Origin: Photobacterium halotolerans DSM 18316
GTDB taxonomy: Bacteria; Pseudomonadota; Gammaproteobacteria; Enterobacterales; Vibrionaceae
Assembly (NCBI RefSeq): GCF_000425165.1
Contig: NZ_AULG01000016.1
Span: 62,001 to 126,000 of the forward strand
Direction: 5' to 3'
Length of the DNA: 64,000 nt
Part shown: positions 1 through 64,000 of the stretch, one piece after another
How positions within the stretch are numbered: the stretch's first letter is position 1
How the letters are laid out: each line of letters opens with the position of its first letter
The notes under the pieces: generated by a model
What the model was told of the DNA's origin: nothing
Databases searched by the model: none
What the model saw: the letters and a program-made list of their open reading frames with translations, nothing else
Made by a program: the position numbers and the translations under genes

Positions 1-1
1 A

Positions 2-253
2 TATAAAGCTGGTGCTTATGCTGGAGCTATTGAAGTGGAAAAAGCATCTGTTGAAGATGTTATGACAACTATTCGTAGTCTTGCATCAACACAACTACCA
101 AGTGAAACAGAGTTAGCCAATTCTGTATTAGAGAAACAAATAGAGAAGTTTGATCACCTATTGCCTGAAGAGATCCTATCTATTGGGTATGGCGCAAAAG
201 TATTTGATATTAATAGAGCTAAAGAGTGGCTTTTAAGTAATGTACATTTATAA
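2..253 (+). CDS. C-terminal end of an unidentified protein (5' end outside window)
   Basis: The reading frame is open from base 2, so this is the last 83 or so residues of a longer protein. An internal GTG at 35 is in frame but need not be a start. The visible part is soluble, acidic and probably helical, ending in KEWLLSNVHL. I do not recognise the family. The AT-rich composition differs from the GC-richer genes that follow. The stop lies six bases before the first copy of a 64-bp direct repeat, so this gene may belong to a variable region. Confidence 0.6.
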   Translation, partial: YKAGAYAGAIEVEKASVEDVMTTIRSLASTQLPSETELANSVLEKQIEKFDHLLPEEILSIGYGAKVFDINRAKEWLLSNVHL

Positions 254-259
254 ATACAA

Positions 260-323
260 CAAAGAGTGTCTGGCGCGCGTCATACAAGGCTAAAGGAAAC
301 ACGAAACTCAAGCGCGACATACC
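260..323. repeat. 64-bp direct repeat, copy 1
   Basis: This copy begins CAAAGAGTGTCTGGCGCGCG and ends GCGCGACATACC. It matches the copy at 495-558 at 62 of 64 positions; the differences are T/C in CAYACAAGG and G/A in ACRAAACT. It starts six bases after the stop of the upstream gene tail. Confidence 0.9.
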
Positions 324-479
324 TTCATGCCTCACCCAAAGCACCAGCCACAGCACCAAAAAAATCACAAGTCACCCACTCCCCCAGGGGAAAATTCAGG
401 ACGAATTTTCAGGTTGTCGGTGCCGGGAGCGCCTACAACCGACCCGGACAACACCAGCGAACAAGTCGTCCTTTCTGGG

Positions 480-503
480 CACTCTTTGGGCCGGCAAAGA
501 GTG
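480..503. repeat. Perfect hairpin at the edge of repeat copy 2
   Basis: CACTCTTTG and CAAAGAGTG form a 9-bp perfect inverted repeat around the loop GGCCGG, which is itself palindromic. The right arm is the first nine bases of repeat copy 2, so the hairpin may mark an element end. There is no T-run on either side, so a simple intrinsic terminator is unlikely. Confidence 0.75.
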
Positions 504-558
504 TCTGGCGCGCGTCACACAAGGCTAAAGGAAACACAAAACTCAAGCGCGACATACC
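495..558. repeat. 64-bp direct repeat, copy 2
   Basis: This is the second copy of the 260-323 sequence, with two substitutions. It ends two bases from the stop codon of the glycosidase gene on the minus strand. The 171 bases between the copies hold no credible gene. Confidence 0.9.
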
Positions 559-560
559 CT

Positions 561-2360
561 CTATCTCTCGGTAACCTCAGGCTCCAATTCCACCTGACAC
601 AACTCCCGCAAATACCCCAACCGCGAAGCACTCTGCTTCAGGCCACCGGGACGATAGTGCTGGAGCCATAAGTCGGCGTAGGCCTCTTCGACCGGGGCGA
701 GTTTGTCCAGAATGCGGGCTTTGTCTTGTCGTGGTAAAGCGGTGAGATCACAATGCCCGGCGTTGGCGTAGCTCAGGGCGATCTGGCTGGCCAGCAGCAT
801 GCAGTCTGCCGTCCATAACAGCTCGGCTTGCAGTGCGGAAGCGGGCAATCCGGCGATGTCGGCTTTCAGGCTGGATAAGTCGTCCATTGCCGCGGCAATC
901 TGCTCGGCGCTGGCGATCTCGGCGCGGCGGATATGGCGGCCTGAGCGCTGGTCAAACACGAACGGGCCGTAGAAGGCGCAGTTCGGGGTGGTCACGCCGC
1001 TGGTGAGATAGGCATCCTGCAGGCGATCTATCAAAGGCAGTGCCTGCGCGTAGGCGCCCCCGAAGTGAGCGCAAACTAACCGCCCGGCGTCCACGCTGGC
1101 ATGGCGCTGCGGATCCCAGGCCATGGCCGCACCGAACACATAACCAGGCAAGCTGGTGAAGTGTTGCTGCGCGTGGCCCATATCGCCCCATTCGGAAATC
1201 TGATAACCGCAGGCGCCGTATTTCAGGGCCGATTCAGCGGCCCGGCGCATGTGCACTCTGACGGCCTGCCCCCGGCCAGTCACAGAGGCAAAGGTGTTGG
1301 TCGAGACCACCACCTGAAACGGGTAGCCAAACTCAGCCAGCTGCCGGTGCTCGTCATCGTAAGGGTGATCTTCTTCATAGCCCCAGTTCAGCAACTCCAG
1401 ATCGCCTGGCAGATGGGGCAAAATGTCCGGATACTGAAACAACATGTCACTGAAAATCTGGCAGGATTTGCCCCTTGCATGGGCAAGATTCAGCACTGTT
1501 TTGAGGTAATTGAGGTAAACCTGTCCTTTGCCCTGCTGCTCACAGGCCTGCTGGCTGGCCCCTGCGCCGAGATCCATGGTTTCGTCAAAATTCAGGTTCA
1601 GGGTATCGGACGAGAAGTTCGGCAAGAGCGCATCAAGCAAACCGGCAATAAACTCAGTGACACTGTCACTCAGGGGGTTCAGGCCGAAAGATTCTGGCCG
1701 GAAGTCGCCCCGCTGATCATAAAAGCCGGTTGTCTGCTCAGCGAGGTGCCGGTATTGCGGATGGCACAGCCACTTTTCCATGTGCCCGAAAGTGGCCTGA
1801 TTGGGGATCAGCGCTATGCCCCGCTCCCGGCAATAGCGATCCAGCGTCCGGATCTCTTCGGCTGTCATCGGCGAATAATCCTGCCATACGGCCTGATGCT
1901 GCGGATAGGCGAAAGTGTGCTCGGTGTACAGCTGTAACTGGTTGATTCGCAGTGCCGACCAGAAGTCCACCAGCTGGAACAGGGTCGCCATGGTCGGTAC
2001 TTTGTCGCGACTGATATCGACAATGATCCCGCGTTTGGCAAACGCCGGCTGATCGCCAACGATCAGTGATGGCACCTGGCCGTGACAAAGCTCGATCAGC
2101 TGTGCCAGACACTGGTGCGCATACAGACGGCCGGGCTCGTCTGCCATGGCGATTTCAATCCCGCTGGCGGCGACCCGGATCACAAAGCCCTGCCCGGACA
2201 GACTGTCGTCCTGCCGATAGCTCACGCTCGGCGAGGGGATCACCTGCGCCACCGTGGCGGGGATCACGGCAAGCAAGGCGCTGTAGTCGGTCCGCGCCGC
2301 GCTGCGGTCCAGTTTGAGGGTTGCCGGCTGCGGAAAGAGCAGGCTGAAATCCTGGATCAT
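561..2360 (-). CDS. Glycoside hydrolase family 20-like beta-N-acetylhexosaminidase
   Basis: A 599-residue protein with no signal peptide, so it is probably cytoplasmic. The N-terminal 100 residues resemble the small alpha/beta domain that precedes GH20 barrels. The barrel starts near KRGIIVDISRDKVP, followed by LQLYTEHTFAY and IPNQATFGHMEKW. An Asp-Glu pair in LNLNFDETMDLG sits where GH20 enzymes carry their catalytic DE. The classical HxGGDE context is missing, so this is a divergent branch; cleavage of terminal N-acetylhexosamine or a related sugar is inferred. The start is supported by AAGGA six bases upstream. It stands alone, with a chemoreceptor diverging on the other side. Confidence 0.7.
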   Translation of the reverse strand: MIQDFSLLFPQPATLKLDRSAARTDYSALLAVIPATVAQVIPSPSVSYRQDDSLSGQGFVIRVAASGIEIAMADEPGRLYAHQCLAQLIELCHGQVPSLIVGDQPAFAKRGIIVDISRDKVPTMATLFQLVDFWSALRINQLQLYTEHTFAYPQHQAVWQDYSPMTAEEIRTLDRYCRERGIALIPNQATFGHMEKWLCHPQYRHLAEQTTGFYDQRGDFRPESFGLNPLSDSVTEFIAGLLDALLPNFSSDTLNLNFDETMDLGAGASQQACEQQGKGQVYLNYLKTVLNLAHARGKSCQIFSDMLFQYPDILPHLPGDLELLNWGYEEDHPYDDEHRQLAEFGYPFQVVVSTNTFASVTGRGQAVRVHMRRAAESALKYGACGYQISEWGDMGHAQQHFTSLPGYVFGAAMAWDPQRHASVDAGRLVCAHFGGAYAQALPLIDRLQDAYLTSGVTTPNCAFYGPFVFDQRSGRHIRRAEIASAEQIAAAMDDLSSLKADIAGLPASALQAELLWTADCMLLASQIALSYANAGHCDLTALPRQDKARILDKLAPVEEAYADLWLQHYRPGGLKQSASRLGYLRELCQVELEPEVTER

Positions 2361-2857
2361 GTTGCGTCCTTAGAGTGAAATGCGCTGCAACATTTTACGT
2401 TAACCATCTCCGGCCCGATCAAATTCAGCATCTGACAGTTACAAAGCCAGGTACGCACCCGAATGTATCGCTGAGTGATCAAGAAGCACCAAGCCGGATG
2501 AGACCACACTGAACGATGCGTACCCAGCCAGAGGATTACTCTTACAGATGTTATCTTCAGCCCAAATCCATTTATTTTAGATAACAATTAACCAATCACA
2601 TATTGAGGTAATAAATAATTAAAACAATGATGTGATATTAGATAGTCAGGTTATATCACAATATGCAACAGCTCGGCACTGTACAGAACATACACAGCCC
2701 GGCCGCAATGATAGTAACGGAAAGATATAAATAAAAAAATCAATACTTTAACTGAAATCGCAATATAGGCTGACGCAATTAATCAGAACGTTACACTTTT
2801 ACTTACTCACCTTTCAATTTCATTTCCATTCTGCGGATATGTTAAGAAGAGATAACA
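2361..2857. other. Divergent intergenic region, no gene seen
   Basis: About 500 bases separate the glycosidase from the divergent chemoreceptor. The right half, from about 2570, is strongly AT-rich and probably holds the chemoreceptor promoter. I could not pick out a specific -35/-10 pair with confidence. The short frames here have no coding character. Confidence 0.5.
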
Positions 2858-4504
2858 ATGCTAATAAATACACTGACCTTAAGAACAAAGCTGATACTGG
2901 CGGTATTGCTTCCGTGCATCATGTTATTACTTGTAGGCATAATCAGTTATTCGACCATGTCTCAAATAGGGCAAAAGTCTGAACGGCTTTACATGAATAC
3001 CGCCACGCCAATGCGCGCTATGGCTGAAGTGGCTTCACGCATTCCGAGAATGCGCGTGGGTATCGACATGATGCTGTTTCAGGAAATTGATGGCTTAAAA
3101 GACGCCAAAGGCGTTCAGACTCGGATCAATGAAACACGCACCGAAGATATTCCGGAAATGCGTGCGGCAATTGAACAATCGGTGGCGGCGCAGATTAACC
3201 CGGAATTGCGCCGGGAAGCGCAGAAATTACAACAGCGTTTCGAAGCCACGATCGCCTCTGATCTCAACCCCATGCTGGCCGCGCTGGAAAAAGGCAATCT
3301 GTCCGATGCCTACCGCTATTACACCCAGTACGCCGTCGATTATGGCGTCATGCGTCAAGACACCAATACCCTGCTGGATACCCTGTTAACGCAGGCCGAA
3401 ACCTTCAACAATGAAGCCCAGAGCAGCTTCAGTGACGGGCAACGCAATCTGGTGATAATTATCATCGCTGCGCTGATCGTCTCTTTCCTGGTGTCTTTCA
3501 TCATTATCCAGAACCTGCGCTCAAGGGTCGCGATTCTTCAGCAAACCATTAAAACGGCTGAACAGGACATGGCGCTCAGCACCAGAATTGAACTGGACGG
3601 TAACGATGAGCTGAACGCGATCAGCCAGACGCTGAATAATTTCTTCGCCAAGATTCACCGCTCTGTGGAGGAAGTGGCGCAAAGCTCAAGAAACTTAGCC
3701 AGAACTGCCCAGGCCGTGGCGTCAACTGCGCAGACAACACAAAGCAATTGCCTGACTCAGCGAGACCGAACCATTCAGGTGGCGACAGCCATTAATGAGT
3801 TAGGGGCGACAGTTAATGAAATCGCCAATAACGCAGCCCAGGCGGCGCATATCGCAAAAGAAGCCACCACACAGGCTCAGGATGGCAGCCAGGTGGTTGA
3901 GCAATCCAGAGAGAAAATGAGCGAGCTGAGCAATGACCTGGGTGACATTACCGGTGTAATTGAAGCGCTCGCTCACCAGGTCACTGATATCAGTGCCATT
4001 CTGGATACTATCCGCAGCATTTCAGAGCAGACCAATTTGCTGGCGCTGAATGCCGCCATTGAAGCTGCCCGCGCCGGTGAACAGGGTCGCGGCTTTGCGG
4101 TGGTGGCCGATGAGGTCAGAACCCTGGCTTCACGCTCTGCCGGTTCGACCGAAGAAATACAGGAAGTAATCAACCGGCTGCAGAATGAATCGACCAGAGC
4201 CGTCAACGCTATCTCTCAGGGACGTCAGCAAGGTTCGGATGTCGCCGAGCAGGCCAATCAGGCAACCGGCTCACTCGCCCAGATCGCGACCTATATCGAT
4301 CAAATCAGCGAGCAAAACATTCAGGTAGCCACCGCCACGGAAGAGCAATCCTCCGTGGTACAGGAAATCAACCGCAATATTGAAGACATCAACCATTTAA
4401 CCTCAGAGACCGCCGACATCGCCAACGAACTCACTGCATCCAGCGGTGAGCTTCAGGCCTTGTCGAAGCAACTTGATCAACTGGTTGGTCGCTTCAAGCT
4501 GTAA
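2858..4504 (+). CDS. Methyl-accepting chemotaxis protein
   Basis: A 548-residue transmembrane chemoreceptor. Residues about 12-32 form TM1. The periplasmic part (33 to about 195) is predicted helical, like a four-helix-bundle sensor, and its ligand cannot be read. TM2 is the very hydrophobic stretch about 196-217, followed by a HAMP domain. The cytoplasmic signalling domain carries the near-invariant hairpin tip, with [20 protein letters not shown] starting near residue 388 and then [15 protein letters not shown]. It should signal through CheW and CheA. There is no C-terminal CheR-docking pentapeptide (it ends VGRFKL). No other chemotaxis genes are adjacent. Confidence 0.93.
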
Positions 4505-4546
4505 AGCATTGCGCGAGAAAATCCGGCGCTTCCTGCCAGATGCAAC

Positions 4547-4572
4547 AAGCCTCTTCAGCACTGAAGAGGCTT
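4547..4572 (+). terminator. Terminator-like hairpin after the chemoreceptor gene
   Basis: AAGCCTCTTCA and TGAAGAGGCTT form a perfect 11-bp stem around GCAC. It lies 43 bases after the stop. The T-run is poor (TTACTC), so termination may be weak or Rho-assisted. Confidence 0.6.
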
Positions 4573-4641
4573 ACTCACAGCACAGACCCCATCCCACTTT
4601 TCAACCGTCCGACCGCAGGGCGGATATCAATCTGAAACATA

Positions 4642-4673
4642 ACAAAAAAGCCCCAGCATTTCTGCTGAGGCTT
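4642..4673 (-). terminator. Terminator after the decayed tRNA-Asp copy
   Basis: On the minus strand a 10-bp stem (AGCCTCAGCA / TGCTGGGGCT, one mismatch) is followed by a run of T (AAAAAA on the plus strand). It resembles the terminator at 4762-4790 and, like it, sits just downstream of a tRNA-Asp 3' end. This points to duplication of a tRNA-plus-terminator unit. Confidence 0.75.
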
Positions 4674-4681
4674 CGTTGTGT

Positions 4682-4729
4682 TGGCGGAGCGGACGGGACT
4701 CGATGGTCCGGCAATCCGGCCCGCGACCC
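4682..4729 (-). pseudogene. tRNA-Asp pseudogene (3' remnant)
   Basis: On the minus strand the last 22 bases (4682-4703) are identical to the 3' end of the intact tRNA-Asp at 4799-4875, including the CCA. Sixteen bases in the T-loop region (4704-4719) then replace one base of the functional gene. Ten more matching bases (4720-4729) follow, and the anticodon, D and 5' acceptor parts are absent. It cannot fold as a tRNA. It is best read as the decayed second copy of a tandem tRNA-Asp. Confidence 0.85.
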
Positions 4730-4761
4730 AAAGTGCGCAGCACTTTAGGGGCGCTTAGATA

Positions 4762-4790
4762 CAAAAAACCCCAGCCTTTCGGCTAGGGTT
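4762..4790 (-). terminator. Terminator of the tRNA-Ser/tRNA-Asp unit
   Basis: On the minus strand AACCCTAGCC, loop GAAA and GGCTGGGGTT are followed by a T-run. This is a classic intrinsic terminator nine bases after the tRNA-Asp 3' end. Confidence 0.88.
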
Positions 4791-4798
4791 TCGTGTAG

Positions 4799-4875
4799 TG
4801 GCGGAGCGGACGGGACTCGAACCCGCGACCCCCGGCGTGACAGGCCGGTATTCTAACCAACTGAACTACCGCTCC
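4799..4875 (-). tRNA. tRNA-Asp (GTC)
   Basis: A 77-nt gene with encoded CCA. The acceptor stem is GGAGCGG/CCGCTCC, the anticodon loop is CTGTCAC (anticodon GTC) on a CCGGC/GCCGG stem, and the T-arm contains GGTTCGAGTCC. It lies 42 bases downstream of tRNA-Ser on the same strand and is probably co-transcribed with it. Confidence 0.97.
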
Positions 4876-4917
4876 AATTCTTTTAAAACCGCTGTCAGAC
4901 AGCCATTTTATTGAATG

Positions 4918-5008
4918 TGGCGGAGAGATAGGGATTTGAACCCTAGATACGCTATTAACGTATGCCGGTTTTCAAGACCGGTGCTTTCAACCACTCAGCC
5001 ATCTCTCC
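4918..5008 (-). tRNA. tRNA-Ser (TGA)
   Basis: A 91-nt class II tRNA with encoded CCA. The acceptor stem starts GGAGAGA, the anticodon loop is CTTGAAA (anticodon TGA), and there is a long variable arm (ATACGTTAATAGCGTAT) as expected for serine tRNAs. It is first in the tRNA transcription unit. Confidence 0.97.
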
Positions 5009-5021
5009 GTAAGTGCGGTGA

Positions 5022-5049
5022 ATCATACCAGCTCAATTCACACTGTAAA
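5022..5049 (-). promoter_or_regulatory. Promoter of the tRNA-Ser/tRNA-Asp operon
   Basis: On the minus strand TTTACA, a 16-base spacer and TATGAT match a sigma70 promoter. The -10 box ends about 13 bases before the mature tRNA-Ser 5' end. No other good candidate lies closer. Confidence 0.6.
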
Positions 5050-5322
5050 GTACCAAGATATTCAAATGTCTATTTTTTGAGCCATAAACCCTGTTTTTTA
5101 TGTATCTGGACTATTTTTAATCACCAAAACGGTTATTTTTGTAGTCTGTTCGCCTTAAAAGGGCGTAAACCAAGGTAATATGGCCGCTGTTCACTGGTCA
5201 GATTATGGCAAATTGTCGTTTCGGCTGGTAAATGCGAAACTAGGCACTAGCCTAAATACAGACCGTGCTGATAAAATCAGCCCCTACATATCGAAAGTAT
5301 CAATTACAGAGAGTGATTCCCC

Positions 5323-6045
5323 ATGGGACGCAGTTTCGAAGTTCGTAAAGCCTCGATGGCTAAAACACAAGGCGCTAAAATCAAGGTCTATTCCAAGTAC
5401 GGTAAAGAGATCTACATGAGCGCCAAAAACGGCGGTACAGATCCGGACAGCAACCTGTCTCTGCGCCGTCTGATGGAAAAAGCAAAAAAAGATCAGGTGC
5501 CAAGTCACGTGATCGAAAAAGCCATTGATAAAGCAAGCGGTGGCGGCGGTGAAGATTTTGCAACGGCGCGTTACGAAGGTTTCGGACCTGGCGGCTGCTC
5601 TGTAATCGTTGACTGTCTGACCGACAACAACAACCGTACCTACATGGATGTTCGCCAGTGCTTTGTAAAGAACAACGCGAAAATCGGTGCACCCGGTGCT
5701 GTTGCTCACATGTTCGATCATCAGGCGGTGTTCCAGTTCAAAGGCGATGACGAAGAAGCCGTGATGGAAGCTCTGATCATGGGTGATGCGGATGTGACGG
5801 ACATCGAAGCTGAAGACGGTATGATCACTGTTTTCGCGCCGCACACTGAATTCTTCAAAGTGAAGAACGCCCTGGCCGATGCCATGCCTGACGTGACGAT
5901 GGAAGTGGAAGAAATCACCTTCGTTCCTCAGGCCATGCATCCTGTCACCGGCGATGATGTGGCCACGTTTGAAAAATTCCTTGATATGCTGAACGACTGC
6001 GACGACGTGCAGAACGTTTACCACAACGCGGAAATCGAAGGTTAA
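5323..6045 (+). CDS. yeeN: YebC-family protein, YeeN type
   Basis: A 240-residue protein of the YebC/PmpR family. It opens with [19 protein letters not shown] rather than the MAGHSKW start of YebC itself, which places it with the YeeN/YebC2 paralogs. Conserved blocks include [27 protein letters not shown] and a C-terminal [12 protein letters not shown]. Older annotation calls the family transcriptional regulators; recent work links it to relief of ribosome stalling at proline-rich or similar sequences. No promoter is obvious upstream (5050-5322 is AT-rich and holds no other gene). It converges on the fhu operon across a shared terminator. Confidence 0.9.
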
Positions 6046-6065
6046 TCCCTTAACCTGACCACAAC

Positions 6066-6104
6066 AAAAAACCGGGTTGCATTGCTGCTGACCCGGTTTT
6101 TTTT
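6066..6104. terminator. Bidirectional terminator between yeeN and fhuB
   Basis: AAAAACCGGGT and ACCCGGTTTTT form an 11-bp stem around a 13-base loop. There is a T-run on the plus side and an A-run on the other, so it can terminate both convergent units. Confidence 0.88.
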
Positions 6105-6131
6105 ATCTGCACAATCTGAGGCGCTGTGTTG

Positions 6132-8102
6132 CTATCGGCTTCTGCCGCGAATCAGCAGAAACAGAAAATAACTGCCGCCTATTACAGACACCAGAGTGCC
6201 GGCCGCGATTTGAGCCGGAAACAGCACCGTTTGTCCTACCCAGTCAGCAATTAACATCACAGATGCACCAACCAGCGACGCGACGATCAGCTGCTCTCTG
6301 GCCTGTTTAGCCCCCAGCATCACCGCCATATGTGGCGCCAGCAAACCGACAAAAGCGACCGGCCCCATAGTGGCAGTGACCAACGCACACAATAAAGCTA
6401 CGGCCCCCAATAATAAGGCGCTGCTGACAGGGACATTCAAACCACGTGCCGCCGCAAACTGTCTGCCGGCAGAGATCAGGGTCAGCCAGCGCGAGGTGGA
6501 AAGTGTGAACACGAACAAGGCGGCGACCCCGACGAACAGAAACAGTGCTTTGCCTTCCGTCACCCGATAGGTTGAGCCTGCCAGCCACGTCAGTATGCTG
6601 TAGCTGTCCTGCGTGCCTTTCGCCAGAGCAAATTGCACTAAGGCGTCGATCAGGGCAGTCAGGGCAATACCGATCAGAATCAGGCTGGAGGGGGCAAACT
6701 GATGACGTCGGCCCAGCACCAGCAACACGGCCAGCACTAACATACTGCCAGCAAATGCCAGCACAGAGCCAACCGCAAAAATGTTCATGCCCAGAAAAAC
6801 ACTGGCCCCCACCAACGCAAAGGTTGCGCCGGCTGAGATCCCCAGAATATCCGGGCTGGCAAGCGGATTGTAGATCAACCGCTGCAGCACAGTGCCTGCA
6901 ATGGCTAACCCGACTCCGGCACTGAGGGCAGTCAGCATCCTCGGCCAGCGAAGCTCCCACTGGTAAGCCGTTGGCATCGCGACATGCCAGCTGTGACCGT
7001 CAGTCACAAACACCGCGGTAAGACACAGCATACCAGCGACAATCAGCATCAAGGCAGGCAGAATCAATGCAGAAAGACGATCCCGGCTCGGCGGTAATTT
7101 GATCGATACCTGATCCTGCGCTTTCATCTTACGGCGACTGAACCATAACAGAGCCGGTGCACCGATGGCCGCTGCTGTGGTACCACTCGGAATAGCATCA
7201 ACCGTCAGTTGACTGAGCAACTGGGCGGCGGCATCTGTCGCCACCAGGAGCAGCGCCCCGAGCAAGGCACTCATAATGAGCTCAAACCTGGGAGTTCTGG
7301 CACCCAGTGCCCGCGCAATGTTTGGCGTCAGCAGTCCGATAAAGCTGATCACACCAACCGCTGTTATAGATGCAGCCACCAGCCACAAGCCAACAGCCAT
7401 CAGCACGATAAAAGCAGGAACGACATTCAGACCGCGTGCTGCCGCCCCCTGATGGCCCAGACGCATCAGGGTCAGAATACGCGGCGCAAACACCAGCAGC
7501 AAAAGCGACACAGACAAACGGGGCAGCAACCACTGCACAGACTCCCAGCCGTTCTGAGTCAGATCGCCGGCGCCCCAGATAAAGACGTTCTTAGCATATT
7601 CCGCGTTCAGCAAAATGATAGCGCTGGCCACTGAGCCAAGCAGAATATTCACCACCATGCCCGACAGCACCAGGGGCAGCCCCGTCATGTTTTTCGGCCC
7701 GGCAATGAAGATCACCAGAAACAGAGACAACATGGCGCCTGCCATGGCGGCCAGGGCACTGTGATCACCCACCAGCTCAGGAAACCAGACGTTGACGATG
7801 ATCAGCGCCAGCCAGGCGCCGGAAGAGGTGCCCAGTGTCAGCGGTGAGGTCAGTGCGTTTTGGGTCAGTTGCTGCATCAGGCTGCCCACCAGTCCCAGCA
7901 TAGCGCCCACCATCAGCGCCATCACCAGGCGTGGAAGCTGGGCATAGCTGAACATGATGTCGGCAAATTCTTCCGCCTGGGTGCCGGTGACAATGGCAAG
8001 CTGGCGGGAAAGAGAAAGATCAGAGCCAATCTGAAGACTGGCAACAACGGCTGACAACAAGGCCAGCAGCAGTATGGGAAAGAAGGACAAGGAGCGGGTC
8101 AT
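6132..8102 (-). CDS. fhuB: Iron(III)-hydroxamate ABC transporter permease FhuB
   Basis: A 656-residue inner-membrane protein made of two fused FecCD-type permease halves (about 1-325 and 345-656), the hallmark of FhuB. Each half has around ten hydrophobic segments and repeats the family motifs: GAMLGLVGSLMQQLTQNALT in the first half and GLAIAGTVLQRLIYNPLASP in the second, with GLLTPNIAR and GLLAPHMAV further on. It moves ferric hydroxamate siderophores into the cytoplasm with FhuC and FhuD. It is the last gene of the operon; its ATG follows the fhuD stop by three bases. Confidence 0.95.
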   Translation of the reverse strand: MTRSLSFFPILLLALLSAVVASLQIGSDLSLSRQLAIVTGTQAEEFADIMFSYAQLPRLVMALMVGAMLGLVGSLMQQLTQNALTSPLTLGTSSGAWLALIIVNVWFPELVGDHSALAAMAGAMLSLFLVIFIAGPKNMTGLPLVLSGMVVNILLGSVASAIILLNAEYAKNVFIWGAGDLTQNGWESVQWLLPRLSVSLLLLVFAPRILTLMRLGHQGAAARGLNVVPAFIVLMAVGLWLVAASITAVGVISFIGLLTPNIARALGARTPRFELIMSALLGALLLVATDAAAQLLSQLTVDAIPSGTTAAAIGAPALLWFSRRKMKAQDQVSIKLPPSRDRLSALILPALMLIVAGMLCLTAVFVTDGHSWHVAMPTAYQWELRWPRMLTALSAGVGLAIAGTVLQRLIYNPLASPDILGISAGATFALVGASVFLGMNIFAVGSVLAFAGSMLVLAVLLVLGRRHQFAPSSLILIGIALTALIDALVQFALAKGTQDSYSILTWLAGSTYRVTEGKALFLFVGVAALFVFTLSTSRWLTLISAGRQFAAARGLNVPVSSALLLGAVALLCALVTATMGPVAFVGLLAPHMAVMLGAKQAREQLIVASLVGASVMLIADWVGQTVLFPAQIAAGTLVSVIGGSYFLFLLIRGRSR

Positions 8103-8105
8103 GAA

Positions 8106-9086
8106 TCAGTCCTGCCCGCCCTTCACAGCGGTCACCACATCCTGATTAGGCGCAATCTCAAACAGGCTGTCGGCCATGGCTTCGGCGATATAGCGAATCG
8201 ACATCGCCCCGCCATAGTTCCAGACAGAAGCGACGCTGTTGACGTGCCTGGCGCGGACAAAAGGCATGGCATTCCAGATAACCGAGCGCTGCAACTGCTT
8301 CTCTTCATTGAAAGGCCGGAAATAAAGCACGTAGCTGTCGCCCGCTTTTTGCAGATCGGTCAGCCGTTTTTGCACAATCCCCCATTCGGTGGCAGGTAAA
8401 GGCATGGCCGGAGTCAGGCCGAGCTGTGCAAGCGCATAATTAGTGGTGGAATTCTGGCCATAAACATACACAGAGGTCTGATTGGCAAATCGCATCGCGA
8501 CCACACTGGGTGACTCACCATTAAATGCCTGATTAAGCTGATTTTTCAGTTCAGTAAAACGTTCAGACATAGCCGTGAGTTTCTGCTCAGCCAGCGCTTT
8601 TTGATTGAACACAGAGGCCAGTTGACGGAAGTTAGCAATGGCGGCTTCTGCACTGTTGAGCGACTGGCTGTAGGTTTCGTAATACAGCACAGGTGCCAGG
8701 GCTTCAAGGCGGGGGATCAGATCTTTTTGCGGTGAGGCGGCCAGGATCAGATCCGGCTTCAGTTCCGCAATTTTCTCCAGATTCGGTTCGGTGCGGGTGC
8801 CTATATCTGCCACACCGGCGGGTACGGCAGGCTGAACAACCCATTCCTGATAGCCACTGATATTTGGCATTCCAACAGGAGTGACATCCAGTTCCAGCAC
8901 TTGTTCAGCCAGATCCCAGTTGAGAACAACCACACGCTGAGGCGGCTCGGCCAGAGTGTGCTCACCCCGGCTGTCAGTGACAGTTATCTCTGCAAACACC
9001 TGACCGGAGAGCAGCAAGGCTGCCACGGCAGTCCATTTACTCATTCGTGCCACTGGACCCATTTTTTTCAACCATTTATTTAACAT
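8106..9086 (-). CDS. fhuD: Iron(III)-hydroxamate periplasmic binding protein FhuD
   Basis: A 326-residue periplasmic binding protein with an N-terminal signal (hydrophobic core about 18-30, likely cut after VFA). The TroA/FhuD-type fold is suggested by PQRVVVLNWDLAEQVLELDV near the front and KIAELKPDLILAA further on. It captures ferric hydroxamate and delivers it to FhuB. Internal Met codons at 9 and 15 are also usable starts; the sequence does not decide. It lies between fhuC and fhuB on the same strand. Confidence 0.93.
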   Translation of the reverse strand: MLNKWLKKMGPVARMSKWTAVAALLLSGQVFAEITVTDSRGEHTLAEPPQRVVVLNWDLAEQVLELDVTPVGMPNISGYQEWVVQPAVPAGVADIGTRTEPNLEKIAELKPDLILAASPQKDLIPRLEALAPVLYYETYSQSLNSAEAAIANFRQLASVFNQKALAEQKLTAMSERFTELKNQLNQAFNGESPSVVAMRFANQTSVYVYGQNSTTNYALAQLGLTPAMPLPATEWGIVQKRLTDLQKAGDSYVLYFRPFNEEKQLQRSVIWNAMPFVRARHVNSVASVWNYGGAMSIRYIAEAMADSLFEIAPNQDVVTAVKGGQD

Positions 9087-9119
9087 AAAACGACAACTTC
9101 TCTGTTTTTCGTGCCACTG

Positions 9120-9905
9120 CTATTCACACACTACAGCGACTTTCCGGCCAGTCAGGTGCTCTGAATTGGCAGGGTGGTCAATGAGTTTAATGTCCGTCTC
9201 ATACAGTGCAGACAGTCTTGGTTCATCCAGTAATACGTCTTTCGGGCCGGTGAAAGCAATGCGGCCTTGCTTCAGGGCCACCACGTGCGTGGCAAAACGC
9301 AATGCCAGATTCAGATCATGCAAGATGACAATCACCCCGCAGCCTGTGTCGCGGTTCAGATCGGCCAGCAAAGACATCAACTGGTACTGATGATGAATAT
9401 CCAGTGCCGAGGTCGGCTCATCCAGGATCAGGACAGGCGACTGCTGGGCCAGCAGCATAGACACCCAGGCACGCTGGCGTTCACCGCCTGAGAGCTGGTC
9501 GGCCAGATTGTCGGCAAAGCGCAACGTGCCGGTTTTATTCATGGCAGCTTCTATGATGGCGACATCGTCTTTTTGCCAGCGACCGAATGTCCCGCGCCAG
9601 GGAAACCGGCCTAATTTCACCAGTTCTCTGACCGTCAACCCGGCAACGTCCGGCAGCTTTTGCGGCAGAAAAGCCACTTCGCGTGCCAGCGCTTTGGCAG
9701 ACAAAGATGTCAGTGGCCGTTGGTTGAGCAGAATATCGCCTTCATCGGGCGCCATCTGCCCGGCAAGCAAGTTCACCAGTGTCGATTTACCTGAACCATT
9801 GTGGCCCAGCACCATGGTAAAGGCTCCGCTGCCGATAGTGAGCTGATCGATACGCAAAATATCGCGCCCGCCACGGTGTACACGGATGTTGTTGAGTTCA
9901 AACAT
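9120..9905 (-). CDS. fhuC: Iron(III)-hydroxamate ABC transporter ATPase FhuC
   Basis: A 261-residue ABC ATPase. Walker A is GHNGSGKST (about residues 34-42), the signature is LSGGERQR (about 140), and Walker B is VLILDEPTSALD, followed by a switch histidine in VILHDLNLA. The PDVAGLTVRELVKLGRFPW region is typical of the FepC/FhuC siderophore class. It energises FhuB. It is the second gene of the operon, 65 bases after fhuF and 33 bases before fhuD. Confidence 0.94.
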   Translation of the reverse strand: MFELNNIRVHRGGRDILRIDQLTIGSGAFTMVLGHNGSGKSTLVNLLAGQMAPDEGDILLNQRPLTSLSAKALAREVAFLPQKLPDVAGLTVRELVKLGRFPWRGTFGRWQKDDVAIIEAAMNKTGTLRFADNLADQLSGGERQRAWVSMLLAQQSPVLILDEPTSALDIHHQYQLMSLLADLNRDTGCGVIVILHDLNLALRFATHVVALKQGRIAFTGPKDVLLDEPRLSALYETDIKLIDHPANSEHLTGRKVAVVCE

Positions 9906-9970
9906 AATTTTGTCTTATTACTTACACTGCTTGTTTGTAACCGGCAAATCGTTGTGCGGCACAACCAGGC

Positions 9971-10753
9971 TTACAGTTTATTCTTCGGGCAGTTTGCACA
10001 ATAGCTGCCATCATCACGCCGGTAATGCATACAGCAGCTCACCCGCAGTTGCTGCCACTGGCCGTCGGTTTCGGCGCGGTACAATGTCTCGATATGTTTG
10101 GCAGGCAGACCAAGACTTTCCAGCCACCATGCGGCATGCTGGGGTACCTCGTCCGCCGGCATCTTCTCTGGTAATGCATTGTGGTAGCGCAGCAAAACCG
10201 CTAACACAGAGTCCGCCAGTAACTGGCGGGTAAAGCCAGGACGAATTCGGGTATGGTGTTCCATCTGCTCACGCAGATCATCATACAGATCGACCAGTTC
10301 ACGACCCGCGCACTGAATCAGCTGCCGGGTATTGCCTTCGCACCATCGGCTGTTCTGGCTGAAACTGTAGCCGGCCACCCACCCTTCGTTATTGTATTGC
10401 TGAACAATACGACTCAGTGGTGGTACGGCCTGCACACTGTACACACAGACAAAAGCCAGATAGAGCGGCTGCCAGGTCAGCATCGACCAGCTGCGTGTCG
10501 TCCAGTAAGGCTGCCCCGCTTCCGGATAGTTCTGCTGCCAGTACTGATACAGGCTGGCCAGTAACTGATCGTTATTGCCATCACGGGTAATACAAAACAA
10601 GGTGTCAGGCGCGGAAACACCTTTCATTATGGGTATCAAACGCTCCGCATCATTGAACAGCCGAATCAGGTTTTCCGGCTGGACGGCACGCACAACGGTG
10701 CCGGGGAAGCGGTTAGGTTCAGAGCTCTGTTTTGTATTCAACGCTGTTGTCAT
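9971..10753 (-). CDS. fhuF: Siderophore-iron reductase FhuF
   Basis: A 260-residue protein whose C-terminus carries the FhuF iron-sulfur motif: two adjacent cysteines, ten residues, Cys, two residues, Cys (CCMHYRRDDGSYCANC). This binds a [2Fe-2S] cluster and reduces Fe(III) in hydroxamate complexes to release iron in the cytoplasm. It is the first gene of the unit and lies directly downstream of two Fur-box-like sites, which fits iron-repressed expression of the whole fhuF-fhuC-fhuD-fhuB run. Confidence 0.92.
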   Translation of the reverse strand: MTTALNTKQSSEPNRFPGTVVRAVQPENLIRLFNDAERLIPIMKGVSAPDTLFCITRDGNNDQLLASLYQYWQQNYPEAGQPYWTTRSWSMLTWQPLYLAFVCVYSVQAVPPLSRIVQQYNNEGWVAGYSFSQNSRWCEGNTRQLIQCAGRELVDLYDDLREQMEHHTRIRPGFTRQLLADSVLAVLLRYHNALPEKMPADEVPQHAAWWLESLGLPAKHIETLYRAETDGQWQQLRVSCCMHYRRDDGSYCANCPKNKL

Positions 10754-10834
10754 CCATTCACCAAACTATCATGGACCCGTTTGCTGCACTTTGAGCAAAC
10801 GCAAATTCTTATTAAGCCAATAACACTAGAATAA

Positions 10835-10853
10835 ATAATAACTATTATCATTC
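10835..10853 (-). promoter_or_regulatory. Fur box (proximal)
   Basis: Read on the minus strand, the site matches 13 of 19 positions of the GATAATGATAATCATTATC consensus. It is 82 bases upstream of the fhuF start, where a Fur repressor would block the promoter. Confidence 0.65.
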
Positions 10854-10945
10854 AAGTTGAATTATCTTTTTGGGGCAAATTCCTTTCTACCGTCTCGGTG
10901 TGATCACACCAGCGTTGTTGCGGCACCATGGAAAGTAATGGGAAG

Positions 10946-10964
10946 AATAATAACAATTATTATC
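10946..10964. promoter_or_regulatory. Fur box (distal)
   Basis: AATAATAACAATTATTATC matches 15 of 19 positions of the Fur consensus and is nearly palindromic. It is about 190 bases upstream of fhuF. It may be a second repressor site for fhuF or control a short transcript not recognised here. Confidence 0.65.
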
Positions 10965-11024
10965 AAAATGATCAGTCAAAAAATACCACATTGACAGTGC
11001 TGCGGTATCGGCAGGAGATAATGA

Positions 11025-11050
11025 TAAAAAAACCAGCCCTGAGGCTGGTT
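11025..11050 (-). terminator. Terminator after the secreted hypothetical gene
   Basis: AACCAGCC and GGCTGGTT form an 8-bp stem with a four-base loop. Read on the minus strand it is followed by seven T. It lies four bases after the stop of the minus-strand gene. Confidence 0.85.
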
Positions 11051-11054
11051 TCTG

Positions 11055-11753
11055 TCAGACTTCCGGGAGATCGCCCTGAAAGCTGTAGCGCTGTTGCAGT
11101 GTGTCTATCGCTATTACCTCGCCAGCGTCTGTCACCCTGTCGCCTAACATCAGGGTGACGGTGGGAAGCTCAGTCTCTGCATCTTGGTTTTCATCAAAGA
11201 ATGCCGGGAAATCGCTGGTCTTTAACTCGACAGTTTTACCGTCCGGGCTGCCAAGCGCTGACAGTAACTGTGCATCCACAGTCAGCACCTGTACCTGACG
11301 CAACGACTGATAGCTGTGGAATGACAGCGTATCTGGCAGCATGCCGTATTCCTCAAACCAGGCGGTTTGGGTCATCAGATACTCGCGGTAAACCGCCCCG
11401 ACCAAAGGTTGCATGTCACGGACAACAACACTGTCCTGAACAATCTCTTGCTGTGAGACCGGAACCGGCTTGCCTGCTGCATCTAACCCGTAGGTAATGA
11501 GCATCTGGCCGATGTCATCACGGCTGGGCAACCGGGCATAAGCGATAGCATCTCGCCGCCACAGCTGGGCTGACTGCTCAAATGCCTCCGCCAGCACAGA
11601 GGCGGTGTTCCGGGATGATACTGCTCCCTGAGCCGCCGCGATTCCCGGTTCGCTGCTGGCTGCTGTGAAACAGGGGAAAAACAGAACCGCCAGCAGGGGC
11701 AGGCGGTTCAGCATCACAAAAGGTCTGCGTCTTGGCTTTTTCGTCATCTTCAT
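11055..11753 (-). CDS. Secreted protein of unknown function
   Basis: A 232-residue protein with a positively charged N-terminus and a hydrophobic signal core (about 15-31) ending near FTAASS, so export is likely. The mature part is acidic, has few cysteines, and includes EYLMTQTAWFEEYGMLPDTL and a C-terminal region rich in acidic residues and valine. I do not recognise a family. It has its own terminator and is separated from the DUF808 gene by 49 bases on the same strand, so the two could be co-transcribed. Confidence 0.7.
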   Translation of the reverse strand: MKMTKKPRRRPFVMLNRLPLLAVLFFPCFTAASSEPGIAAAQGAVSSRNTASVLAEAFEQSAQLWRRDAIAYARLPSRDDIGQMLITYGLDAAGKPVPVSQQEIVQDSVVVRDMQPLVGAVYREYLMTQTAWFEEYGMLPDTLSFHSYQSLRQVQVLTVDAQLLSALGSPDGKTVELKTSDFPAFFDENQDAETELPTVTLMLGDRVTDAGEVIAIDTLQQRYSFQGDLPEV

Positions 11754-11802
11754 TCTTATACTTACATCTCAAGCTGACATCAGCATACCTTATGTCAGTG
11801 AT

Positions 11803-12720
11803 TTATGCTGCCTGATTCCCGCGCAAACGCTGCCAGGCCGAAACGACAGCCAGTACCAGCAAGCCCGCAACGATACCAACGACCAGGTTGGTCATCATGG
11901 GCACCAGCCATGACGCGCCGGGCAGAGCATGCAGCCGCTCAGTTAAAAACACCAGCCAGTGATGCGAATCAGGAATGCTGTGAACCACGATACCACCGCC
12001 GACCAAGAACATGGCGATGGTGCCGACAACGGCCAGTAACTTCATCAATTTAGGCGCTGCGGCGATCAACAGCTGACCAAAACGGTGCAACAGGCTTTTT
12101 TCCTGATGCTGTTTCACCAGATAAAAGCCGCCGTCATCGAGTTTGACTATCCCGGCCACCAGGCCATAAACGCCCACTGTCATGGTCAGAGCAATCAGGC
12201 TGACCACCAGTAATTGTGTCGTCAGTGACATACCCTGGACGGTGCCTAGTGCAATCACGATAATTTCGGCAGACAAGATAAAATCGGTTCTGATTGCGCC
12301 TTTGATCTTGTTCTGCTCGTATTCATCAAGATCCATGCCCTCTGGCAGTTGATCATGATCTTTCAGCTCTTCTTCTGCATCATCATGGGTGAGTTTGTGA
12401 ATGACTTTTTCTGCCCCTTCAAAACACAAAAACAAACCGCCGATCAGCAGCAGTGGCACGATGAGCCAGGGGGCGACAGCGCTGATCAACAAAGCCGCCG
12501 GCACCAGGATCAGCTTATTTTTAAACGAACCTTTTGCCACCGACCACACCACCGGAATTTCGCGTTCTGCTCTCACCCCGGCCACCTGCTGGGCATTCAG
12601 GGCCAGATCGTCCCCCAGCACCCCGGCGGTTTTCCGGGCCGCGACCTTACTCATTACAGCAACATCATCAAGCACAGTTGCAATATCATCCAGCAAAGTT
12701 AACAAACTTGCACCAGCCAC
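11803..12720 (-). CDS. DUF808 (YedI-like) inner-membrane protein
   Basis: A 305-residue membrane protein opening with the family signature AGASLLTLLDDIATVLDDVA, then KNKLILVPAALLISAVAPW and LFLCFEGAEKVIHKL. About five to six hydrophobic segments follow. The family is widespread; its role is unknown. The start is GTG at 12720, chosen because GAGGAGG lies just upstream at good spacing. Confidence 0.88.
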   Translation of the reverse strand: MAGASLLTLLDDIATVLDDVAVMSKVAARKTAGVLGDDLALNAQQVAGVRAEREIPVVWSVAKGSFKNKLILVPAALLISAVAPWLIVPLLLIGGLFLCFEGAEKVIHKLTHDDAEEELKDHDQLPEGMDLDEYEQNKIKGAIRTDFILSAEIIVIALGTVQGMSLTTQLLVVSLIALTMTVGVYGLVAGIVKLDDGGFYLVKQHQEKSLLHRFGQLLIAAAPKLMKLLAVVGTIAMFLVGGGIVVHSIPDSHHWLVFLTERLHALPGASWLVPMMTNLVVGIVAGLLVLAVVSAWQRLRGNQAA

Positions 12721-13057
12721 ATCCCCTCCTCAGTTTTGGGAAAGCTTATCTTATTGACTATCAGGCGATTGTGCCTGAGTAACCTCTTTCATAGTAAAAC
12801 ATTTTTCAGTGAAACCCAGCTTTCTCATTTACGAATCGTCTGCAGAGAAAGCCCTCAGATCACTCGCACAGCATGGTGATGTCCACTAAGCTTTTAATCA
12901 ATATGACTATCAAGCACAGCCACTTTGTCTTTTTCTGACCAGCAGCTGTGTATAAAGCCTTCACTGCGCGGGCAACAACACGGTTTGACTTTCAGGGTTC
13001 GGGTTACCGATTTTTGTTCCTCTCATGGATGCGACCAATTTCGGTAGAAGGTGAGAT
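12721..13057. other. Divergent intergenic region before the cytochrome oxidase operon
   Basis: These 337 bases separate the DUF808 gene from coxB. They must hold the promoters of both units, but I see no clear operator. No plausible small gene is present. Confidence 0.45.
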
Positions 13058-14176
13058 ATGGCAATCGCCATTGCCCTGATCATTATTGTCGTTGCTTCCA
13101 TTGCCTTTCATATCTACAGCCCCTGGTGGCTAACGCCGGCTGCGTCTAACTGGGGAGAGATAGATAATGCACTGCACCTGACTCTCATCATTACCGGGGC
13201 GTTTTTTATCGTTCTGAACCTGGTGCTTGCCTGGCTGGTTATTCGCTTCAGGCATAAGCCCGGTCGCCAGTCCCAGTTTCAGCCAGACAGCAAAAAACTG
13301 GAAGGCTGGCTGATCGGCATGACTTCTGTCGGCATCATAGCGTTACTGGCGCCGGGTTTGGTGGTGTACGGGCAATTTGTCAGCGTGCCTGATGAGGCAC
13401 GGATTGTCGAAGTCGTTGGTGAACAGTGGCGCTGGCGATTCCGTTTTCCCGGTGATGACGCTCAGCTGGGTAAAAGTGACACCCGGTTTGTGTCCAATAC
13501 CAACCCGTTAGGCATTGACCCGGATGATCCTGCCGGGGCAGATGATCGGATTATTCTGTTACCCGAGCTGCACTTGCCCCTTTACGCCCCCTATAAAGTG
13601 CTGCTGCGATCCAAAGACGTCCTCCATGATTTCAACGTGCCCCAGTTCCGGGCAAAAATGGATCTGGTTCCCGGCACTGTCACCCATTTCTGGGTCAGGC
13701 CCACTGAGCGGGGGCAGTTTGACATCCTTTGCGCCGAACTCTGTGGTGTCGGGCATTTCAATATGCGCGGACGTGTTGTGGTTGAGGACGAAGCAGAGTT
13801 CGGCCGCTGGCTGGCCGCGCAGCCGACGTTTGCCCAAACCCAGCGCCCCGCGGACACAACTGCCAGTGGCGAGGCACTTTCGCAAGCCGATCTGATTGCG
13901 ATGGGCGAGACGTTATCGCAAGTCAATGGTTGTATTGCCTGTCACAGTCACGACGGCAAACCCGGCATCGGCCCGACCTGGCAAGGGCTGTACGGCAATG
14001 CAAGAACCATGTCGGATGATACACAGCTTCAGGCCGACGAAGTTTATCTGAAACGGGCCATTTTGGATGCCAAAGCCGAACTGGTAAAAGGCTACCCTGC
14101 GGTCATGCCTGCGTATACTTTGAATGATCAGGAAATTGATGCCCTGATCGCTTATATCCAGTCTCTGGCGCAGTAG
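13058..14176 (+). CDS. coxB: Cytochrome c oxidase subunit II with fused cytochrome c domain
   Basis: A 372-residue subunit II of a caa3-type haem-copper oxidase. The N-terminus has three hydrophobic segments. The CuA domain shows CAELCGVGHFNM near residue 226, which supplies the two Cys, His and Met ligands. A C-terminal haem-c domain carries CIACH near residue 291 and a likely Met ligand in VMPAY. It takes electrons from cytochrome c and passes them to subunit I. The start is supported by GAAGGTGAG upstream. It is first in a five-gene operon. Confidence 0.93.
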   Translation: MAIAIALIIIVVASIAFHIYSPWWLTPAASNWGEIDNALHLTLIITGAFFIVLNLVLAWLVIRFRHKPGRQSQFQPDSKKLEGWLIGMTSVGIIALLAPGLVVYGQFVSVPDEARIVEVVGEQWRWRFRFPGDDAQLGKSDTRFVSNTNPLGIDPDDPAGADDRIILLPELHLPLYAPYKVLLRSKDVLHDFNVPQFRAKMDLVPGTVTHFWVRPTERGQFDILCAELCGVGHFNMRGRVVVEDEAEFGRWLAAQPTFAQTQRPADTTASGEALSQADLIAMGETLSQVNGCIACHSHDGKPGIGPTWQGLYGNARTMSDDTQLQADEVYLKRAILDAKAELVKGYPAVMPAYTLNDQEIDALIAYIQSLAQ

Positions 14177-14196
14177 TGCTCGCGACGGGAGGAGAT

Positions 14197-15957
14197 ATGA
14201 CAGCACAGACTCACCAACACAGCTCCGGGTATTCACAATCGTTCTGGAGCAAGTATATCTGGAGCCAGGATCATAAGGTCATTGCTATTCAATATTCTCT
14301 GACCGCCATTTTTATGGGCCTGATTGCCTTAGTCATGTCCTGGATTATGCGCCTGCAACTGGGCTTTCCCGGCACCTTCGATTTCATTGATGCCAATAGC
14401 TATTATCAGGCGCTGACCATGCACGGCATGATCATGGTGGTCTACCTGCTGACGGCACTGTTTCTGGGCGGATTTGGTAACTACCTGATTCCGCTCATGG
14501 TGGGCGCCAGAGACATGGTGTTCCCTTTCCTGAACATGCTCAGTTTCTGGTTTTATCTGCTGGCATCACTGATATTGCTGGCCAGCTTCTTTGTCACCGG
14601 CGGTCCGACCGGCGCTGGCTGGACCCTCTATCCGCCGCAGGCCATTTTACCCGGCACACCCGGCACCGACTGGGGCATAGTGCTGATGCTGATATCGCTG
14701 GCGGTGTTTATCGTCGCCGCCACCATGGGCGGGCTGAATTATGTCACCACTGTGCTGCAGGCACGGACCCGGGGGATGACACTGCTGCGCATGCCACTGA
14801 CCGTCTGGGGCATTTTTACCGCCTCAGCCATGGCCTTGCTGGCCTTCCCTGCCCTGTTTGTCAGTGCGGTGATGATGCTGTTCGATAAACTGCTCGGCAC
14901 CAGTTTTTTCATGCCTGCGGTGATCTCCATGGGACAGCTTACCGAGCATGGTGGCGGCAGCCCTATCCTGTTCCAGCACCTGTTCTGGTTCTTTGGTCAC
15001 CCTGAAGTCTACATAGTCGCCTTGCCTGCCTTTGGCATAGTATCGGACTTGATCAGCATTCATGCCCGCAAAAACATCTTCGGCTACAAGATGATGGTAT
15101 GGGCAATTCTGGCCATCGGTGTGCTGAGCTTTGTCGTCTGGGCGCACCACATGTATATCAGCGGCATGAATCCGTACTTCGGTTTTTTCTTTGCCATCAC
15201 CACCCTGGTGATCGCCGTTCCGACCGCGATTAAGGTCTATAACTGGCTGTTCACGCTCTGGAAAGGCGATATTCATCTCACGCTGCCTATGCTGTTCGCT
15301 CTGGCCTTCATCAGCACCTTTGTGATCGGCGGCTTAACCGGTTTGTTTTTAGGCAATGTGGTGGTCGATATACCCTTGTCGGACACCTATTTTGTCGTGG
15401 CCCATTTCCACATGGTGATGGGCGTGTCACCGATCCTGGCCATTTTCGGCGGGCTCTATCACTGGTATCCCAAAGTCACCGGCCGAATGCTGAACAACAC
15501 CATGGGCCATATCCATTTCTGGTTTACGTTCCTGGGGACCTACGCCATTTATTTCCCTATGCACTATCTCGGTGTGATGGGGATGCCAAGGCGCTATTTC
15601 GCCTGGGAAGATTACAGTTTTATTCCCGAATCGGCGCAGCAGCTCAATGCCTTCATCACCATCGCCGCCCTGATTGTCGGGGCGGCGCAACTGCTGTTTA
15701 TTTACAACATGTACTGGAGCTGGCGTCATGAACAGGCTGTGGGCGGCAATCCCTGGCGTGCCACCTCACTGGAATGGCAAACCCCTGATACGCCTCCTAA
15801 ACATGGTAACTGGGGCGATGAGCTCCCTGTGGTGTATCGCTGGGCCTATGATTTCAGCGTACCCGGTGCCAAAGAAGATTACCTGCCGCAGAACCTGCCG
15901 CCCGACGATATCGCGACGGATGCGCCCGGCAGCGAGCCTGAGGAGTCCAAGACATGA
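14197..15957 (+). CDS. coxA: Cytochrome c oxidase subunit I
   Basis: A 586-residue subunit I with twelve predicted membrane segments. Haem and copper ligands are visible: TMHGMIMVVY, the HPEVY motif of the Cu-B/His-Tyr site, the AHHMY pair, and HFHMVMG for haem a and a3. It reduces O2 to water and pumps protons. I chose ATG at 14197 because GGGAGGAG sits five bases ahead; an in-frame GTG at 14176 overlapping the coxB stop has no such site. Confidence 0.94.
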   Translation: MTAQTHQHSSGYSQSFWSKYIWSQDHKVIAIQYSLTAIFMGLIALVMSWIMRLQLGFPGTFDFIDANSYYQALTMHGMIMVVYLLTALFLGGFGNYLIPLMVGARDMVFPFLNMLSFWFYLLASLILLASFFVTGGPTGAGWTLYPPQAILPGTPGTDWGIVLMLISLAVFIVAATMGGLNYVTTVLQARTRGMTLLRMPLTVWGIFTASAMALLAFPALFVSAVMMLFDKLLGTSFFMPAVISMGQLTEHGGGSPILFQHLFWFFGHPEVYIVALPAFGIVSDLISIHARKNIFGYKMMVWAILAIGVLSFVVWAHHMYISGMNPYFGFFFAITTLVIAVPTAIKVYNWLFTLWKGDIHLTLPMLFALAFISTFVIGGLTGLFLGNVVVDIPLSDTYFVVAHFHMVMGVSPILAIFGGLYHWYPKVTGRMLNNTMGHIHFWFTFLGTYAIYFPMHYLGVMGMPRRYFAWEDYSFIPESAQQLNAFITIAALIVGAAQLLFIYNMYWSWRHEQAVGGNPWRATSLEWQTPDTPPKHGNWGDELPVVYRWAYDFSVPGAKEDYLPQNLPPDDIATDAPGSEPEESKT

Positions 15958-16568
15958 GTCGTAAGCCTGCACTCTCGACACTGGCGTCGGGCAACCTGAG
16001 TCCGGCACCGAACGCGCACTACCAGCCGGCCAGCACCTATGCGATCGCCTCGACCGGTTTGTGGGTACTCATGGCCGTTATCGGCGCCTTGTTTTTCTTG
16101 TTTACCGTGGCTTATTACATCCGCCACACGCTGAGTGACTGGCAAGCGCTCAACGAGCCGTGGCAACTGATGCTGAGCACATCACTGCTGGTACTGGGCT
16201 GTGTGGCCATGCACCTTGCCGGCCGCAAAGCCCGTTTGCTGCCGGCCCTTGCCGCCTGCCAGACAGAGCTGATCATGGCGGTCTGTTTCACGCTCGGCTT
16301 TATTCTGGCGCAGTTATGGGCCTGGCTGGCGCTGGTTCAGATCAATCAGGGCGTGCTGGCGAACCCGGCTAACAGCTTTTTTTATCTCCTGACCGGCCTG
16401 CATGCACTGCATATTATCGGTGGGGTACTGGCACTGGGTGTGGTGGTGTATCAGGTCTGGCGGGGGCAAAGAGACAATCTGCATTTATGGCTGCAGCTCT
16501 GCGCACGGTACTGGCATTTCCTGTTATTCATCTGGCTGTTTCTGCTGGGCTTACTGCGATTGACCTGA
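15954..16568 (+). CDS. Cytochrome c oxidase subunit III-like protein (short form)
   Basis: A 204-residue protein with five predicted membrane segments. The C-terminal half follows the subunit III pattern: LLTGLHALHIIGGVLALGVV, then LHLWLQLCARYWHFLLFIWL. Its ATG overlaps the coxA stop (ATGA), so translation is coupled. A second subunit III-like protein follows directly. Such paired heme-copper oxidase subunit III proteins occur in some proteobacterial caa3 operons; why two are needed is not clear. Confidence 0.85.
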   Translation: MSRKPALSTLASGNLSPAPNAHYQPASTYAIASTGLWVLMAVIGALFFLFTVAYYIRHTLSDWQALNEPWQLMLSTSLLVLGCVAMHLAGRKARLLPALAACQTELIMAVCFTLGFILAQLWAWLALVQINQGVLANPANSFFYLLTGLHALHIIGGVLALGVVVYQVWRGQRDNLHLWLQLCARYWHFLLFIWLFLLGLLRLT

Positions 16569-16601
16569 TCCGCACAGCCAGCAGAACGAGAGGTCTTGAT
16601 T

Positions 16602-17324
16602 ATGAGTGAAACCCAACCCCCCCGGACGCCAACCCTGGGCAGCCAGACGGGCTGGACAGGGGTCGTCAACGACTATGCCGGCGACCGTGCGGCATTTCGC
16701 GTCTCGGCCAACAAAACCATGATGTGGATTTTTCTGCTCAGCGACACCTTTGTGTTCGGCTGTTTTCTGGTGGGCTATATGTCGGTCCGTATGACCACAA
16801 CGGATATCTGGCCACCGACCAGCGAGGTCTTTGCCTTAACGATTGGCGGTCACTCCATCCCGCTGATCCTGATAGCCATTATGACTTTCGTGCTGATCAC
16901 CAGCAGCGGGACCATGGCAATGGCCGTCAACTGCGGCTATCAGGGAAAGCGCTGGTCCACCGCCTTACTGATGCTGATCACCGCGTTACTGGGGCTGACC
17001 TTTGTCGGTATGCAGGCGTTCGAATGGAGCAAGCTCATTGCTGAAGGCGTTCGCCCGTGGGGGAATGACGATGGCGCGTCACAGTTTGGCGCGGCCTTTT
17101 TCATGATCACCGGTTTTCACGGTTTGCATGTCAGTGTCGGCGTGCTGTATCTGACAATCGTCGCCATTCGGGTCGCCCTGGGGAAATATGACAAACAAGG
17201 TGTGGACCCCCATGCCGCCGGCATACAGGGCGGACGATACGAGATTGTTGAAATCACCGGACTGTACTGGCACTTCGTAGACTTGGTGTGGGTTTTTATT
17301 TTCGCCTTTTTCTATCTGTGGTAG
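16602..17324 (+). CDS. coxC: Cytochrome c oxidase subunit III
   Basis: A 240-residue membrane protein ending in the subunit III signature GFHGLHVSVGVLYL and GLYWHFVDLVWVFIFAFFYL. The conserved Glu in MQAFEWSKLI is also present. The start is ATG at 16602, seven bases after AGAGGT; a TTG two codons earlier is less likely. Subunit III stabilises the oxidase and may help proton uptake. It is fourth in the five-gene run counting from coxB. Confidence 0.9.
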   Translation: MSETQPPRTPTLGSQTGWTGVVNDYAGDRAAFRVSANKTMMWIFLLSDTFVFGCFLVGYMSVRMTTTDIWPPTSEVFALTIGGHSIPLILIAIMTFVLITSSGTMAMAVNCGYQGKRWSTALLMLITALLGLTFVGMQAFEWSKLIAEGVRPWGNDDGASQFGAAFFMITGFHGLHVSVGVLYLTIVAIRVALGKYDKQGVDPHAAGIQGGRYEIVEITGLYWHFVDLVWVFIFAFFYLW

Positions 17325-17351
17325 CTCAGGCCAACCGTCAAGGAGGCTATG

Positions 17352-17696
17352 ATGGCACATTCTGAACTCACTCATGATTCAGTGAAGCAGCAGCATCCAA
17401 TCAGCCTGTATCTTAAAGTATGGGGGCTGCTGTTTGTACTCAGTACGCTTTCATACCTGGTCGACTATTTCCATTTACAGGGCATGTTGCGATGGAGCCT
17501 TATTCTGCTGTTTATGGCACTGAAGGCCGGGCTGATTGCCGCAGTGTTCATGCACATGCGCTGGGAAAGGCTCGCTCTGGTGTATACCATTTTCCTGCCG
17601 CCGTTAGTCCTGCTCGTCCTGGTGGGCCTGATGGCGAGCGAAGCAAGCTACATCTTTGCTCTCAGAGAATGGTTTTTCAGTCTGCCGGGTGGATAA
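17352..17696 (+). CDS. Cytochrome c oxidase subunit IV-like protein
   Basis: A 114-residue protein with three predicted membrane segments and the prokaryotic COX4 pattern, including WSLILLFMALKAGLIAAVFM followed by HMRWERLAL. It likely supports assembly or stability of the oxidase. Two ATGs are adjacent; the second fits the AAGGAGG site better. It is the last gene of the operon. No ctaA, ctaB, SURF1, Sco or CtaG assembly genes follow, so these must lie elsewhere. Confidence 0.85.
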   Translation: MAHSELTHDSVKQQHPISLYLKVWGLLFVLSTLSYLVDYFHLQGMLRWSLILLFMALKAGLIAAVFMHMRWERLALVYTIFLPPLVLLVLVGLMASEASYIFALREWFFSLPGG

Positions 17697-17735
17697 CAAC
17701 CCGGCAGAAGCCTTGTCAGCGCCGGAAGAATGTCG

Positions 17736-18293
17736 TTAAGGCAGGGTTTTCATCATACGCTGCCATTTCTGCTGCATGGCAACCACCCAGTGCGGAGGGG
17801 ATTTCCCGGTTCCGGCAGGTTTGAGTTTGTCATGCGCCAGCGTGATACTGGCCAGTTGCAGTTCCTGCTCCGGTTCAACATCCACCATCAATACATGCTT
17901 ACCGGATTTCAGAACGTTTTTAAACCGGCGGAACTGATAATGCAGTTCCTGGAAGCCAAGCAACCCCCCTTCCCAGGTAATAAATCCCAGAATTGCAATG
18001 GCCAGTAAAATGAAAGGTGCCCAGCCAACCGCATCCGTCACCCCGGAGGCATAGGCCGCAATTAAGATACCGGCTGCGGCAATCGCCCCGATCACGGCAC
18101 CAATTTCGGTTGAGTGTACAACGTCATTGCGCATCACAGACTGCACCGGATGCAAATGCTTGTGGCTCGACACATCAGCATCTTTGTTACTGAGAACATG
18201 GATTTGCGGAGAAGTAAAACCACTCAGTTCAAGCTCATGTTCCACCAGCTCAAGCTCATCCAGGTCATCACTGATATAAAAGACCCGTTTCAT
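17736..18293 (-). CDS. Membrane protein of unknown function
   Basis: A 185-residue protein starting MKRVFYISDDLDELELVEHE. The start is set by GGAGG a few bases upstream; a longer frame runs back to 18338 but lacks a site. The front 70 residues look like a small soluble alpha/beta domain, followed by two adjacent hydrophobic segments (GAVIGAIAAAGILIAAY and PFILLAIAILGFITW) and a basic C-terminus. The layout resembles general-stress membrane proteins with a glycine-rich hairpin, but I cannot name a family. It ends 40 bases from the convergent oxidase operon. Confidence 0.75.
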   Translation of the reverse strand: MKRVFYISDDLDELELVEHELELSGFTSPQIHVLSNKDADVSSHKHLHPVQSVMRNDVVHSTEIGAVIGAIAAAGILIAAYASGVTDAVGWAPFILLAIAILGFITWEGGLLGFQELHYQFRRFKNVLKSGKHVLMVDVEPEQELQLASITLAHDKLKPAGTGKSPPHWVVAMQQKWQRMMKTLP

Positions 18294-18528
18294 GTTTGCC
18301 TCCTGACAGGTCGCCAACGAAGAAGGTCGCAATTTCAAAGGTTACTATCAGTTTACAAGGCCTTTGCAGAACTTTTTACCAGAGTGAAAACTAATTTTTC
18401 GCAATATTGTCAGATTATCCTGCCAGAAGCGGATTTTGACAGGCTCAGCAATCATTGACATCAGGCTAACACAGGCCTTGCGAAAATCATTTAAAGTGCC
18501 CGCTTTTCTCCGTTTTATGGCGTAAACA

Positions 18529-18720
18529 ATGAAATCATTAACTCTGTTCGGCTTGCTGGCCATCAGCTTGTCTCTTACCGGCTGTCAACTGACTCATGTA
18601 GAGGGCGAAGTAGACGGTGTGAATATCAAAGCTAGCACTAATGGCGACTACGATGATCACCATCACGGTAGCAAAGGCAGCTTCTGCCCGCCAGGACAAG
18701 CCAAAAAAGGCCGCTGTTAA
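18529..18720 (+). CDS. Small lipoprotein
   Basis: A 63-residue protein with a lipoprotein signal: a hydrophobic core and lipobox LTGC, so Cys19 would be lipidated. The mature 45 residues include a histidine and aspartate cluster (DYDDHHHG) that could bind metal and a C-terminal CPPGQAKKGRC, which could form a disulfide. Function is unknown. Its stop codon lies inside the loop of the terminator hairpin. Confidence 0.8.
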   Translation: MKSLTLFGLLAISLSLTGCQLTHVEGEVDGVNIKASTNGDYDDHHHGSKGSFCPPGQAKKGRC

Positions 18721-18734
18721 TTCAGCGGTTTTTC
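18705..18734 (+). terminator. Terminator overlapping the small lipoprotein stop
   Basis: CCGCTG and CAGCGG form a stem around TTAATT, followed by five T. The TAA stop is in the loop. Confidence 0.8.
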
Positions 18735-19031
18735 TTCTCACCCGTATCGACGAGAGTCATGGCACCAGTTCACACCTTCTGCCCCATTTCCTGAATAAAT
18801 ATATTCTGAACGATAGCCCGCCATTTCTGTCAAGTCGCCGAATAATGGCGTTAACAGTAACGACTTCCGCTTAAAGTCATACGCTGTAAGAAACAAGTTG
18901 TTACACTTCTGGCCGATGGATTCAGAAGCCTTTTTGTGAACCCTGCCAAACTCTGAACCATACTGGGATTGTTAACAGAAAAATGGCTGGCTGCTTTTCA
19001 AATCAATCACATGACAAAACAGGATGAAGAA

Positions 19032-19451
19032 ATGAAAACAATAGTTAAAAAGTCACTGATGTTGAGTCTGGCAATCACTTTTTTAGGGGCAACGGCCGCA
19101 GCACATGCCGCGAACAGTGTAAAAGGTGCTAATCAGGATGTCTCTGAAGGCACAGTAACGGCGGCAATGATTGAATCCGATGCGAATGGCTGGCTGGTTG
19201 TCCACCGCACTGACAAAGACATGAAGCCCGGACCTGTGGTGGGTTACGCGCCGGTCAAGAAAGGGATGAACCAGGATGTAGCCGCCATTCTCATGGAACC
19301 TGTCAACAGCGGCGAAATGCTGATGCTGATGCTCCACGGTGAAGATGGCGGGATGAAAACCGGCGTGTTTGAATATACCCTGGGCGCGAAAGAAGACGGT
19401 CCGATCCGCGAAGACGGCAAGCTGGTGATGGCTATTATTACGGCCGAGTAA
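19032..19451 (+). CDS. Exported DUF7282-like protein
   Basis: A 139-residue protein with a signal peptide (MKTIVKKSLMLSLAITFLG, cut near AHAAN). The mature part follows the DUF7282 pattern: a strand reading GTVTAAMIESDANGWLVVHR, then PGPVVGYAPVKKGMNQDV and a C-terminal strand pair. The domain is thought to be a beta-sandwich; its role is unknown. The start is ATG at 19032 behind AGGATGAAG; a longer frame from 18969 has no site. A hairpin terminator follows. Confidence 0.75.
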   Translation: MKTIVKKSLMLSLAITFLGATAAAHAANSVKGANQDVSEGTVTAAMIESDANGWLVVHRTDKDMKPGPVVGYAPVKKGMNQDVAAILMEPVNSGEMLMLMLHGEDGGMKTGVFEYTLGAKEDGPIREDGKLVMAIITAE

Positions 19452-19478
19452 TACAGCTGTGTATCACGGTATATAAAA

Positions 19479-19507
19479 GAACAGCCACGCAGATGCGTGG
19501 CTGTTTA
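19479..19507. terminator. Convergent terminator hairpin
   Basis: ACAGCCACGC and GCGTGGCTGT pair perfectly around AGAT, with T on the plus side and A on the minus side. It separates two convergent genes. Confidence 0.8.
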
Positions 19508-19530
19508 CATTTAGGGTTAATCGCTGGTCA

Positions 19531-21318
19531 TTACTGACGATCCTGATCAAAGTCACCGTGGAAATGACCGTGGTCCGAATGGCTTTCTGCGGCTTTCAGC
19601 TTCTCACCGATACGCAGTTTTTGCGTCGGTTTCAGGTCGCTTGGCATACGTGTCATGGTTTTCGCGGCAGGCTCTTCCGCTTCAGGGAACAGTGGTTTGC
19701 TGAACGCATAGTAAGTCGTGACATAGGCCAGAGCCTGAGTATTGACGAACAAAGCTTTCTGGCTGACGTTGTTCAGATCATCACAGGCCTGGTGATAACA
19801 TCTGTCGTAAGCCACATCAATTTCACCACCAAAGTGATCCACTTCCTGCGCAGTTTTCACTTTTTCAGCACCGGTGAACAGACCGCCGAACGCCACACCC
19901 CAATCGGCAAAACCGGCGTAATCTGAACGTTTCGACAGTGCCTGAGGCACAGTGAACTCGGATTTTGCCGTAAAGAATTCATTGAATGTCGCTTCAATGT
20001 CGGACGTGCCGTATGGCGGCTTGAAATCACCGGTATAGGCATTGTCCGGGCTGTCTTTGGTGTCCGACAGGTCGCCGTCCATGACACCGAAGATATAGTT
20101 CGGCGAACCGATCATGTCAAAGTTCAGATACAACTTCACTTTGTTCAGCTTAGTGTAGCGCGCTTCGACCAGCTCAATCTGTTCTTCTGTCAGCTGGCTG
20201 GGATCGTCCAGTCCCAGCTCTGCCAGAATCTCGCTCTGAGCCTGATCATAGATAGGGGCAAACAGCTCGTTGGTGTAATACTCAGAACCGACTAAGCCGG
20301 CTTCCTCTGCCGCCCACCACGCGAAGCGGACTTTGTTTTTCACCGGCGCTCTGGTGTCAGCCAGCGTAATCGCATATTCCAGCAAACCGGCTGTGCCTGA
20401 ACCGTTGTCATTGATACCAGGCCCTTCCGGCACTGAATCCAGATGCGCCCCCAGCATCACCACCTGATTCGGATTACCGCGTCTGGTTTCCGCAATCACG
20501 TTCTGGGTTACGACCATTTCGTCTTTCACATCGACAGCCAATGCCACGGGTACAGCTTGAGTCTGGCTTAAATCAAACCACTGTCTGGCAATATCATAGC
20601 GGGCGCCAAACGCAGGTACTGTCGCCGCCGTATCACTGCCCAGCGTACCGTTAACCACAGCCTTACGACCTTCATCATTGCCTTGGTTGAAGACGATCAC
20701 CGCTTTGGCACCCGCATTTTGCGCGTTCACCACTTTCGTCGTGAAGTCACAGCCACCACGCTGGATCACCGCCACTTTCCCGGTGATCGCTTTACCGTCA
20801 AAATCGGTGGCGTCACAGCCATCGGTATCATCGTAATCCGGGCTGTCGAAGTTGAAATCCGGCGTGACAAATACGATGTCACCCGCCAGCTCGCCATTAG
20901 AATCACCTGAATAGGACATCACGGCATAGTCTGCTTCAACACCTTCACCAGCCTCACGAGTGCTGATCAGATCAACGCCGTCAACATTGAGCTTGGTTCC
21001 GGCCAGCTCTTCCCAGGCGCGGAAATCAAACTCCTGAGTAGATACTTTATAGCCGTGTTCTTTCATCACTTCGATAATGTAATCAACGGAATACTGGTAT
21101 CCGTCTGAGCCGGCAGCACGAGTCACAGAGCTGCCATCCGATGTCGGCGTGGCACGCGCTTCCAACGCCACCAAATGCTCTACCACATCTTGATGTTCAA
21201 TTTCGCTACTGACGTAAGCCGCGGCTTCTTTCGGGTCATCCCAGTAACAACCGGTCAACATGGTTGAGCTGATGAGAGTGGCGAGAAGCGTCTTTTTTGT
21301 TGTTATGCATACTTGCAT
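19531..21318 (-). CDS. M28 family zinc aminopeptidase lipoprotein with PA domain
   Basis: A 595-residue protein. The start at 21318 is preferred since AAGGAGT lies upstream at good distance; this gives a signal ending in lipobox MLTGC, so it is a lipoprotein. A protease-associated domain (about 130-250, with IQRGGCDFTTKVVNAQNAGA) is followed by the M28 catalytic core: GAHLDSVPEGPGINDNGSGT (zinc His, Asp), WWAAEEAGLVGSEYY (catalytic Glu and zinc Glu), LNFDMIGSPNY and a final zinc His in CYHQACDD. It should release N-terminal amino acids from peptides outside the inner membrane. The C-terminus is His-rich (HSDHGHFHGDFDQD). Confidence 0.93.
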   Translation of the reverse strand: MQVCITTKKTLLATLISSTMLTGCYWDDPKEAAAYVSSEIEHQDVVEHLVALEARATPTSDGSSVTRAAGSDGYQYSVDYIIEVMKEHGYKVSTQEFDFRAWEELAGTKLNVDGVDLISTREAGEGVEADYAVMSYSGDSNGELAGDIVFVTPDFNFDSPDYDDTDGCDATDFDGKAITGKVAVIQRGGCDFTTKVVNAQNAGAKAVIVFNQGNDEGRKAVVNGTLGSDTAATVPAFGARYDIARQWFDLSQTQAVPVALAVDVKDEMVVTQNVIAETRRGNPNQVVMLGAHLDSVPEGPGINDNGSGTAGLLEYAITLADTRAPVKNKVRFAWWAAEEAGLVGSEYYTNELFAPIYDQAQSEILAELGLDDPSQLTEEQIELVEARYTKLNKVKLYLNFDMIGSPNYIFGVMDGDLSDTKDSPDNAYTGDFKPPYGTSDIEATFNEFFTAKSEFTVPQALSKRSDYAGFADWGVAFGGLFTGAEKVKTAQEVDHFGGEIDVAYDRCYHQACDDLNNVSQKALFVNTQALAYVTTYYAFSKPLFPEAEEPAAKTMTRMPSDLKPTQKLRIGEKLKAAESHSDHGHFHGDFDQDRQ

Positions 21319-21858
21319 GTGTGTGACTCCTTGTGTGTTGTTAGCCAACACATTGTTGACGAAACACAAGGTTACAAGAATGTTAAATTGGAGTTATTTT
21401 GTTAAACCCAGGCAGACTTCAAGTTATGCGCATACATGCTATGCAACAACAACTAAAGTTTTAACTCAAGATCACAGCCCTGATCTCAACAAGATCCTTA
21501 ATCTAATGACAAAACTATTAATTTAAACTGTGTTTTCGACAAAAATCAGGCATTAAATTCATTAAAGATACATTTAATGACAATAAACACTAAGGCAGTT
21601 TCAGGCTGTCGGGAAAGTTACATACTGCTCTCTGACACTCACAACGCTATGGTAACCGATTAAATGTCAGTCAGATGTCTCTTGCTGAGACGATCGCACG
21701 ATTCACTTTACCCTCAGGCGATCTCATAAAAGTCATCAGATAATGCCATTCCCGCAAATAGCGGGAACCCATAAAACGCATGAGGGCAAAGCAGGAAAAC
21801 GGACAAAAGCAGTTAACGGCCATCCACAGAAAGCACAGCGAAAAGCTGCTCAGTCACA
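21319..21858. other. Intergenic region, no gene seen
   Basis: About 540 bases upstream of the aminopeptidase gene, AT-rich in its left half. A small hairpin (CCCGC AAATA GCGGG) occurs near 21750 but has no T-run. No credible coding sequence or RNA gene was recognised. Confidence 0.4.
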
Positions 21859-22575
21859 TTAAAATAAATCAGCAATATTTTTGATATTCTGAATCGTATT
21901 TTCAGTGGTTGATAGGGTCTCGTAGTATTTGCGCTGATTGTTCAGACTGGCAAGGCGTTGATTCAGCGCGGTCTTTTGTGCTTGAGGCAGGTTATCCGAG
22001 CTCAGCTGGCTATGAATCTGACCCATTTCTCTGTCAATCTTATGAACGGCAAGCTCATATTCAAAACGGTTAACGTCAAACTCCGCCCGTTCCATCCGCG
22101 ACTTGGCCGATTTCAGCTCCGCTTTAAATGTTTTTCTGTCATCACCGGACAGCGTGTCCTCTTCCAGCCTCGCTTTATAGCTATTCACACTGCTTTCTGC
22201 CGCGCTTAGCCTGGATTGCGCCTGCGCCAGATTATGGTAAGGGGTATAGCCTGACAGAAAATCCCTGGCTAAATCGGCCGGACAGACATTGTCATAACTG
22301 GTATTGGACTGGCCAACCAGGGTGCCATTTTCGTAAGTACAGTACGAGGTTAATCCTTCGCTGCGGCCTTGCTGGTAAGATTTCAGATCCACCGATACGC
22401 CGTATTCAGCACATTCTTCACTGTAAATGGCCGAATAATTCTTTTTCCCTTTCTGACCATCGGCCAAACCTATCTGATGCCAGTCCCCCAGCCGGCATTC
22501 TTCTTCACTGATGGAAGAACAGCCCGACAAGGCCAACATCATTGCCACAGCTGGCATCACATATCGTTTATGCAT
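21859..22575 (-). CDS. DUF2799 family lipoprotein
   Basis: A 238-residue protein with a lipoprotein signal ending in ALSGC. The mature N-terminus carries the DUF2799 pattern: CRLGDWHQIGLADGQKGK, then CAEYGVSVDLKSYQQGRSEG and YC, with four or more cysteines. A long charged helical region (about 120-225) is likely coiled coil. The family is common in Vibrionaceae; function is unknown. It is alone, with no close neighbours on its strand. Confidence 0.85.
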   Translation of the reverse strand: MHKRYVMPAVAMMLALSGCSSISEEECRLGDWHQIGLADGQKGKKNYSAIYSEECAEYGVSVDLKSYQQGRSEGLTSYCTYENGTLVGQSNTSYDNVCPADLARDFLSGYTPYHNLAQAQSRLSAAESSVNSYKARLEEDTLSGDDRKTFKAELKSAKSRMERAEFDVNRFEYELAVHKIDREMGQIHSQLSSDNLPQAQKTALNQRLASLNNQRKYYETLSTTENTIQNIKNIADLF

Positions 22576-22887
22576 TTATTCAGATATCCCTGATTCACAC
22601 TAGACCACTCTCTTCCCTGGCACGCTCTTTCCCAGAGATAGTGCGGCGCACTGCCTTTATTTGTTAATTCAGATAACCAGATGACGCCAGGGCACCCAAC
22701 GTCTCATGGTGATAAAGTCCGTAAAGATACAATACAACTGATGTCATATCAAAGCTTTAGCATAGGCTCAGTCCAATGATGACTGGGATGAATTGGCTAC
22801 TGACGCTGCATCGCCCGGTGTCAAACGGGAAGGGAGAAAGTATGGGAGTGCGCAGAAACGAAGCTTAGAGAAGAAAGTGAAAAGGAA
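22576..22887. other. Intergenic region, no gene seen
   Basis: About 310 bases between the DUF2799 gene and the dadA terminator. I see no coding sequence, RNA or repeat here. Confidence 0.4.
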
Positions 22888-22890
22888 ATA

Positions 22891-22922
22891 CCCCGATCAG
22901 GCACTGACAGCCTGACCGGGTG
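22891..22922 (-). terminator. Terminator-like hairpin after dadA
   Basis: On the minus strand an 11-12 bp stem (about CCCGGTCAGGC / GCCTGATCGGG) is followed by TATTTCCTTTT. The T-tract is interrupted, so strength is uncertain. Confidence 0.6.
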
Positions 22923-22928
22923 AAAACC

Positions 22929-24194
22929 TTAACCTGCAGTGTGCAGATAACGGTGAATCGATAAGCCGTCTGTGTCGATATCCGTGTCTTTACCACTGAC
23001 AATATCAGCCAGCAGGCGACCAGAACCACAGGCCATGGTCCACCCCAGCGTGCCGTGCCCGGTATTAGTGTATAGATTATCAAAAGGCGTCTTGCCTATA
23101 ACCGGGGTGCCATCCGGTGTCATCGGACGCAGGCCAGTCCAATACTCGGCCTGGTTCAGATCGCCGCCTTCAGGGAACAGATCATTAACCACCATCGCGA
23201 TGGTTTCTTTGCGCTGCTCGGTCAGGTGCAGATTAAAGCCCGCCAGCTCGGCCGTACCGGCCACGCGGATACGGTTATCGAACCGAGTCATGGCGACTTT
23301 ATAGGTTTCATCAATCACGGTCGATACAGGGGCGCCGTCGCTGTCTTTAAGCGGCATGGTCAGTGAATACCCTTTGACCGGGTAAACCGGCAGTTGCATA
23401 CCTAAGGTGCCCAGCATGGCTGTTGAGTAACTGCCCAGCGCCACCACATAAGCATCGGCTTTGAACTCGCCTTTATCAGTATCGACAGCCACAATGCGCC
23501 CCGCTTCATGGCGCAGTCCTTTAATTTGGGTATCAAACACGAAAGTGACACCGGCCTGCTCAGCCAGAGCGGTCAGTTGCTGGCAGAATTTATAACAGTC
23601 GCCGGTCTCATCATCCGGCAATCTCAGGCCGCCCGCGACTTTTTCACGCACTTTCGCCAGTGCAGGTTCTGCGGCGATACACCCTGCAGCATCCAGCAGT
23701 TCAAAGCGTATCCCGCTTTCTTCCAGCACCTGAATATCTTTGCCGACCGCATCGAGCTGGGCTTGGGTACGCAACAACTGCAATGTGCCTTTTTGACGGC
23801 CTTCATAGTGCAGATCGTGTTGCTGGCGCAATGCAATCAAACTTTCCCGGCTGTAATTTGCAACACGTAACATACGGGCTTTATTGCGCTGATAGCTGAC
23901 ATAGTTGCAATTGGCCAGCATCTTACCCATCCAGCTGTACAAATCCGGCGATAACGACGGTTTGATTTTCAGCGGCGCATGTTTTTGTACCAGCCATTTA
24001 ATGGCTTTCGCCGGAATACCCGGCGCTGCCCAAGGTGAAGAGTAGCCGTAGGAAATCTGTCCGGCATTAGCAAAACTGGTTTCTTCTGCACTGCGGGACT
24101 GGCGGTCAATCACCGTCACCTGATGCCCGTTCTGCGCCAGATACCAGGCTGACGTCAGTCCGACAACACCGCTTCCTAATACAATGACTTCCAT
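22929..24194 (-). CDS. dadA: D-amino acid dehydrogenase
   Basis: A 421-residue flavoprotein. The FAD-binding GxGxxG motif is in VLGSGVVGLTSAWYLAQNGH at residues 6-25, followed by VTVIDRQ. C-terminal GLRPMTPDGTPVIGKTP and TGHGTLGWTMACGSGRLLAD are typical of DadA. It oxidatively deaminates D-amino acids, especially D-alanine, feeding electrons to the respiratory chain. The usual partner racemase DadX is absent. A divergent LysR gene shares its upstream region and may control it. Confidence 0.93.
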   Translation of the reverse strand: MEVIVLGSGVVGLTSAWYLAQNGHQVTVIDRQSRSAEETSFANAGQISYGYSSPWAAPGIPAKAIKWLVQKHAPLKIKPSLSPDLYSWMGKMLANCNYVSYQRNKARMLRVANYSRESLIALRQQHDLHYEGRQKGTLQLLRTQAQLDAVGKDIQVLEESGIRFELLDAAGCIAAEPALAKVREKVAGGLRLPDDETGDCYKFCQQLTALAEQAGVTFVFDTQIKGLRHEAGRIVAVDTDKGEFKADAYVVALGSYSTAMLGTLGMQLPVYPVKGYSLTMPLKDSDGAPVSTVIDETYKVAMTRFDNRIRVAGTAELAGFNLHLTEQRKETIAMVVNDLFPEGGDLNQAEYWTGLRPMTPDGTPVIGKTPFDNLYTNTGHGTLGWTMACGSGRLLADIVSGKDTDIDTDGLSIHRYLHTAG

Positions 24195-24393
24195 ACGTTT
24201 CTCTCTTCGCTGTGGCTGGGTGGCGGTAAGAAAACGCCAATACGCTCTCCATACCTCAATAAAAGCGCAGATTGCGCGATTTACATCGCCTTAACAATCG
24301 ATAATTATTAACATCAGCGTATAGTTTTTCTATAAGCTCATAGTCAAAGCCTAGCCGACTAACAATGTCAGCGCGACCCGAAGAGAGAAAGAG

Positions 24394-25311
24394 ATGATGC
24401 CTGTGATAAAAGGCAACCTGCTGGCGGCGCTGGCCACGTTTGATGTCGCCGCCAGAACCACCAGCTTTACCGGTGCAGCCAGTCAGTTACATATCACGAC
24501 AGGTGCGGTCAGCCAGCAGATACGCCAACTGGAGCAGCAGCTTGGCTTCCCGGTGTTTCAACGTCATGCCAGAGGCATCACCCTGACCGAGCAGGGCCAG
24601 AGGCTGCATCAGGTTGTCAGCCGGAGCCTGACTGACATTGCCGGGGTTATTCGAGAGCTTCAGACTGATCCCCAACCCGAGGGGGAAATTCGCCTCCGGC
24701 TTACCCCTTCATTTGCCTTCAAATGGCTGGTGCCCAGATTGCATGATTTCTATCAGCACTACCCTGACATCAATATCCAGACATACGCCGATGGCGCCCT
24801 GGTCGACAGCCGGGACACAGATTGCGATTTAGTGATTGATTACCGCCGTGATGACGAAATTAAGGATGACGGCAAAACCAGCCTGTTGATGGCGGAATCC
24901 CTGCTGCCGGTCATGAGCCCCGACTATCAGGCAAAGTTCGACTGGTTGCACCCGCAGGCCTGGCATCAGGTGACCTTACTGCATGATGCGATGCCGTGGC
25001 GCAATGCGGAGCGGGATACCGAGTGGCGCTTCTGGTTTAGCAGTATGCACATACAGGCCGACAGCCGGCGCGGCCACTTTTTTAACCGGACAGACATGGC
25101 TATGGCGGCAGCCGAAGCCGGACTGGGGGTCGCCATGGCGCGGCAGGCATTGATAGGTGATGACGTCAACAAAGGCCGGCTGGTGTCACCGTTTGCTCCT
25201 CTGCAGGCCAATGCAGGTTATTACCTGATCAGCCATCGCCATTCGGCGGCCATCGACTGTTTTGTGCAATGGCTGAGAGCACAGATAGATTCTATGTCCC
25301 TAGAGCACTAA
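24394..25311 (+). CDS. LysR-family regulator divergent from dadA
   Basis: A 305-residue regulator of the GcvA-like subgroup. The N-terminal winged helix has FDVAARTTSFTGAASQLHIT and GAVSQQIRQLEQQLGFPVFQ, followed by a periplasmic-binding-like effector domain. GAGAGAAAGAG lies upstream; either of two adjacent ATGs may be used. The 199-base gap to dadA is the likely operator region, so control of D-amino acid catabolism is inferred from position. Its last 12 bases overlap the end of the convergent fetB-like gene. Confidence 0.88.
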   Translation: MMPVIKGNLLAALATFDVAARTTSFTGAASQLHITTGAVSQQIRQLEQQLGFPVFQRHARGITLTEQGQRLHQVVSRSLTDIAGVIRELQTDPQPEGEIRLRLTPSFAFKWLVPRLHDFYQHYPDINIQTYADGALVDSRDTDCDLVIDYRRDDEIKDDGKTSLLMAESLLPVMSPDYQAKFDWLHPQAWHQVTLLHDAMPWRNAERDTEWRFWFSSMHIQADSRRGHFFNRTDMAMAAAEAGLGVAMARQALIGDDVNKGRLVSPFAPLQANAGYYLISHRHSAAIDCFVQWLRAQIDSMSLEH

Positions 25312-25881
25312 CTGACCATACCGGTTGAAGGCAAACCGGCTCATCATGCCTAAGGTGGCCGCGACACTCACAGAGACGGCGACAAGAATAGCGATCATAA
25401 TCGCCAGCTGATACTTCACCGCCAGCACAGGCTCGGTGCCGCCGAGGATCTGACCTGTCATCATACCCGGCAAAGCCACGATTCCCAGTGTGCTCATACT
25501 GGCTAACTGCGGCATTAACGCCGCTTTGACCGCCTCTCGCTGAAACGGCTGGATCGGGTGCGGCGCGCCCATGGCCAGATAAAACTGGTACTCGTTATTT
25601 TTCTCTTTCAGACTGCTATACCAGCGCTCCAGCGCCAGTACGTTGGCGGTCAGGGCATTGCCCAGAATCATTCCGGCGACCGGGATCAGATATTGCGCCT
25701 GCCACCAGGGCTCGGCATGAATCAAACCCACCACAGCAAGCTGTAAGGTCATGCGAAGCACGGCTGTGACGGTCGACTTGCTCAGCCCCAATTGCCAGCG
25801 ATAAAACAGCGCCAATGGCACCAGCAGCAACAGATAAAAACCGGCCAGCGACAGGTTTGAAATCACAACAGCATTATTCAT
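25300..25881 (-). CDS. fetB: FetB-like ABC transporter permease
   Basis: A 193-residue membrane protein of the FetB/YbbM family with five to six hydrophobic segments and motifs AGMILGNALTANVLALERW and ALPGMMTGQILGG. In Escherichia coli FetAB is linked to iron export and peroxide resistance. At 193 residues it is shorter than E. coli FetB (about 259). The start at 25881 is supported by GGGAG upstream and overlaps the fetA stop by eight bases; a longer in-frame start at 25950 would lie inside fetA. The symbol rests on family similarity. Confidence 0.75.
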   Translation of the reverse strand: MNNAVVISNLSLAGFYLLLLVPLALFYRWQLGLSKSTVTAVLRMTLQLAVVGLIHAEPWWQAQYLIPVAGMILGNALTANVLALERWYSSLKEKNNEYQFYLAMGAPHPIQPFQREAVKAALMPQLASMSTLGIVALPGMMTGQILGGTEPVLAVKYQLAIMIAILVAVSVSVAATLGMMSRFAFNRYGQLVL

Positions 25882-26512
25882 CACTGGCTCCCAGTTCAAT
25901 CTGATACTCAGCCGATGCCAGCCAGTCGGGGTCATGGGACACAGACACACACGTCAGCGGCTGTAACGCCAGCTGAGCCATCACCTTATCACGGCTAGTA
26001 CTGTCCAGCGCCGAGGTTGGCTCGTCCAGCAGCCAGATCGGCCTGTCCATCAACAGTGCCCGGGCAATAGCAACCCGTTGCTTTTCGCCCCCGGACAACG
26101 CACTGACCGCTTGTTCCAGCCCATGGCTAATTTCCAGTGACAACAGCAGATCCACACAGCGTTTATCGTCGGGGATATCGCCTTTCACCGCCTTCAGTGT
26201 CCATGGCAGCCGTAAGACATCCCCCACCGTTTCGCCCCCCATTACTGGTGTTTGCGGTAAATAGCAGAATTGCTGCCGCCACCAGCGCAAATTACCGGGA
26301 CTGATTTCCTGCCCCTGCCACAGAAAAGAACCTGAACTGGCAGGTTGTAAACCAGCCAGTACTTGTAACAGACTCGACTTTCCGCTGCCCGAGCGACCGG
26401 AAAGAGCAAGGTGTTTGCCAGCCGGCAAACTTACCGTCAACGCTTGGTCCTGGGATTGTTCAAATCCGGACCTCAGCGTGTTTATCTTTAACTGAAGCTG
26501 ACTGTCAGACAT
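25874..26512 (-). CDS. fetA: FetA-like ABC transporter ATPase
   Basis: A 212-residue ABC ATPase with Walker A GRSGSGKSS (about 36-44), a Q-loop near FCYLPQTPV, signature LSGGEKQRVAIARAL and Walker B WLLDEPTSALD. It is short, like FetA/YbbL, and is translationally coupled to the permease gene downstream, so the pair forms one transporter. Iron export is inferred from the family. Confidence 0.82.
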   Translation of the reverse strand: MSDSQLQLKINTLRSGFEQSQDQALTVSLPAGKHLALSGRSGSGKSSLLQVLAGLQPASSGSFLWQGQEISPGNLRWWRQQFCYLPQTPVMGGETVGDVLRLPWTLKAVKGDIPDDKRCVDLLLSLEISHGLEQAVSALSGGEKQRVAIARALLMDRPIWLLDEPTSALDSTSRDKVMAQLALQPLTCVSVSHDPDWLASAEYQIELGASDE

Positions 26513-26703
26513 TCTGTTCGCCTATTCACTCCGGACATCTAAAATTGATGCATCATTATGGTCAGATTCTGATAAAATATTGCCGTTATTTCTGACACAT
26601 TAAAGAGCACTCAAAACGTAAACAGTGTTCAGCCGTAATACTTACGGCCATCCTTTAAGGCTATCGCCTATTGCGTCACATGCACAATTGGAATCAATAA
26701 TTT

Positions 26704-28572
26704 ATGTTTAAATTCTTTGAGAAACTGACGGCGCCTTTCCCGGACGAAACGCCTCAGCAGCCCCCAGGCAGCCTGCTGGCATTTTGCCGCTACTATACAC
26801 GTGGTTTCGGTTGGCCATTATTGGCAATGTCTGTTCTCAGCGCCTGTATTGCCATTGTTGAAGTTACTTTATTAGGCTTCATGGGTCAGCTGGTTGACCT
26901 GCTGGCTCAACACTCACCTGACACTTTTCTGGCTGAAGAAAGCGGAAAACTCTGGATGATGGGTCTGCTGATTGTGGTGGTGATCCCCTTCCTCGCTTTC
27001 ACTCACTCAATGATCATGCACCAGACCCTGCTGGGGAATTATCCGATGTCGATCCGCTGGCTGGCACACCGTTATCTGCTGCGCCAGAGCGTCTCGTTTT
27101 ATCAGGATGATTTTGCCGGACGCCTTGCGACCAAAGTAATGCAGACGTCGCTGGCCGTCAGGGAAACCGTGATGAAAATGGTGGACGTGCTGGTTTACAT
27201 CAGCGTTTACTTCACCGCTATGATTGTGATGATGGGCAGCGCAGATTTCATTCTGATGTTGCCTATTCTGGTATGGCTGATGGCCTATGTCGGCATTCAG
27301 TTCTACTTCGTACCGAAAATGAAGAAAATCGCCACCGAACAGGCCGACGCCCGTTCGATGATGACCGGCCGTATTGTCGACAGCTATACCAATATCACCA
27401 CGGTGAAACTGTTCTCGCACACCAACCGTGAAACCGAATATGCCGAAGAAAGCATGCAGGGTTTTCTGGATACGGTATACCGCCAGATGCGCCTGGCAAC
27501 CAAATTCATTTTGAGTGTCGATGCCATTAACTACCTGCTGCTGTTCGTAATTGCCTCTGTCTCCATTGGGCTGTGGATGAACAATGCCGTTACTGTGGGT
27601 GTGATTGCCGTGGCTATCAGTATTGCGCTGCGGGTGCAGGGCATGTCTAAATGGATCATGTGGGAAATCGGTGCACTGTTTGAAAACATTGGTACAGTCG
27701 TTGATGGCATGAAAACCCTGTCTAAACCGGTATCGATTGAAGACAAGGCCGATGCGCAGCCACTTGATGTAACTGAGGGCGGCATTGAATTTGATAACAT
27801 CAGCTTCCATTATGGCGAGAAAGACAAAGGCGTTATCGAACAGCTGAATCTGCATATCAAACCCGGTGAAAAAGTGGGTGTGGTCGGCCGCTCTGGTGCA
27901 GGCAAATCAACACTGGTCAACCTGCTGATGCGTTTCCACGACCTGGAATCCGGTGCCATCCGCATTGACGGCCAGAACATCGCAGATGTCACGCAGGATT
28001 CATTGCGCGGCAATATCGGGATGATCACCCAGGATACTTCTCTGCTGCATCGCTCTATCCGTGAAAACATTCTTTACGGCAGACCCGATGCAACAGAAGA
28101 AGAGCTGCTGGCGGCTACCCGTCAGGCGCACGCCCATGAATTCGTCGAAACACTGACCGATCCGCACGGCAATGTCGGCTACGATGCACAGGTCGGCGAG
28201 CGCGGTGTGAAACTGTCCGGCGGCCAGCGCCAGCGTATTGCCATTTCTCGCGTGCTGCTGAAAGATGCGCCGATTCTGGTGATGGACGAAGCGACCTCAG
28301 CCCTGGACTCAGAAGTCGAAGCGGCGATTCAGGAAAGCCTGTACCAGTTAATGCAAGGCAAAACGGTTATCGCCATTGCGCACCGTTTATCAACCATTGC
28401 AGCCATGGATCGCCTGATTGTCATCGACCAGGGCCAGATTGTTGAGCAAGGCAGCCATCAGGAACTGCTGAGCAAAAACGGCATTTATGCCCATCTGTGG
28501 GCACACCAGACCGGCGGCTTTATCGCCTGTGATCTGGAAGAAAGCCAGCCCGAAGCGGAAATGGCAAAGTAA
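26704..28572 (+). CDS. ABC exporter, fused permease and ATPase
   Basis: A 622-residue half-transporter that should act as a homodimer. A type IV exporter membrane domain with six segments spans about 30-330, including SVSFYQDDFAGRLATKVMQT. The ATPase domain has Walker A GRSGAGKST near residue 396, signature LSGGQRQR near 505, Walker B ILVMDEATSALD near 523 and H-loop AHRLSTIA. The substrate is not evident; lipid, peptide or drug export are all possible. It stands alone with its own terminator. Confidence 0.9.
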   Translation: MFKFFEKLTAPFPDETPQQPPGSLLAFCRYYTRGFGWPLLAMSVLSACIAIVEVTLLGFMGQLVDLLAQHSPDTFLAEESGKLWMMGLLIVVVIPFLAFTHSMIMHQTLLGNYPMSIRWLAHRYLLRQSVSFYQDDFAGRLATKVMQTSLAVRETVMKMVDVLVYISVYFTAMIVMMGSADFILMLPILVWLMAYVGIQFYFVPKMKKIATEQADARSMMTGRIVDSYTNITTVKLFSHTNRETEYAEESMQGFLDTVYRQMRLATKFILSVDAINYLLLFVIASVSIGLWMNNAVTVGVIAVAISIALRVQGMSKWIMWEIGALFENIGTVVDGMKTLSKPVSIEDKADAQPLDVTEGGIEFDNISFHYGEKDKGVIEQLNLHIKPGEKVGVVGRSGAGKSTLVNLLMRFHDLESGAIRIDGQNIADVTQDSLRGNIGMITQDTSLLHRSIRENILYGRPDATEEELLAATRQAHAHEFVETLTDPHGNVGYDAQVGERGVKLSGGQRQRIAISRVLLKDAPILVMDEATSALDSEVEAAIQESLYQLMQGKTVIAIAHRLSTIAAMDRLIVIDQGQIVEQGSHQELLSKNGIYAHLWAHQTGGFIACDLEESQPEAEMAK

Positions 28573-28596
28573 CCAGCTCCTGATCTCAAACAGACA

Positions 28597-28622
28597 AAAC
28601 CAGCCCCAGGGCTGGTTTTTTT
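28597..28622 (+). terminator. Terminator of the ABC exporter gene
   Basis: AACCAGCC and GGCTGGTT form a GC-rich stem followed by seven T. Confidence 0.88.
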
Positions 28623-28644
28623 ATACATCCTCAACCGATACGTA

Positions 28645-29985
28645 TCAGGGGGCGTCACTCTCTGCACCCGTCCCTGCTTCCACCGGCGGGAAAGGATCAC
28701 TGAATATAGGATTGCTCAGGAAGCTGTCATCGGTCAGGGTTTCGAGGAAGGCCACCAGCGCTTCCTTATCAGCCTGGCTTAATCCCATTCTGACTGCCCG
28801 TCCGGTGCGGTCTCTCAGGTCGGGGCTGAGATTAGCGTGGTTGTTGATACCGCTGTTGTAGAACTCAATCACTGACATCAAATCAGGCAAGTGCCCATCG
28901 TGAAAATAGGGAGCGCCAACGGCAATATTGCGCAGCGATCCTGTCTTGAAGAATCCGGCCAGCTCCGGCCGACCCACAACATCACCCACTCCCTGATCCG
29001 GGTCATTATTGCTGACCGAGCCATTGTTGTGGTTTCGGTCCAGCACAAAGGCGGTAGTGGTGTGGCAATCAATGCAGTTCAGAGAATCAAACAAATCCAG
29101 CCCTCTGAGTTCCTGCTCGGTTAACACAGGCGTCGGATCATTGTTCAGCTCGGCCTGAACTGCCTGATCGAACCTGGACTCATAACTCACCATGGCCCGC
29201 ATAAACTGGGACATTGCAAAGGCTATCCGCTGGCTGGTGATGGCTTCATCACCGAAAGCCTCGGTAAACAACTGGCCATAAAAACTGGTCTGTCCCAGCT
29301 TGGTTTCGAGATCAAACAAGTTCATGCCCATCTCAACCGGATCCTGAATCGGCATCAGCGCCTGCTCCTCAAGCGTTGCGGCCCGTTCATCCCAGAAGAA
29401 ACGGCCGGGATCGTAATAGCGGGAATTGGTCAGCCCCATAGAATGACGGCCGGTGTGTCCTCCTTCAAACCCTGTGCTCAGTTGCACCGGATCGGTAAAA
29501 CCATGCTCCTGCTGATGGCAGGAGGCACAGGAGACAGTGTTATTGGCCGATAAGCGGACATCGTAAAACAAAATCCTGCCCAGTTTCGCCACCGGGTTGC
29601 TCAACTCGTTATCATTGGGTGTATTGTCTTGCGTCGCCACGCTGGTAAAGCGAATGTTGTTAAATTCAGTGCTGGACAAACTGGTGTAGTAACCAGGCTG
29701 GCCTGCCACATAGGTTTCAAAATCCGGACTGGCTTCGGTGTCCGGTAACGGCAGTCCATCGATATCCACCCTGGGTTCAGGATCAGGCTCACCATCGCCG
29801 GGAGGCTGGCCATCGCCTGAGCCGTCACCGCCACCATCACCAGGATTGTTTACAGGCGAACCATCACCGCCTGGGTCACCAGGTATTACTGTTGAAGGCT
29901 GGTCGATTACCGGTTCATCGTCATCATTACATCCCGCAAGTGCTGTTATTGCCACAGCCAGCAAAAAGACATGTGAGTACTTCAT
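28645..29985 (-). CDS. Lipoprotein di-haem cytochrome c peroxidase (MauG/CcpA family)
   Basis: A 446-residue protein. The start at 29985 follows AGAGGTG and gives a signal with lipobox ALAGC, so it is membrane-anchored in the periplasm or outer membrane. A low-complexity linker of Gly, Asp, Pro and Ser follows (about 28-70). The catalytic part has two haem-c sites, CASCH near residue 153 and CIDCH near 305, and conserved HSMGLTNSRYYDP and APYFHDGHLPDLMSVIEFYN. It likely reduces H2O2 or oxidises a partner. It converges with the ABC exporter. Confidence 0.9.
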   Translation of the reverse strand: MKYSHVFLLAVAITALAGCNDDDEPVIDQPSTVIPGDPGGDGSPVNNPGDGGGDGSGDGQPPGDGEPDPEPRVDIDGLPLPDTEASPDFETYVAGQPGYYTSLSSTEFNNIRFTSVATQDNTPNDNELSNPVAKLGRILFYDVRLSANNTVSCASCHQQEHGFTDPVQLSTGFEGGHTGRHSMGLTNSRYYDPGRFFWDERAATLEEQALMPIQDPVEMGMNLFDLETKLGQTSFYGQLFTEAFGDEAITSQRIAFAMSQFMRAMVSYESRFDQAVQAELNNDPTPVLTEQELRGLDLFDSLNCIDCHTTTAFVLDRNHNNGSVSNNDPDQGVGDVVGRPELAGFFKTGSLRNIAVGAPYFHDGHLPDLMSVIEFYNSGINNHANLSPDLRDRTGRAVRMGLSQADKEALVAFLETLTDDSFLSNPIFSDPFPPVEAGTGAESDAP

Positions 29986-30012
29986 GGTTACACCTCTGCC
30001 TAACCACTGCAT

Positions 30013-30476
30013 TTGTTGTTATTCGTCGAGGGTCTGGCGGTGTAGGTCCCGCCTAATGAAAACAGTAGCAGTTGAGCGAAAGGAAAGGTTTCTGAATAGT
30101 AAGACACAATTCCAGCTGATTTCTCAGAAGCCCCTGGATGGTGATGACCAAGTGTAAATTGAACAGCCACAAGACAGGCTGAACCATTTATGTTCAACAA
30201 GGTGCCAGTAGCAGTCCGAAAGTCCGGATTCTTAACGGCTATCAAGCACAGGATTAACACCAAAGATTCGACAGCAAACCAAATTGGCCTGAAAATTTTT
30301 TAAAGCATTAGCTGCAACACAATTAAAAACTTTAAAAACAACAGTATAAAACCAAAAATACCCCAAAATAATCACACAACTAAACATTACAACACTAAAC
30401 ATTTTTTGACTTAGATCATTCAATGTGTCATTTTATTTTTAATTAATCGTTCAATTAAAAAAATTGGTGACTGATC
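30013..30476. other. Divergent intergenic region before the bet operon
   Basis: These 464 bases separate the peroxidase gene from betI. The right 200 bases are very AT-rich and contain an inverted repeat that may be the BetI operator. No gene is evident. Confidence 0.5.
30436..30461. promoter_or_regulatory. Candidate BetI operator
   Basis: TTTTTAATT and AATTAAAAA are inverted around AATCGTTC, with TTGAACGATT readable on the minus strand. It lies 16 bases before the betI start. Autorepression by BetI relieved by choline is known in related bacteria; that this is the site is inferred. Confidence 0.5.
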
Positions 30477-31067
30477 ATGCCCAAAGTAGGAATGCCGGAA
30501 ATCCGCAAACCACAGCTGGTGGAAGCCACCATGGCTGCCATAGATGAAGTGGGTCTGGCAGGAGCCAGTGTGGCACTGATCAGCAGAAAAGCCGGTGTGT
30601 CACCGGGTATCATCAACCACTACTTTGGCGGTAAGCACGGTCTGCTGGAAGAAACCATGCGTTCGGTACTGCGCCAGCTATCGCATACCGTGATGGAACA
30701 CCTGGCGAGCCTTGATAAGAAAGATGTCCCGGGCCGGATCAAAGCCATTGTCGCCGGTAATTTCGACAGCTATCAGGTCGACAACAAAGTCGTCAAAACC
30801 TGGCTGTCCTTCTGGGCGCAGGCCATGCATGACCCGCAACTTCACCGCCTGCAGCGGGTTAACGAAAAACGCCTGTTATCCCACCTTCGCCATGAGTTAA
30901 AGCAGGTGCTGCCTGCCGACAAGGCCTTGTTTGTTGCCCAGGGCACAGCAGCACTGATCGACGGCATCTGGTTACGAGGGGCACTGACACCGGGCGGTAT
31001 CTGCCCGACTCAGGCGCAGTCCATTATTACCGATTACCTCGAAAAGCAACTGGCACCCTATCTTTAA
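30477..31067 (+). CDS. betI: Choline-responsive repressor BetI
   Basis: A 196-residue TetR-family repressor. It starts [20 protein letters not shown], typical of BetI, and its helix-turn-helix is in [20 protein letters not shown] (about 38-57). The C-terminal ligand domain ends [10 protein letters not shown]. It represses the bet operon until choline is present. It is the first gene, followed by betB. Confidence 0.94.
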
Positions 31068-31152
31068 TCACAGTGTGCCAACAAGCAGACATTCATTATT
31101 CTTCGGGACTGATGCTACCCCATCAGCCACGACACAGGAGCAGAGAAGCAGT

Positions 31153-32613
31153 ATGACCATGACATCCCTGTACATTCACGGCCAGGCCATTCAAGCCACT
31201 TCCGGCGAACATTTTGCAACCCGTAATCCGGCTACCGGTGAAGTGATCGCTGAGATCGGCCAGGCTTCTGAAGCCGATATGGCACGCGCGATTGAATCTG
31301 CCAAAGCCGGTTTTGCCGAGTGGTCTGCCATGAGCGGCGCCGAACGGGGCCGTATTCTGATGAAAGCCGTCGCTCTGCTGCGTGAACATAACGATGAACT
31401 GGCAGCACTGGAAGTGCAGGACACAGGCAAACCGCTGCAGGAAGCGCTGGAAGTTGATATTGCGACAGGTGCCGATGTGATCGAATACTACGCCGGTCTG
31501 GCAGCCAGTCTGTCCGGTCAGCAGCAGGATCTCGGTCACGGCCAGTTTTTCTATACCCGACGCGAGCCACTGGGTATCTGTGCCGGTATCGGTGCCTGGA
31601 ACTACCCGATCCAAATCGCGATGTGGAAATCGGCCCCTGCGCTGGCGGCAGGTAATGCCATGATTTTCAAACCGTCAGAAGAAACCCCGCTGACCGCACT
31701 CAAGCTGGCAGAAATCTATACCGAAGCCGGTGTCCCTGACGGTGTGTTCAACGTAGTTCAGGGTGATTATCGTGTCGGCCAGATGCTGTCACGCCACCCG
31801 GAAATCGCCAAAGTGTCCTTCACCGGTGAATGCGGTACAGGCAAGAAAGTGATGGCCGATGCTGCCGGTACCCTGAAAGACGTCACGATGGAGCTGGGTG
31901 GTAAGTCACCGCTGATCGTGTTTGACGATGCCCAGCTGGATAACGCCGTGTCAGCCGCCATGATGGCGAACTTCTACACTCAGGGCGAAGTGTGCACGCA
32001 CGGCACCCGGGTATTTGTTCACGATGCCGTTTACGACGAGTTCCTGACTCGTCTGGCAGCGCGCACCGCCAGACTGAAAGTCGGCGACCCGAGCGATATC
32101 AATACCCAGATTGGTGCCCTGATTTCTGCTGACCATCTGGAAAAAGTGCTGGGCTTTATTGAAGCCGGCAAACAGTCCGGCGCCCGTCTGCTGGCCGGTG
32201 GTCATCGCGTGACCGAAAACGGTCTGGACAAAGGCAACTTCGTTGCGCCAACCATCTTCGCCGACTGCACCGATGACATGCCGCAGGTCAAAGAAGAGAT
32301 TTTTGGCCCTGTGATGTCAGTGCTGCGTTTCAGCGATGAAGACGAGGTGATTCGTCGTGCCAACGATACAGATTACGGTCTGGCGGCCGGTATTTTTACT
32401 CAGAACCTGTCACGCGCTCATCGTCTGATCGCCCGTATCGAAGCCGGTATCTGCTGGATCAACACCTGGGGCGGTTCTCCGGCAGAAATGCCGGTCGGTG
32501 GTTACAAGCACTCTGGTGTCGGGCGCGAAAACGGCCCGGATACCCTGAATCATTACACTCAGACCAAGAGTGTGCTGATTGAACTGGGTGATCTTGAATG
32601 CCCTTACCAGTAA
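31153..32613 (+). CDS. betB: Betaine aldehyde dehydrogenase
   Basis: A 486-residue NAD(P)-dependent aldehyde dehydrogenase. The catalytic Glu lies in ELGGKSPL near residue 246 and the catalytic Cys in [11 protein letters not shown] near 280; [11 protein letters not shown] forms the cofactor loop. It converts betaine aldehyde to glycine betaine in the cytoplasm. I chose ATG at 31153, after AGGAGCAGAGAAG; a longer frame from 31075 has no support. It is flanked by betI and betA. Confidence 0.95.
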
Positions 32614-32670
32614 CCACGTATGTAAAAAAAAACACGCCAGGCCAAAGAGAACAGACGAAAAGGGGACGCC

Positions 32671-34365
32671 ATGAAGCAAGAATTTGATTACATCATTGTC
32701 GGTGCCGGTTCAGCAGGTTGTGTGCTGGCCGACCGCCTGACCGAGAGCGGCGAGCACCAGGTGCTGCTGCTGGAAGCCGGTGGCAGCGACAAGAGTATTT
32801 TTATTCAGATGCCAACGGCACTGTCGTACCCGATGAACAGCGATAAATACGCCTGGCAGTTCGAGACTCAGCCGGAATTTGGCCTGGATGGCCGCCAGCT
32901 GCACTGCCCGCGCGGTAAAGTGCTGGGGGGCAGCTCATCGATCAACGGTATGGTGTATGTCCGTGGTCACGCCTGCGACTTCGACGAATGGGAAGCGCAC
33001 GGCGCGGCTGGCTGGAGCTACCGTGAGTGCCTGCCCTACTTCCGCCGGGCTGAAAAATGGAAAGACGGTGAAGATGCCTACCGCGGCGGAGACGGCCCGG
33101 TCGCCACCTGTAACGGTAATGATATGGCGCTCAATCCGCTGTATCAGGCCTTTATTGATGCCGGTCAGCAGGCCGGTTATCCGGCAACAGACGATTACAA
33201 CGGTTATCAGCAGGAAGGTTTCGGCCCGATGCACATGACGGTGGATCAGGGTGTACGGGCCTCGACCTCGAACGCTTACCTGCGCCGGGCGATGAAGCGC
33301 AGCAACCTGACCGTCCTGACTGGCGTATTGAGCCGCAAAGTGGTACTGGAAGGCAAAACAGCCACCGGTATTGAATTTGAACGCGGCGGTAAGGTGCAAA
33401 CGGCGACGGCGAGAAAAGAAGTGATTCTGTCTGCCGGTTCGGTCGGCTCACCGCAATTGCTGCAACTGTCGGGCATCGGTCCAAAAGCCGTGCTGGAAGA
33501 AGCAGGTATTGAAGTAAAACATGACCTGCCGGGCGTGGGTGAAAACCTGCAGGATCACCTGGAAGTCTATTTCCAGTACGAATGTAAAGAGCCGGTGACC
33601 CTGAACAGCAAGCTTGGCCTGATCAGCAAAGGCATGATAGGCACCCGCTGGATCCTGTTCAAAGACGGACTGGGTGCGACCAACCACTTTGAATCCTGCG
33701 CCTTCATCCGTTCGCGTGCCGGTCTGAAATGGCCCAATGTGCAGTACCACTTCCTGCCAGCCGCGATGCGTTACGACGGTCAGGCCGCCTTTGAGGGGCA
33801 CGGTTTTCAGGTCCATGTCGGCCCGAATAAACCGGAGAGCCGCGGTCGGATCTGGGTCACATCGGCTGATCCGAAAGCCAAGCCGGGGATTGAGTTCAAC
33901 TACATCAGCACCGAGCAGGACAAGCAGGACTGGCGGGACACCATACGCCTGACCCGCGACATTCTGACCCAGCCGGCAATGTCGGCGTATCGCGGCCAGG
34001 AAATCCAGCCGGGTGAACATATCCAGAGTGATGAAGCCATTGATGCCTGGGTTCGTGAAAACGTCGAGAGTGCGTATCACCCGTCCTGCACCTGTAAAAT
34101 GGGCAGCGAAGAGGATGCCATGGCGGTACTGAACAGCGACTGCCAGGTACGCGGCATCGACAGTTTGCGGGTGGTCGACTCCTCTGTCTTCCCGACGATT
34201 CCCAACGGCAACCTCAACGCGCCAACTATCATGGTGGCAGAAAAAGCCGCCGACAAGATTCTGGGCAAACCGGCTTTGCCCGCAGCGCATGTCCCGGTCT
34301 GGATTGCCGACAACTGGCAGGAGCAGCAACGCAGCAAAGAGCCTGAAGCTGCTGACACAAACTAA
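32671..34365 (+). CDS. betA: Choline dehydrogenase
   Basis: A 564-residue GMC-family flavoenzyme. The FAD site is in [17 protein letters not shown] at residues 5-21, with [14 protein letters not shown] further on. The C-terminal catalytic histidine region reads [12 protein letters not shown], and the final block is [18 protein letters not shown]. It oxidises choline to betaine aldehyde, passing electrons to the respiratory chain at the inner membrane. AAAAGGGG lies upstream. It sits between betB and choX. Confidence 0.95.
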
Positions 34366-34519
34366 CGCGCAACAATGAACAACAGCCCCTTTTAGTGGTG
34401 GTGAGACTCACCACCACAAGGCCACTGCATGCCTGTTTTCAGTCAGCAGGCGGGCCTGTACTCACGCCTCAGCGAACACGAGGCTAAATAACAGCAACGA
34501 AATGGATAAAGGACACGTC

Positions 34520-35464
34520 ATGACGACAATTAAGAAAACCATCAAGTACACTGCATTTGCGACACTTTTTGCTGCCGGCACCCAGCCCGTAATGGCTGCG
34601 CAGTGCGACACGGTTCGCTTCTCTGATGTGGGCTGGACCGACATCACCGCCACCACGGCCGTAACCAGCGAAGTGCTGAAAGGTCTGGGCTATAAAACCA
34701 AAACACAGCTGCTGTCTGTACCTGTTACATACTCTTCCATGGCCAATGGTGACATAGATATCTTCCTCGGTAACTGGATGCCGACCATGGAAGGTGATAT
34801 CGCCAAATACCGCGACAACGGCACCGTTGAAACCGTTCGCGCCAATCTCGAAGGCGCTAAATACACCCTGGCCGTACCGAAATACGTTTACGATGCCGGC
34901 GTGCACAGCTTTGCCGATCTGGCGAAGTTCGAAGACAAATTCCGCGGCCGGATCTACGGCATTGAACCGGGTAACGACGGCAACCGTCTGATTCAGGACA
35001 TGATCGACCAAAACGCCTTTGGTCTGGAAGACTTCCGCCTGGTGGAATCCAGCGAAGCGGGCATGGTTTCTCAGGTGAAACGTGCCGTGAACCGTGACCA
35101 GTGGGTAGTTTTCCTGGGTTGGGCGCCGCACCCGATGAACAATAATTTCGAGCTGAAATACCTGGACGGCGGTGATGACTTCTTCGGCCCTAACTACGGC
35201 GGGGCCAGCGTGTTTACCAATGTTCGCAAAGACTACCTGCAAACTTGTCCGAACGTTGGCCAGTTACTGCAAAACCTGACATTCAGCCTGGAAATGGAAA
35301 ACGCCCTGATGGGTGACATTCTCAACGATCAGCAAAAACCCGCCGCTGCCGCCAAAGCCTGGCTACAGGAAAACCCGGCCGTACTGGATAAATGGCTGAA
35401 AGACGTGACTGCCCTCGACGGCAGCAAAGGCACAGACGCCGTGAAGAATTACCTGAACATTTAA
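34520..35464 (+). CDS. choX: Choline/betaine ABC transporter binding protein
   Basis: A 314-residue periplasmic binding protein of the OpuAC/ChoX family with a signal peptide cut near VMAAQ. The mature part begins CDTVRFSDVGWTDITATTAV, and MANGDIDIFLGNWMPTMEGD is the typical ligand-loop region with aromatic cage residues. It binds choline, perhaps betaine too, and delivers it to ChoW. The start at 34520 follows AAAGGA; an ATG at 34502 lacks a site. Confidence 0.9.
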   Translation: MTTIKKTIKYTAFATLFAAGTQPVMAAQCDTVRFSDVGWTDITATTAVTSEVLKGLGYKTKTQLLSVPVTYSSMANGDIDIFLGNWMPTMEGDIAKYRDNGTVETVRANLEGAKYTLAVPKYVYDAGVHSFADLAKFEDKFRGRIYGIEPGNDGNRLIQDMIDQNAFGLEDFRLVESSEAGMVSQVKRAVNRDQWVVFLGWAPHPMNNNFELKYLDGGDDFFGPNYGGASVFTNVRKDYLQTCPNVGQLLQNLTFSLEMENALMGDILNDQQKPAAAAKAWLQENPAVLDKWLKDVTALDGSKGTDAVKNYLNI

Positions 35465-35532
35465 TCATTTGCCGCAGGTGCTGAACCTGGCGCCTGCGGC
35501 CGCTTTTGTTGTACCCCTTTTAAGGAGTTAAT

Positions 35533-36381
35533 GTGAATTTTATTACCGATCATAAGATCCCACTGGGCGAATGGATGGCAAACCTGGTCGACTGGCTGAC
35601 TTTCAATGCGGCCGGCTTTTTCGACGCCATCTCCTACAGCCTGGAATCTCTGATCATGATGCTGGTGGATGTGTTTAAGTGGATGCCACCTGCGGTGCCG
35701 ATTCTGATCACCGCGCTGCTGGCCTGGGCGCTGCACCGCAGTATTTCGCTGGTCGTCTTTATCGTCGTCGCGCTCTTGCTGATCCTCAACCTGGGTTACT
35801 GGCAGGAAATGCTGGAAACCTTTGTACTGGTGCTGACCGCTACTTCTATTTCAGTGCTGGTTGGTGTACCCATCGGCATTATGGCAGCGCACCGGCCGTG
35901 GCTCTATACCCTGATGCGGCCGATTCTTGATCTGATGCAGACTATCCCGACTTTCGTGTACCTGATCCCAACGCTGGTGCTGTTCGGTCTGGGCGTGGTT
36001 CCGGGATTAATTTCCACCATTATTTTTGCCATTGCTGCTCCGATTCGACTGACCTATCTGGGGATCAGCCGCGTACCGGAAGAACTGCTCGAAGCAGGTC
36101 AGGCCTTCGGTGCGACACGTTCCAAGCTGCTGTTCAAAGTAGAACTGCCGGCGGCAATGCCAAACATCATGGCGGGTATTACCCAATGTATCATGCTGTC
36201 TCTGTCTATGGTGGTGATTGCCGCGCTGGTAGGTGCCGATGGTCTGGGTAAACCTGTGATCCGCGCACTGAACACCGTGAACATTTCGCAGGGCTTTGAA
36301 GCAGGTCTGGCGATTGTACTGGTCGCTATTATTCTCGACCGCCTGTGTAAAACCCCGGCCAGCAAAAATCAGGAGAGCTGA
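35533..36381 (+). CDS. choW: Choline/betaine ABC transporter permease
   Basis: A 282-residue inner-membrane permease of the ProW/OpuAB family with about six to seven segments. The ATPase-contact loop is in EAGQAFGATRSKLLFKVELP. Translation starts at GTG, five bases after AAGGAG. It forms the pore of the choline importer with ChoX and ChoV. Confidence 0.92.
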   Translation: MNFITDHKIPLGEWMANLVDWLTFNAAGFFDAISYSLESLIMMLVDVFKWMPPAVPILITALLAWALHRSISLVVFIVVALLLILNLGYWQEMLETFVLVLTATSISVLVGVPIGIMAAHRPWLYTLMRPILDLMQTIPTFVYLIPTLVLFGLGVVPGLISTIIFAIAAPIRLTYLGISRVPEELLEAGQAFGATRSKLLFKVELPAAMPNIMAGITQCIMLSLSMVVIAALVGADGLGKPVIRALNTVNISQGFEAGLAIVLVAIILDRLCKTPASKNQES

Positions 36382-36383
36382 AC

Positions 36384-37592
36384 ATGACTGCCATTCGAAT
36401 TGAAAACTTAGACGTCATCTTCGGTAAAAATACCGAGCAGTCACTGGCACTGCTGGATCAGGGCAAAAGCCGTCAGGAGATCATCGACCAGACCGGCGAT
36501 GTGGTCGGCGTGAATAACGTCAGTCTTAACGTGCAGCAAGGTGAGATTTGTGTCCTGATGGGCCTGTCAGGTTCAGGCAAATCCAGCCTGCTGCGGACCA
36601 TCAACGGCCTGAACCCGGTTTCGCGCGGTAAGCTGGAAGTGCAGGATGGTGATGGCATGGTCGATCTGGCCAGCTGCGATGCTACTAGCCTGCGCCACAT
36701 GCGCACCGAACGTATTTCCATGGTGTTCCAGAAATTTGCCCTGATGCCCTGGTTATCTGTGCTGGATAACGCAGCATTTGGTCTGGAAATGCAGGGCATC
36801 AGTAAATCTGAACGCCGCCGCCGGGCGATGGAAAAACTGGAAATGGTGGGACTGGCAGAGTGGAAAGACAAGCTGCCGCACGAACTGTCAGGCGGTATGC
36901 AGCAACGTGTCGGCCTGGCCCGCGCCTTTACCATGGACAGTGATATCCTGCTGATGGATGAACCGTTTTCGGCGCTGGATCCACTGATTCGCAGTCAGTT
37001 GCAGGACGAATTGCTCGATCTGCAACGCAAGCTGAATAAGACCATAGTCTTTGTCAGTCACGATCTGGATGAAGCGCTGAAAATCGGTAATAACATTGCC
37101 ATCATGGAATCGGGTGAGCTGATCCAGCACGGTAAACCGGAAGAGATTGTTCTGAAACCTAACACTCAGTATGTCAAAGATTTCGTCGCCCATACCAATC
37201 CGCTTAACGTGCTGCGGGGCCGTTCGCTGATGACGCCGACCAGCGCGCTGGAAAGCCTGGAAGACATGCTGATCCTCAACCGTCACGAAGGTACCCGGTT
37301 AAACACCAATGATGCCGGTGAAGTACTGGCGGCTCGTCGTCAGGAGCAGGATCTGGCGCTGCAAAGCTGGCATCAGGGTGACGACCTTGACAGCCTGACT
37401 CAGACGCACATAGTAACCACCAGCCCGGATATCTCAATGCGCGATGCGCTGGAAATCCGCTACCGTACCGGCCAGCCAGTGCTGCTGACCGAGCGTAAAG
37501 AGGGTGACAAAAATACCCTGGTGGGTGTGCTGTCCGATCAGGATTTCTACCACGCCCTGCTGGGGAAACACTTTGAGGCCAAGCTGGCGTAA
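36384..37592 (+). CDS. choV: Choline/betaine ABC transporter ATPase
   Basis: A 402-residue ATPase of the ProV/OpuAA type. Walker A GLSGSGKSS is near residue 59, signature LSGGMQQR near 167, Walker B ILLMDEPFSALDP near 187. The C-terminal 130 residues form a CBS-like regulatory region, as in osmosensing family members. It starts two bases after the choW stop and ends the operon. Confidence 0.93.
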   Translation: MTAIRIENLDVIFGKNTEQSLALLDQGKSRQEIIDQTGDVVGVNNVSLNVQQGEICVLMGLSGSGKSSLLRTINGLNPVSRGKLEVQDGDGMVDLASCDATSLRHMRTERISMVFQKFALMPWLSVLDNAAFGLEMQGISKSERRRRAMEKLEMVGLAEWKDKLPHELSGGMQQRVGLARAFTMDSDILLMDEPFSALDPLIRSQLQDELLDLQRKLNKTIVFVSHDLDEALKIGNNIAIMESGELIQHGKPEEIVLKPNTQYVKDFVAHTNPLNVLRGRSLMTPTSALESLEDMLILNRHEGTRLNTNDAGEVLAARRQEQDLALQSWHQGDDLDSLTQTHIVTTSPDISMRDALEIRYRTGQPVLLTERKEGDKNTLVGVLSDQDFYHALLGKHFEAKLA

Positions 37593-37623
37593 CTCTTCGG
37601 CCTCAAACCTTTCTCTCACAGTC

Positions 37624-37654
37624 AAAAGCACGCTGCCTTAGCGTGCTTTTTTTA
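37624..37654 (+). terminator. Terminator of the bet-cho operon
   Basis: AAAAGCACGCT and AGCGTGCTTTT form a perfect 11-bp stem around GCCTT, followed by further T. Confidence 0.92.
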
Positions 37655-37709
37655 TACTGTCATTATTTTCGCTTTTCCTGCCTGCCATGCCTTTGCTGGC
37701 TTGCATACA

Positions 37710-37964
37710 CTAATACCTGTCCAGCTCCGGACTTGCCACCAGCTTGTTCCAAAATGCCGACAAGCCTTCACCAGAACGGATTCTCTCCGCCCATACCGCG
37801 CCGCAAATCATACCAATAACAGTGAAGCTCACCACGACCCCTCCATTGACTTCACCCAACACCAAGCAGACAGGCCCGGCAAGTAGCAAACCCAACATCG
37901 CTGGGGTAGCAGCGAGCATTATCCACATCGAAAGAGCAACAAAACCAGAGACAGCTTTCAACAC
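37710..37964 (-). CDS. Small membrane protein of unknown function
   Basis: An 84-residue protein with two hydrophobic segments (AVSGFVALSMWIMLAATPAM and GLLLAGPVCLVLGEV to VVSFTVIGMICGAVW) and a charged C-terminus. Two GTG starts are possible: 37964, placed seven bases after AAGGA, and 37982, six codons earlier without a site; I prefer the former. It converges with the bet-cho operon. I know no family. Confidence 0.6.
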   Translation of the reverse strand: MLKAVSGFVALSMWIMLAATPAMLGLLLAGPVCLVLGEVNGGVVVSFTVIGMICGAVWAERIRSGEGLSAFWNKLVASPELDRY

Positions 37965-38153
37965 AGTGACATCCTTATCCACAGGGTAATCCGCTTACCA
38001 GATAGCAAAATCCTAATCCTTAATGCACTGTGTTGCACTTATGATGACGGATAAATATTAAGAAATGTGATCCTGTGCCAAAGGCAAGCAATTACATACA
38101 AACCAATGATTTTTAAGTAATAAATTGTCATAAAGCTGACATAGTTTATCAAA

Positions 38154-38264
38154 ATGTCCAGATGGTCATCATTGGGTATCTTCAGCGGCCATGTTCAGAC
38201 CTTTGACCGGCTGACGGGCATGATGGATGCATTCCCGTTCTGGTTTAAGATTGCCACGCCGTAA
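38154..38264 (+). CDS. Possible 36-residue ORF or gene remnant
   Basis: The frame ATG 38154 to TAA 38262-38264 encodes MSRWSSLGIFSGHVQTFDRL and ends FPFWFKIATP. There is an in-frame stop four codons upstream and no clear ribosome site. A strong terminator follows 28 bases later, which suggests a real transcript ended here. It could be a small protein or the tail of a deleted gene. Confidence 0.3.
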   Translation: MSRWSSLGIFSGHVQTFDRLTGMMDAFPFWFKIATP

Positions 38265-38291
38265 TCGCAGGTACTCTGTGTTTCATTCTGC

Positions 38292-38319
38292 AAAGCCGCT
38301 GACATTCAGCGGCTTTTTT
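38292..38319 (+). terminator. Strong intrinsic terminator
   Basis: AAAGCCGCTG and CAGCGGCTTT form a perfect 10-bp stem around ACATT, followed by more T. No known plus-strand gene precedes it except the 36-codon frame. Confidence 0.88.
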
Positions 38320-38350
38320 CATTTTTCGGCTCAGTCTGACTCAAGCAGGC

Positions 38351-38740
38351 TCAAGACAGGTTAAGCTGCCAGGACACCCCAAAACGATCCGTCACCCAAC
38401 CGAAACGCTGGCTGAAACCATAATTCTCCGCGGGCATCAGGGCATTGCCACCTTCGGTGAGCGCGGCATAGACCCGCTCAAACTCGGTTGCCGAGTCACA
38501 GTCAACAAAGACAGACATCGCCGGGGTGAAGGTAAAATTGTGCGAAATGAATGAATCGATAGCGATGAATTCCCGGCCGGCAAGCACAAAACGGGCCTGC
38601 CTGACCATGCCTTTCGACTCGCCATCCGGGTAACGCTCAATATGAAGAATGTCGGATCCGGCAAACAGGCTGATATAGAAATTCATCGCCTCTTCGGCAT
38701 CCCCTTCAAACATCAGATGGGTCAGAATCGCTTGCGGCAC
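38351..38740 (-). CDS. VOC/PhnB-like family protein
   Basis: A 129-residue protein of the glyoxalase/VOC fold, 3-demethylubiquinone-methyltransferase-like (PhnB) subgroup. The N-terminus THLMFEGDAEEAMNFYISLF and the C-terminal SQRFGWVTDRFGVSWQLNL are diagnostic. Substrate is unknown. It lies 15 bases after the maa-like gene on the same strand, so probably in one transcript. Confidence 0.87.
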   Translation of the reverse strand: MPQAILTHLMFEGDAEEAMNFYISLFAGSDILHIERYPDGESKGMVRQARFVLAGREFIAIDSFISHNFTFTPAMSVFVDCDSATEFERVYAALTEGGNALMPAENYGFSQRFGWVTDRFGVSWQLNLS

Positions 38741-38755
38741 AATATTTCTCCCTGA

Positions 38756-39349
38756 TTAGCCACCGGCCATCTCAGCTGACGGCTCAGACGGTGTGATCTC
38801 TCTGACAACACGGCATGGGTTGCCCACTGCGACGCTGTTATCCGGAATATCTCTGGTGACGACACTGCCTGCGCCAATCACACAGTTGTGACCAATACGC
38901 ACGCCAGGTAAAACAGCCACATTGCCTCCCAGCCAGACATTGTCACCGATCCACACCGGCGCACCGTCTTCCCCATGCAGCCGCTCAACGGGATCAATAG
39001 GGTGAGAGGCGGCGGAAATCATGACATTAGGGCCAATAAACGCATTCTCACCGATAGTCACTTTGCAGACATCCAGTATGGTCAGGTTATGGTTCGAATA
39101 AAAATTAGCCCCCAGCACAATGTTATAACCATAGTCGCAGTAAAAAGACGGTTCCATATGGGCATCGCCGCAAAACTGTACCCTTTCTGCCAGAATCGCC
39201 ATTCGGGCTTGTGTATCACGCGGGTCAGCCAGATTAAAACGATGACACATGACTTTGGCTTCTTGACGGTCATTGACCAGTTCGGCATCTCTGCCACTGT
39301 ATGCCAGGCCCGCGAGCATTTTTTCTTTCTCTGTCATTGATTCAGACAC
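38756..39349 (-). CDS. Sugar O-acetyltransferase (Maa/LacA type)
   Basis: A 197-residue left-handed beta-helix acetyltransferase. It has the Maa N-terminal block (TEKEKMLAGLAYSGRDAELV) and the hexapeptide repeats ending IGHNCVIGAGSVVTRDIP, with the catalytic histidine in ISAASHPIDP. It transfers acetyl from acetyl-CoA to a sugar such as maltose or a galactoside. Translation starts at GTG behind AAAGGAG; a second possible start is Met5. Confidence 0.9.
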   Translation of the reverse strand: MSESMTEKEKMLAGLAYSGRDAELVNDRQEAKVMCHRFNLADPRDTQARMAILAERVQFCGDAHMEPSFYCDYGYNIVLGANFYSNHNLTILDVCKVTIGENAFIGPNVMISAASHPIDPVERLHGEDGAPVWIGDNVWLGGNVAVLPGVRIGHNCVIGAGSVVTRDIPDNSVAVGNPCRVVREITPSEPSAEMAGG

Positions 39350-39368
39350 TGTGTACTCCTTTATTTAT

Positions 39369-39878
39369 TCACAGTTCAATGCCATACCGCACAAGCAATC
39401 CGCCGTCGGGCAAGGTTTCATGGTTCAATTCATAGTGAAAACCCAGCCTGGTCAGCAAATGAATGCATCTGTGGTTCTCGGCATCGGTAATGGCGACCAG
39501 GCGGCTCAGCGACAGCGCTTCACGGGCAAAAGACAAGATTGCCTGAGCCGCTTCACAAGCATAACCCTGCCCTTCAACGCCCGGCAAATAGCCGTACCCT
39601 AAATCAATATCTTCCAGGGAATCACGCTTGATCAGGCCGCAGATACCAATAGGTGTATCATTGCTTTTCAATGCAACACGCTGGAGTCCCAGCCCTTTCG
39701 TCTGGTACATACTGATGAGCGAGGCTTCGAGATAATTCAACGCATCCTGACGAGTATGGAGCTGTTTATCACCGACAAAACGTTTAAAACCCGGGGTGTT
39801 ATACAGTTCAAAAATAAAATCGACATCTGCTGCCGTTAACGGCCTGAGCGTCAGACGTTCTGTGGTGATTGCTACCAT
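39369..39878 (-). CDS. GNAT family N-acetyltransferase
   Basis: A 169-residue acetyltransferase of the RimJ/RimL-like branch: ITTERLTLRPLTAADVDFIF at the front, and the acetyl-CoA-binding block near LGYGYLPGVEGQGYACEAAQ. The acceptor is unknown; this class acetylates protein N-termini or small amines. It is 19 bases upstream of the maa-like gene on the same strand. Confidence 0.88.
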   Translation of the reverse strand: MVAITTERLTLRPLTAADVDFIFELYNTPGFKRFVGDKQLHTRQDALNYLEASLISMYQTKGLGLQRVALKSNDTPIGICGLIKRDSLEDIDLGYGYLPGVEGQGYACEAAQAILSFAREALSLSRLVAITDAENHRCIHLLTRLGFHYELNHETLPDGGLLVRYGIEL

Positions 39879-40105
39879 GCTGGTTATTCCGATATTGATC
39901 CATGAAGTGCTTGACCGGCTTGAGACATCGTCCTGTGCCCAGGTATTTCCCGATGGAAATGAAACCCCAGCACAATGCTGACTTTTAACTCAAAATGCAA
40001 TACGAGCAGGGTGTTGATAACGCAGATGCCCAGTGTGAAAACCGGGCCAGCCTATCGAAGAGAAAACACAGATCTGGGTTGACGTCTGACTGAAGACAGT
40101 CGCAA

Positions 40106-40879
40106 TCAGTGCCTTTCTTCCTCTCTCAGCGTCAGTACTTCATAACCGGTTTCCGTCACCAGTATCGTATGTTCCCATTGCGCCGACAGTTTTTTGTCTT
40201 TGGTCACCACAGTCCAGCCGTCTTTCTTGGTTTTGGTTTTGTATGTGCCTTCATTGATCATGGGTTCAATGGTGAATGTCATGCCTGGTTGCAGCCGCAA
40301 CCCGCGTCCTTTCAGCCCATGATGAAGCACTTGCGGTTCTTCGTGCATTTCCCGGCCTATACCATGACCGCAATATTCCCGGACCACAGAATAGCCATGG
40401 CTTTCTGCATGCTTTTGAATCGCATACCCGATATCACCCAGTGTCGCCCCAGGCTTCACCTGTCTGATGCCCTGCCACATCGCTTCGTAGGTCGCTTTTA
40501 CCAATCGGGAAGCACGCGGCTGAACCTTACCTATGCAATACATTTTACTGGAATCGGCAATAAAGCCATTTTTCTCCAGTGTGATATCAATATTAATGAT
40601 GTCGCCATCTTTCAGCAGACGGTTTTCATCCGGCATACCGTGACAGATAACTTCATTGATCGACGCATTCAGGACATACGGATAATCATACTGGCCTTTG
40701 CTGGCTGGCCGGGCAGACAAGGTGTCGGTAATAAAAGTGTCGACCTTATCGTTAATCGCCATGGTCGACACACCGGCAGCCACGAAGCTATCCAGCATGG
40801 AAAATACTGAGGCCAACAACCGGCCGGACTCCCGCATCAATTCAATTTCTTGCGCGGTTTTGATATTAATTTTGTTCAC
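40106..40879 (-). CDS. map: Type I methionine aminopeptidase
   Basis: A 257-residue cytosolic metalloprotease that removes N-terminal methionine. All five metal ligands are visible: Asp in NIDIT, Asp in ADSSKMY, His in GHGIGRE, Glu in TIEPMI and Glu in QWEHTIL. Translation starts at GTG inside the end of the ParD-like gene (14-base overlap), so the two are coupled. Being paired with this partner rather than rpsB suggests it is an accessory copy, not the housekeeping enzyme; that is inference. Confidence 0.9.
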   Translation of the reverse strand: MNKINIKTAQEIELMRESGRLLASVFSMLDSFVAAGVSTMAINDKVDTFITDTLSARPASKGQYDYPYVLNASINEVICHGMPDENRLLKDGDIINIDITLEKNGFIADSSKMYCIGKVQPRASRLVKATYEAMWQGIRQVKPGATLGDIGYAIQKHAESHGYSVVREYCGHGIGREMHEEPQVLHHGLKGRGLRLQPGMTFTIEPMINEGTYKTKTKKDGWTVVTKDKKLSAQWEHTILVTETGYEVLTLREEERH

Positions 40880-41078
40880 TCATTAATTCCTGTACTGATC
40901 CCGCGTCACTGAGTAACAGTTTACGAATCAGTTCGTTATACGTCAGTGTCGGATTCATTTCGGCCAGCAGACCCATCTTTATCCAAAACTCTGCCTGGGC
41001 GTTGATTGAACGCGACATCGTGCTGCTGGCTTTGCGGATTTCCTCATGAAGTTCATCCGATATTTTTACTATCCCCAT
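40866..41078 (-). CDS. ParD-like antitoxin-type protein
   Basis: A 70-residue protein starting MGIVKISDELHEEIRKASST. The front part resembles a ribbon-helix-helix DNA-binding domain, and NAQAEFWIKMGLLAEMNPTL is the ParD-like family pattern. A longer frame back to 41180 is not supported. The family is often found next to a methionine aminopeptidase gene, as here. There is no ParE-like toxin nearby, so a role as regulator of the map gene is as likely as a toxin-antitoxin function. Confidence 0.75.
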   Translation of the reverse strand: MGIVKISDELHEEIRKASSTMSRSINAQAEFWIKMGLLAEMNPTLTYNELIRKLLLSDAGSVQELMSEQN

Positions 41079-41248
41079 AGGGCGCCCTGAATAATATACA
41101 TAGAATAGACAAAGTGTATATGAAACGTATATCCACAGCAATGTTATGCGATCACGATCCAAGTCGGCCTTTTCAGGCACAGGGAATCTTTACTTTCTCA
41201 TCCGTCCCCCCTGATAATGTCGGCCTGATTGACCATTCGAGCAGTTCT

Positions 41249-42415
41249 ATGATTCAGGTTCCTATTACCCCCCGCCCCAACTGGAAAATGCTGGCAGATG
41301 AATTTGGATTTCGTTTCCATACCCTGGAAGGCGAACCGTATTGGGTTGAAGACCGCTACTTTCAGTTCAGTTTGCAGCAGATTGAAAATGAGCTTGAAGC
41401 GCCCACCGCCGAGCTCCATCAAATGAGCCTGGAAGCCGTGGATAAAGTCATCCGCGATGAAGCCTTACTGAAAAAATTTCAGATCCCGGAAAACATGTGG
41501 GATCTGATTGCCAGCTCGTGGAAACAAAAAGCACCCAGTTTGTATGGGCGGCTGGATTTTGCCTACGATGGCCGTCATCCGGCAAAACTGCTTGAATTTA
41601 ACAGCGACACACCAACGTCACTTTACGAAGCCAGCTTCTGGCAATGGTTGTGGCTTGAAGATCAGGTCAATGCAGGTAAACTGCCAAGGCGCGCCGATCA
41701 GTACAATTTGATTCAGGAACTGATGATTCAGCGCATGGCGGCATTAGGCAGCTATCAGCCGGGACAGACACTGCATTTCGCCTGCTGCCGTGACAGCGTG
41801 GAAGACAGAGATACAGTGCAGTATCTTGAAGACTGCGCCAGAGAGGCCGGGCTGAAAATCGCCTTTGTGTATATTGAAGACATCGGCATCAATCAGGACG
41901 GCGAGTTTACCGATCTGGACGACAACCCTATTCGCTGGATGTTCAAGCTCTATCCGTGGGAGTTCATGTTCCGGGAAGAGTATGCCGCGTATCTGCACAC
42001 CGCCAATGTCAACTGGCTGGAACCTATGTGGAAAAGCATCAGTTCAAACAAAGCCATTCTGCCGCTGATGTGGGATATGTTTCCGCATCACCCGAACCTG
42101 TTGCCCGCCTACTTTGCCGATGATCCCAAAGCCGCAAGCCTGACAGATTTCGTGAAAAAACCGATTTTCAGCCGCGAAGGGGCCAACATCAGCGTGCATC
42201 GCGCCGGTGAAATACTGCAGCATGAACCCGGGCCGTACGGCGACGAAGGCTATATAGTCCAGCAATATACCCATTTACCCCGTTTCGGTAACAACCATAT
42301 GCTCATCGGCAGCTGGTTAATCAATGACGAACCCGCCGGACTGACGATCCGGGAAGATACCGGTTACATCACCAAAGATACCTCGATGTTTATTCCTCAT
42401 ATCATTCTGGATTAG
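41249..42415 (+). CDS. Glutathionylspermidine synthase-like protein (YgiC/YjfC family)
   Basis: A 388-residue protein with the fold of the glutathionylspermidine synthetase C-terminal domain (ATP-grasp). It begins IQVPITPRPNWKMLADEFGF; LYGRLDFAYDGRHPAKLLEFNSDTPTSLYE and KAILPLMWDMFPHHPNLLPA are family hallmarks, and the C-terminus reads VQQYTHLPRFGNNHMLIGSW. It probably ligates an amine to a carboxylate with ATP; the substrate is not known. The ATG at 41249 matches the family's usual start. Part of this gene (41617-41814) is repeated at 50941-51137. Confidence 0.88.
   Translation: MIQVPITPRPNWKMLADEFGFRFHTLEGEPYWVEDRYFQFSLQQIENELEAPTAELHQMSLEAVDKVIRDEALLKKFQIPENMWDLIASSWKQKAPSLYGRLDFAYDGRHPAKLLEFNSDTPTSLYEASFWQWLWLEDQVNAGKLPRRADQYNLIQELMIQRMAALGSYQPGQTLHFACCRDSVEDRDTVQYLEDCAREAGLKIAFVYIEDIGINQDGEFTDLDDNPIRWMFKLYPWEFMFREEYAAYLHTANVNWLEPMWKSISSNKAILPLMWDMFPHHPNLLPAYFADDPKAASLTDFVKKPIFSREGANISVHRAGEILQHEPGPYGDEGYIVQQYTHLPRFGNNHMLIGSWLINDEPAGLTIREDTGYITKDTSMFIPHIILD
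41617..41814. repeat. Duplicated host segment A, left copy
   Basis: This is the internal part of the intact glutathionylspermidine synthase-like gene. It matches 50941-51137 at roughly 94 percent, with one base missing in the right copy. Confidence 0.9.
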
Positions 42416-42454
42416 CACAGGCAGGTACAGAAGCGGCGGATATGTCCGCCGTTT

Positions 42455-42688
42455 TACCTTGCAATTCGCTATCCCTCACTCATTAAAACTGTACTGCCGC
42501 TTCACTTCCACAACCTGCACTGTGTAAGAGGCGTACCATTTTTCCCGGCCAAACTGCTGAGCCAGTGAATGCTGGCTGTCTCTGTGCCAGTTCTGGATAT
42601 CTGCCTCGGTATCCCAATAGGAAATCGCGATTTCCTGATCCCCTTCTGTCACGGCGAGAAAATCCAGACAACCATATTTTTCAAATGC
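42455..42688. repeat. Duplicated host segment B, left copy
   Basis: These 234 bases match 51135-51368 with only two differences that I noticed, both A/G. The match ends sharply at 42688, where the transposase remnant begins. Confidence 0.93.
42476..42688 (-). pseudogene. Truncated monooxygenase-fold gene (ABM family)
   Basis: This is the 3' two-thirds of the gene that is complete at 51156-51449: the C-terminal 71 codons, ending RQYSFNE, with the stop at 42476-42478. It is cut at 42688 by the island, so start codon and N-terminus are lost. No frameshift was seen in the part that remains. Confidence 0.88.
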
Positions 42689-42960
42689 AAGCGAGGAAAG
42701 TACGAGTTCAGGGTAAAACGCCGCTGGTTCACTGAAAAGAAGCGCTTCTGTATATGGTTAACATACTTACCGCCGTCACAACTTTCAGCAGACGATATCA
42801 TCTCGGCATATCGGTGCCGCTGGCAAATTAAGCTGCTTTTCAAGGCGTTAAAGTCACATATCAATTGGCACCGTTTTGTAACAGCGTAAAAAGCCATTGC
42901 TAAAGCTTGGTTTGGGCCAGCTTGCTTACGCCATTAAGAGAAACTCAATGCTTAAAGTTC
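42689..42960 (+). pseudogene. IS4-type transposase remnant
   Basis: In frame from 42689 to the TAA at 42887 the DNA encodes a C-terminal transposase piece: LSADDIISAYRCRWQIKLLF and KALKSHINWHRF match the IS4-family YxxRWQIEllFKxlKSH block with its catalytic Glu position changed to Lys. Past the stop another frame continues (SLVWASLLTPLR), consistent with a frameshifted end. No terminal inverted repeats were identified. It marks the left edge of the island. Confidence 0.75.
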
Positions 42961-43059
42961 TGTTTATGAGAACTTGTAGAAACTGCCTTTGTTAGAAGAC
43001 TATACGAAAAAGAGAATGGCAACATTGCAGATTTTGGGCAATGATTGGTGGAGATAGCT

Positions 43060-43107
43060 ATGCAGGCTGAAGCAGCCGTCCATCCAATTATTAACACTTT
43101 GCCATGA
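43060..43107 (+). CDS. Possible 15-residue leader ORF coupled to nrdJ
   Basis: ATG at 43060 follows TGGAGATAG and encodes MQAEAAVHPIINTLP; its TGA overlaps the nrdJ ATG as ATGA. nrdJ itself has no ribosome site, so it may be translated by coupling. It could also be chance. Confidence 0.4.
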   Translation: MQAEAAVHPIINTLP

Positions 43108-44825
43108 CTAATGACGTGTTTGATCCCAACCAGTTATCACTGATTTCCACAAGGATTTGGGAATCCAAGTATCGACTGTACAATGATTCGATCAAAGAAA
43201 CCGCTATCGAGCAAAGCTGGCGGCGAGTTGCCAACACCCTGGCCGGGCCGGAAAAACAACAAGCCTATTGGCGTGAGAAGTTCTTTCAGATCCTGTCCGA
43301 TTGGAGCTTTTTACCAGCTGGGCGGATTCTTGCGGGGGCCGGTGCCGAGAATCACCGTATTACCTTGCTCAACTGCTTTGTCATGGGGGCAATCCGGGAC
43401 TCAATGCCGGGGATCAGCCGCTCCCTGCGCCAATCGGCTATTACCCTGCAACAGGGGGGAGGCATTGGCCTGGATTTCTCCAGCTTACAACCGGCCGGTA
43501 GCAGCCCGCTCCATCTGGGACCGGTCGCCTTGCTACAGATCTGGGATCGACTCTGTGCTGCACTGGCTGCCGGAGGCTCCAGGCGCGGTGCCATGTTAGC
43601 CAGCCTCCGGTGCGATCATCCGGACATTGAAGCCTTTGTCAGGGCCAAGAGCCTGGCAGCAAGTCTGATCCACTTCAATCTTTCGGTGCAGATAAGCGAC
43701 GACTTTATGCGGGCGGTGGCAGAGGATACGGGCTGGCAATTGTGTTTTCCTCCCGGGATTGCAACAGGCCCGACGATCAAAGCCAGGGACCTGTGGGAAC
43801 TGATCCTACAGTCGGCCTATGAAGGCGGAGAGCCCGGGGTACTGTTTGTAGACAGCATCAACAGGACCAATAACCTGGCTTACTGTGAACACCTGACCAC
43901 CACCAATCCCTGCGGCGAAGTTCCGCTCCCCCCTTTCGGCGCTTGCGACCTGGGGTCCATCAACCTGAGCCAGCTTGTGTCTAGACCGTTCAGCGAGGCA
44001 TGTGCATTTCAGTGGCAAAGGTTGGAATCGATCTGCACCACGGCGGTCCGCATGCTGGACAATGTGCTGGAAATTTCCAACTTTCCTCTGCGCCAACAGC
44101 GCCGCTGTGCCTTGCAGAGTCGCCGGATCGGGCTGGGCATTACCGGCCTGGCCGACTGTCTGCAGATGCTGGGGTTAGCATACGACAGCCCTGAGGCCAG
44201 GCAGTTTGCAACAGAACTAATGACTCGGATCCGCGACGCTGCTTATGCCGCTTCTGTCGAGCTCGCCGGCGAAAAGGGCTGTTTTCCCTGTTTCGACCAA
44301 AAAAACTATTTGCGGAGCACCTATATCCGCTCGCTGCCGCTGTCCCTGCAACATACGATTGGGAAAAAGGGGATACGCAACAGTCACTTGCTAGCCATTG
44401 CCCCTGCCGGCAGCATCAGTTTGCTGGCCAATAATGTTTGCAGTGGTATTGAGCCCATGTTCAGCCCAGGGTACTGGCGCCATATCCGCTTTTCCAAACA
44501 ACAGGAAAGTCTCTGGCTGGAGCCATACGGCGTGCATATGTGGCGCCACCTTAACCCCGGAAAAGCATTGCCTGATACCATGGTGGCGGCTGGCGATCTG
44601 ACACCGAGGGCCCATCTTGATATGCAGGCCTGCCTGCAACCTCTGGTGGACAATGCGATTGCCAAAACGATCAATGTTCGAGCCGATCTACCTTTTGTCC
44701 AGTTCAGGGATATCTACCGACAGGCCTTCCAACTGGGCCTTAAGGGCGTCACTGTTTATCGCCCCAACCGGGTGCGGCCGAATGTATTGGAACCGGAACA
44801 GGGCTGCAAACCGTCCGTCTGCTGA
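43104..44825 (+). CDS. nrdJ: Class II (adenosylcobalamin-dependent) ribonucleotide reductase
   Basis: A 573-residue reductase. The first active-site Cys is in LLNCFVMG near residue 91, with GGGIGLDFSSL and AAGGSRRGAM following. The radical Cys and Glu are in NPCGEVPL near 267-274, and AIAPAGSISLLANN is the class I/II phosphate-binding loop. The C-terminus ends CKPSVC, a possible redox relay pair. It makes deoxynucleotides with or without oxygen, using B12. It is shorter than many homologs (600 or more) and lacks an ATP-cone. No B12 gene or riboswitch is nearby. Confidence 0.9.
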   Translation: MTNDVFDPNQLSLISTRIWESKYRLYNDSIKETAIEQSWRRVANTLAGPEKQQAYWREKFFQILSDWSFLPAGRILAGAGAENHRITLLNCFVMGAIRDSMPGISRSLRQSAITLQQGGGIGLDFSSLQPAGSSPLHLGPVALLQIWDRLCAALAAGGSRRGAMLASLRCDHPDIEAFVRAKSLAASLIHFNLSVQISDDFMRAVAEDTGWQLCFPPGIATGPTIKARDLWELILQSAYEGGEPGVLFVDSINRTNNLAYCEHLTTTNPCGEVPLPPFGACDLGSINLSQLVSRPFSEACAFQWQRLESICTTAVRMLDNVLEISNFPLRQQRRCALQSRRIGLGITGLADCLQMLGLAYDSPEARQFATELMTRIRDAAYAASVELAGEKGCFPCFDQKNYLRSTYIRSLPLSLQHTIGKKGIRNSHLLAIAPAGSISLLANNVCSGIEPMFSPGYWRHIRFSKQQESLWLEPYGVHMWRHLNPGKALPDTMVAAGDLTPRAHLDMQACLQPLVDNAIAKTINVRADLPFVQFRDIYRQAFQLGLKGVTVYRPNRVRPNVLEPEQGCKPSVC

Positions 44826-44931
44826 TAGGAAAAATTTCCCATTTTATTCCTGTCGTTTTGCTTCTACATTGAAATAACCATGTTATTAAACTTGGGTGAA
44901 ACCGGTACCTTCGTGCCCCCTGGAGTTAGTG

Positions 44932-45585
44932 ATGCAGCTACCAATTGAAGACAGACGACGTGCTGGTCTGGCCTTAGCCGGATCCCTGCAATCTTTGACA
45001 GGGCGTAGCGACACTCTGGTACTGGCCTTGCCCAGGGGCGGAGTACCTGTAGCTTATGAGATAGCCCGGACTCTTCGGGCACCACTGGATCTGATGCTGA
45101 TACGCAAGTTAGGGGTGCCGGGCCATGCAGAACTGGCCATGGGCGCCATTGCTATAGGCGGATTCAGATTGTTGAATCAGGATGTTGTCCACAGCTTGTC
45201 GATCCCGGACGTGACCATAGCACAGGTGGAACAGCGGGAAAGGCATGAACTGGAGCGGCGCTTGCGGGTATACCGGGGGAACAAACCGCTGCCTGAACTG
45301 CACGACCGCTGCTTGATCCTGGTTGATGACGGGGTGGCCACTGGCGCGACCATGCGGGTCGCCATCGCCTCTGCCAGGCAGCAAAAACCCAGATTGATTC
45401 TGGTTGCAGTGCCGCTAGCACCCAAGGATATCGCCAGCCTGTTGCGTCGGGAAGCCGATAGGCTGGTGTGCCTGGCCACGCCCGAGCCATTTATCTCCAT
45501 CGGTTGTTGGTACCGTGACTTTCATCAGGTCAGCGACGAAGAGGTCAGTGCCCTGTTGTCCATGTCACAGCAAGATCTTGGGTGA
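44932..45585 (+). CDS. Phosphoribosyltransferase (COG1926-like)
   Basis: A 217-residue protein with a type I phosphoribosyltransferase fold. VLALPRGGVPVAYEIARTL and DLMLIRKLGVPGHAELAMGA are typical of the COG1926 group, and the PRPP loop is LVDDGVATGAT near residues 129-139. The acceptor base is not known. The start at 44932 follows GGAG; the frame extends upstream but without a site. It lies 106 bases after nrdJ on the same strand and converges with the nicotinate enzyme gene. Confidence 0.85.
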   Translation: MQLPIEDRRRAGLALAGSLQSLTGRSDTLVLALPRGGVPVAYEIARTLRAPLDLMLIRKLGVPGHAELAMGAIAIGGFRLLNQDVVHSLSIPDVTIAQVEQRERHELERRLRVYRGNKPLPELHDRCLILVDDGVATGATMRVAIASARQQKPRLILVAVPLAPKDIASLLRREADRLVCLATPEPFISIGCWYRDFHQVSDEEVSALLSMSQQDLG

Positions 45586-45668
45586 GCTCATCTAAAAGCT
45601 GGTATTGCATACTGTTGTTGTGCTGCCTCAATGGTGAGTGTCTCTAATGATGAATTCAATTCGAGCAG

Positions 45669-47018
45669 TCACCGTGAGCAATGAAAACGTTCGTCAGTCC
45701 TGCAAGTCAGTTTTTGCAGGGCTTGCGAAATTTTGAGCTCGAAACTGGCTGCCTTTGACAGATTCGCCAATGCCGGCGTCAGCATGGATAACTGCTGTTT
45801 CACCCGCTGACGTAAAATGTCGAGCGATTCTGGCGCTTCAAGCCGTTGACCGTCAAGGATGGCCGACTGTAGCAATGGCTGTCCTTGTTCAGAAATTTCT
45901 GTAGCTAAGCAAAGCTGATCATAGTCCAATTGCCCATTATTTCTCAGATAGCGATATACCTGCTTGCAGCCAGGCCAGGTCGCTTTACCTTGGGAACGTT
46001 TCCGTCGTGCGATGCCTGCGTATTCCTGTAACTTATAGGCACAATTTAAAAATGGTGCATCTTCTGAGGTCGTCAGGCTGGTCCCAATTCCATATCCATC
46101 AATCGGTGCCTGTTGTTGCCGTAATTGTTCGATCAAATACTCATCGACACTGCTACTTACAATAATCCCTATTTCCGGATGACCGTAACGATCAAGCAGT
46201 TCCCTGACCCGGATGGCCTCATTCCCCAGAGCACCGCTGTCAATCCGCACCGCCTTAATACATTGACCTTTGATTTTTAACTGCTCTGCCAGTTCAATCA
46301 CACGTTCAGCACCATGGCAACAATCGTAGGTATCAATGAGTAACACCAGATTATTCGGCTGGCTAACGGCAAAATTATGAAATGCTTCCGTTTCTGAGTC
46401 ATGAGCCTGAATATAAGCATGTGCCATTGTGCCATAAACCGGAATACCATAGTGCTGGCCGGCAAGAACATTTGATGTCCCATCAAAACCGGCAAGATAA
46501 CTGGCCCGAGCAGCCAGCATCCCTGCCTCTGCGCCATGGGCACGACGCAGTCCAAAATCGATTAATTGCTTGTCATCAGCGGCAAGCCTACAGCGAGCGG
46601 CTTTCGTGGCGACCAGTATGGGCAACTGCAGCAGATTAATGAGTCGTGTCTCGATCAATTGTGCTTCCGGTAAAGATGCCGTGATCTGAACAACCGGCTC
46701 ATTAGCAAAAAACAAGGTTCCTTCTTTCATCGCATTAACTTGCCCGGTGAAACGAAATTTGCTCAGGTAATCAATCAAATTCGGCCGGAAATAACCACTG
46801 TTGGCCAGATATTCCAACTCATCATCGCTAAAACGAACTTGGGTAAGAAAGTCCAGTAACTGCTCTAACCCTGCAGCCACTAAAAAGTTTCTCTTGGGTG
46901 GCAGCTTACGCACAAAAAATTCAAAGACCGCCTTATCTTTCATCCCGTGATCAAGATAACTCTGTACCATCGTCAGCTGATACAGATCAGTTAACTGCGG
47001 GCTATCATAGATTGTCAT
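45669..47018 (-). CDS. pncB: Nicotinate phosphoribosyltransferase
   Basis: A 449-residue enzyme of NAD salvage, making nicotinate mononucleotide from nicotinate and PRPP. TDLYQLTMVQSYLDHG at residues 10-25 is diagnostic; further on are DFGLRRAHGAEAGMLAARAS, YGTMAHAYIQA and RIDSGALG. I chose ATG at 47018 since GGAGG lies 7-10 bases upstream; the frame extends to 47087 without support. It is divergent from the Usp gene. It may be an extra copy to the chromosomal pncB, which is not in this window. Confidence 0.9.
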   Translation of the reverse strand: MTIYDSPQLTDLYQLTMVQSYLDHGMKDKAVFEFFVRKLPPKRNFLVAAGLEQLLDFLTQVRFSDDELEYLANSGYFRPNLIDYLSKFRFTGQVNAMKEGTLFFANEPVVQITASLPEAQLIETRLINLLQLPILVATKAARCRLAADDKQLIDFGLRRAHGAEAGMLAARASYLAGFDGTSNVLAGQHYGIPVYGTMAHAYIQAHDSETEAFHNFAVSQPNNLVLLIDTYDCCHGAERVIELAEQLKIKGQCIKAVRIDSGALGNEAIRVRELLDRYGHPEIGIIVSSSVDEYLIEQLRQQQAPIDGYGIGTSLTTSEDAPFLNCAYKLQEYAGIARRKRSQGKATWPGCKQVYRYLRNNGQLDYDQLCLATEISEQGQPLLQSAILDGQRLEAPESLDILRQRVKQQLSMLTPALANLSKAASFELKISQALQKLTCRTDERFHCSR

Positions 47019-47582
47019 GTTCCAGTACCTCCACATGCTTATCCGTGGTACCGGCCACTTTCTTCTGGAGTGGCGTAAAGCGAACATGACCGGGGTTCAG
47101 GAGCCCAGTTCGTGTTGCATAATTCAGACGAACCACATTCAATTTCCCCCTTTCACTCCCTCAGGTATCCTATTCAAGAATAGGATACCTGCACAGTCAG
47201 CAGGAATAATAAGCAGGTTCGTGTCACGAATCATTGAACCTGAAATAATCTTGCTCATACAGTTTATCAGGTGACTTCTGTTGAGCATGACGGCTAGTTA
47301 AGGTGTGTTTGTCAACGACTATCATAAACACTGATGGTAAGCGGATCTGTTCACAAAATTGAAATCTTCGTATCAAGCGTAATTTGGTCTGATATCGCTT
47401 TTGTATGCTAAATGTATCAGGTGCTGGCTATTGGCGGGAGGCACCAACACATTGAGACAGGTCCGGAGTCATCCCCTTATCTTCGAGACTTGTCTATGCT
47501 TTTGAAGCAACCATTTTATACTCAGCTTCGCTGATTCTTAGCGGCAATATGTTCGGCTGACGTTACATCCGAGGAAATTACT
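47019..47582. other. Divergent region between pncB and the usp gene
   Basis: About 560 bases without a recognisable gene. It contains a perfect 13-bp inverted repeat at 47163-47190 and presumably both promoters. I looked for an FNR/ANR site (TTGAT-N4-ATCAA) and did not find a convincing one. Confidence 0.5.
47163..47190. promoter_or_regulatory. Perfect 13-bp inverted repeat, possible operator
   Basis: AGGTATCCTATTC and GAATAGGATACCT pair perfectly across two bases (AA). The tiny loop makes an RNA hairpin unlikely, so a site for a dimeric DNA-binding protein is more plausible. It lies 145 bases upstream of pncB and 393 bases upstream of the usp gene. Confidence 0.55.
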
Positions 47583-48524
47583 ATGAGCTTTCGTCATCTT
47601 CTGCTTCCTGTCGCCCCGGAACTACCGCTGGGGAATGCTTTTCATGAAGTACTGAAAATTGCTGATTCCCAGTCGGCCAAGGTTACTTTGATCTCAGTTA
47701 TTGAAAATCTTGATGAGTTGAAGGAAATTTCTCAGTATTCCAGCAAGGTGTTGAGTCTTTTGGGCGAGACAACGAAAACGTCCCATCAGGCCTTGGAAAA
47801 GCATGCTCAGCTGTTGAAAGTTAAATACCCGAATATCAAGTTTTCGGTCATTGTTCGGTTGGGGATACCGTTTATTGAAATTATCAAGGCGGCTGATGAA
47901 GTTCAGGCCAGTATGATAGTGATTGATACCCACCGTCAGAATAAAACACAAGCCTGTCAGCGGGGAAGTACGACCCGTCATTTAATGCGTAAGTCGGCAC
48001 TCCCAATCTGGTCCAGCAGCTCTCATCAGTCACCGATCCGCCAGATTGCCGTAGCTGTTGATGTGGCCTCTCCGGAGCAGACCACCTTTAATGAGAAAAT
48101 CCTGTCGCTTGCCTTAGAAGTCTGCACATTCACCGGGGCCGAGTTGATTTTGCTCCATGCCTGGCATACTGATCTCACGGAATTTTTTCGTAAATGGGGG
48201 AATTACCGCGATCTGGATGTCGACTTAATTTCGAAAGAAATACGATTAGAACGCGTCGAACGAATGAAATCACTGCTAGCACTGCACACTGACTCGCCGG
48301 TAAGGCAGCAAATCAAGATACTGGAAGGGGAAGCTAAAACGGTTATCCCCCGCTTTGTGATGGAAAAATCGATTGATATGGTGATTATGGGCACACTGTC
48401 CCGCACCGGAATTGCAGGATTCTTGATGGGGAATACCGCAGAATCCATGCTCAATAAGCTGACCTGTTCAGTGCTCACGCTCAAACCCGATGCGTTTCAT
48501 TCTCCGGTGCTGGACAGGAAATAA
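47583..48524 (+). CDS. Tandem universal stress protein (UspE-like)
   Basis: A 313-residue protein of two Usp domains: residues about 1-145 (FRHLLLPVAPELPLGNAFHE, degenerate in its nucleotide loop) and about 150-313. The second ends with the ATP-binding pattern GTLSRTGIAGFLMGNTAESM and SVLTLKP. Such proteins help survival under starvation, oxygen or energy stress; the exact partner is not known. GAGGAAATT precedes the start. It is between the nicotinate enzyme and the decayed Lon-like gene. Confidence 0.9.
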   Translation: MSFRHLLLPVAPELPLGNAFHEVLKIADSQSAKVTLISVIENLDELKEISQYSSKVLSLLGETTKTSHQALEKHAQLLKVKYPNIKFSVIVRLGIPFIEIIKAADEVQASMIVIDTHRQNKTQACQRGSTTRHLMRKSALPIWSSSSHQSPIRQIAVAVDVASPEQTTFNEKILSLALEVCTFTGAELILLHAWHTDLTEFFRKWGNYRDLDVDLISKEIRLERVERMKSLLALHTDSPVRQQIKILEGEAKTVIPRFVMEKSIDMVIMGTLSRTGIAGFLMGNTAESMLNKLTCSVLTLKPDAFHSPVLDRK

Positions 48525-48549
48525 ATTACGGTATTATCAGCCATGTCAC

Positions 48550-49259
48550 CTTAGCTTCATTGTACACGGTGCAGTTACGGCTGCTGACTCTAGTTTGAAT
48601 CTGGTGGAACGGGTGGAGAACCTCAGCCATGCCGGTACTTTGATACCAATTTTATATTGATTAAACCCGGCGCTGCATCGTGCCAATGTTGCTGGAACGG
48701 CCCAACTGGTTGACCATCCCTTGCTGTAAGATTCGTTCAAGCGCGCAATGCGAGCCAGTCAAATCCGGATCCAGTATCTAGAACAAATGCTGAGCCTGAC
48801 CACCACTACGATCGAGCCGCAGGTGGTACCATTTGACTTGAAAGTGGTGCTTTGTGGTAATCGGCTGCTGTACTATTGGCTCAAATATTATGATCCGGAA
48901 TTTAACTTATTACTTAAGGTTCGAGCCGATTTTTCAGAGGAACTGCCCCTAAATGAAGCCTCAATGACATTGTATGCCCGCCTGATTAAGTCGGTGGAGA
49001 GCCGTGAAAGGTTACTCCCTTTGTCACGGGAAGACGTTGCCCGGGTGAGCTATCTCAAAGAGCGTAACCAGGAAAATGTGATACCAAAGGCTTCGCAGTG
49101 GGCCAGATCAACGCGCTGTCAGTTGTGGCGGTTGGTGACCATCCCTTTGGCTGCCCTCAAGGCTCACCGCAACCATTCGTCTGGGCGGTTCGATTCACTC
49201 CAAAGGCGTGACGGTAACCGGCAGGCTGATGTTGTCAGTTGCAAGCTGCACTGACAGCA
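48550..49259 (+). pseudogene. Decayed Lon-like ATP-dependent protease gene
   Basis: Family pattern is visible in one frame from 48556: SSLNLVERVENLSHAG, then after a TGA LNPALHRANVAGTA, then after a TAA DSFKRAMRASQIRIQYLEQM, then LDLKVVLCGNRLLYYWLKYY-like and YDPEFNLLLKVRADF. These match the Lon-like protease family (COG1067). A jump to another frame near 49090 gives GFAVGQINALSVVAVGDHPF and GGSIHSKGVTVTGRLM, from the protease part, with about 100 residues missing between. Two stops, a frameshift and a deletion make it non-functional. The longest open piece is 48748-49254. Confidence 0.8.
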
Positions 49260-49585
49260 AAATACCGCTCAACCCATAACTCGTCATCAAGATCAAAGAG
49301 CTGACAAGCAATAGCATCAGTGGTTGCAGTGCCGCGGTAATAGACACGATGGTACTTCCTCGAATCCGGATGATGAGCGGTGATCAGTTTATCTTTGCTT
49401 TTAAGCATGAACGCATGTGTTGTGTTGTCTCTCTCATGAAACCTGCACTATTTTGCACTGAGCTATAATGGAATGGGCGCAGACGGGAGCCGTGATGTCC
49501 TGCCACGTCAGAGCTACCAGTCACCGGGTAAATAGCGACACGCCCGGGTGAACCAATCTCAAACTTCAGCCTGAATCGTGGTGTT
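49260..49585. other. Intergenic region before cbpA
   Basis: About 325 bases after the Lon-like pseudogene. It may hold more of its decayed 3' end and the cbpA promoter. Nothing further is recognisable. Confidence 0.4.
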
Positions 49586-50542
49586 ATGGAATATCGTGAT
49601 TATTACGCCATCCTTGGAATTTCCCGCGATGCAACATTGGCGGATATCAAACGAGCTTATAAGAAAAGTGCGCGCAAATACCACCCAGATGTGTCGAAGG
49701 AAACCGACGCCAAAGAGAAGTTTATTCAGGCCAAAGAGGCCTATGAGGTGCTCAAGGATCCCCAGAAGCGGGCCGCTTATGATCAATTGGGTAAAGACTG
49801 GCATTCCGGGGAGCATTTTCATGTACCACCAAACTGGGAACGCAATTATCAGTTTTCCAGTGAGGGTTTTTCCCGGGGTGATGCTTCTGCATTCTCTGAT
49901 TTTTTTGAATCGCTGTTCGGCGATCACTTTGATCATAGCGCAGGACGCCATCATCGCGCTCGCAGAGCACATCAACATTTCACAGCCAAGGGCGAAGATA
50001 TCCACGCCAAGGTTCAAATTGATATTGAAGACAGCTTTCATGGCGCGGTACGCACCCTCACCCTGCCATCATCCCCGCTCGACGGCGCGTCCCCTCAGAC
50101 CGTGAATTTAAAAATTCCTAAGGGGGTCCGGGAAGGTCAGCATATTCGTCTGGGCGGCAAGGGAATGCCCGGCCATGGCGGCGGCGCGGCGGGCGATCTT
50201 TATCTTGAAATCAGTTTTCGTCCGCACCCGTACTACCGGCTTGAGCAGAAAAATCTGTATATGGCCCTCCCCGTCACACCATGGGAAGCAGCCTTGGGCG
50301 CTAAAATAAAGATACCGACTCCTACAGGGCCCATTGAGGTGACGGTGCCGGCCAATTCGGTTTCAGGGAAAATACTGCGGCTTCGCGGCCGGGGACTCCC
50401 CGGAGCCTCACCCGGGGATATGCTGATCACGCTGAATATTGTCCAGCCCAAGGTGAAAAGCGAGCAGGAAAAAGCTCTGTACCGGCAGATGCAGGATCTG
50501 ATGTCCTTTAACCCTCGTGGTCAATTTGGATTTGAGTCATGA
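49586..50542 (+). CDS. cbpA: DnaJ-type co-chaperone CbpA
   Basis: A 318-residue Hsp40 co-chaperone. The J domain spans residues 1-70 with the HPD motif in KYHPDVSKE. A Phe/Ser/His-rich linker follows, then the two C-terminal client-binding subdomains (IHAKVQIDIEDSFHGAVRTL to the end, with IRLGGKGMPGHGGG and LRLRGRGLPG). There is no zinc finger, as in CbpA. It stimulates DnaK. Its stop overlaps the cbpM start, so the two are coupled. The host's main dnaJ is expected elsewhere. Confidence 0.92.
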   Translation: MEYRDYYAILGISRDATLADIKRAYKKSARKYHPDVSKETDAKEKFIQAKEAYEVLKDPQKRAAYDQLGKDWHSGEHFHVPPNWERNYQFSSEGFSRGDASAFSDFFESLFGDHFDHSAGRHHRARRAHQHFTAKGEDIHAKVQIDIEDSFHGAVRTLTLPSSPLDGASPQTVNLKIPKGVREGQHIRLGGKGMPGHGGGAAGDLYLEISFRPHPYYRLEQKNLYMALPVTPWEAALGAKIKIPTPTGPIEVTVPANSVSGKILRLRGRGLPGASPGDMLITLNIVQPKVKSEQEKALYRQMQDLMSFNPRGQFGFES

Positions 50543-50856
50543 AGAAAAAAATTACGTCAAGCCAGCTCAGTATTACGGTCATTGCAGAGCATGAGCCGAC
50601 GCTTAACCTGGCAGAGTTTTGTCGCGCTTGTGGTCAACCTGCTGAATGGGTGATCGCCCTGGTTGAAGAAGGAGTCCTGGATCCTCAGGGAGATCGGCCA
50701 ATTCACTGGCGCTTTGCCTCCGTCAATCTGCGCCGTGCTCTGCGCGCCAGTCGTATTCAGCAAGATTTGGAGTTGAATATACCCGGAGTTGCTGTGGCGC
50801 TTGATCTGCTGGATGAAATCGAACGACTGCAACGTCGATTGGATTGCCGATATTAG
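50539..50856 (+). CDS. cbpM: CbpA modulator CbpM
   Basis: A 105-residue protein of the CbpM/MerR-like family, with LAEFCRACGQPAEWVIALVE and the acidic then basic helices ending DLLDEIERLQRRLD. It binds the CbpA J domain and restrains it. It overlaps the cbpA stop (ATGA). Confidence 0.9.
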   Translation: MKKKITSSQLSITVIAEHEPTLNLAEFCRACGQPAEWVIALVEEGVLDPQGDRPIHWRFASVNLRRALRASRIQQDLELNIPGVAVALDLLDEIERLQRRLDCRY

Positions 50857-50940
50857 ATTACCCTTTAGTAGTCACTAAATCATAAAACTTAGAATTTATT
50901 TACATAAGGTTATAAGTCATAAAATAAAACGAGGGTTAGT

Positions 50941-51137
50941 GTCGCTTTACGAAGCCAGCTTTTGGCAATGGTTGTGGCTTGAAGATCAGGTCAATGCAGG
51001 CAAACTGCCAAAACACGCCGATCAGTACAATTTGATTCAGGAACTGATGATTCAACGCATGGTGGTATTGGCAGCTACCAGCCGGGACAGACACTGCATT
51101 TCACCTGCTGCCGTGACAGAGTGGAAGACAGAGATAC
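50941..51137 (+). pseudogene. Fragment of the glutathionylspermidine synthase-like gene
   Basis: These 197 bases match 41617-41814 of the intact gene at about 94 percent, with a one-base deletion that shifts the frame near 51069. The match then jumps straight to the downstream segment, so about 640 bases are deleted at a short TAC/TACC overlap. This is the right copy of duplicated segment A. Confidence 0.88.
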
Positions 51138-51368
51138 CTTGCAATTCGCTATCCCTCACTCATTAAAACTGTACTGCCGCTTCACTTCCACAACCTGCAC
51201 TGTGTAGGAGGCGTACCATTTTTCCCGGCCAAACTGCTGAGCCAGTGAATGCTGGCTGTCTCTGTGCCAGTTCTGGATATCTGCCTCGGTATCCCAATAG
51301 GAAATCGCGATTTCCTGATCCCCTTCTGTCACGGCGAGAAAGTCCAGACAACCATATTTTTCAAATGC
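51135..51368. repeat. Duplicated host segment B, right copy
   Basis: This is the partner of 42455-42688, almost identical. It covers the 3' part of the intact ABM gene and the bases after it. Confidence 0.93.
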
Positions 51369-51449
51369 CAGATCCCGCATCATTTTAACCATATCAGCAT
51401 ACTGGCTGTCCTGCTGACCCGTTTTGGCTTTGAAAATCACTGCGAACAT
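51156..51449 (-). CDS. Antibiotic biosynthesis monooxygenase-fold protein
   Basis: A 97-residue protein of the ABM dimeric ferredoxin-like fold: [20 protein letters not shown] at the front, CLDFLAV and [20 protein letters not shown] in the middle. Such small proteins act as quinone or haem monooxygenases or have unknown roles; the name does not prove antibiotic synthesis. It is the complete copy; the one at 42476 is truncated. Confidence 0.85.
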
Positions 51450-51549
51450 TTGCCTCTCCCTGGCTTATCATCTGAACGTCTATCTCTGAGCATTCCGCAG
51501 AGCATGAACAAACTCTGCATGCGGCATAAAAATACGGTAATACTGATAA

Positions 51550-51990
51550 CTATTCTGACAATCTCTGCTGAGCCTTCAGCGCTACGTCAGCCACTTTTTC
51601 GATGAGGTCCGACTGGCTGCTGACAATGTCGGCCACTGACATCCAGCAACAGTCACTGGCGTCATCGCCCGGCTGCAGATCCCCCTCCATATAGCGGCAA
51701 AGTACAGGCACCAGAATAAAGTGATGGTGACAGTTGTCGCCATCGAACTCGTTCACTTCAACCACTTCCAATAATTGTTCTGCGACCGCTGACACACTGG
51801 TCTCTTCTTTCAGTTCGCGCACGGCCGCATCACGCAGGCTTTCGCCCGGCCAGACGGAACCACCGGGAAAACCCCAGCCACCTTTCTGCGGCTCGTTCTT
51901 ACGTTGAACCAGAATGAGTTGATCGTCTTTGTAGGTGACAGCGAGAACCGCCACTTTGGGTGATGAATACGTGCTGTGTTGCTGGGGCAT
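51550..51990 (-). CDS. Nudix hydrolase
   Basis: A 146-residue protein with the Nudix box running from GGSVWPGESLRDAAVRELKE to EETSV, matching GX5EX7REUXEEXGU apart from its last position. It likely cleaves a nucleoside diphosphate linked to another group. AGGAAG precedes the ATG at 51990. Confidence 0.9.
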   Translation of the reverse strand: MPQQHSTYSSPKVAVLAVTYKDDQLILVQRKNEPQKGGWGFPGGSVWPGESLRDAAVRELKEETSVSAVAEQLLEVVEVNEFDGDNCHHHFILVPVLCRYMEGDLQPGDDASDCCWMSVADIVSSQSDLIEKVADVALKAQQRLSE

Positions 51991-52105
51991 GCCGGGCTTC
52001 CGAATTTTGTTTCAGGAAGCCCATGATATCGCATGTTTTAAGCAGAAAGTACCTACCGCGCCACAGCCGTTCGCACAGAGCGGCAGACTAAGATGGACGA
52101 ATGAT

Positions 52106-52438
52106 TCAGTTCAGAGGTTTGATTGGCACCGTTTTCAGATTGTCATCAAGCTGATCATTGATCTTGATGTAATCTTCACCTTTGACGTCATAGATAGACT
52201 GTTTTTGAGTCACAACGTTTTCGCCGGTCCAGAACTCAATGGGGTTGAGCACCATGTAATCTGCCACTGTGGTCACAGCGTAAACCGGTGCCATCGCAAT
52301 GGTCAGCCCGCCACGGGCGTAACGGTTATCCACCACATCCATATTGAATTTCATGGTTGCATTCGTTGCCGCCATCTAGCCCGCACAACCCGTTAATAAA
52401 GACACCAGAGAGACTGCAACAAAAGCCATTTTTTTCAT
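52106..52438 (-). pseudogene. DUF3332 lipoprotein gene interrupted by an amber codon
   Basis: From ATG at 52438 the frame encodes a lipoprotein signal, MKKMAFVAVSLVSLLTGCAG, then TAG at 52376-52378, then continues without a break as MAATNATMKFNMDVVDNRYA and PIEFWTGENVV, the DUF3332 pattern. Relatives have Gln at that place, so a CAG to TAG change is likely. The downstream ATG (52373-52375) opens an 89-residue frame, but it would lack the signal and lipid anchor. It could be a pseudogene, a read-through gene or a sequencing error. Confidence 0.82.
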
Positions 52439-52623
52439 TGTTCAATACCCATAAATAAAACAGGGTTTAATGGTAGCAAGGTGCGTATTAATTAGAATCC
52501 ACGGCTTGTTAAATCTGGTACAAATTCAGCAGGCGTTCAGTTAAAAAACATCGTTCAATTCAAGAGAGGAATATATACAGTCATCCGTTTTGAGCCACTG
52601 AATATGTCTTCGGAAAACATCCG

Positions 52624-53019
52624 TTATTCTTTATCGAAACTGTCCACAATGATCGCCCCCATTGAAGCGGGCATGGCAATAATCAAGGCACGCTTAACAG
52701 CAACAACCCAGTTATCCATCAGTGGAAACTGGTTAAGCGAAAACAGGATCAGACAAACCACCAGGTAGGTAATCAGATAGGCCCCAAGCACCCTGGCCAG
52801 AAAGACAGGTACGCGTTCACGGATATTCTGACCAAACATAGACTGATAGGCGTACAGCCCCATGAAGGCCAGAGTGAAACCGACAAGGACAGACAAATTC
52901 AGCAGCGGAAGGGACTCACTCAGTTGCCAGGCTTCTTCAGAGAAGGAAATGGGGACGCCCAGGGCAAAAGCGCCGATCACAATCTGACCCAAATCTTCTG
53001 CGTTGAATTTCCAATCCAT
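52624..53019 (-). CDS. DUF2391-like membrane protein
   Basis: A 131-residue protein with four predicted membrane segments (around 10-25, 36-58, 72-96 and 105-125). LNLSVLVGFTLAFMGLYAYQ and VKRALIIAMPASMGAIIVDS resemble the TIGR02587/DUF2391 family. Function is unknown. REP-like palindromes lie just upstream of its start. Confidence 0.65.
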   Translation of the reverse strand: MDWKFNAEDLGQIVIGAFALGVPISFSEEAWQLSESLPLLNLSVLVGFTLAFMGLYAYQSMFGQNIRERVPVFLARVLGAYLITYLVVCLILFSLNQFPLMDNWVVAVKRALIIAMPASMGAIIVDSFDKE

Positions 53020-53052
53020 TGACCGCTCCTGTTTATTTTGCTTCTAACCGTT

Positions 53053-53160
53053 CCTCCCCCTTTTCAAGGGGGAGGTTAGGAGGGGGTTACAAGGCACAAG
53101 CGTCAAATCCGTGCCCGCTTCACGAACCCCACCCTAACCCTCCCCTTGCCAAGGGGAGGG
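53053..53160. repeat. Pair of inverted REP-like palindromes
   Basis: Left, 53053-53075: CCTCCCCC, TTTTCAA, GGGGGAGG, followed by TTAGGAGGGGG. Right, 53138-53160: CCCTCCCC, TTGCCAA, GGGGAGGG, preceded by CCCCACCCTAA. The two units are oppositely oriented and share the GGTTAGG(G/A)(T/G)GGG flank, like a BIME-type composite. It lies between the starts of one gene and the end of another (mgtE stop at 53189). Confidence 0.85.
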
Positions 53161-53188
53161 AATGTCCGTACTCCCTCTATGTCGTGGT

Positions 53189-54571
53189 TCAGCCCAGTAA
53201 AAACAGGCTACCAAGGCCGAGAAAGGTAAAAAAGCCCACCACATCAGTGACTGTAGTGAGTATGACTGACCCGGACAGGGCCGGATCAATCTCGTATTTA
53301 TCCAGGATCACCGGAATCACGACACCGGCAATTGCCGCAACCACAATATTAATGGTGATAGCAGCGGCGATCACCCCGCCAATCGCTATACTGCTGAACC
53401 AGACAGCCGCTACAATCGCGATAACCACCGCCCAGAGCACGCCGTTCAGGCAGGCGACCAGCAACTCTTTCTTGGCCAGTGACCACACGTTACCAAAGGT
53501 GATCTGTCCCATCGCCAGACCACGAATAATCAGGGTCAGGGTCTGACTGCCGGCTATGCCCCCCATTGACGCCACCACAGGCATCAGGACCGCCAGTGCC
53601 ACCACCTGGCTGAGCGTGGCTTCAAACAACCCGATGGTCCAGGACGCCAGAAATGCGGTCAGCAAATTAATACCCAGCCACAAGGCGCGGCGTTTGGCAC
53701 TGAGCCAGACGGGAGCAAACAGGTCGGTGTCTTCATCCAGACCTGCCCGCGCCATCAGCCTGGCTTCATAGGTTTCCCGGGTAATTTCCATCGCCAGCCG
53801 CAGTGTGGCGCGCCCGACAAAGCGGCCGGAATCATCCACCACAGCCATCGCCGCCTGATCCGAGTGTTCAAGACGCTCTGCAGCATCATAAACGTCCATC
53901 TCCGCTTTCAGGGGAGACGCAATGTCATCTTCCAGACTGTCGACCCTGACCTGACCATCGGCCGCCAGCAGGACAGGCAATGACACCTCACCTCTGTAAT
54001 GTCCCTTTTTATCAACAATATAGACGCGATCCAGCATAGGATGATCGGCGCGTCGCACCGCACGCAAGGCTTCAAAAACACGGGTATTCGGCGTTAACAT
54101 CACCAGGCTGTGATCCACATAACGGCCGATCTGTTCTTCGTCATACTGCTGGCTCTGTTCATACCAGGACTTCTGATCCTGGCTCATCTTCGCCAGTGCG
54201 AAGTCTACCAGCTTATCTGACAGACTCTGTGACAGCTCAATCAGATCTTCAGCGTCCAGCCCGTGTAGCATAGCGCGCAGATCCGGCATACTGAGATTGT
54301 CGATCAGCACGCCCCGCGCATCGGAGCGCATGGCAACCAGAACTTCTACCCGCTCTTCCGGAGCAACCGTCTGCCAGAGAGCCAGACGTTCATCAATAGG
54401 CAAAGATTCCAGCAGTAAGCCCAGCTCTGACGTTTCCAGCACTTCCGAGGCTTCAGAGAATACCCTTTCCTGCTCTTCGTCATGAACCCGGTTAAGATCT
54501 TCAACCCACTGACTGAGTTCCTGTTGTGGCAGAAGATCTTTCACCGCTGCTTTGTCTTGTTCTTCATTCAT
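53189..54571 (-). CDS. mgtE: Magnesium transporter MgtE
   Basis: A 460-residue magnesium channel. The N-terminal helical domain (1-140) includes LLESLPIDERLALWQTVAPE, two CBS motifs span about 140-260 (with YIVDKKGHYRGEVSLPVLL), and five membrane segments follow from about 290, including PVVASMGGIAGSQTLTLIIR, the Mg-binding loop. It imports Mg2+ and is gated by Mg2+ in its soluble part. It is the last gene of a five-gene run. Confidence 0.93.
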   Translation of the reverse strand: MNEEQDKAAVKDLLPQQELSQWVEDLNRVHDEEQERVFSEASEVLETSELGLLLESLPIDERLALWQTVAPEERVEVLVAMRSDARGVLIDNLSMPDLRAMLHGLDAEDLIELSQSLSDKLVDFALAKMSQDQKSWYEQSQQYDEEQIGRYVDHSLVMLTPNTRVFEALRAVRRADHPMLDRVYIVDKKGHYRGEVSLPVLLAADGQVRVDSLEDDIASPLKAEMDVYDAAERLEHSDQAAMAVVDDSGRFVGRATLRLAMEITRETYEARLMARAGLDEDTDLFAPVWLSAKRRALWLGINLLTAFLASWTIGLFEATLSQVVALAVLMPVVASMGGIAGSQTLTLIIRGLAMGQITFGNVWSLAKKELLVACLNGVLWAVVIAIVAAVWFSSIAIGGVIAAAITINIVVAAIAGVVIPVILDKYEIDPALSGSVILTTVTDVVGFFTFLGLGSLFLLG

Positions 54572-54588
54572 AGTTTTTCTTACATTAT

Positions 54589-55173
54589 TTACTGCTGCGT
54601 GCTTGCCTGTGGTGTATCAACCGCCTCAGGCTGCTCATTATCCGGCTTAGGATTCACCACAACCTGGGTCAGTTTAATCACGGGTTTTTGCAAAATGATG
54701 TTATTGGGATAGGTGACCAGGCTGCCATCGGTGCGCTCAATAATCACATGAAACATGGTGATATCCTTGATCACACCACTGATATCGTCGTCTTTATCCA
54801 CCACTTTGACCCGATCGCCAATACGGTACGGAAACACAAAAAAGATCAGCACACTCGCCGTCACGTTGCTCAGCATGGACCATTGTGCGAACAAGGCGAC
54901 ACCCAGCACAGCAAAGGCCGAAGAGAAAAACAGTGAAATGTCACTGTATCCCAGCCCCAGACTGATCACCGCCACGCTGAACAACACAAAAAATACCACA
55001 GACGATAAAACGCGAGAGATAAACCGCACTCTGGCTTCACTGACCATCTTGGTTTTACCCAATCTGGTCAGCCACAAGTTGATGACACGTTTAGCAATCG
55101 TATAAACAATCAGAAAAACCAGAATAATAAACAGGTTATAAGCCAACCGACTTTGTAGAATGGCTTCTATCAT
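54589..55173 (-). CDS. Small mechanosensitive channel, MscS family
   Basis: A 194-residue protein with three predicted membrane segments and a short cytoplasmic beta domain: GVALFAQWSMLSNVTASVLI is the pore-helix to beta transition, then PYRIGDRVKVVDKDDDISGV and LVTYPNNIILQKPVI. It is much shorter than MscS (286) and lacks most of the C-terminal domain. It starts one base inside the zntB-like stop and lies 17 bases before mgtE. Confidence 0.85.
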   Translation of the reverse strand: MIEAILQSRLAYNLFIILVFLIVYTIAKRVINLWLTRLGKTKMVSEARVRFISRVLSSVVFFVLFSVAVISLGLGYSDISLFFSSAFAVLGVALFAQWSMLSNVTASVLIFFVFPYRIGDRVKVVDKDDDISGVIKDITMFHVIIERTDGSLVTYPNNIILQKPVIKLTQVVVNPKPDNEQPEAVDTPQASTQQ

Positions 55174-56129
55174 TAAATGAATTTCATCCTTCTGAACAAA
55201 ATAATTTCAAACACGGTAACCGCTAATAAAGCGATACAAAACAGCCAGAATGCCGTGGAGGAATCCACGCCGGGCATGCCGCCAATATTAACGCCCAGTA
55301 AGCCGGTAAGAAAACTGATAGGCAGGAAAATAATGGAGATCATTGAGATAAGATACGTGTTTCGGTTTACCTTCTCAGACTGCACCTGACCCAGGTGCTG
55401 ATTGATAACCTGGATCTGATCAATGTAAAAGTTAATTGATTCGTTAATCCGCACCACCAGATCACGGCAGTTAAGCAACGGCATACGTAAAGCGTCCAGC
55501 CCCGCAATCTCCGATTGCAGCAAGTCATCCAGCGCATAGCGCTGGGGAGTCAGAAAGCGACGGATCTTCAGTAAGCGTTTGTTCAGGTTAGCCAGCGACT
55601 GACTGTCTGCTTCATCCTGATGTTCTGCGTAATATTCGATATCTTCTTCAATCGGGTCGAGAAAGGTTTCGATATTCCGGTTCAGTTTATCAATGATGGT
55701 TACCAGCATTGCCAGCAGGCTCGGCGGACTGTTGCCTTCTTCACACTGACGTCGCGCTTCAGCAATTGCCCGGGACGGGTATTTACGGGTCGAAATCAGG
55801 CAACCTTTGAAATAGAGAAACCGGATACTCAGCATATCGTCCGGATTATTCCCTTTATTCAGATTGATACCACGCACTATCAGAAGAAACGTGTCCTCGC
55901 CCAAAGGTTCAAAACGCGGGCGCGTATCATCCGCCAGTAACGCCGAGACTAACGACGATGGCACACCCACTCGGGACAACCACTGTTTCAGTCCGGCGGC
56001 ATCACGCTGGCAGTGATACCAGCAACCCTGCTCCAGTTGCTCGCAATCGGAGAGTGTCAGTTGACGCGGTGTATCTCCTAACTGCCAGCCGTCAATAAAC
56101 CACTCATTTACAGGTTCCGAATTGACCAT
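55173..56129 (-). CDS. zntB: Zinc transporter ZntB (CorA superfamily)
   Basis: A 318-residue CorA-type channel. A large soluble N-terminus (1-255) precedes two C-terminal membrane segments; the first is followed by GVNIGGMPG, where CorA has GMN and ZntB has GVN. It moves Zn2+ or other divalent cations. It shares one base with the MscS-like gene downstream and is 50 bases after the AstE-like gene. Confidence 0.88.
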   Translation of the reverse strand: MVNSEPVNEWFIDGWQLGDTPRQLTLSDCEQLEQGCWYHCQRDAAGLKQWLSRVGVPSSLVSALLADDTRPRFEPLGEDTFLLIVRGINLNKGNNPDDMLSIRFLYFKGCLISTRKYPSRAIAEARRQCEEGNSPPSLLAMLVTIIDKLNRNIETFLDPIEEDIEYYAEHQDEADSQSLANLNKRLLKIRRFLTPQRYALDDLLQSEIAGLDALRMPLLNCRDLVVRINESINFYIDQIQVINQHLGQVQSEKVNRNTYLISMISIIFLPISFLTGLLGVNIGGMPGVDSSTAFWLFCIALLAVTVFEIILFRRMKFI

Positions 56130-56179
56130 AAAGTGCGCCTCCCGTGCGCAAAAATAAGAATGGTTAGCTCAACATCCCA

Positions 56180-57223
56180 TCAGGTGATATCGACTTCATC
56201 GCTGACTTCATCAAGAAACGATTCAATTTGCTGCTCGACTTCTGAACTTGCCCCTTTATTGAAATAGGCAAGGTGAAAAACCGCGTCCCCTTCATTGACC
56301 AAGGGCAGCATTTGCTGACCGATAACGATGCCGTCTCGGGGTGCAACCATAGTATCTTCACCATGGCCAAGCGGGGCACTGATATAGGCCAGTACCTGCC
56401 CTTTGGTTACCCGCTCACCGAGTGCCACCACACAACGTACTATTCCGTTCTGCTCAGCCCTCACCCAGCTGCTGGAGCGGGCGATAAAAGGCGATGCCTG
56501 TTCTTTTTTCCGGCTCACCCTGCGGATCATTCCCAGCATCCGCATGACACTCACTATGCCTTTCACCGCCGCGGCAATCACAAGCGGCTCAAACCGCAAC
56601 GCTTCCCCGCCTTCGTAAGTGATGACAGGAATACCGGCAGCATCAGCCACCGCCCGTAGCGAGCCATCGCGAATTGCTGCATCCAGAATCACAGGGGTGC
56701 CGAAGGCATGCGCCATTGCAGCACTTTCCTGATCCTCCAGATTCGCCCGCACCTGAGGCAGATTCCCCCGGTGAATTGCACCTGTGTGCAAATCAATAAT
56801 ATGCGTGCACTTTTTGACCACATGTTCACTGAACTGGTAAGCCATGCGGGCTGCCGTCGAGCCCCGTTCAGAGCCGGGAAAACACCGGTTGAGATCACGT
56901 CTGTCAGGTAAATAACGGGATTTATGAATAAATCCGAACACGTTCACGACAGGCACGGCCACCAGAGTACCGTGCAATTTCAACGGATCCACTTTGTTCA
57001 GCAGTTGCCTGACCGCTTCCACGCCATTGAGCTCATCACCATGAATAGCAGCGCTGACCAGCATAACGGGTCCCTGATAGCGCCCGTTCACCACATGAAC
57101 CGGAATGTGCAGTGGTGAATGGGTATACAGCTGGGCGGCTTCTAAATCGATGGTGGCAGATTGTCCTGGCGGCACTTCGGTGCCAATAAATTCGATGACT
57201 TTGTTTAATCTAGCCTTTGCCAC
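56180..57223 (-). CDS. Succinylglutamate desuccinylase/aspartoacylase-family protein
   Basis: A 347-residue zinc hydrolase of the AstE/AspA group (M14 fold). Zinc ligands are in [15 protein letters not shown] (His, Glu) and a later HxT in [11 protein letters not shown]. The C-terminal part contains a lipoyl-like domain near [17 protein letters not shown]. Its start overlaps the rimK stop by 14 bases. Pairing with rimK is common and points to a role in removal or editing of RimK-added glutamate, but that is inferred. Confidence 0.88.
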
Positions 57224-58121
57224 TGGTGCGCGTCCTCTGCGGTTTTGCGGTTGATTCTATGTATTTGATTATCATACCCGCGATATCCTTACCAGTCGCT
57301 TGTTCAATACCTTCCAAACCTGGGGAGGAGTTCACTTCCATCACCAGCGGCCCGCGCTGGGAACGCAGCAGATCCACACCGGCTACACGCAGTCCCATCA
57401 CCTTGGCGGCAAGCACTGCCGTCTTACGTTCTTCCGGCGTAATCCGGATTAACGACGCCGATCCGCCACGGTGCAGGTTAGAACGAAATTCCCCTTCGGC
57501 CCCCTGACGCTTCATTGCGGCGATCACTTTATCGCCGATCACGAAACAGCGGATATCCGCACCGCCCGCTTCTTTGATGTATTCCTGCACCATGATGTTA
57601 GCTTTCAGCCCCAGAAAGGCTTCAATCACACTTTCTGCCGCCTTACGGGTTTCAGCCAGTACCACACCTATCCCTTGCGTCCCTTCCAGCAGTTTGATCA
57701 CCACAGGTGCGCCGCCCACCATTTCAAGCAAGTCACCAATATCATCCGGCTTGCTGGCAAAGCCGGTGATCGGCATCCCGACCCCTTTGCGCGACAGCAA
57801 TTGCAGCGAACGTAATTTGTCCCGGGAGCGGGTAATAGCGACAGATTCATTGACCGGAAAAACGCCCATCATTTCAAACTGACGCAATACCGCACAGCCA
57901 TAGAAAGTCACCGAGGCGCCGATGCGCGGAATAATGGCATCAAATCCGGATAAATCCTGTCCTTTGGAGTGGATGGAAGGCTGGTCGGAATTGATGTTCA
58001 TATAGCAGCGCAACGCATCAATGACCTGCGCCTCATGCCCACGCTCACGGCAGGCTTCAATCAGACGACGGGTTGAGTACAGCTTTGAATTACGGGAAAG
58101 GATACCAATTTTCATTGTCAC
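57210..58121 (-). CDS. rimK: RimK, glutamate ligase of ribosomal protein S6
   Basis: A 303-residue ATP-grasp ligase. It begins [20 protein letters not shown], with [20 protein letters not shown], a glycine-rich loop in [15 protein letters not shown] and metal-binding [14 protein letters not shown] near the end. It adds glutamate to the C-terminus of ribosomal protein S6 in relatives. The first codon (ATG at 58115-58117 or at 58121) is not fully certain. It is first in a five-gene run. Confidence 0.92.
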
Positions 58122-58483
58122 TCCAAAAAATGCATAAACAGGTGTTGCACGTCAGAATGGAACAACCGGGACAACGATTTTCGATGCCTACCGGGGCAGA
58201 ACAATATTGACTTACACTCAAAAAGCACTCAGGACAGAATGCCGATCTCAATCTTCTCAGTGTAGTAAAACCAACTCTCGCTCGGGTTTCTCCGCACCAG
58301 GGTTGCAAAGCTGAGGCAAGGCACACAAAATCCTTCACCTATACTGTTCTCATCGAAATGAATTGATCCCGGCTTTTATCTCATGACTATAGTGACAGAT
58401 TGATTATATTGCACAATAGCTTAGCGGTATGCGATAGCAACCAAGTATGATAAAAGCGGATGGTCCAGTACCCAGAGAAATGA
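58122..58483. other. Divergent intergenic region, no gene seen
   Basis: About 360 bases between rimK and the DUF3187 gene, which must hold both promoters. I saw no clear operator, RNA or small gene. Confidence 0.45.
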
Positions 58484-59461
58484 ATGATATGCTTCCGGTA
58501 CCCGGCAGTGACAGGGAGTCTGGTCATTGGTTTGTCCATTTGGCACACTGCCTTCGCAACACCTTCGCATGAGCAGGATTTTGGTCCGCTGAAAACCTAT
58601 GCCCAATCACCTCTCCAGTCCAACAGCCTGAGCCCGCAGCTCAGGAGCGGCTTTGCGTTACCCGAAGATACGATGGAGTTTTATGCCACGGCGGCCACGG
58701 CCAGTATCTGGGCAGAAACCCCTGAGTATCGGGCTGATTACTATCAGTCTACTTTCAGTACCGGATTAATGTGGCAAGTCACAGCCGGCTGGCAACTGGA
58801 GCTGGACGCCAGTTGGCGAATTGCTCTGGACAGTCACTTAGATAACCTGACGTTTGGCTTTCATAATCTGTTCGGCATCGGCCTGAATGGCCGTGAAGAT
58901 GTGCCCAGGCACAGCTTTGATATTTCTATCCCGGAATACGGGGTGGAGTATACAGATTTCAAAGGCGAGACGCTGACACGGACGCTGACCCTGTACAGTG
59001 GCTGGCAGCTACTGGATCGCCCAAGGGAAGCGCTTTCTATCGGCGCCTCGCTGTATTACAACTATGTCGACTCCGGCCCGTTCCACAACCATAATCTGGA
59101 GCAGGCTTTACAGCTTAACTACAGCTATCATCAGGATCGCCATCGCTTTCACGCCATGTTCGGCGGGGTTTATCGCGATAATCCGGCGGCACTCATTCCT
59201 TATAACACGCTGACCTACGCCGCAGCGGCCGGCTGGCAGTATCAGTTCAATGGGCCCCACAGAGTCTTACTGGAATACCATTATTATGAAGGCGCGTCGG
59301 AAGCCGCCTCGGCACTGTCACAAGCGTCCAACGAGATTCTGGCAGGATACCGCTACCACTTTTCCACCAGCGTGCTGGAGCTGATCCTCACTGAAAATGT
59401 ATTCAATATGGATAACAGCCCGGATGTGGCGATTACCCTGGGCTATCGGCAACGCTGGTGA
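58484..59461 (+). CDS. DUF3187 outer-membrane protein
   Basis: A 325-residue protein with an N-terminal signal (hydrophobic 8-25, likely cut after AFA). The mature part has alternating aromatic strands typical of an outer-membrane barrel, with NPLxxxxx-like start GPLKTYAQSPLQSNSLSPQL and C-terminal VAITLGYRQRW. It fits the DUF3187 family. Function is unknown. Its last 29 bases overlap the end of the convergent LysR gene. Confidence 0.83.
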   Translation: MICFRYPAVTGSLVIGLSIWHTAFATPSHEQDFGPLKTYAQSPLQSNSLSPQLRSGFALPEDTMEFYATAATASIWAETPEYRADYYQSTFSTGLMWQVTAGWQLELDASWRIALDSHLDNLTFGFHNLFGIGLNGREDVPRHSFDISIPEYGVEYTDFKGETLTRTLTLYSGWQLLDRPREALSIGASLYYNYVDSGPFHNHNLEQALQLNYSYHQDRHRFHAMFGGVYRDNPAALIPYNTLTYAAAAGWQYQFNGPHRVLLEYHYYEGASEAASALSQASNEILAGYRYHFSTSVLELILTENVFNMDNSPDVAITLGYRQRW

Positions 59462-60344
59462 TCACCTCAAAGCGCTCAATCAAAAAATCAATAAACAGAC
59501 GAAGCCGGTTCGGGATCAGTTCCCGCTGCGGGTAAACAAAGCTGATCGGCACAACCGGCGACACCCAGCCTGGCAGTATCTGTATCAGTTCACCACGCTC
59601 AATGTGCTCCCGACAGATAAATTCCGGCAACATAGCGATCCCCAGGCCATCCAGACACGCTGACACTGCCGAGGTGATGGTATTGACCCTGAAACGGTAC
59701 GGCAATTCAATCTGCACCTGCTGTCCGTCTTTTTCCAGCGCCCAATGCGGTATCTTCACGGCATTATAGATTTTGATCTGATGGTGAGGCGCAGCCAAAT
59801 CCGCCGGCGACTCAATGTTTCCGTTCAGCGCGAGATAGTCAGGGCTGGCAACGAGGATCCGCCGCGACGAATGAAACGGTCTTGCCACCATACCGGAATC
59901 GTTAATGTCGCCCACCCGCACATGCAGATCGATCCCTTCAGCAATCAGATCAACTTCCCGGTTACTCAATTCAAGGTGCAGGCTGACATGCGGATACTGT
60001 TTCAAAAACGCGTTGATGCTCTTGCCAAACACTTTCTGGCCGACCTCAACAGGCATCACCACATTCAGCCTGCCTCTGATCAAATCCTGATTTGCCGTCA
60101 CTTCAAGCTCAGCCTGGCTCGCAATTTCGACCACCTGACGGCACGACTGATAAAACGCTTCCCCTTCATGGGTCAGCACCAGATTGCGGGTGCTGCGGGT
60201 AAGCAGGCGCACCGCCAGATCTTTCTCCAAATCCGCTATTTTCCTGCTGATTGTCGATTTCGTAATGTCCATCGCCTCAGCGGCCTGCGTAAAACTCCCG
60301 CATTCGACCACCTGAGCGAACATCACCATTGCATTTAAATCCAT
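59433..60344 (-). CDS. LysR-family regulator divergent from emrAB
   Basis: A 303-residue regulator. The winged helix has QVVECGSFTQAAEAMDITKS and ISRKIADLEKDLAVRLLTRS, followed by an effector domain with GLGIAMLPEFICREHI. It is of the CrgA/aromatic-type LysR branch, often next to efflux pumps. I prefer Met at 60344 (MDLNAMVMF) to the upstream Met at 60356. The 164-base gap to emrA is the likely control region. Confidence 0.88.
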   Translation of the reverse strand: MDLNAMVMFAQVVECGSFTQAAEAMDITKSTISRKIADLEKDLAVRLLTRSTRNLVLTHEGEAFYQSCRQVVEIASQAELEVTANQDLIRGRLNVVMPVEVGQKVFGKSINAFLKQYPHVSLHLELSNREVDLIAEGIDLHVRVGDINDSGMVARPFHSSRRILVASPDYLALNGNIESPADLAAPHHQIKIYNAVKIPHWALEKDGQQVQIELPYRFRVNTITSAVSACLDGLGIAMLPEFICREHIERGELIQILPGWVSPVVPISFVYPQRELIPNRLRLFIDFLIERFEVITSVADSPG

Positions 60345-60508
60345 ACCACTACCCATTAATCAGAAAGCTGTCAGCAACAATGCGACCCGCAACATCACCA
60401 TTAGTGAAAAATCCGCAACAGTGTTTTCGATTTTTCCTATCTAATAAACCAATTCATAATTTTTTACAATTCATGCCCCAAACATAAATCACAACAATAC
60501 GAATTCTC

Positions 60509-61603
60509 ATGACCGAGCAAGCCTCAAAAACATCTTCACGCCTTCCTCTTATTGCTACGCTGACGCTGGGTCTTATCGCCGTGTCGGTGGGAGGATACTG
60601 GTACGGCTACGGCCGCTATTTTGAAACCACAGACAATGCCTATTTACAGGGTGAAATCACCAATATCAGCCCCAAAGTGGCCGGCTATATCCAGGCAACC
60701 TATGTCAGCGATAACGACAGCGTCGAAGCAGGACAACTGCTGGCCACGATTGACGATCGCGATTATCAGGCAGCACTGGAAAAAGCCAAGGCCAATCTGG
60801 TTGTAACACAAGCTGCAGTCGCCCACCTTAATGCCCAGTTTGCGCTGCAGAAAACCGTGATTCGTCAGTCCGCCAGCCAGGTCAGCTCGGCGCAGGCAGC
60901 GCTGGAACGTGCTCAGCAGCAAGACAGGCGCGCCCGTTCCCTGCTGGCAAAAAACTATTCGTCGCAAGATGAAGTCGACGATGCCAGCTCACACCTGAAA
61001 GTCACTGCCGCAGAGCTTGAAGCCGCAAAGGCCAGCCTGCAGGCGGCAAAAGATCAGCTTCTGGTACTGAACAGCCAGAAAGGTCAGGCGGAAGCTTCGG
61101 TACAGGAAGCCAGGGTGCAGGTCAAACAGGCGGAGCTCGATCTCAGTTACACCCGTATTTATGCCCCGGTTGACGGCATTGTCGGCAAACGCAGCCTGAG
61201 GATCGGACTGTATGTCCAGCCGGGCATGCCGCTGCTCAGTCTGGTGCCTGCCCGGGAAGTCTGGATTGAAGCCAATTTCAAAGAAACTCAGCTTGCCAGT
61301 ATTCATCAGGGACAACAGGTGGAATTTGAGCTGGATGCCTATCCGGGTCAGACCCTGGAAGGTGTGGTCGACAGCTTTTCTCCCGCCACCGGGGCAAAAT
61401 TTGCGTTACTGCCGCCCGAGAATGCCACGGGCAACTTCACCAAAATTGTGCAGCGGGTGCCGGTCAAAATTGTGATCCCACATCCTGAGCAACTCGCCGG
61501 TCAGCTGCTGCCGGGCCTGTCTGTGGTCGCGACCATAGATACCCGGTCACTGTCAGCACAGGGGGAAGAAACTCTGGCAAAAGCTGAGGTCGCTCATGAG
61601 TGA
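60509..61603 (+). CDS. emrA: HlyD-family efflux adaptor (EmrA-like)
   Basis: A 364-residue membrane-fusion protein. One membrane segment at about 15-31 anchors it; a lipoyl/barrel-sandwich domain starts YLQGEITNISPKVAGYIQAT, a coiled coil runs about 95-200, and the barrel resumes with LDLSYTRIYAPVDGIVGKRS. It links EmrB to an outer-membrane channel. Its stop overlaps the emrB start by eight bases. Confidence 0.92.
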   Translation: MTEQASKTSSRLPLIATLTLGLIAVSVGGYWYGYGRYFETTDNAYLQGEITNISPKVAGYIQATYVSDNDSVEAGQLLATIDDRDYQAALEKAKANLVVTQAAVAHLNAQFALQKTVIRQSASQVSSAQAALERAQQQDRRARSLLAKNYSSQDEVDDASSHLKVTAAELEAAKASLQAAKDQLLVLNSQKGQAEASVQEARVQVKQAELDLSYTRIYAPVDGIVGKRSLRIGLYVQPGMPLLSLVPAREVWIEANFKETQLASIHQGQQVEFELDAYPGQTLEGVVDSFSPATGAKFALLPPENATGNFTKIVQRVPVKIVIPHPEQLAGQLLPGLSVVATIDTRSLSAQGEETLAKAEVAHE

Positions 61604-63179
61604 ACAGGCTCTGCCTCAGCCAAACCCTGCCCTTGATCAGCGTTCCGAGAGTGACGTCCCGTTCCGGCACTGGATTGCCCTGCTGGGCGGCATGCTGGGC
61701 GCTTTCATGGCGATCCTTGATATTCAGATCACCAACTCCTCCCTGAAAGATATTCAGGGCGCGCTGTCTGCCACCCTGGATGAAAGCTCGTGGATTTCCA
61801 CCTCGTATCTGGTGGCGGAAATGATCGCAATTCCCCTGAGCGGATGGTTATCAACGGCACTGGGGGCACGCCGCTACCTGATTGGCACCACAGTGATTTT
61901 CACTGTGTCTTCGCTGCTGTGCTCCATCGCCTGGAATATGAGCTCCATGATTACCTTTCGCGCCATGCAGGGCTTCAGTGGCGGCGCGCTGATTCCGATG
62001 GCGTTTTCACTGGTGGTCCAGCTGTTACCGGTTCATAAACGGGCCATAGGTATGGCGATGTTCGGCGTCACGGCCACGTTTGCGCCTTCTATCGGCCCGA
62101 CGCTGGGCGGCTGGCTGACAGAGCATCTGTCGTGGCATTACATTTTTTACATCAACTTGCCGCCGGCTTTACTGATGCTGGCCATGCTCCGCTATGGCCT
62201 GGATGATCAGCCAATGAATATCAGCAGCCTGAAAAATGCCGACTGGGCTGGCATCGCGACCATGGCGGTCGGTTTAGGCTGTCTGGAAGTCATGCTGGAG
62301 GAAGGAAACCGGGAAGAGTGGTTCAGTTCGCACTTTATCATAGGGTTAACCGTTATCGCCGTCCTGAGCTTAGTGGCGTTCGTTATCAATGAACTGCGGC
62401 ATCCCAGACCCCTGGTGAACCTGAGGTTGCTCAGTAATCCGCACTTTGCGATGTCAGGGCTGGCTTATCTGATCCTGGGCATGGCGTTACTGGGTTCCAT
62501 TTTTGTTCTGCCCATGTATCTGACGCAAATTCATCATTACAACGCGCTGGAGATCGGGAAAGTGCTGATGTGGATGGGGTTTCCTCAATTGCTGCTTTTC
62601 CCTCTGATCCCCAAACTGACGCAAGTTGTTAAACCCAAGTTTCTGGTGGCATTTGGTTTCATCATGTTCGGTATCAGCTGTTATGTGAATACCCACATGA
62701 ATCAGGATTTTGGCGGACAGCAGATGATACTGTCGATGTTACTGCGGGCCATTGGCAGCCCCTTTATCATTGTGCCACTGTCACTGGTCGCGATGCAGAC
62801 CATACACAAGCACCAGACACCGGATGCCTCGACCATCACCAATGTGTTACGTAATCTGGGCGGCGCTTTCAGCATCGCACTGATAGCCACCATGCTGGAC
62901 AACAAAGCGCGGGAGCATCTGGCTCACATCAAGGCCAGCTTACCCAGCGTCAGTAACGACGCGTGGCATCAACTGGCACAGCAAGCCGGGCATTACCTGC
63001 AACAGGGTACAGACCCGACAACCGCGATGCTGAAAGCCAAAGCCAGCCTGGCACAAAGCATGCAAACCGACGCCTACATCATGGCGTATAACGATGTGTT
63101 CATGATGATGACAGGCTTCCTGGTCTTTGCCGCCATTTTGGTGCTGTCTTTACCGGATGCAGAGCCGGCTAAGGGTTGA
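61596..63179 (+). CDS. emrB: DHA2-family MFS drug efflux transporter (EmrB-like)
   Basis: A 527-residue transporter with 14 predicted membrane segments. Motif C-type sequence GVTATFAPSIGPTLGGWLTE and the N-terminal LDIQITNSSLKDIQGALSAT are typical of EmrB. It exports hydrophobic drugs with EmrA using proton exchange; the substrate cannot be read. A terminator follows. Confidence 0.93.
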   Translation: MSEQALPQPNPALDQRSESDVPFRHWIALLGGMLGAFMAILDIQITNSSLKDIQGALSATLDESSWISTSYLVAEMIAIPLSGWLSTALGARRYLIGTTVIFTVSSLLCSIAWNMSSMITFRAMQGFSGGALIPMAFSLVVQLLPVHKRAIGMAMFGVTATFAPSIGPTLGGWLTEHLSWHYIFYINLPPALLMLAMLRYGLDDQPMNISSLKNADWAGIATMAVGLGCLEVMLEEGNREEWFSSHFIIGLTVIAVLSLVAFVINELRHPRPLVNLRLLSNPHFAMSGLAYLILGMALLGSIFVLPMYLTQIHHYNALEIGKVLMWMGFPQLLLFPLIPKLTQVVKPKFLVAFGFIMFGISCYVNTHMNQDFGGQQMILSMLLRAIGSPFIIVPLSLVAMQTIHKHQTPDASTITNVLRNLGGAFSIALIATMLDNKAREHLAHIKASLPSVSNDAWHQLAQQAGHYLQQGTDPTTAMLKAKASLAQSMQTDAYIMAYNDVFMMMTGFLVFAAILVLSLPDAEPAKG

Positions 63180-63213
63180 TCCATCACAGCTGAGACAACA
63201 TGTTGGTATCATG

Positions 63214-63250
63214 TGCGCCTTGTCAATTTGTTCACTGACAGGGCGCTTTT
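63214..63250 (+). terminator. Terminator of the emrAB unit
   Basis: GCGCCTTGTCA and TGACAGGGCGC pair over 11 bases with one G-U pair, followed by TTTT. Confidence 0.75.
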
Positions 63251-63265
63251 CGATGAAGAAAACGA

Positions 63266-64000
63266 TTAACTGCATTGCTCAGCATCGCGATACGGTGAGG
63301 TCTGTGTTTCTAGATCCATGATTTCCTGAGGTGGTAAATATCTGGCAGCACCTTTAAACAAGTCCTTTTTATCACTTGGAATTTTCCCATAAGGGAAAAA
63401 ATCATTAAATTTATTCATAATTCTTTGTTTATCACCTTGCAAACAATATATATCAGTTGATGTGACATTATATTGTTCTAATTTAATAACGGACTCTTCA
63501 GATTCTTCGAAGATATATCCACGGTGATATATTAAAAAATAATCTCTTGATTCATCATGATCATCATGTTCCCTTAAGAAAAATATCTCGTCATGCGTAC
63601 TAATACATTGCGACAACAAATACTTATCCAGATTCGTTCCGCTCAATACCAGCCAGGTCACACCCAGTCCGGCAAATCCTACTAATGCAGTCGGACCAAT
63701 GATAAACAGCGCGGCCAGTGAGCCAACTGCGGCAACAGCCAGTAACTTTCTTAGGATAGCGTTGCCTGTTTTTGATGAATGGACATGATCTTCAGTAATC
63801 AGACCATAACGGCTCAAGATGTAGTGATGACGAAACCTGGGAAATAAGGTGATCTTTCCTATGGTTAGGCTTGCAAAAATCACAGCTCCATACATCGGCC
63901 AAGTAAATGGTTCAGTAATTGCAGCGATAACATTAAATTCAAATGCAATCAATAGAATGAAAAATGAAAATAACACAGATATTAACGTCATTAACATCAC
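63266..64000 (-). CDS. Membrane protein of unknown function, possibly partial
   Basis: The frame runs to the last base of the window, so the N-terminus may be missing. The 244 visible residues have two hydrophobic segments near the front (about 2-50), two more near 88-125, and a soluble C-terminus with an acidic histidine stretch (REHDDHDESRDYF). I do not recognise a family. Its AT-rich codon use differs from emrAB, suggesting different origin. Confidence 0.6.
   Translation of the reverse strand: MMLMTLISVLFSFFILLIAFEFNVIAAITEPFTWPMYGAVIFASLTIGKITLFPRFRHHYILSRYGLITEDHVHSSKTGNAILRKLLAVAAVGSLAALFIIGPTALVGFAGLGVTWLVLSGTNLDKYLLSQCISTHDEIFFLREHDDHDESRDYFLIYHRGYIFEESEESVIKLEQYNVTSTDIYCLQGDKQRIMNKFNDFFPYGKIPSDKKDLFKGAARYLPPQEIMDLETQTSPYRDAEQCS

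Follow-up and report, generated by a model that had tools for sequence, protein, structure and literature searches.

A probable composite genomic island, partly decayed, flanked by two incomplete copies of a Photobacterium host locus

We identified a genomic island in a 64-kb window (the whole stretch of Photobacterium halotolerans DNA that was analysed), where a GSPS-ABM host locus, present in two incomplete copies, encloses an insert of 8.25 kb (about 42692-50937). The island is genuine, though of a fairly ordinary kind, and our main reading, to which we give a probability of roughly 60%, is that it is a composite, partly decayed Photobacterium island whose modules were brought together through homologous recombination at a recombination-active locus. 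It would comprise three pieces: (a) an IS4 remnant, nrdJ, a phosphoribosyltransferase gene (PRT), pncB, usp and a lon pseudogene; (b) cbpA-cbpM; and (c) a second copy of the host GSPS-ABM segment, truncated at its 5' end. The joins, a junction common to two relatives, empty and partly filled sites, relics, and the presence of piece (a) in part and piece (b) wholly at other loci of the genus are directly observed.

The left copy of the host locus retains an intact, glutathionylspermidine-synthase-like GSPS gene (41114..42415, forward strand; 433 aa, PF03738 at E 2e-155, 93-96% DNA identity in the relatives G007, G015 and G034), followed by the left copy of the ABM-side repeat (42455..42691), which includes the 3' portion of ABM, interrupted at about 42691. 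The right copy begins with a GSPS fragment (50938..51143, forward strand), which starts inside the gene and is followed by a deletion of ~640 bp at which two repeat parts are fused, and continues with the right ABM-side repeat (51135..51371), the intact ABM gene (51156..51449, reverse strand; 97 aa, 79-92% amino acid identity in relatives) and, in the right host flank, a Nudix gene (51550..51990, reverse strand; PF00293). A repeat search of the window recovered 42455-42691 and 51135-51371 as direct repeats at 99% identity, and 41617-41745 plus 41747-41820 against 50941-51143 at 93%; the repeats have thus diverged to unequal degree. The two ABM parts are 98.6% alike, versus 88-93% to G007, G015 and G034, and the left GSPS-ABM junction is of the type seen in the second copy of G034. 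These repeats, together with the PF03738 match and the ABM alignment, bear out the proposal of an earlier note on this DNA that the cargo was inserted in a split, partly duplicated host locus, with an intact synthase-like gene and a cut ABM gene on the left and a synthase fragment and an intact ABM gene on the right. The name ABM is that of the same note, and the protein has no family match in Pfam or NCBIfam. The cbpM|GSPS junction recurs in two related genomes, G015 (on two contigs) and G034, indicating that the flanking repeats and the island are not an assembly artefact.

Comparison with the same site in relatives showed that the cargo is not common to all of them. The closest relative, G007, has a clean empty site with no trace of cargo in the locus, in the order GSPS, short ORF, pentapeptide gene, ABM, MscS channel, Nudix, whereas G015 and G034 are partly filled, and contain, of the cargo, only cbpA-cbpM with the cbpM|GSPS-fragment junction of the window. 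Cargo is thus absent at the same site in a close relative, as in a genomic island in the broad sense. The G034 locus additionally holds a 40-bp PRT relic (E 2e-9), indicating that a larger cargo was once present there. All three relatives have a pentapeptide-type gene separating GSPS from ABM, accompanied in some genomes by further short ORFs, and an MscS-type gene before Nudix, the family assignments resting on Pfam in G007; both genes are missing in the window. Thus, an empty site exists in the nearest relative, but the predicted layout, GSPS directly followed by ABM, is seen in none of the compared relatives, other genes lying between them. As for the cargo elsewhere, pncB-usp and cbpA-cbpM recur in other Photobacterium, at separate loci.

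The identities proposed for the cargo proteins NrdJ, PF00156-type PRT, nicotinate phosphoribosyltransferase, tandem Usp, CbpA-like and CbpM-like were confirmed by Pfam and NCBIfam. The adenosylcobalamin-dependent ribonucleotide reductase gene nrdJ (43104..44825, forward strand; 573 aa) scores 488.8 bits with TIGR02504 against a cut-off of 399.95, which places it among class II NrdJ/NrdZ reductases, and its product aligns to Thermotoga maritima 1xje with retention of NPCGE, which we take to be the class II active-site motif. In 52 genomes of the genus, no close relative of NrdJ was found; the own genome also encodes NrdA, NrdD and BtuR. A cobalamin riboswitch before nrdJ was considered and rejected, as Rfam gave 0 matches within 36-56 kb. 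The PRT gene (44896..45585, forward strand; PF00156) is related to TT1426 (1wd5, E 3.5e-39), the sole PDB match at E 0.001. Among 20 NrdJ loci elsewhere, a PRT lies nearby in five, and PncB and a LonB-type gene in one each; among 80 PRT loci elsewhere, FNR-type regulators, PncB and Usp were each found in 9, and all three of the nine regulators that were tested were called Fnr. NrdJ was near none of these 80 PRT loci, indicating that the exact gene set is not a fixed unit. At E 1e-20 the PRT was detected in one of 247 family genomes, the own genome, which suggested cargo unique to the species; this was overturned by the pncB search and by a PRT relic in G044.

The nicotinate phosphoribosyltransferase gene pncB (45669..47018, reverse strand; ORF open from 47087, homology starting at about 47018; TIGR01513 and NF006696 above cut-off) has homologues in 7 of 246 other family genomes. 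It is divergent from usp (47583..48524, forward strand), which encodes a UspE-like tandem universal stress protein with two PF00582 stretches. Between them lies a perfect palindrome with 14-bp arms (47162..47191), a candidate operator and the only inverted repeat in the cargo (arms of 10 bp or more, within 40 bp). It is a single site in the own genome with up to 3 mismatches allowed, absent outside the cargo, and is conserved with 2 mismatches at the same place in the pncB-usp gap of G044; elsewhere, with up to 6 mismatches, a search of 2.41 Mb of compared loci excluding that of G044 yielded one 6-mismatch site, in L077. The pncB-usp pairs of G044 and G008 resemble that of the window (PncB 84-86% identical; Usp 77% in G044 and 80% in G008 at the amino acid level), but occupy a different genomic locus, and the PRT is broken in G044 and was not found in G008. 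The G044 order is PRT relic-pncB-palindrome-usp, close to genes for enoyl reductase and acetate kinase, and neither nrdJ, lon nor cbpA had a match in 20 kb around pncB-usp in either genome. The pair is 79-80% identical to those of G044 and G008, only slightly above the single core region compared (the NrdA region, 77%), and so could be old. A recent import had been suggested by comparison with the 53-56 kb flank (68-71% in the same two genomes), and was weakened by this core value.

Adjacent to usp, a LonB/LonC-type protease pseudogene (48598..49216, forward strand) persists as fragments that are scattered over different frames and disrupted by stops and deletions (partial PF13654; three significant tblastn pieces with an intact relative). 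The dead Lon-like protease of the earlier note is thus Lon-type, with a LonB AAA piece, and non-functional, but it is not a whole enzyme. The Lon piece has a match near NrdJ in one of the 20 NrdJ loci (L164, LonB-type by Pfam), and the L164 protein, used as a query over the NrdJ and PRT loci, found no further case. The pieces stop at 49216, where homology to the G043 cbpA locus begins with the cbpA upstream block (49217..49585, forward strand).

The chaperone module consists of cbpA, a DnaJ-type gene of CbpA type (49586..50542, forward strand; PF00226, PF01556), and the CbpA modulator-like gene cbpM (50539..50856, forward strand; PF13591, MerR_2), both products scoring below NCBIfam's own CbpA and CbpM cut-offs. 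We found cbpM in 6 of 52 genus genomes, and cbpA-cbpM at other loci in three more Photobacterium (G043, G044 and G021); in window coordinates, the match to this region spans 49217-50850 for G043, and begins at 49248 for G034 and at 49283 for G015. The window pair is 84.3% identical to the distant G044 versus 78.1% to the nearer G043, which points to a possible transfer inside the genus. With dN/dS of about 0.12-0.18 for cbpA among three species, in contrast to the decaying GSPS fragments, cbpA-cbpM appears to be the part that is kept while other parts are shed. In the three pairwise comparisons, synonymous distances of cbpA (0.07-0.16) fall below the 33 values obtained from the flanks (0.18-0.74). 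Divergence is greater, however, in noncoding cargo DNA and in the GSPS fragments (identity 0.815-0.904; d = 0.26), so that these distances do not separate vertical descent from transfer between species.

These distances bear on an alternative that we consider possible although clearly less probable than our main reading, in which the common ancestor of the window's genome (G000), G007, G015 and G034 already had the complete island, which was then lost or eroded in the other three. The cbpM|GSPS junction common to three species, the PRT relic of G034 and the separate decay of the GSPS fragments are consistent with such inheritance. Against it stand the traceless locus of G007, the relative nearest to the window, the low synonymous distances of cbpA, and the 51-59 kb stretch next to the island, in which 4 of 8 one-kb bins, versus 2 of 20 on the left side, place G007 nearer to G034 than to the window, as if this stretch had been imported with the island. 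The sequence evidence thus leans against vertical inheritance and is not decisive, because a recombination event across the repeats would be scarless. Import of the right flank was itself considered as a separate candidate and set aside; 4 of 8 right bins fit, yet 2 of 20 left bins fit too.

At the left junction we additionally identified the C-terminal remnant of an IS4-family transposase (about 42692..42889, forward strand; NCBIfam IS4 model 1.9e-14, below cut-off; PF01609 just below cut-off), a feature absent from the earlier account of the island. Since it begins where ABM is cut, an IS4 element that bore or captured the nrdJ-lon block might have entered the ABM gene, with the duplication as a by-product of IS recombination. 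We regard this as unlikely: the remnant stands on the left side only and the island edges lack inverted repeats, whereas a composite transposon would have an IS with inverted repeats at both ends, and a DNA search found no second copy in the own genome. Furthermore, G015 (intact ABM1) and G034 (frameshifted ABM1) both have cbpA-cbpM and the GSPS junction, and neither locus has a significant match to the remnant DNA or to its 65-aa peptide, the latter also lacking a match at E 0.001 in 30 Photobacterium and family loci.

For a composite island assembled by homologous recombination, we infer a mode of movement in which entry and rearrangement would proceed via the island's own GSPS-ABM segment, much like the single-crossover integration of a circle, and would require no integrase. 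Recombination between the repeats would homogenise them, and could delete the cargo cleanly. No integrase was detected by Pfam or NCBIfam among ten cargo and flank proteins (41.1-51.4 kb), and no tRNA lies near the island, the two of the window being at 4.8-5.0 kb; the site-specific recombinase and the tRNA or att target of integrase-type islands and ICEs are thus not seen here. A plasmid origin was considered and set aside, as megablast gave 0 matches among 72,556 plasmids, a set from which near records were possibly left out. The lack of any circle, donor or second isolate of the species among the data counts against this reading. A broader version strikes us as quite improbable, namely that the Photobacterium GSPS-ABM interval is an integrase-free exchange site, at which circles or fragments with their own GSPS-ABM copy enter by one RecA crossover and exit cleanly between repeats, bringing modules that differ between species, such as the stress genes of this island and a C39-type export and radical-SAM cassette in G043.

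As to the joint function of the cargo, we infer that NrdJ may provide O2-independent, B12-using deoxyribonucleotide synthesis, PncB nicotinate salvage for NAD, and PRT a PRPP-using activity; with Usp these might form a low-oxygen or stationary-phase survival set backing up DNA-precursor and NAD supply, while CbpA-CbpM would be a chaperone pair under independent selection that shares the site. A single functional unit, as first proposed, is not supported, because the modules occur apart: cbpA-cbpM stands alone in G015 and G034 (with the PRT relic in the latter), and pncB-usp and cbpA-cbpM are separate in other Photobacterium. Scanning the whole window for FNR-like sites with up to 2 mismatches, with what we take to be the FNR box consensus, gave 47 versus 34.9 expected, a slight excess reached in 3 of 100 shuffles. 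Low-oxygen control of the cargo genes is unproven, since all cargo sites have 2 mismatches, including one (49283) ~300 bp before cbpA, and neither the pncB-usp gap nor the DNA immediately before nrdJ contains one. The suggested link to low oxygen or stress thus has no such site directly before nrdJ, pncB or usp, but retains the FNR-type regulators near PncB, PRT and Usp elsewhere and, in the part of the literature available, a published NrdZ-PncB2 parallel (PMC4428469). We consider it doubtful that the island is a dedicated, DosR-like low-oxygen regulon unit moving as a whole. In the DosR regulon of Mycobacterium tuberculosis and M. kansasii, NrdZ and PncB2 are indeed encoded at a single locus, with Usp in the core regulon, according to the available portion of that paper (PMC4428469); PRT is adjoined by FNR-type regulators in Pseudomonas, and acetate kinase is encoded close to pncB in G044. 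However, Pfam detected no DosR-like or equivalent oxygen/redox regulator among the cargo proteins scanned, and the lack of FNR-like sites directly before the genes and the scattered modules likewise argue against it.

Among known systems, the transmissible locus of stress tolerance carries ClpK, sHsp20 and FtsH, none of which occurs among the cargo Pfam matches. Our literature search found no account fitting the cluster, which is not a claim that it is unpublished. The island shares species-specific cargo, repeat borders and an empty site in a relative with direct-repeat-flanked genomic islands, but no integrase or tRNA target was found, and its repeats are ~1 kb of protein-coding host DNA with a large deletion in one copy. 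It offers a case in which to test how islands are gained and lost through plain homologous recombination. It would also illustrate how a stress and nucleotide-supply set is assembled from modules, some of them shared within one genus. PRT-Fnr-pncB-usp neighbourhoods of Pseudomonas (e.g. L045, P. jinjuensis) are similar in PRT (54-60% identical), PncB (56-57%) and, in some, a nearby tandem Usp, but several include an Fnr-type regulator, and flanks of up to 9 kb contain no NrdJ match. We know of no counterpart of cbpA-cbpM and the duplicated host locus in a DosR-type locus. The closest published parallel is nevertheless the NrdZ-PncB2 locus of the mycobacterial DosR regulon, for which, in the part of the paper available, patchy distribution is described and horizontal origin proposed (PMC4428469). 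Both co-locate a B12-dependent ribonucleotide reductase with a nicotinate phosphoribosyltransferase, have a patchy distribution and involve a Usp (in the regulon or in the cargo), whereas no DosR-type regulator was found in the island, the likeness being one of gene content, with gene order not compared at the sequence level. Thus, a marine bacterium echoes the pairing of B12-dependent ribonucleotide reductase and NAD salvage in mycobacterial hypoxia loci.

The island (about 42692-50937, 8.25 kb) is real, composite and partly eroded, and its borders and modules are shown. A repeat search of the window identified a direct repeat pair of 99% identity, 42455-42691 and 51135-51371, and a second direct repeat of 93%, in two pieces, at 41617-41820 and 50941-51143. 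On the left side, the glutathionylspermidine-synthase-like gene (GSPS) is whole and the small ABM gene, without a Pfam or NCBIfam family, is severed at about 42691; on the right side, ABM is whole and GSPS is reduced to a fragment. The insert between two incomplete copies of one host locus, as proposed in an earlier note, was borne out in its repeats, extent and genes, with corrections. A ParD-like antitoxin gene (PF11903, 40869-41180) adjoins GSPS.

The left junction is the start of an IS4-type transposase remnant (NCBIfam, below cut-off). NrdJ/NrdZ and the nicotinate phosphoribosyltransferase PncB scored above their NCBIfam cut-offs, the second phosphoribosyltransferase (PRT) belongs to PF00156, and a tandem Usp and a LonB-type AAA piece were recognised by Pfam/NCBIfam. 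The CbpA-type DnaJ protein and CbpM-type protein are so named with scores below the NCBIfam CbpA and CbpM cut-offs. The Lon-like protease, called dead in the earlier note, consists of pseudogene pieces (48598-49216) rather than one gene.

We compared the site with related genomes. The best GSPS match in the plasmid collection was NZ_CP073579.1 of Photobacterium sp. GJ3 (1,690,710 bases; 89.9%), and the closest in six genomes were at 93-96% in G007, G015 and G034, and 80-81% in G013, G043 and G040. The window's genus is Photobacterium. Of G007, G015 and G034, the genome closest to the window is G007 in every 1-kb bin from 23 to 63 kb for which G007 has a value; at 63-64 kb, the final bin, G015 comes closer. 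In G007, GSPS is followed by a short ORF, a pentapeptide gene and ABM, and then by an MscS gene (534 aa) and Nudix; nothing in the locus matches the cargo, and there is no GSPS fragment. The expected empty site exists in cargo-free form, but with the short ORF and pentapeptide gene separating GSPS from ABM.

G015 and G034 are partly filled. Each has, in order, the resident GSPS-pentapeptide-ABM1, cbpA-cbpM, a GSPS fragment, a further copy of ABM and an MscS-type gene. The further ABM copy is complete in G034 and partial in G015; ABM1 is frameshifted in G034 and intact in G015. The window, G015 and G034 share the same junction of cbpM with the GSPS fragment. Between ABM1 and cbpA, G034 retains 40 bp matching the window PRT (92.5%, E 2e-9), indicating that at least PRT was formerly present there. 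Compared with G007, G015 and G034, the window lacks both the pentapeptide gene and the MscS gene. The GSPS-ABM interval of G043 (L119:6330-14896) is occupied by another cassette, of a C39-peptidase ABC exporter, an HlyD protein, a radical SAM protein and an acetyltransferase; the interval looks variable from species to species. Window positions 53051-53172 match the G040 locus more than once (L120:7215-7337 and 10091-10156), and may be a member of a dispersed repeat family.

The mode of movement is inferred. On the left of the window, GSPS and ABM are joined as in the G034 second copy, not as in the resident type. The two ABM parts of the window, left and right, share 98.6% identity with each other, versus 88-93% with ABM of G007, G015 and G034. 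The sequence nearest to the window's GSPS fragment is the window's own GSPS (14/200 differences, versus 17 for G007, 23 for G034 and 24 for G015), and the G015 fragment is distant from it (41/186). These patterns fit repeated recombination between copies. The GSPS fragments of the window, G015 and G034 have differing deletions and stops, and have decayed independently. In the right flank (51001-59000), 4/8 one-kb bins place G007 nearer to G034 than to the window, versus 2/20 in the left flank (23-43 kb); the right flank was possibly imported together with the island.

CbpM was found in 6/52 genus genomes, three at the island locus (window, G015, G034) and three (G044, G043, G021) at other loci. 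Homology to the G043 cbpA block begins at 49217, one base past the last Lon piece. Window cbpA-cbpM is 84.3% identical to G044, versus 77.2% for the core NrdA region, and 78.1% to G043, versus 79% for the 53-56 kb flank, which, with one core region as yardstick, argues for transfer within the genus. By our own Nei-Gojobori script, pairs among the window, G015 and G034 gave dN 0.012-0.019 and dS 0.067-0.164 for cbpA, dN 0.013-0.030 and dS 0.068-0.142 for cbpM, and dS 0.18-0.74 for eleven flank genes. The adjacent noncoding DNA is 0.815-0.904 identical, so the low dS may partly reflect codon constraint. We read cbpA-cbpM, from these sequence comparisons, as a working chaperone pair being retained.

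The other modules have different distributions. Ribonucleotide reductase matches (E 0.001) occur in 51/52 genus genomes; beyond the own gene, the best nrdJ match is G027 at 44%, the remainder being partial and at most 44%. At E 1e-100, NrdJ matches occur in 52/369 genomes of the class, own included, the best others at 50-54%. Intact PRT (E 1e-20) was found in one of 247 family genomes, the own, and PncB occurs in eight of the 247: the own, G008 (86%), G044 (84%), G021 (81%) and four at 73-74%. Among the seven other PncB genes, usp adjoins those of G008 (80% aa) and G044 (77% aa). The G008 (L206) and G025 (L209) pncB matches were reported with one internal TGA, yet each place has an ORF of full length (453 and 447 aa, respectively), and both genes look whole. 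Window pncB-usp is 79-80% identical to G044 and G008, versus 77% for the core region, a contrast too small to decide its origin.

A perfect palindrome with 14-bp arms, CAGGTATCCTATTC-AA-GAATAGGATACCTG (47162-47191), lies between divergent pncB and usp, and is single in its own genome. G044 keeps it with two mismatches (L207:10764-10793), likewise between pncB and usp, and there a broken PRT precedes pncB. In G008, G021, G025, G026, G049 and G485, no such palindrome was found in front of pncB. The palindrome may be an operator. Acetate kinase and enoyl reductase genes lie about 4.6-7.4 kb from the G044 pncB-usp locus; their DNA also occurs near pncB in G025 and G049, with no match in the pncB stretches of G008, G021, G026 and G485.

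NrdJ aligns to the Thermotoga maritima B12 enzyme and keeps the NPCGE motif. The genome also encodes NrdA, NrdD and the adenosyltransferase BtuR, making NrdJ an additional, oxygen-independent route. The sole PDB relative of PRT, TT1426, is titled a hypothetical protein. For the joint function of the cargo, we infer a possible low-oxygen role, as suggested earlier. Against this counts the window scan, in which FNR-like sites are in slight excess overall and none lies directly before nrdJ, pncB or usp. Supporting it are the gene neighbourhoods and a mycobacterial parallel. Across 80 of the 281 PRT loci found (with at most 9 kb of flank, and in many cases less), FNR-type regulators, PncB and Usp each occur in nine, CbpA in three and NrdJ in none; the three regulators tested, out of nine, all match NCBIfam Fnr above cut-off. 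Class-wide, 51 other genomes had a NrdJ match; around NrdJ in 20 of them, we found PRT in five, PncB in one and a LonB-type gene in one. The parallel comes from a published account (PMC4428469), which describes a DosR-controlled locus of Mycobacterium tuberculosis and M. kansasii that contains both NrdZ and PncB2, and suggests its horizontal acquisition; like the island, that locus pairs NrdZ with a PncB2-type enzyme.
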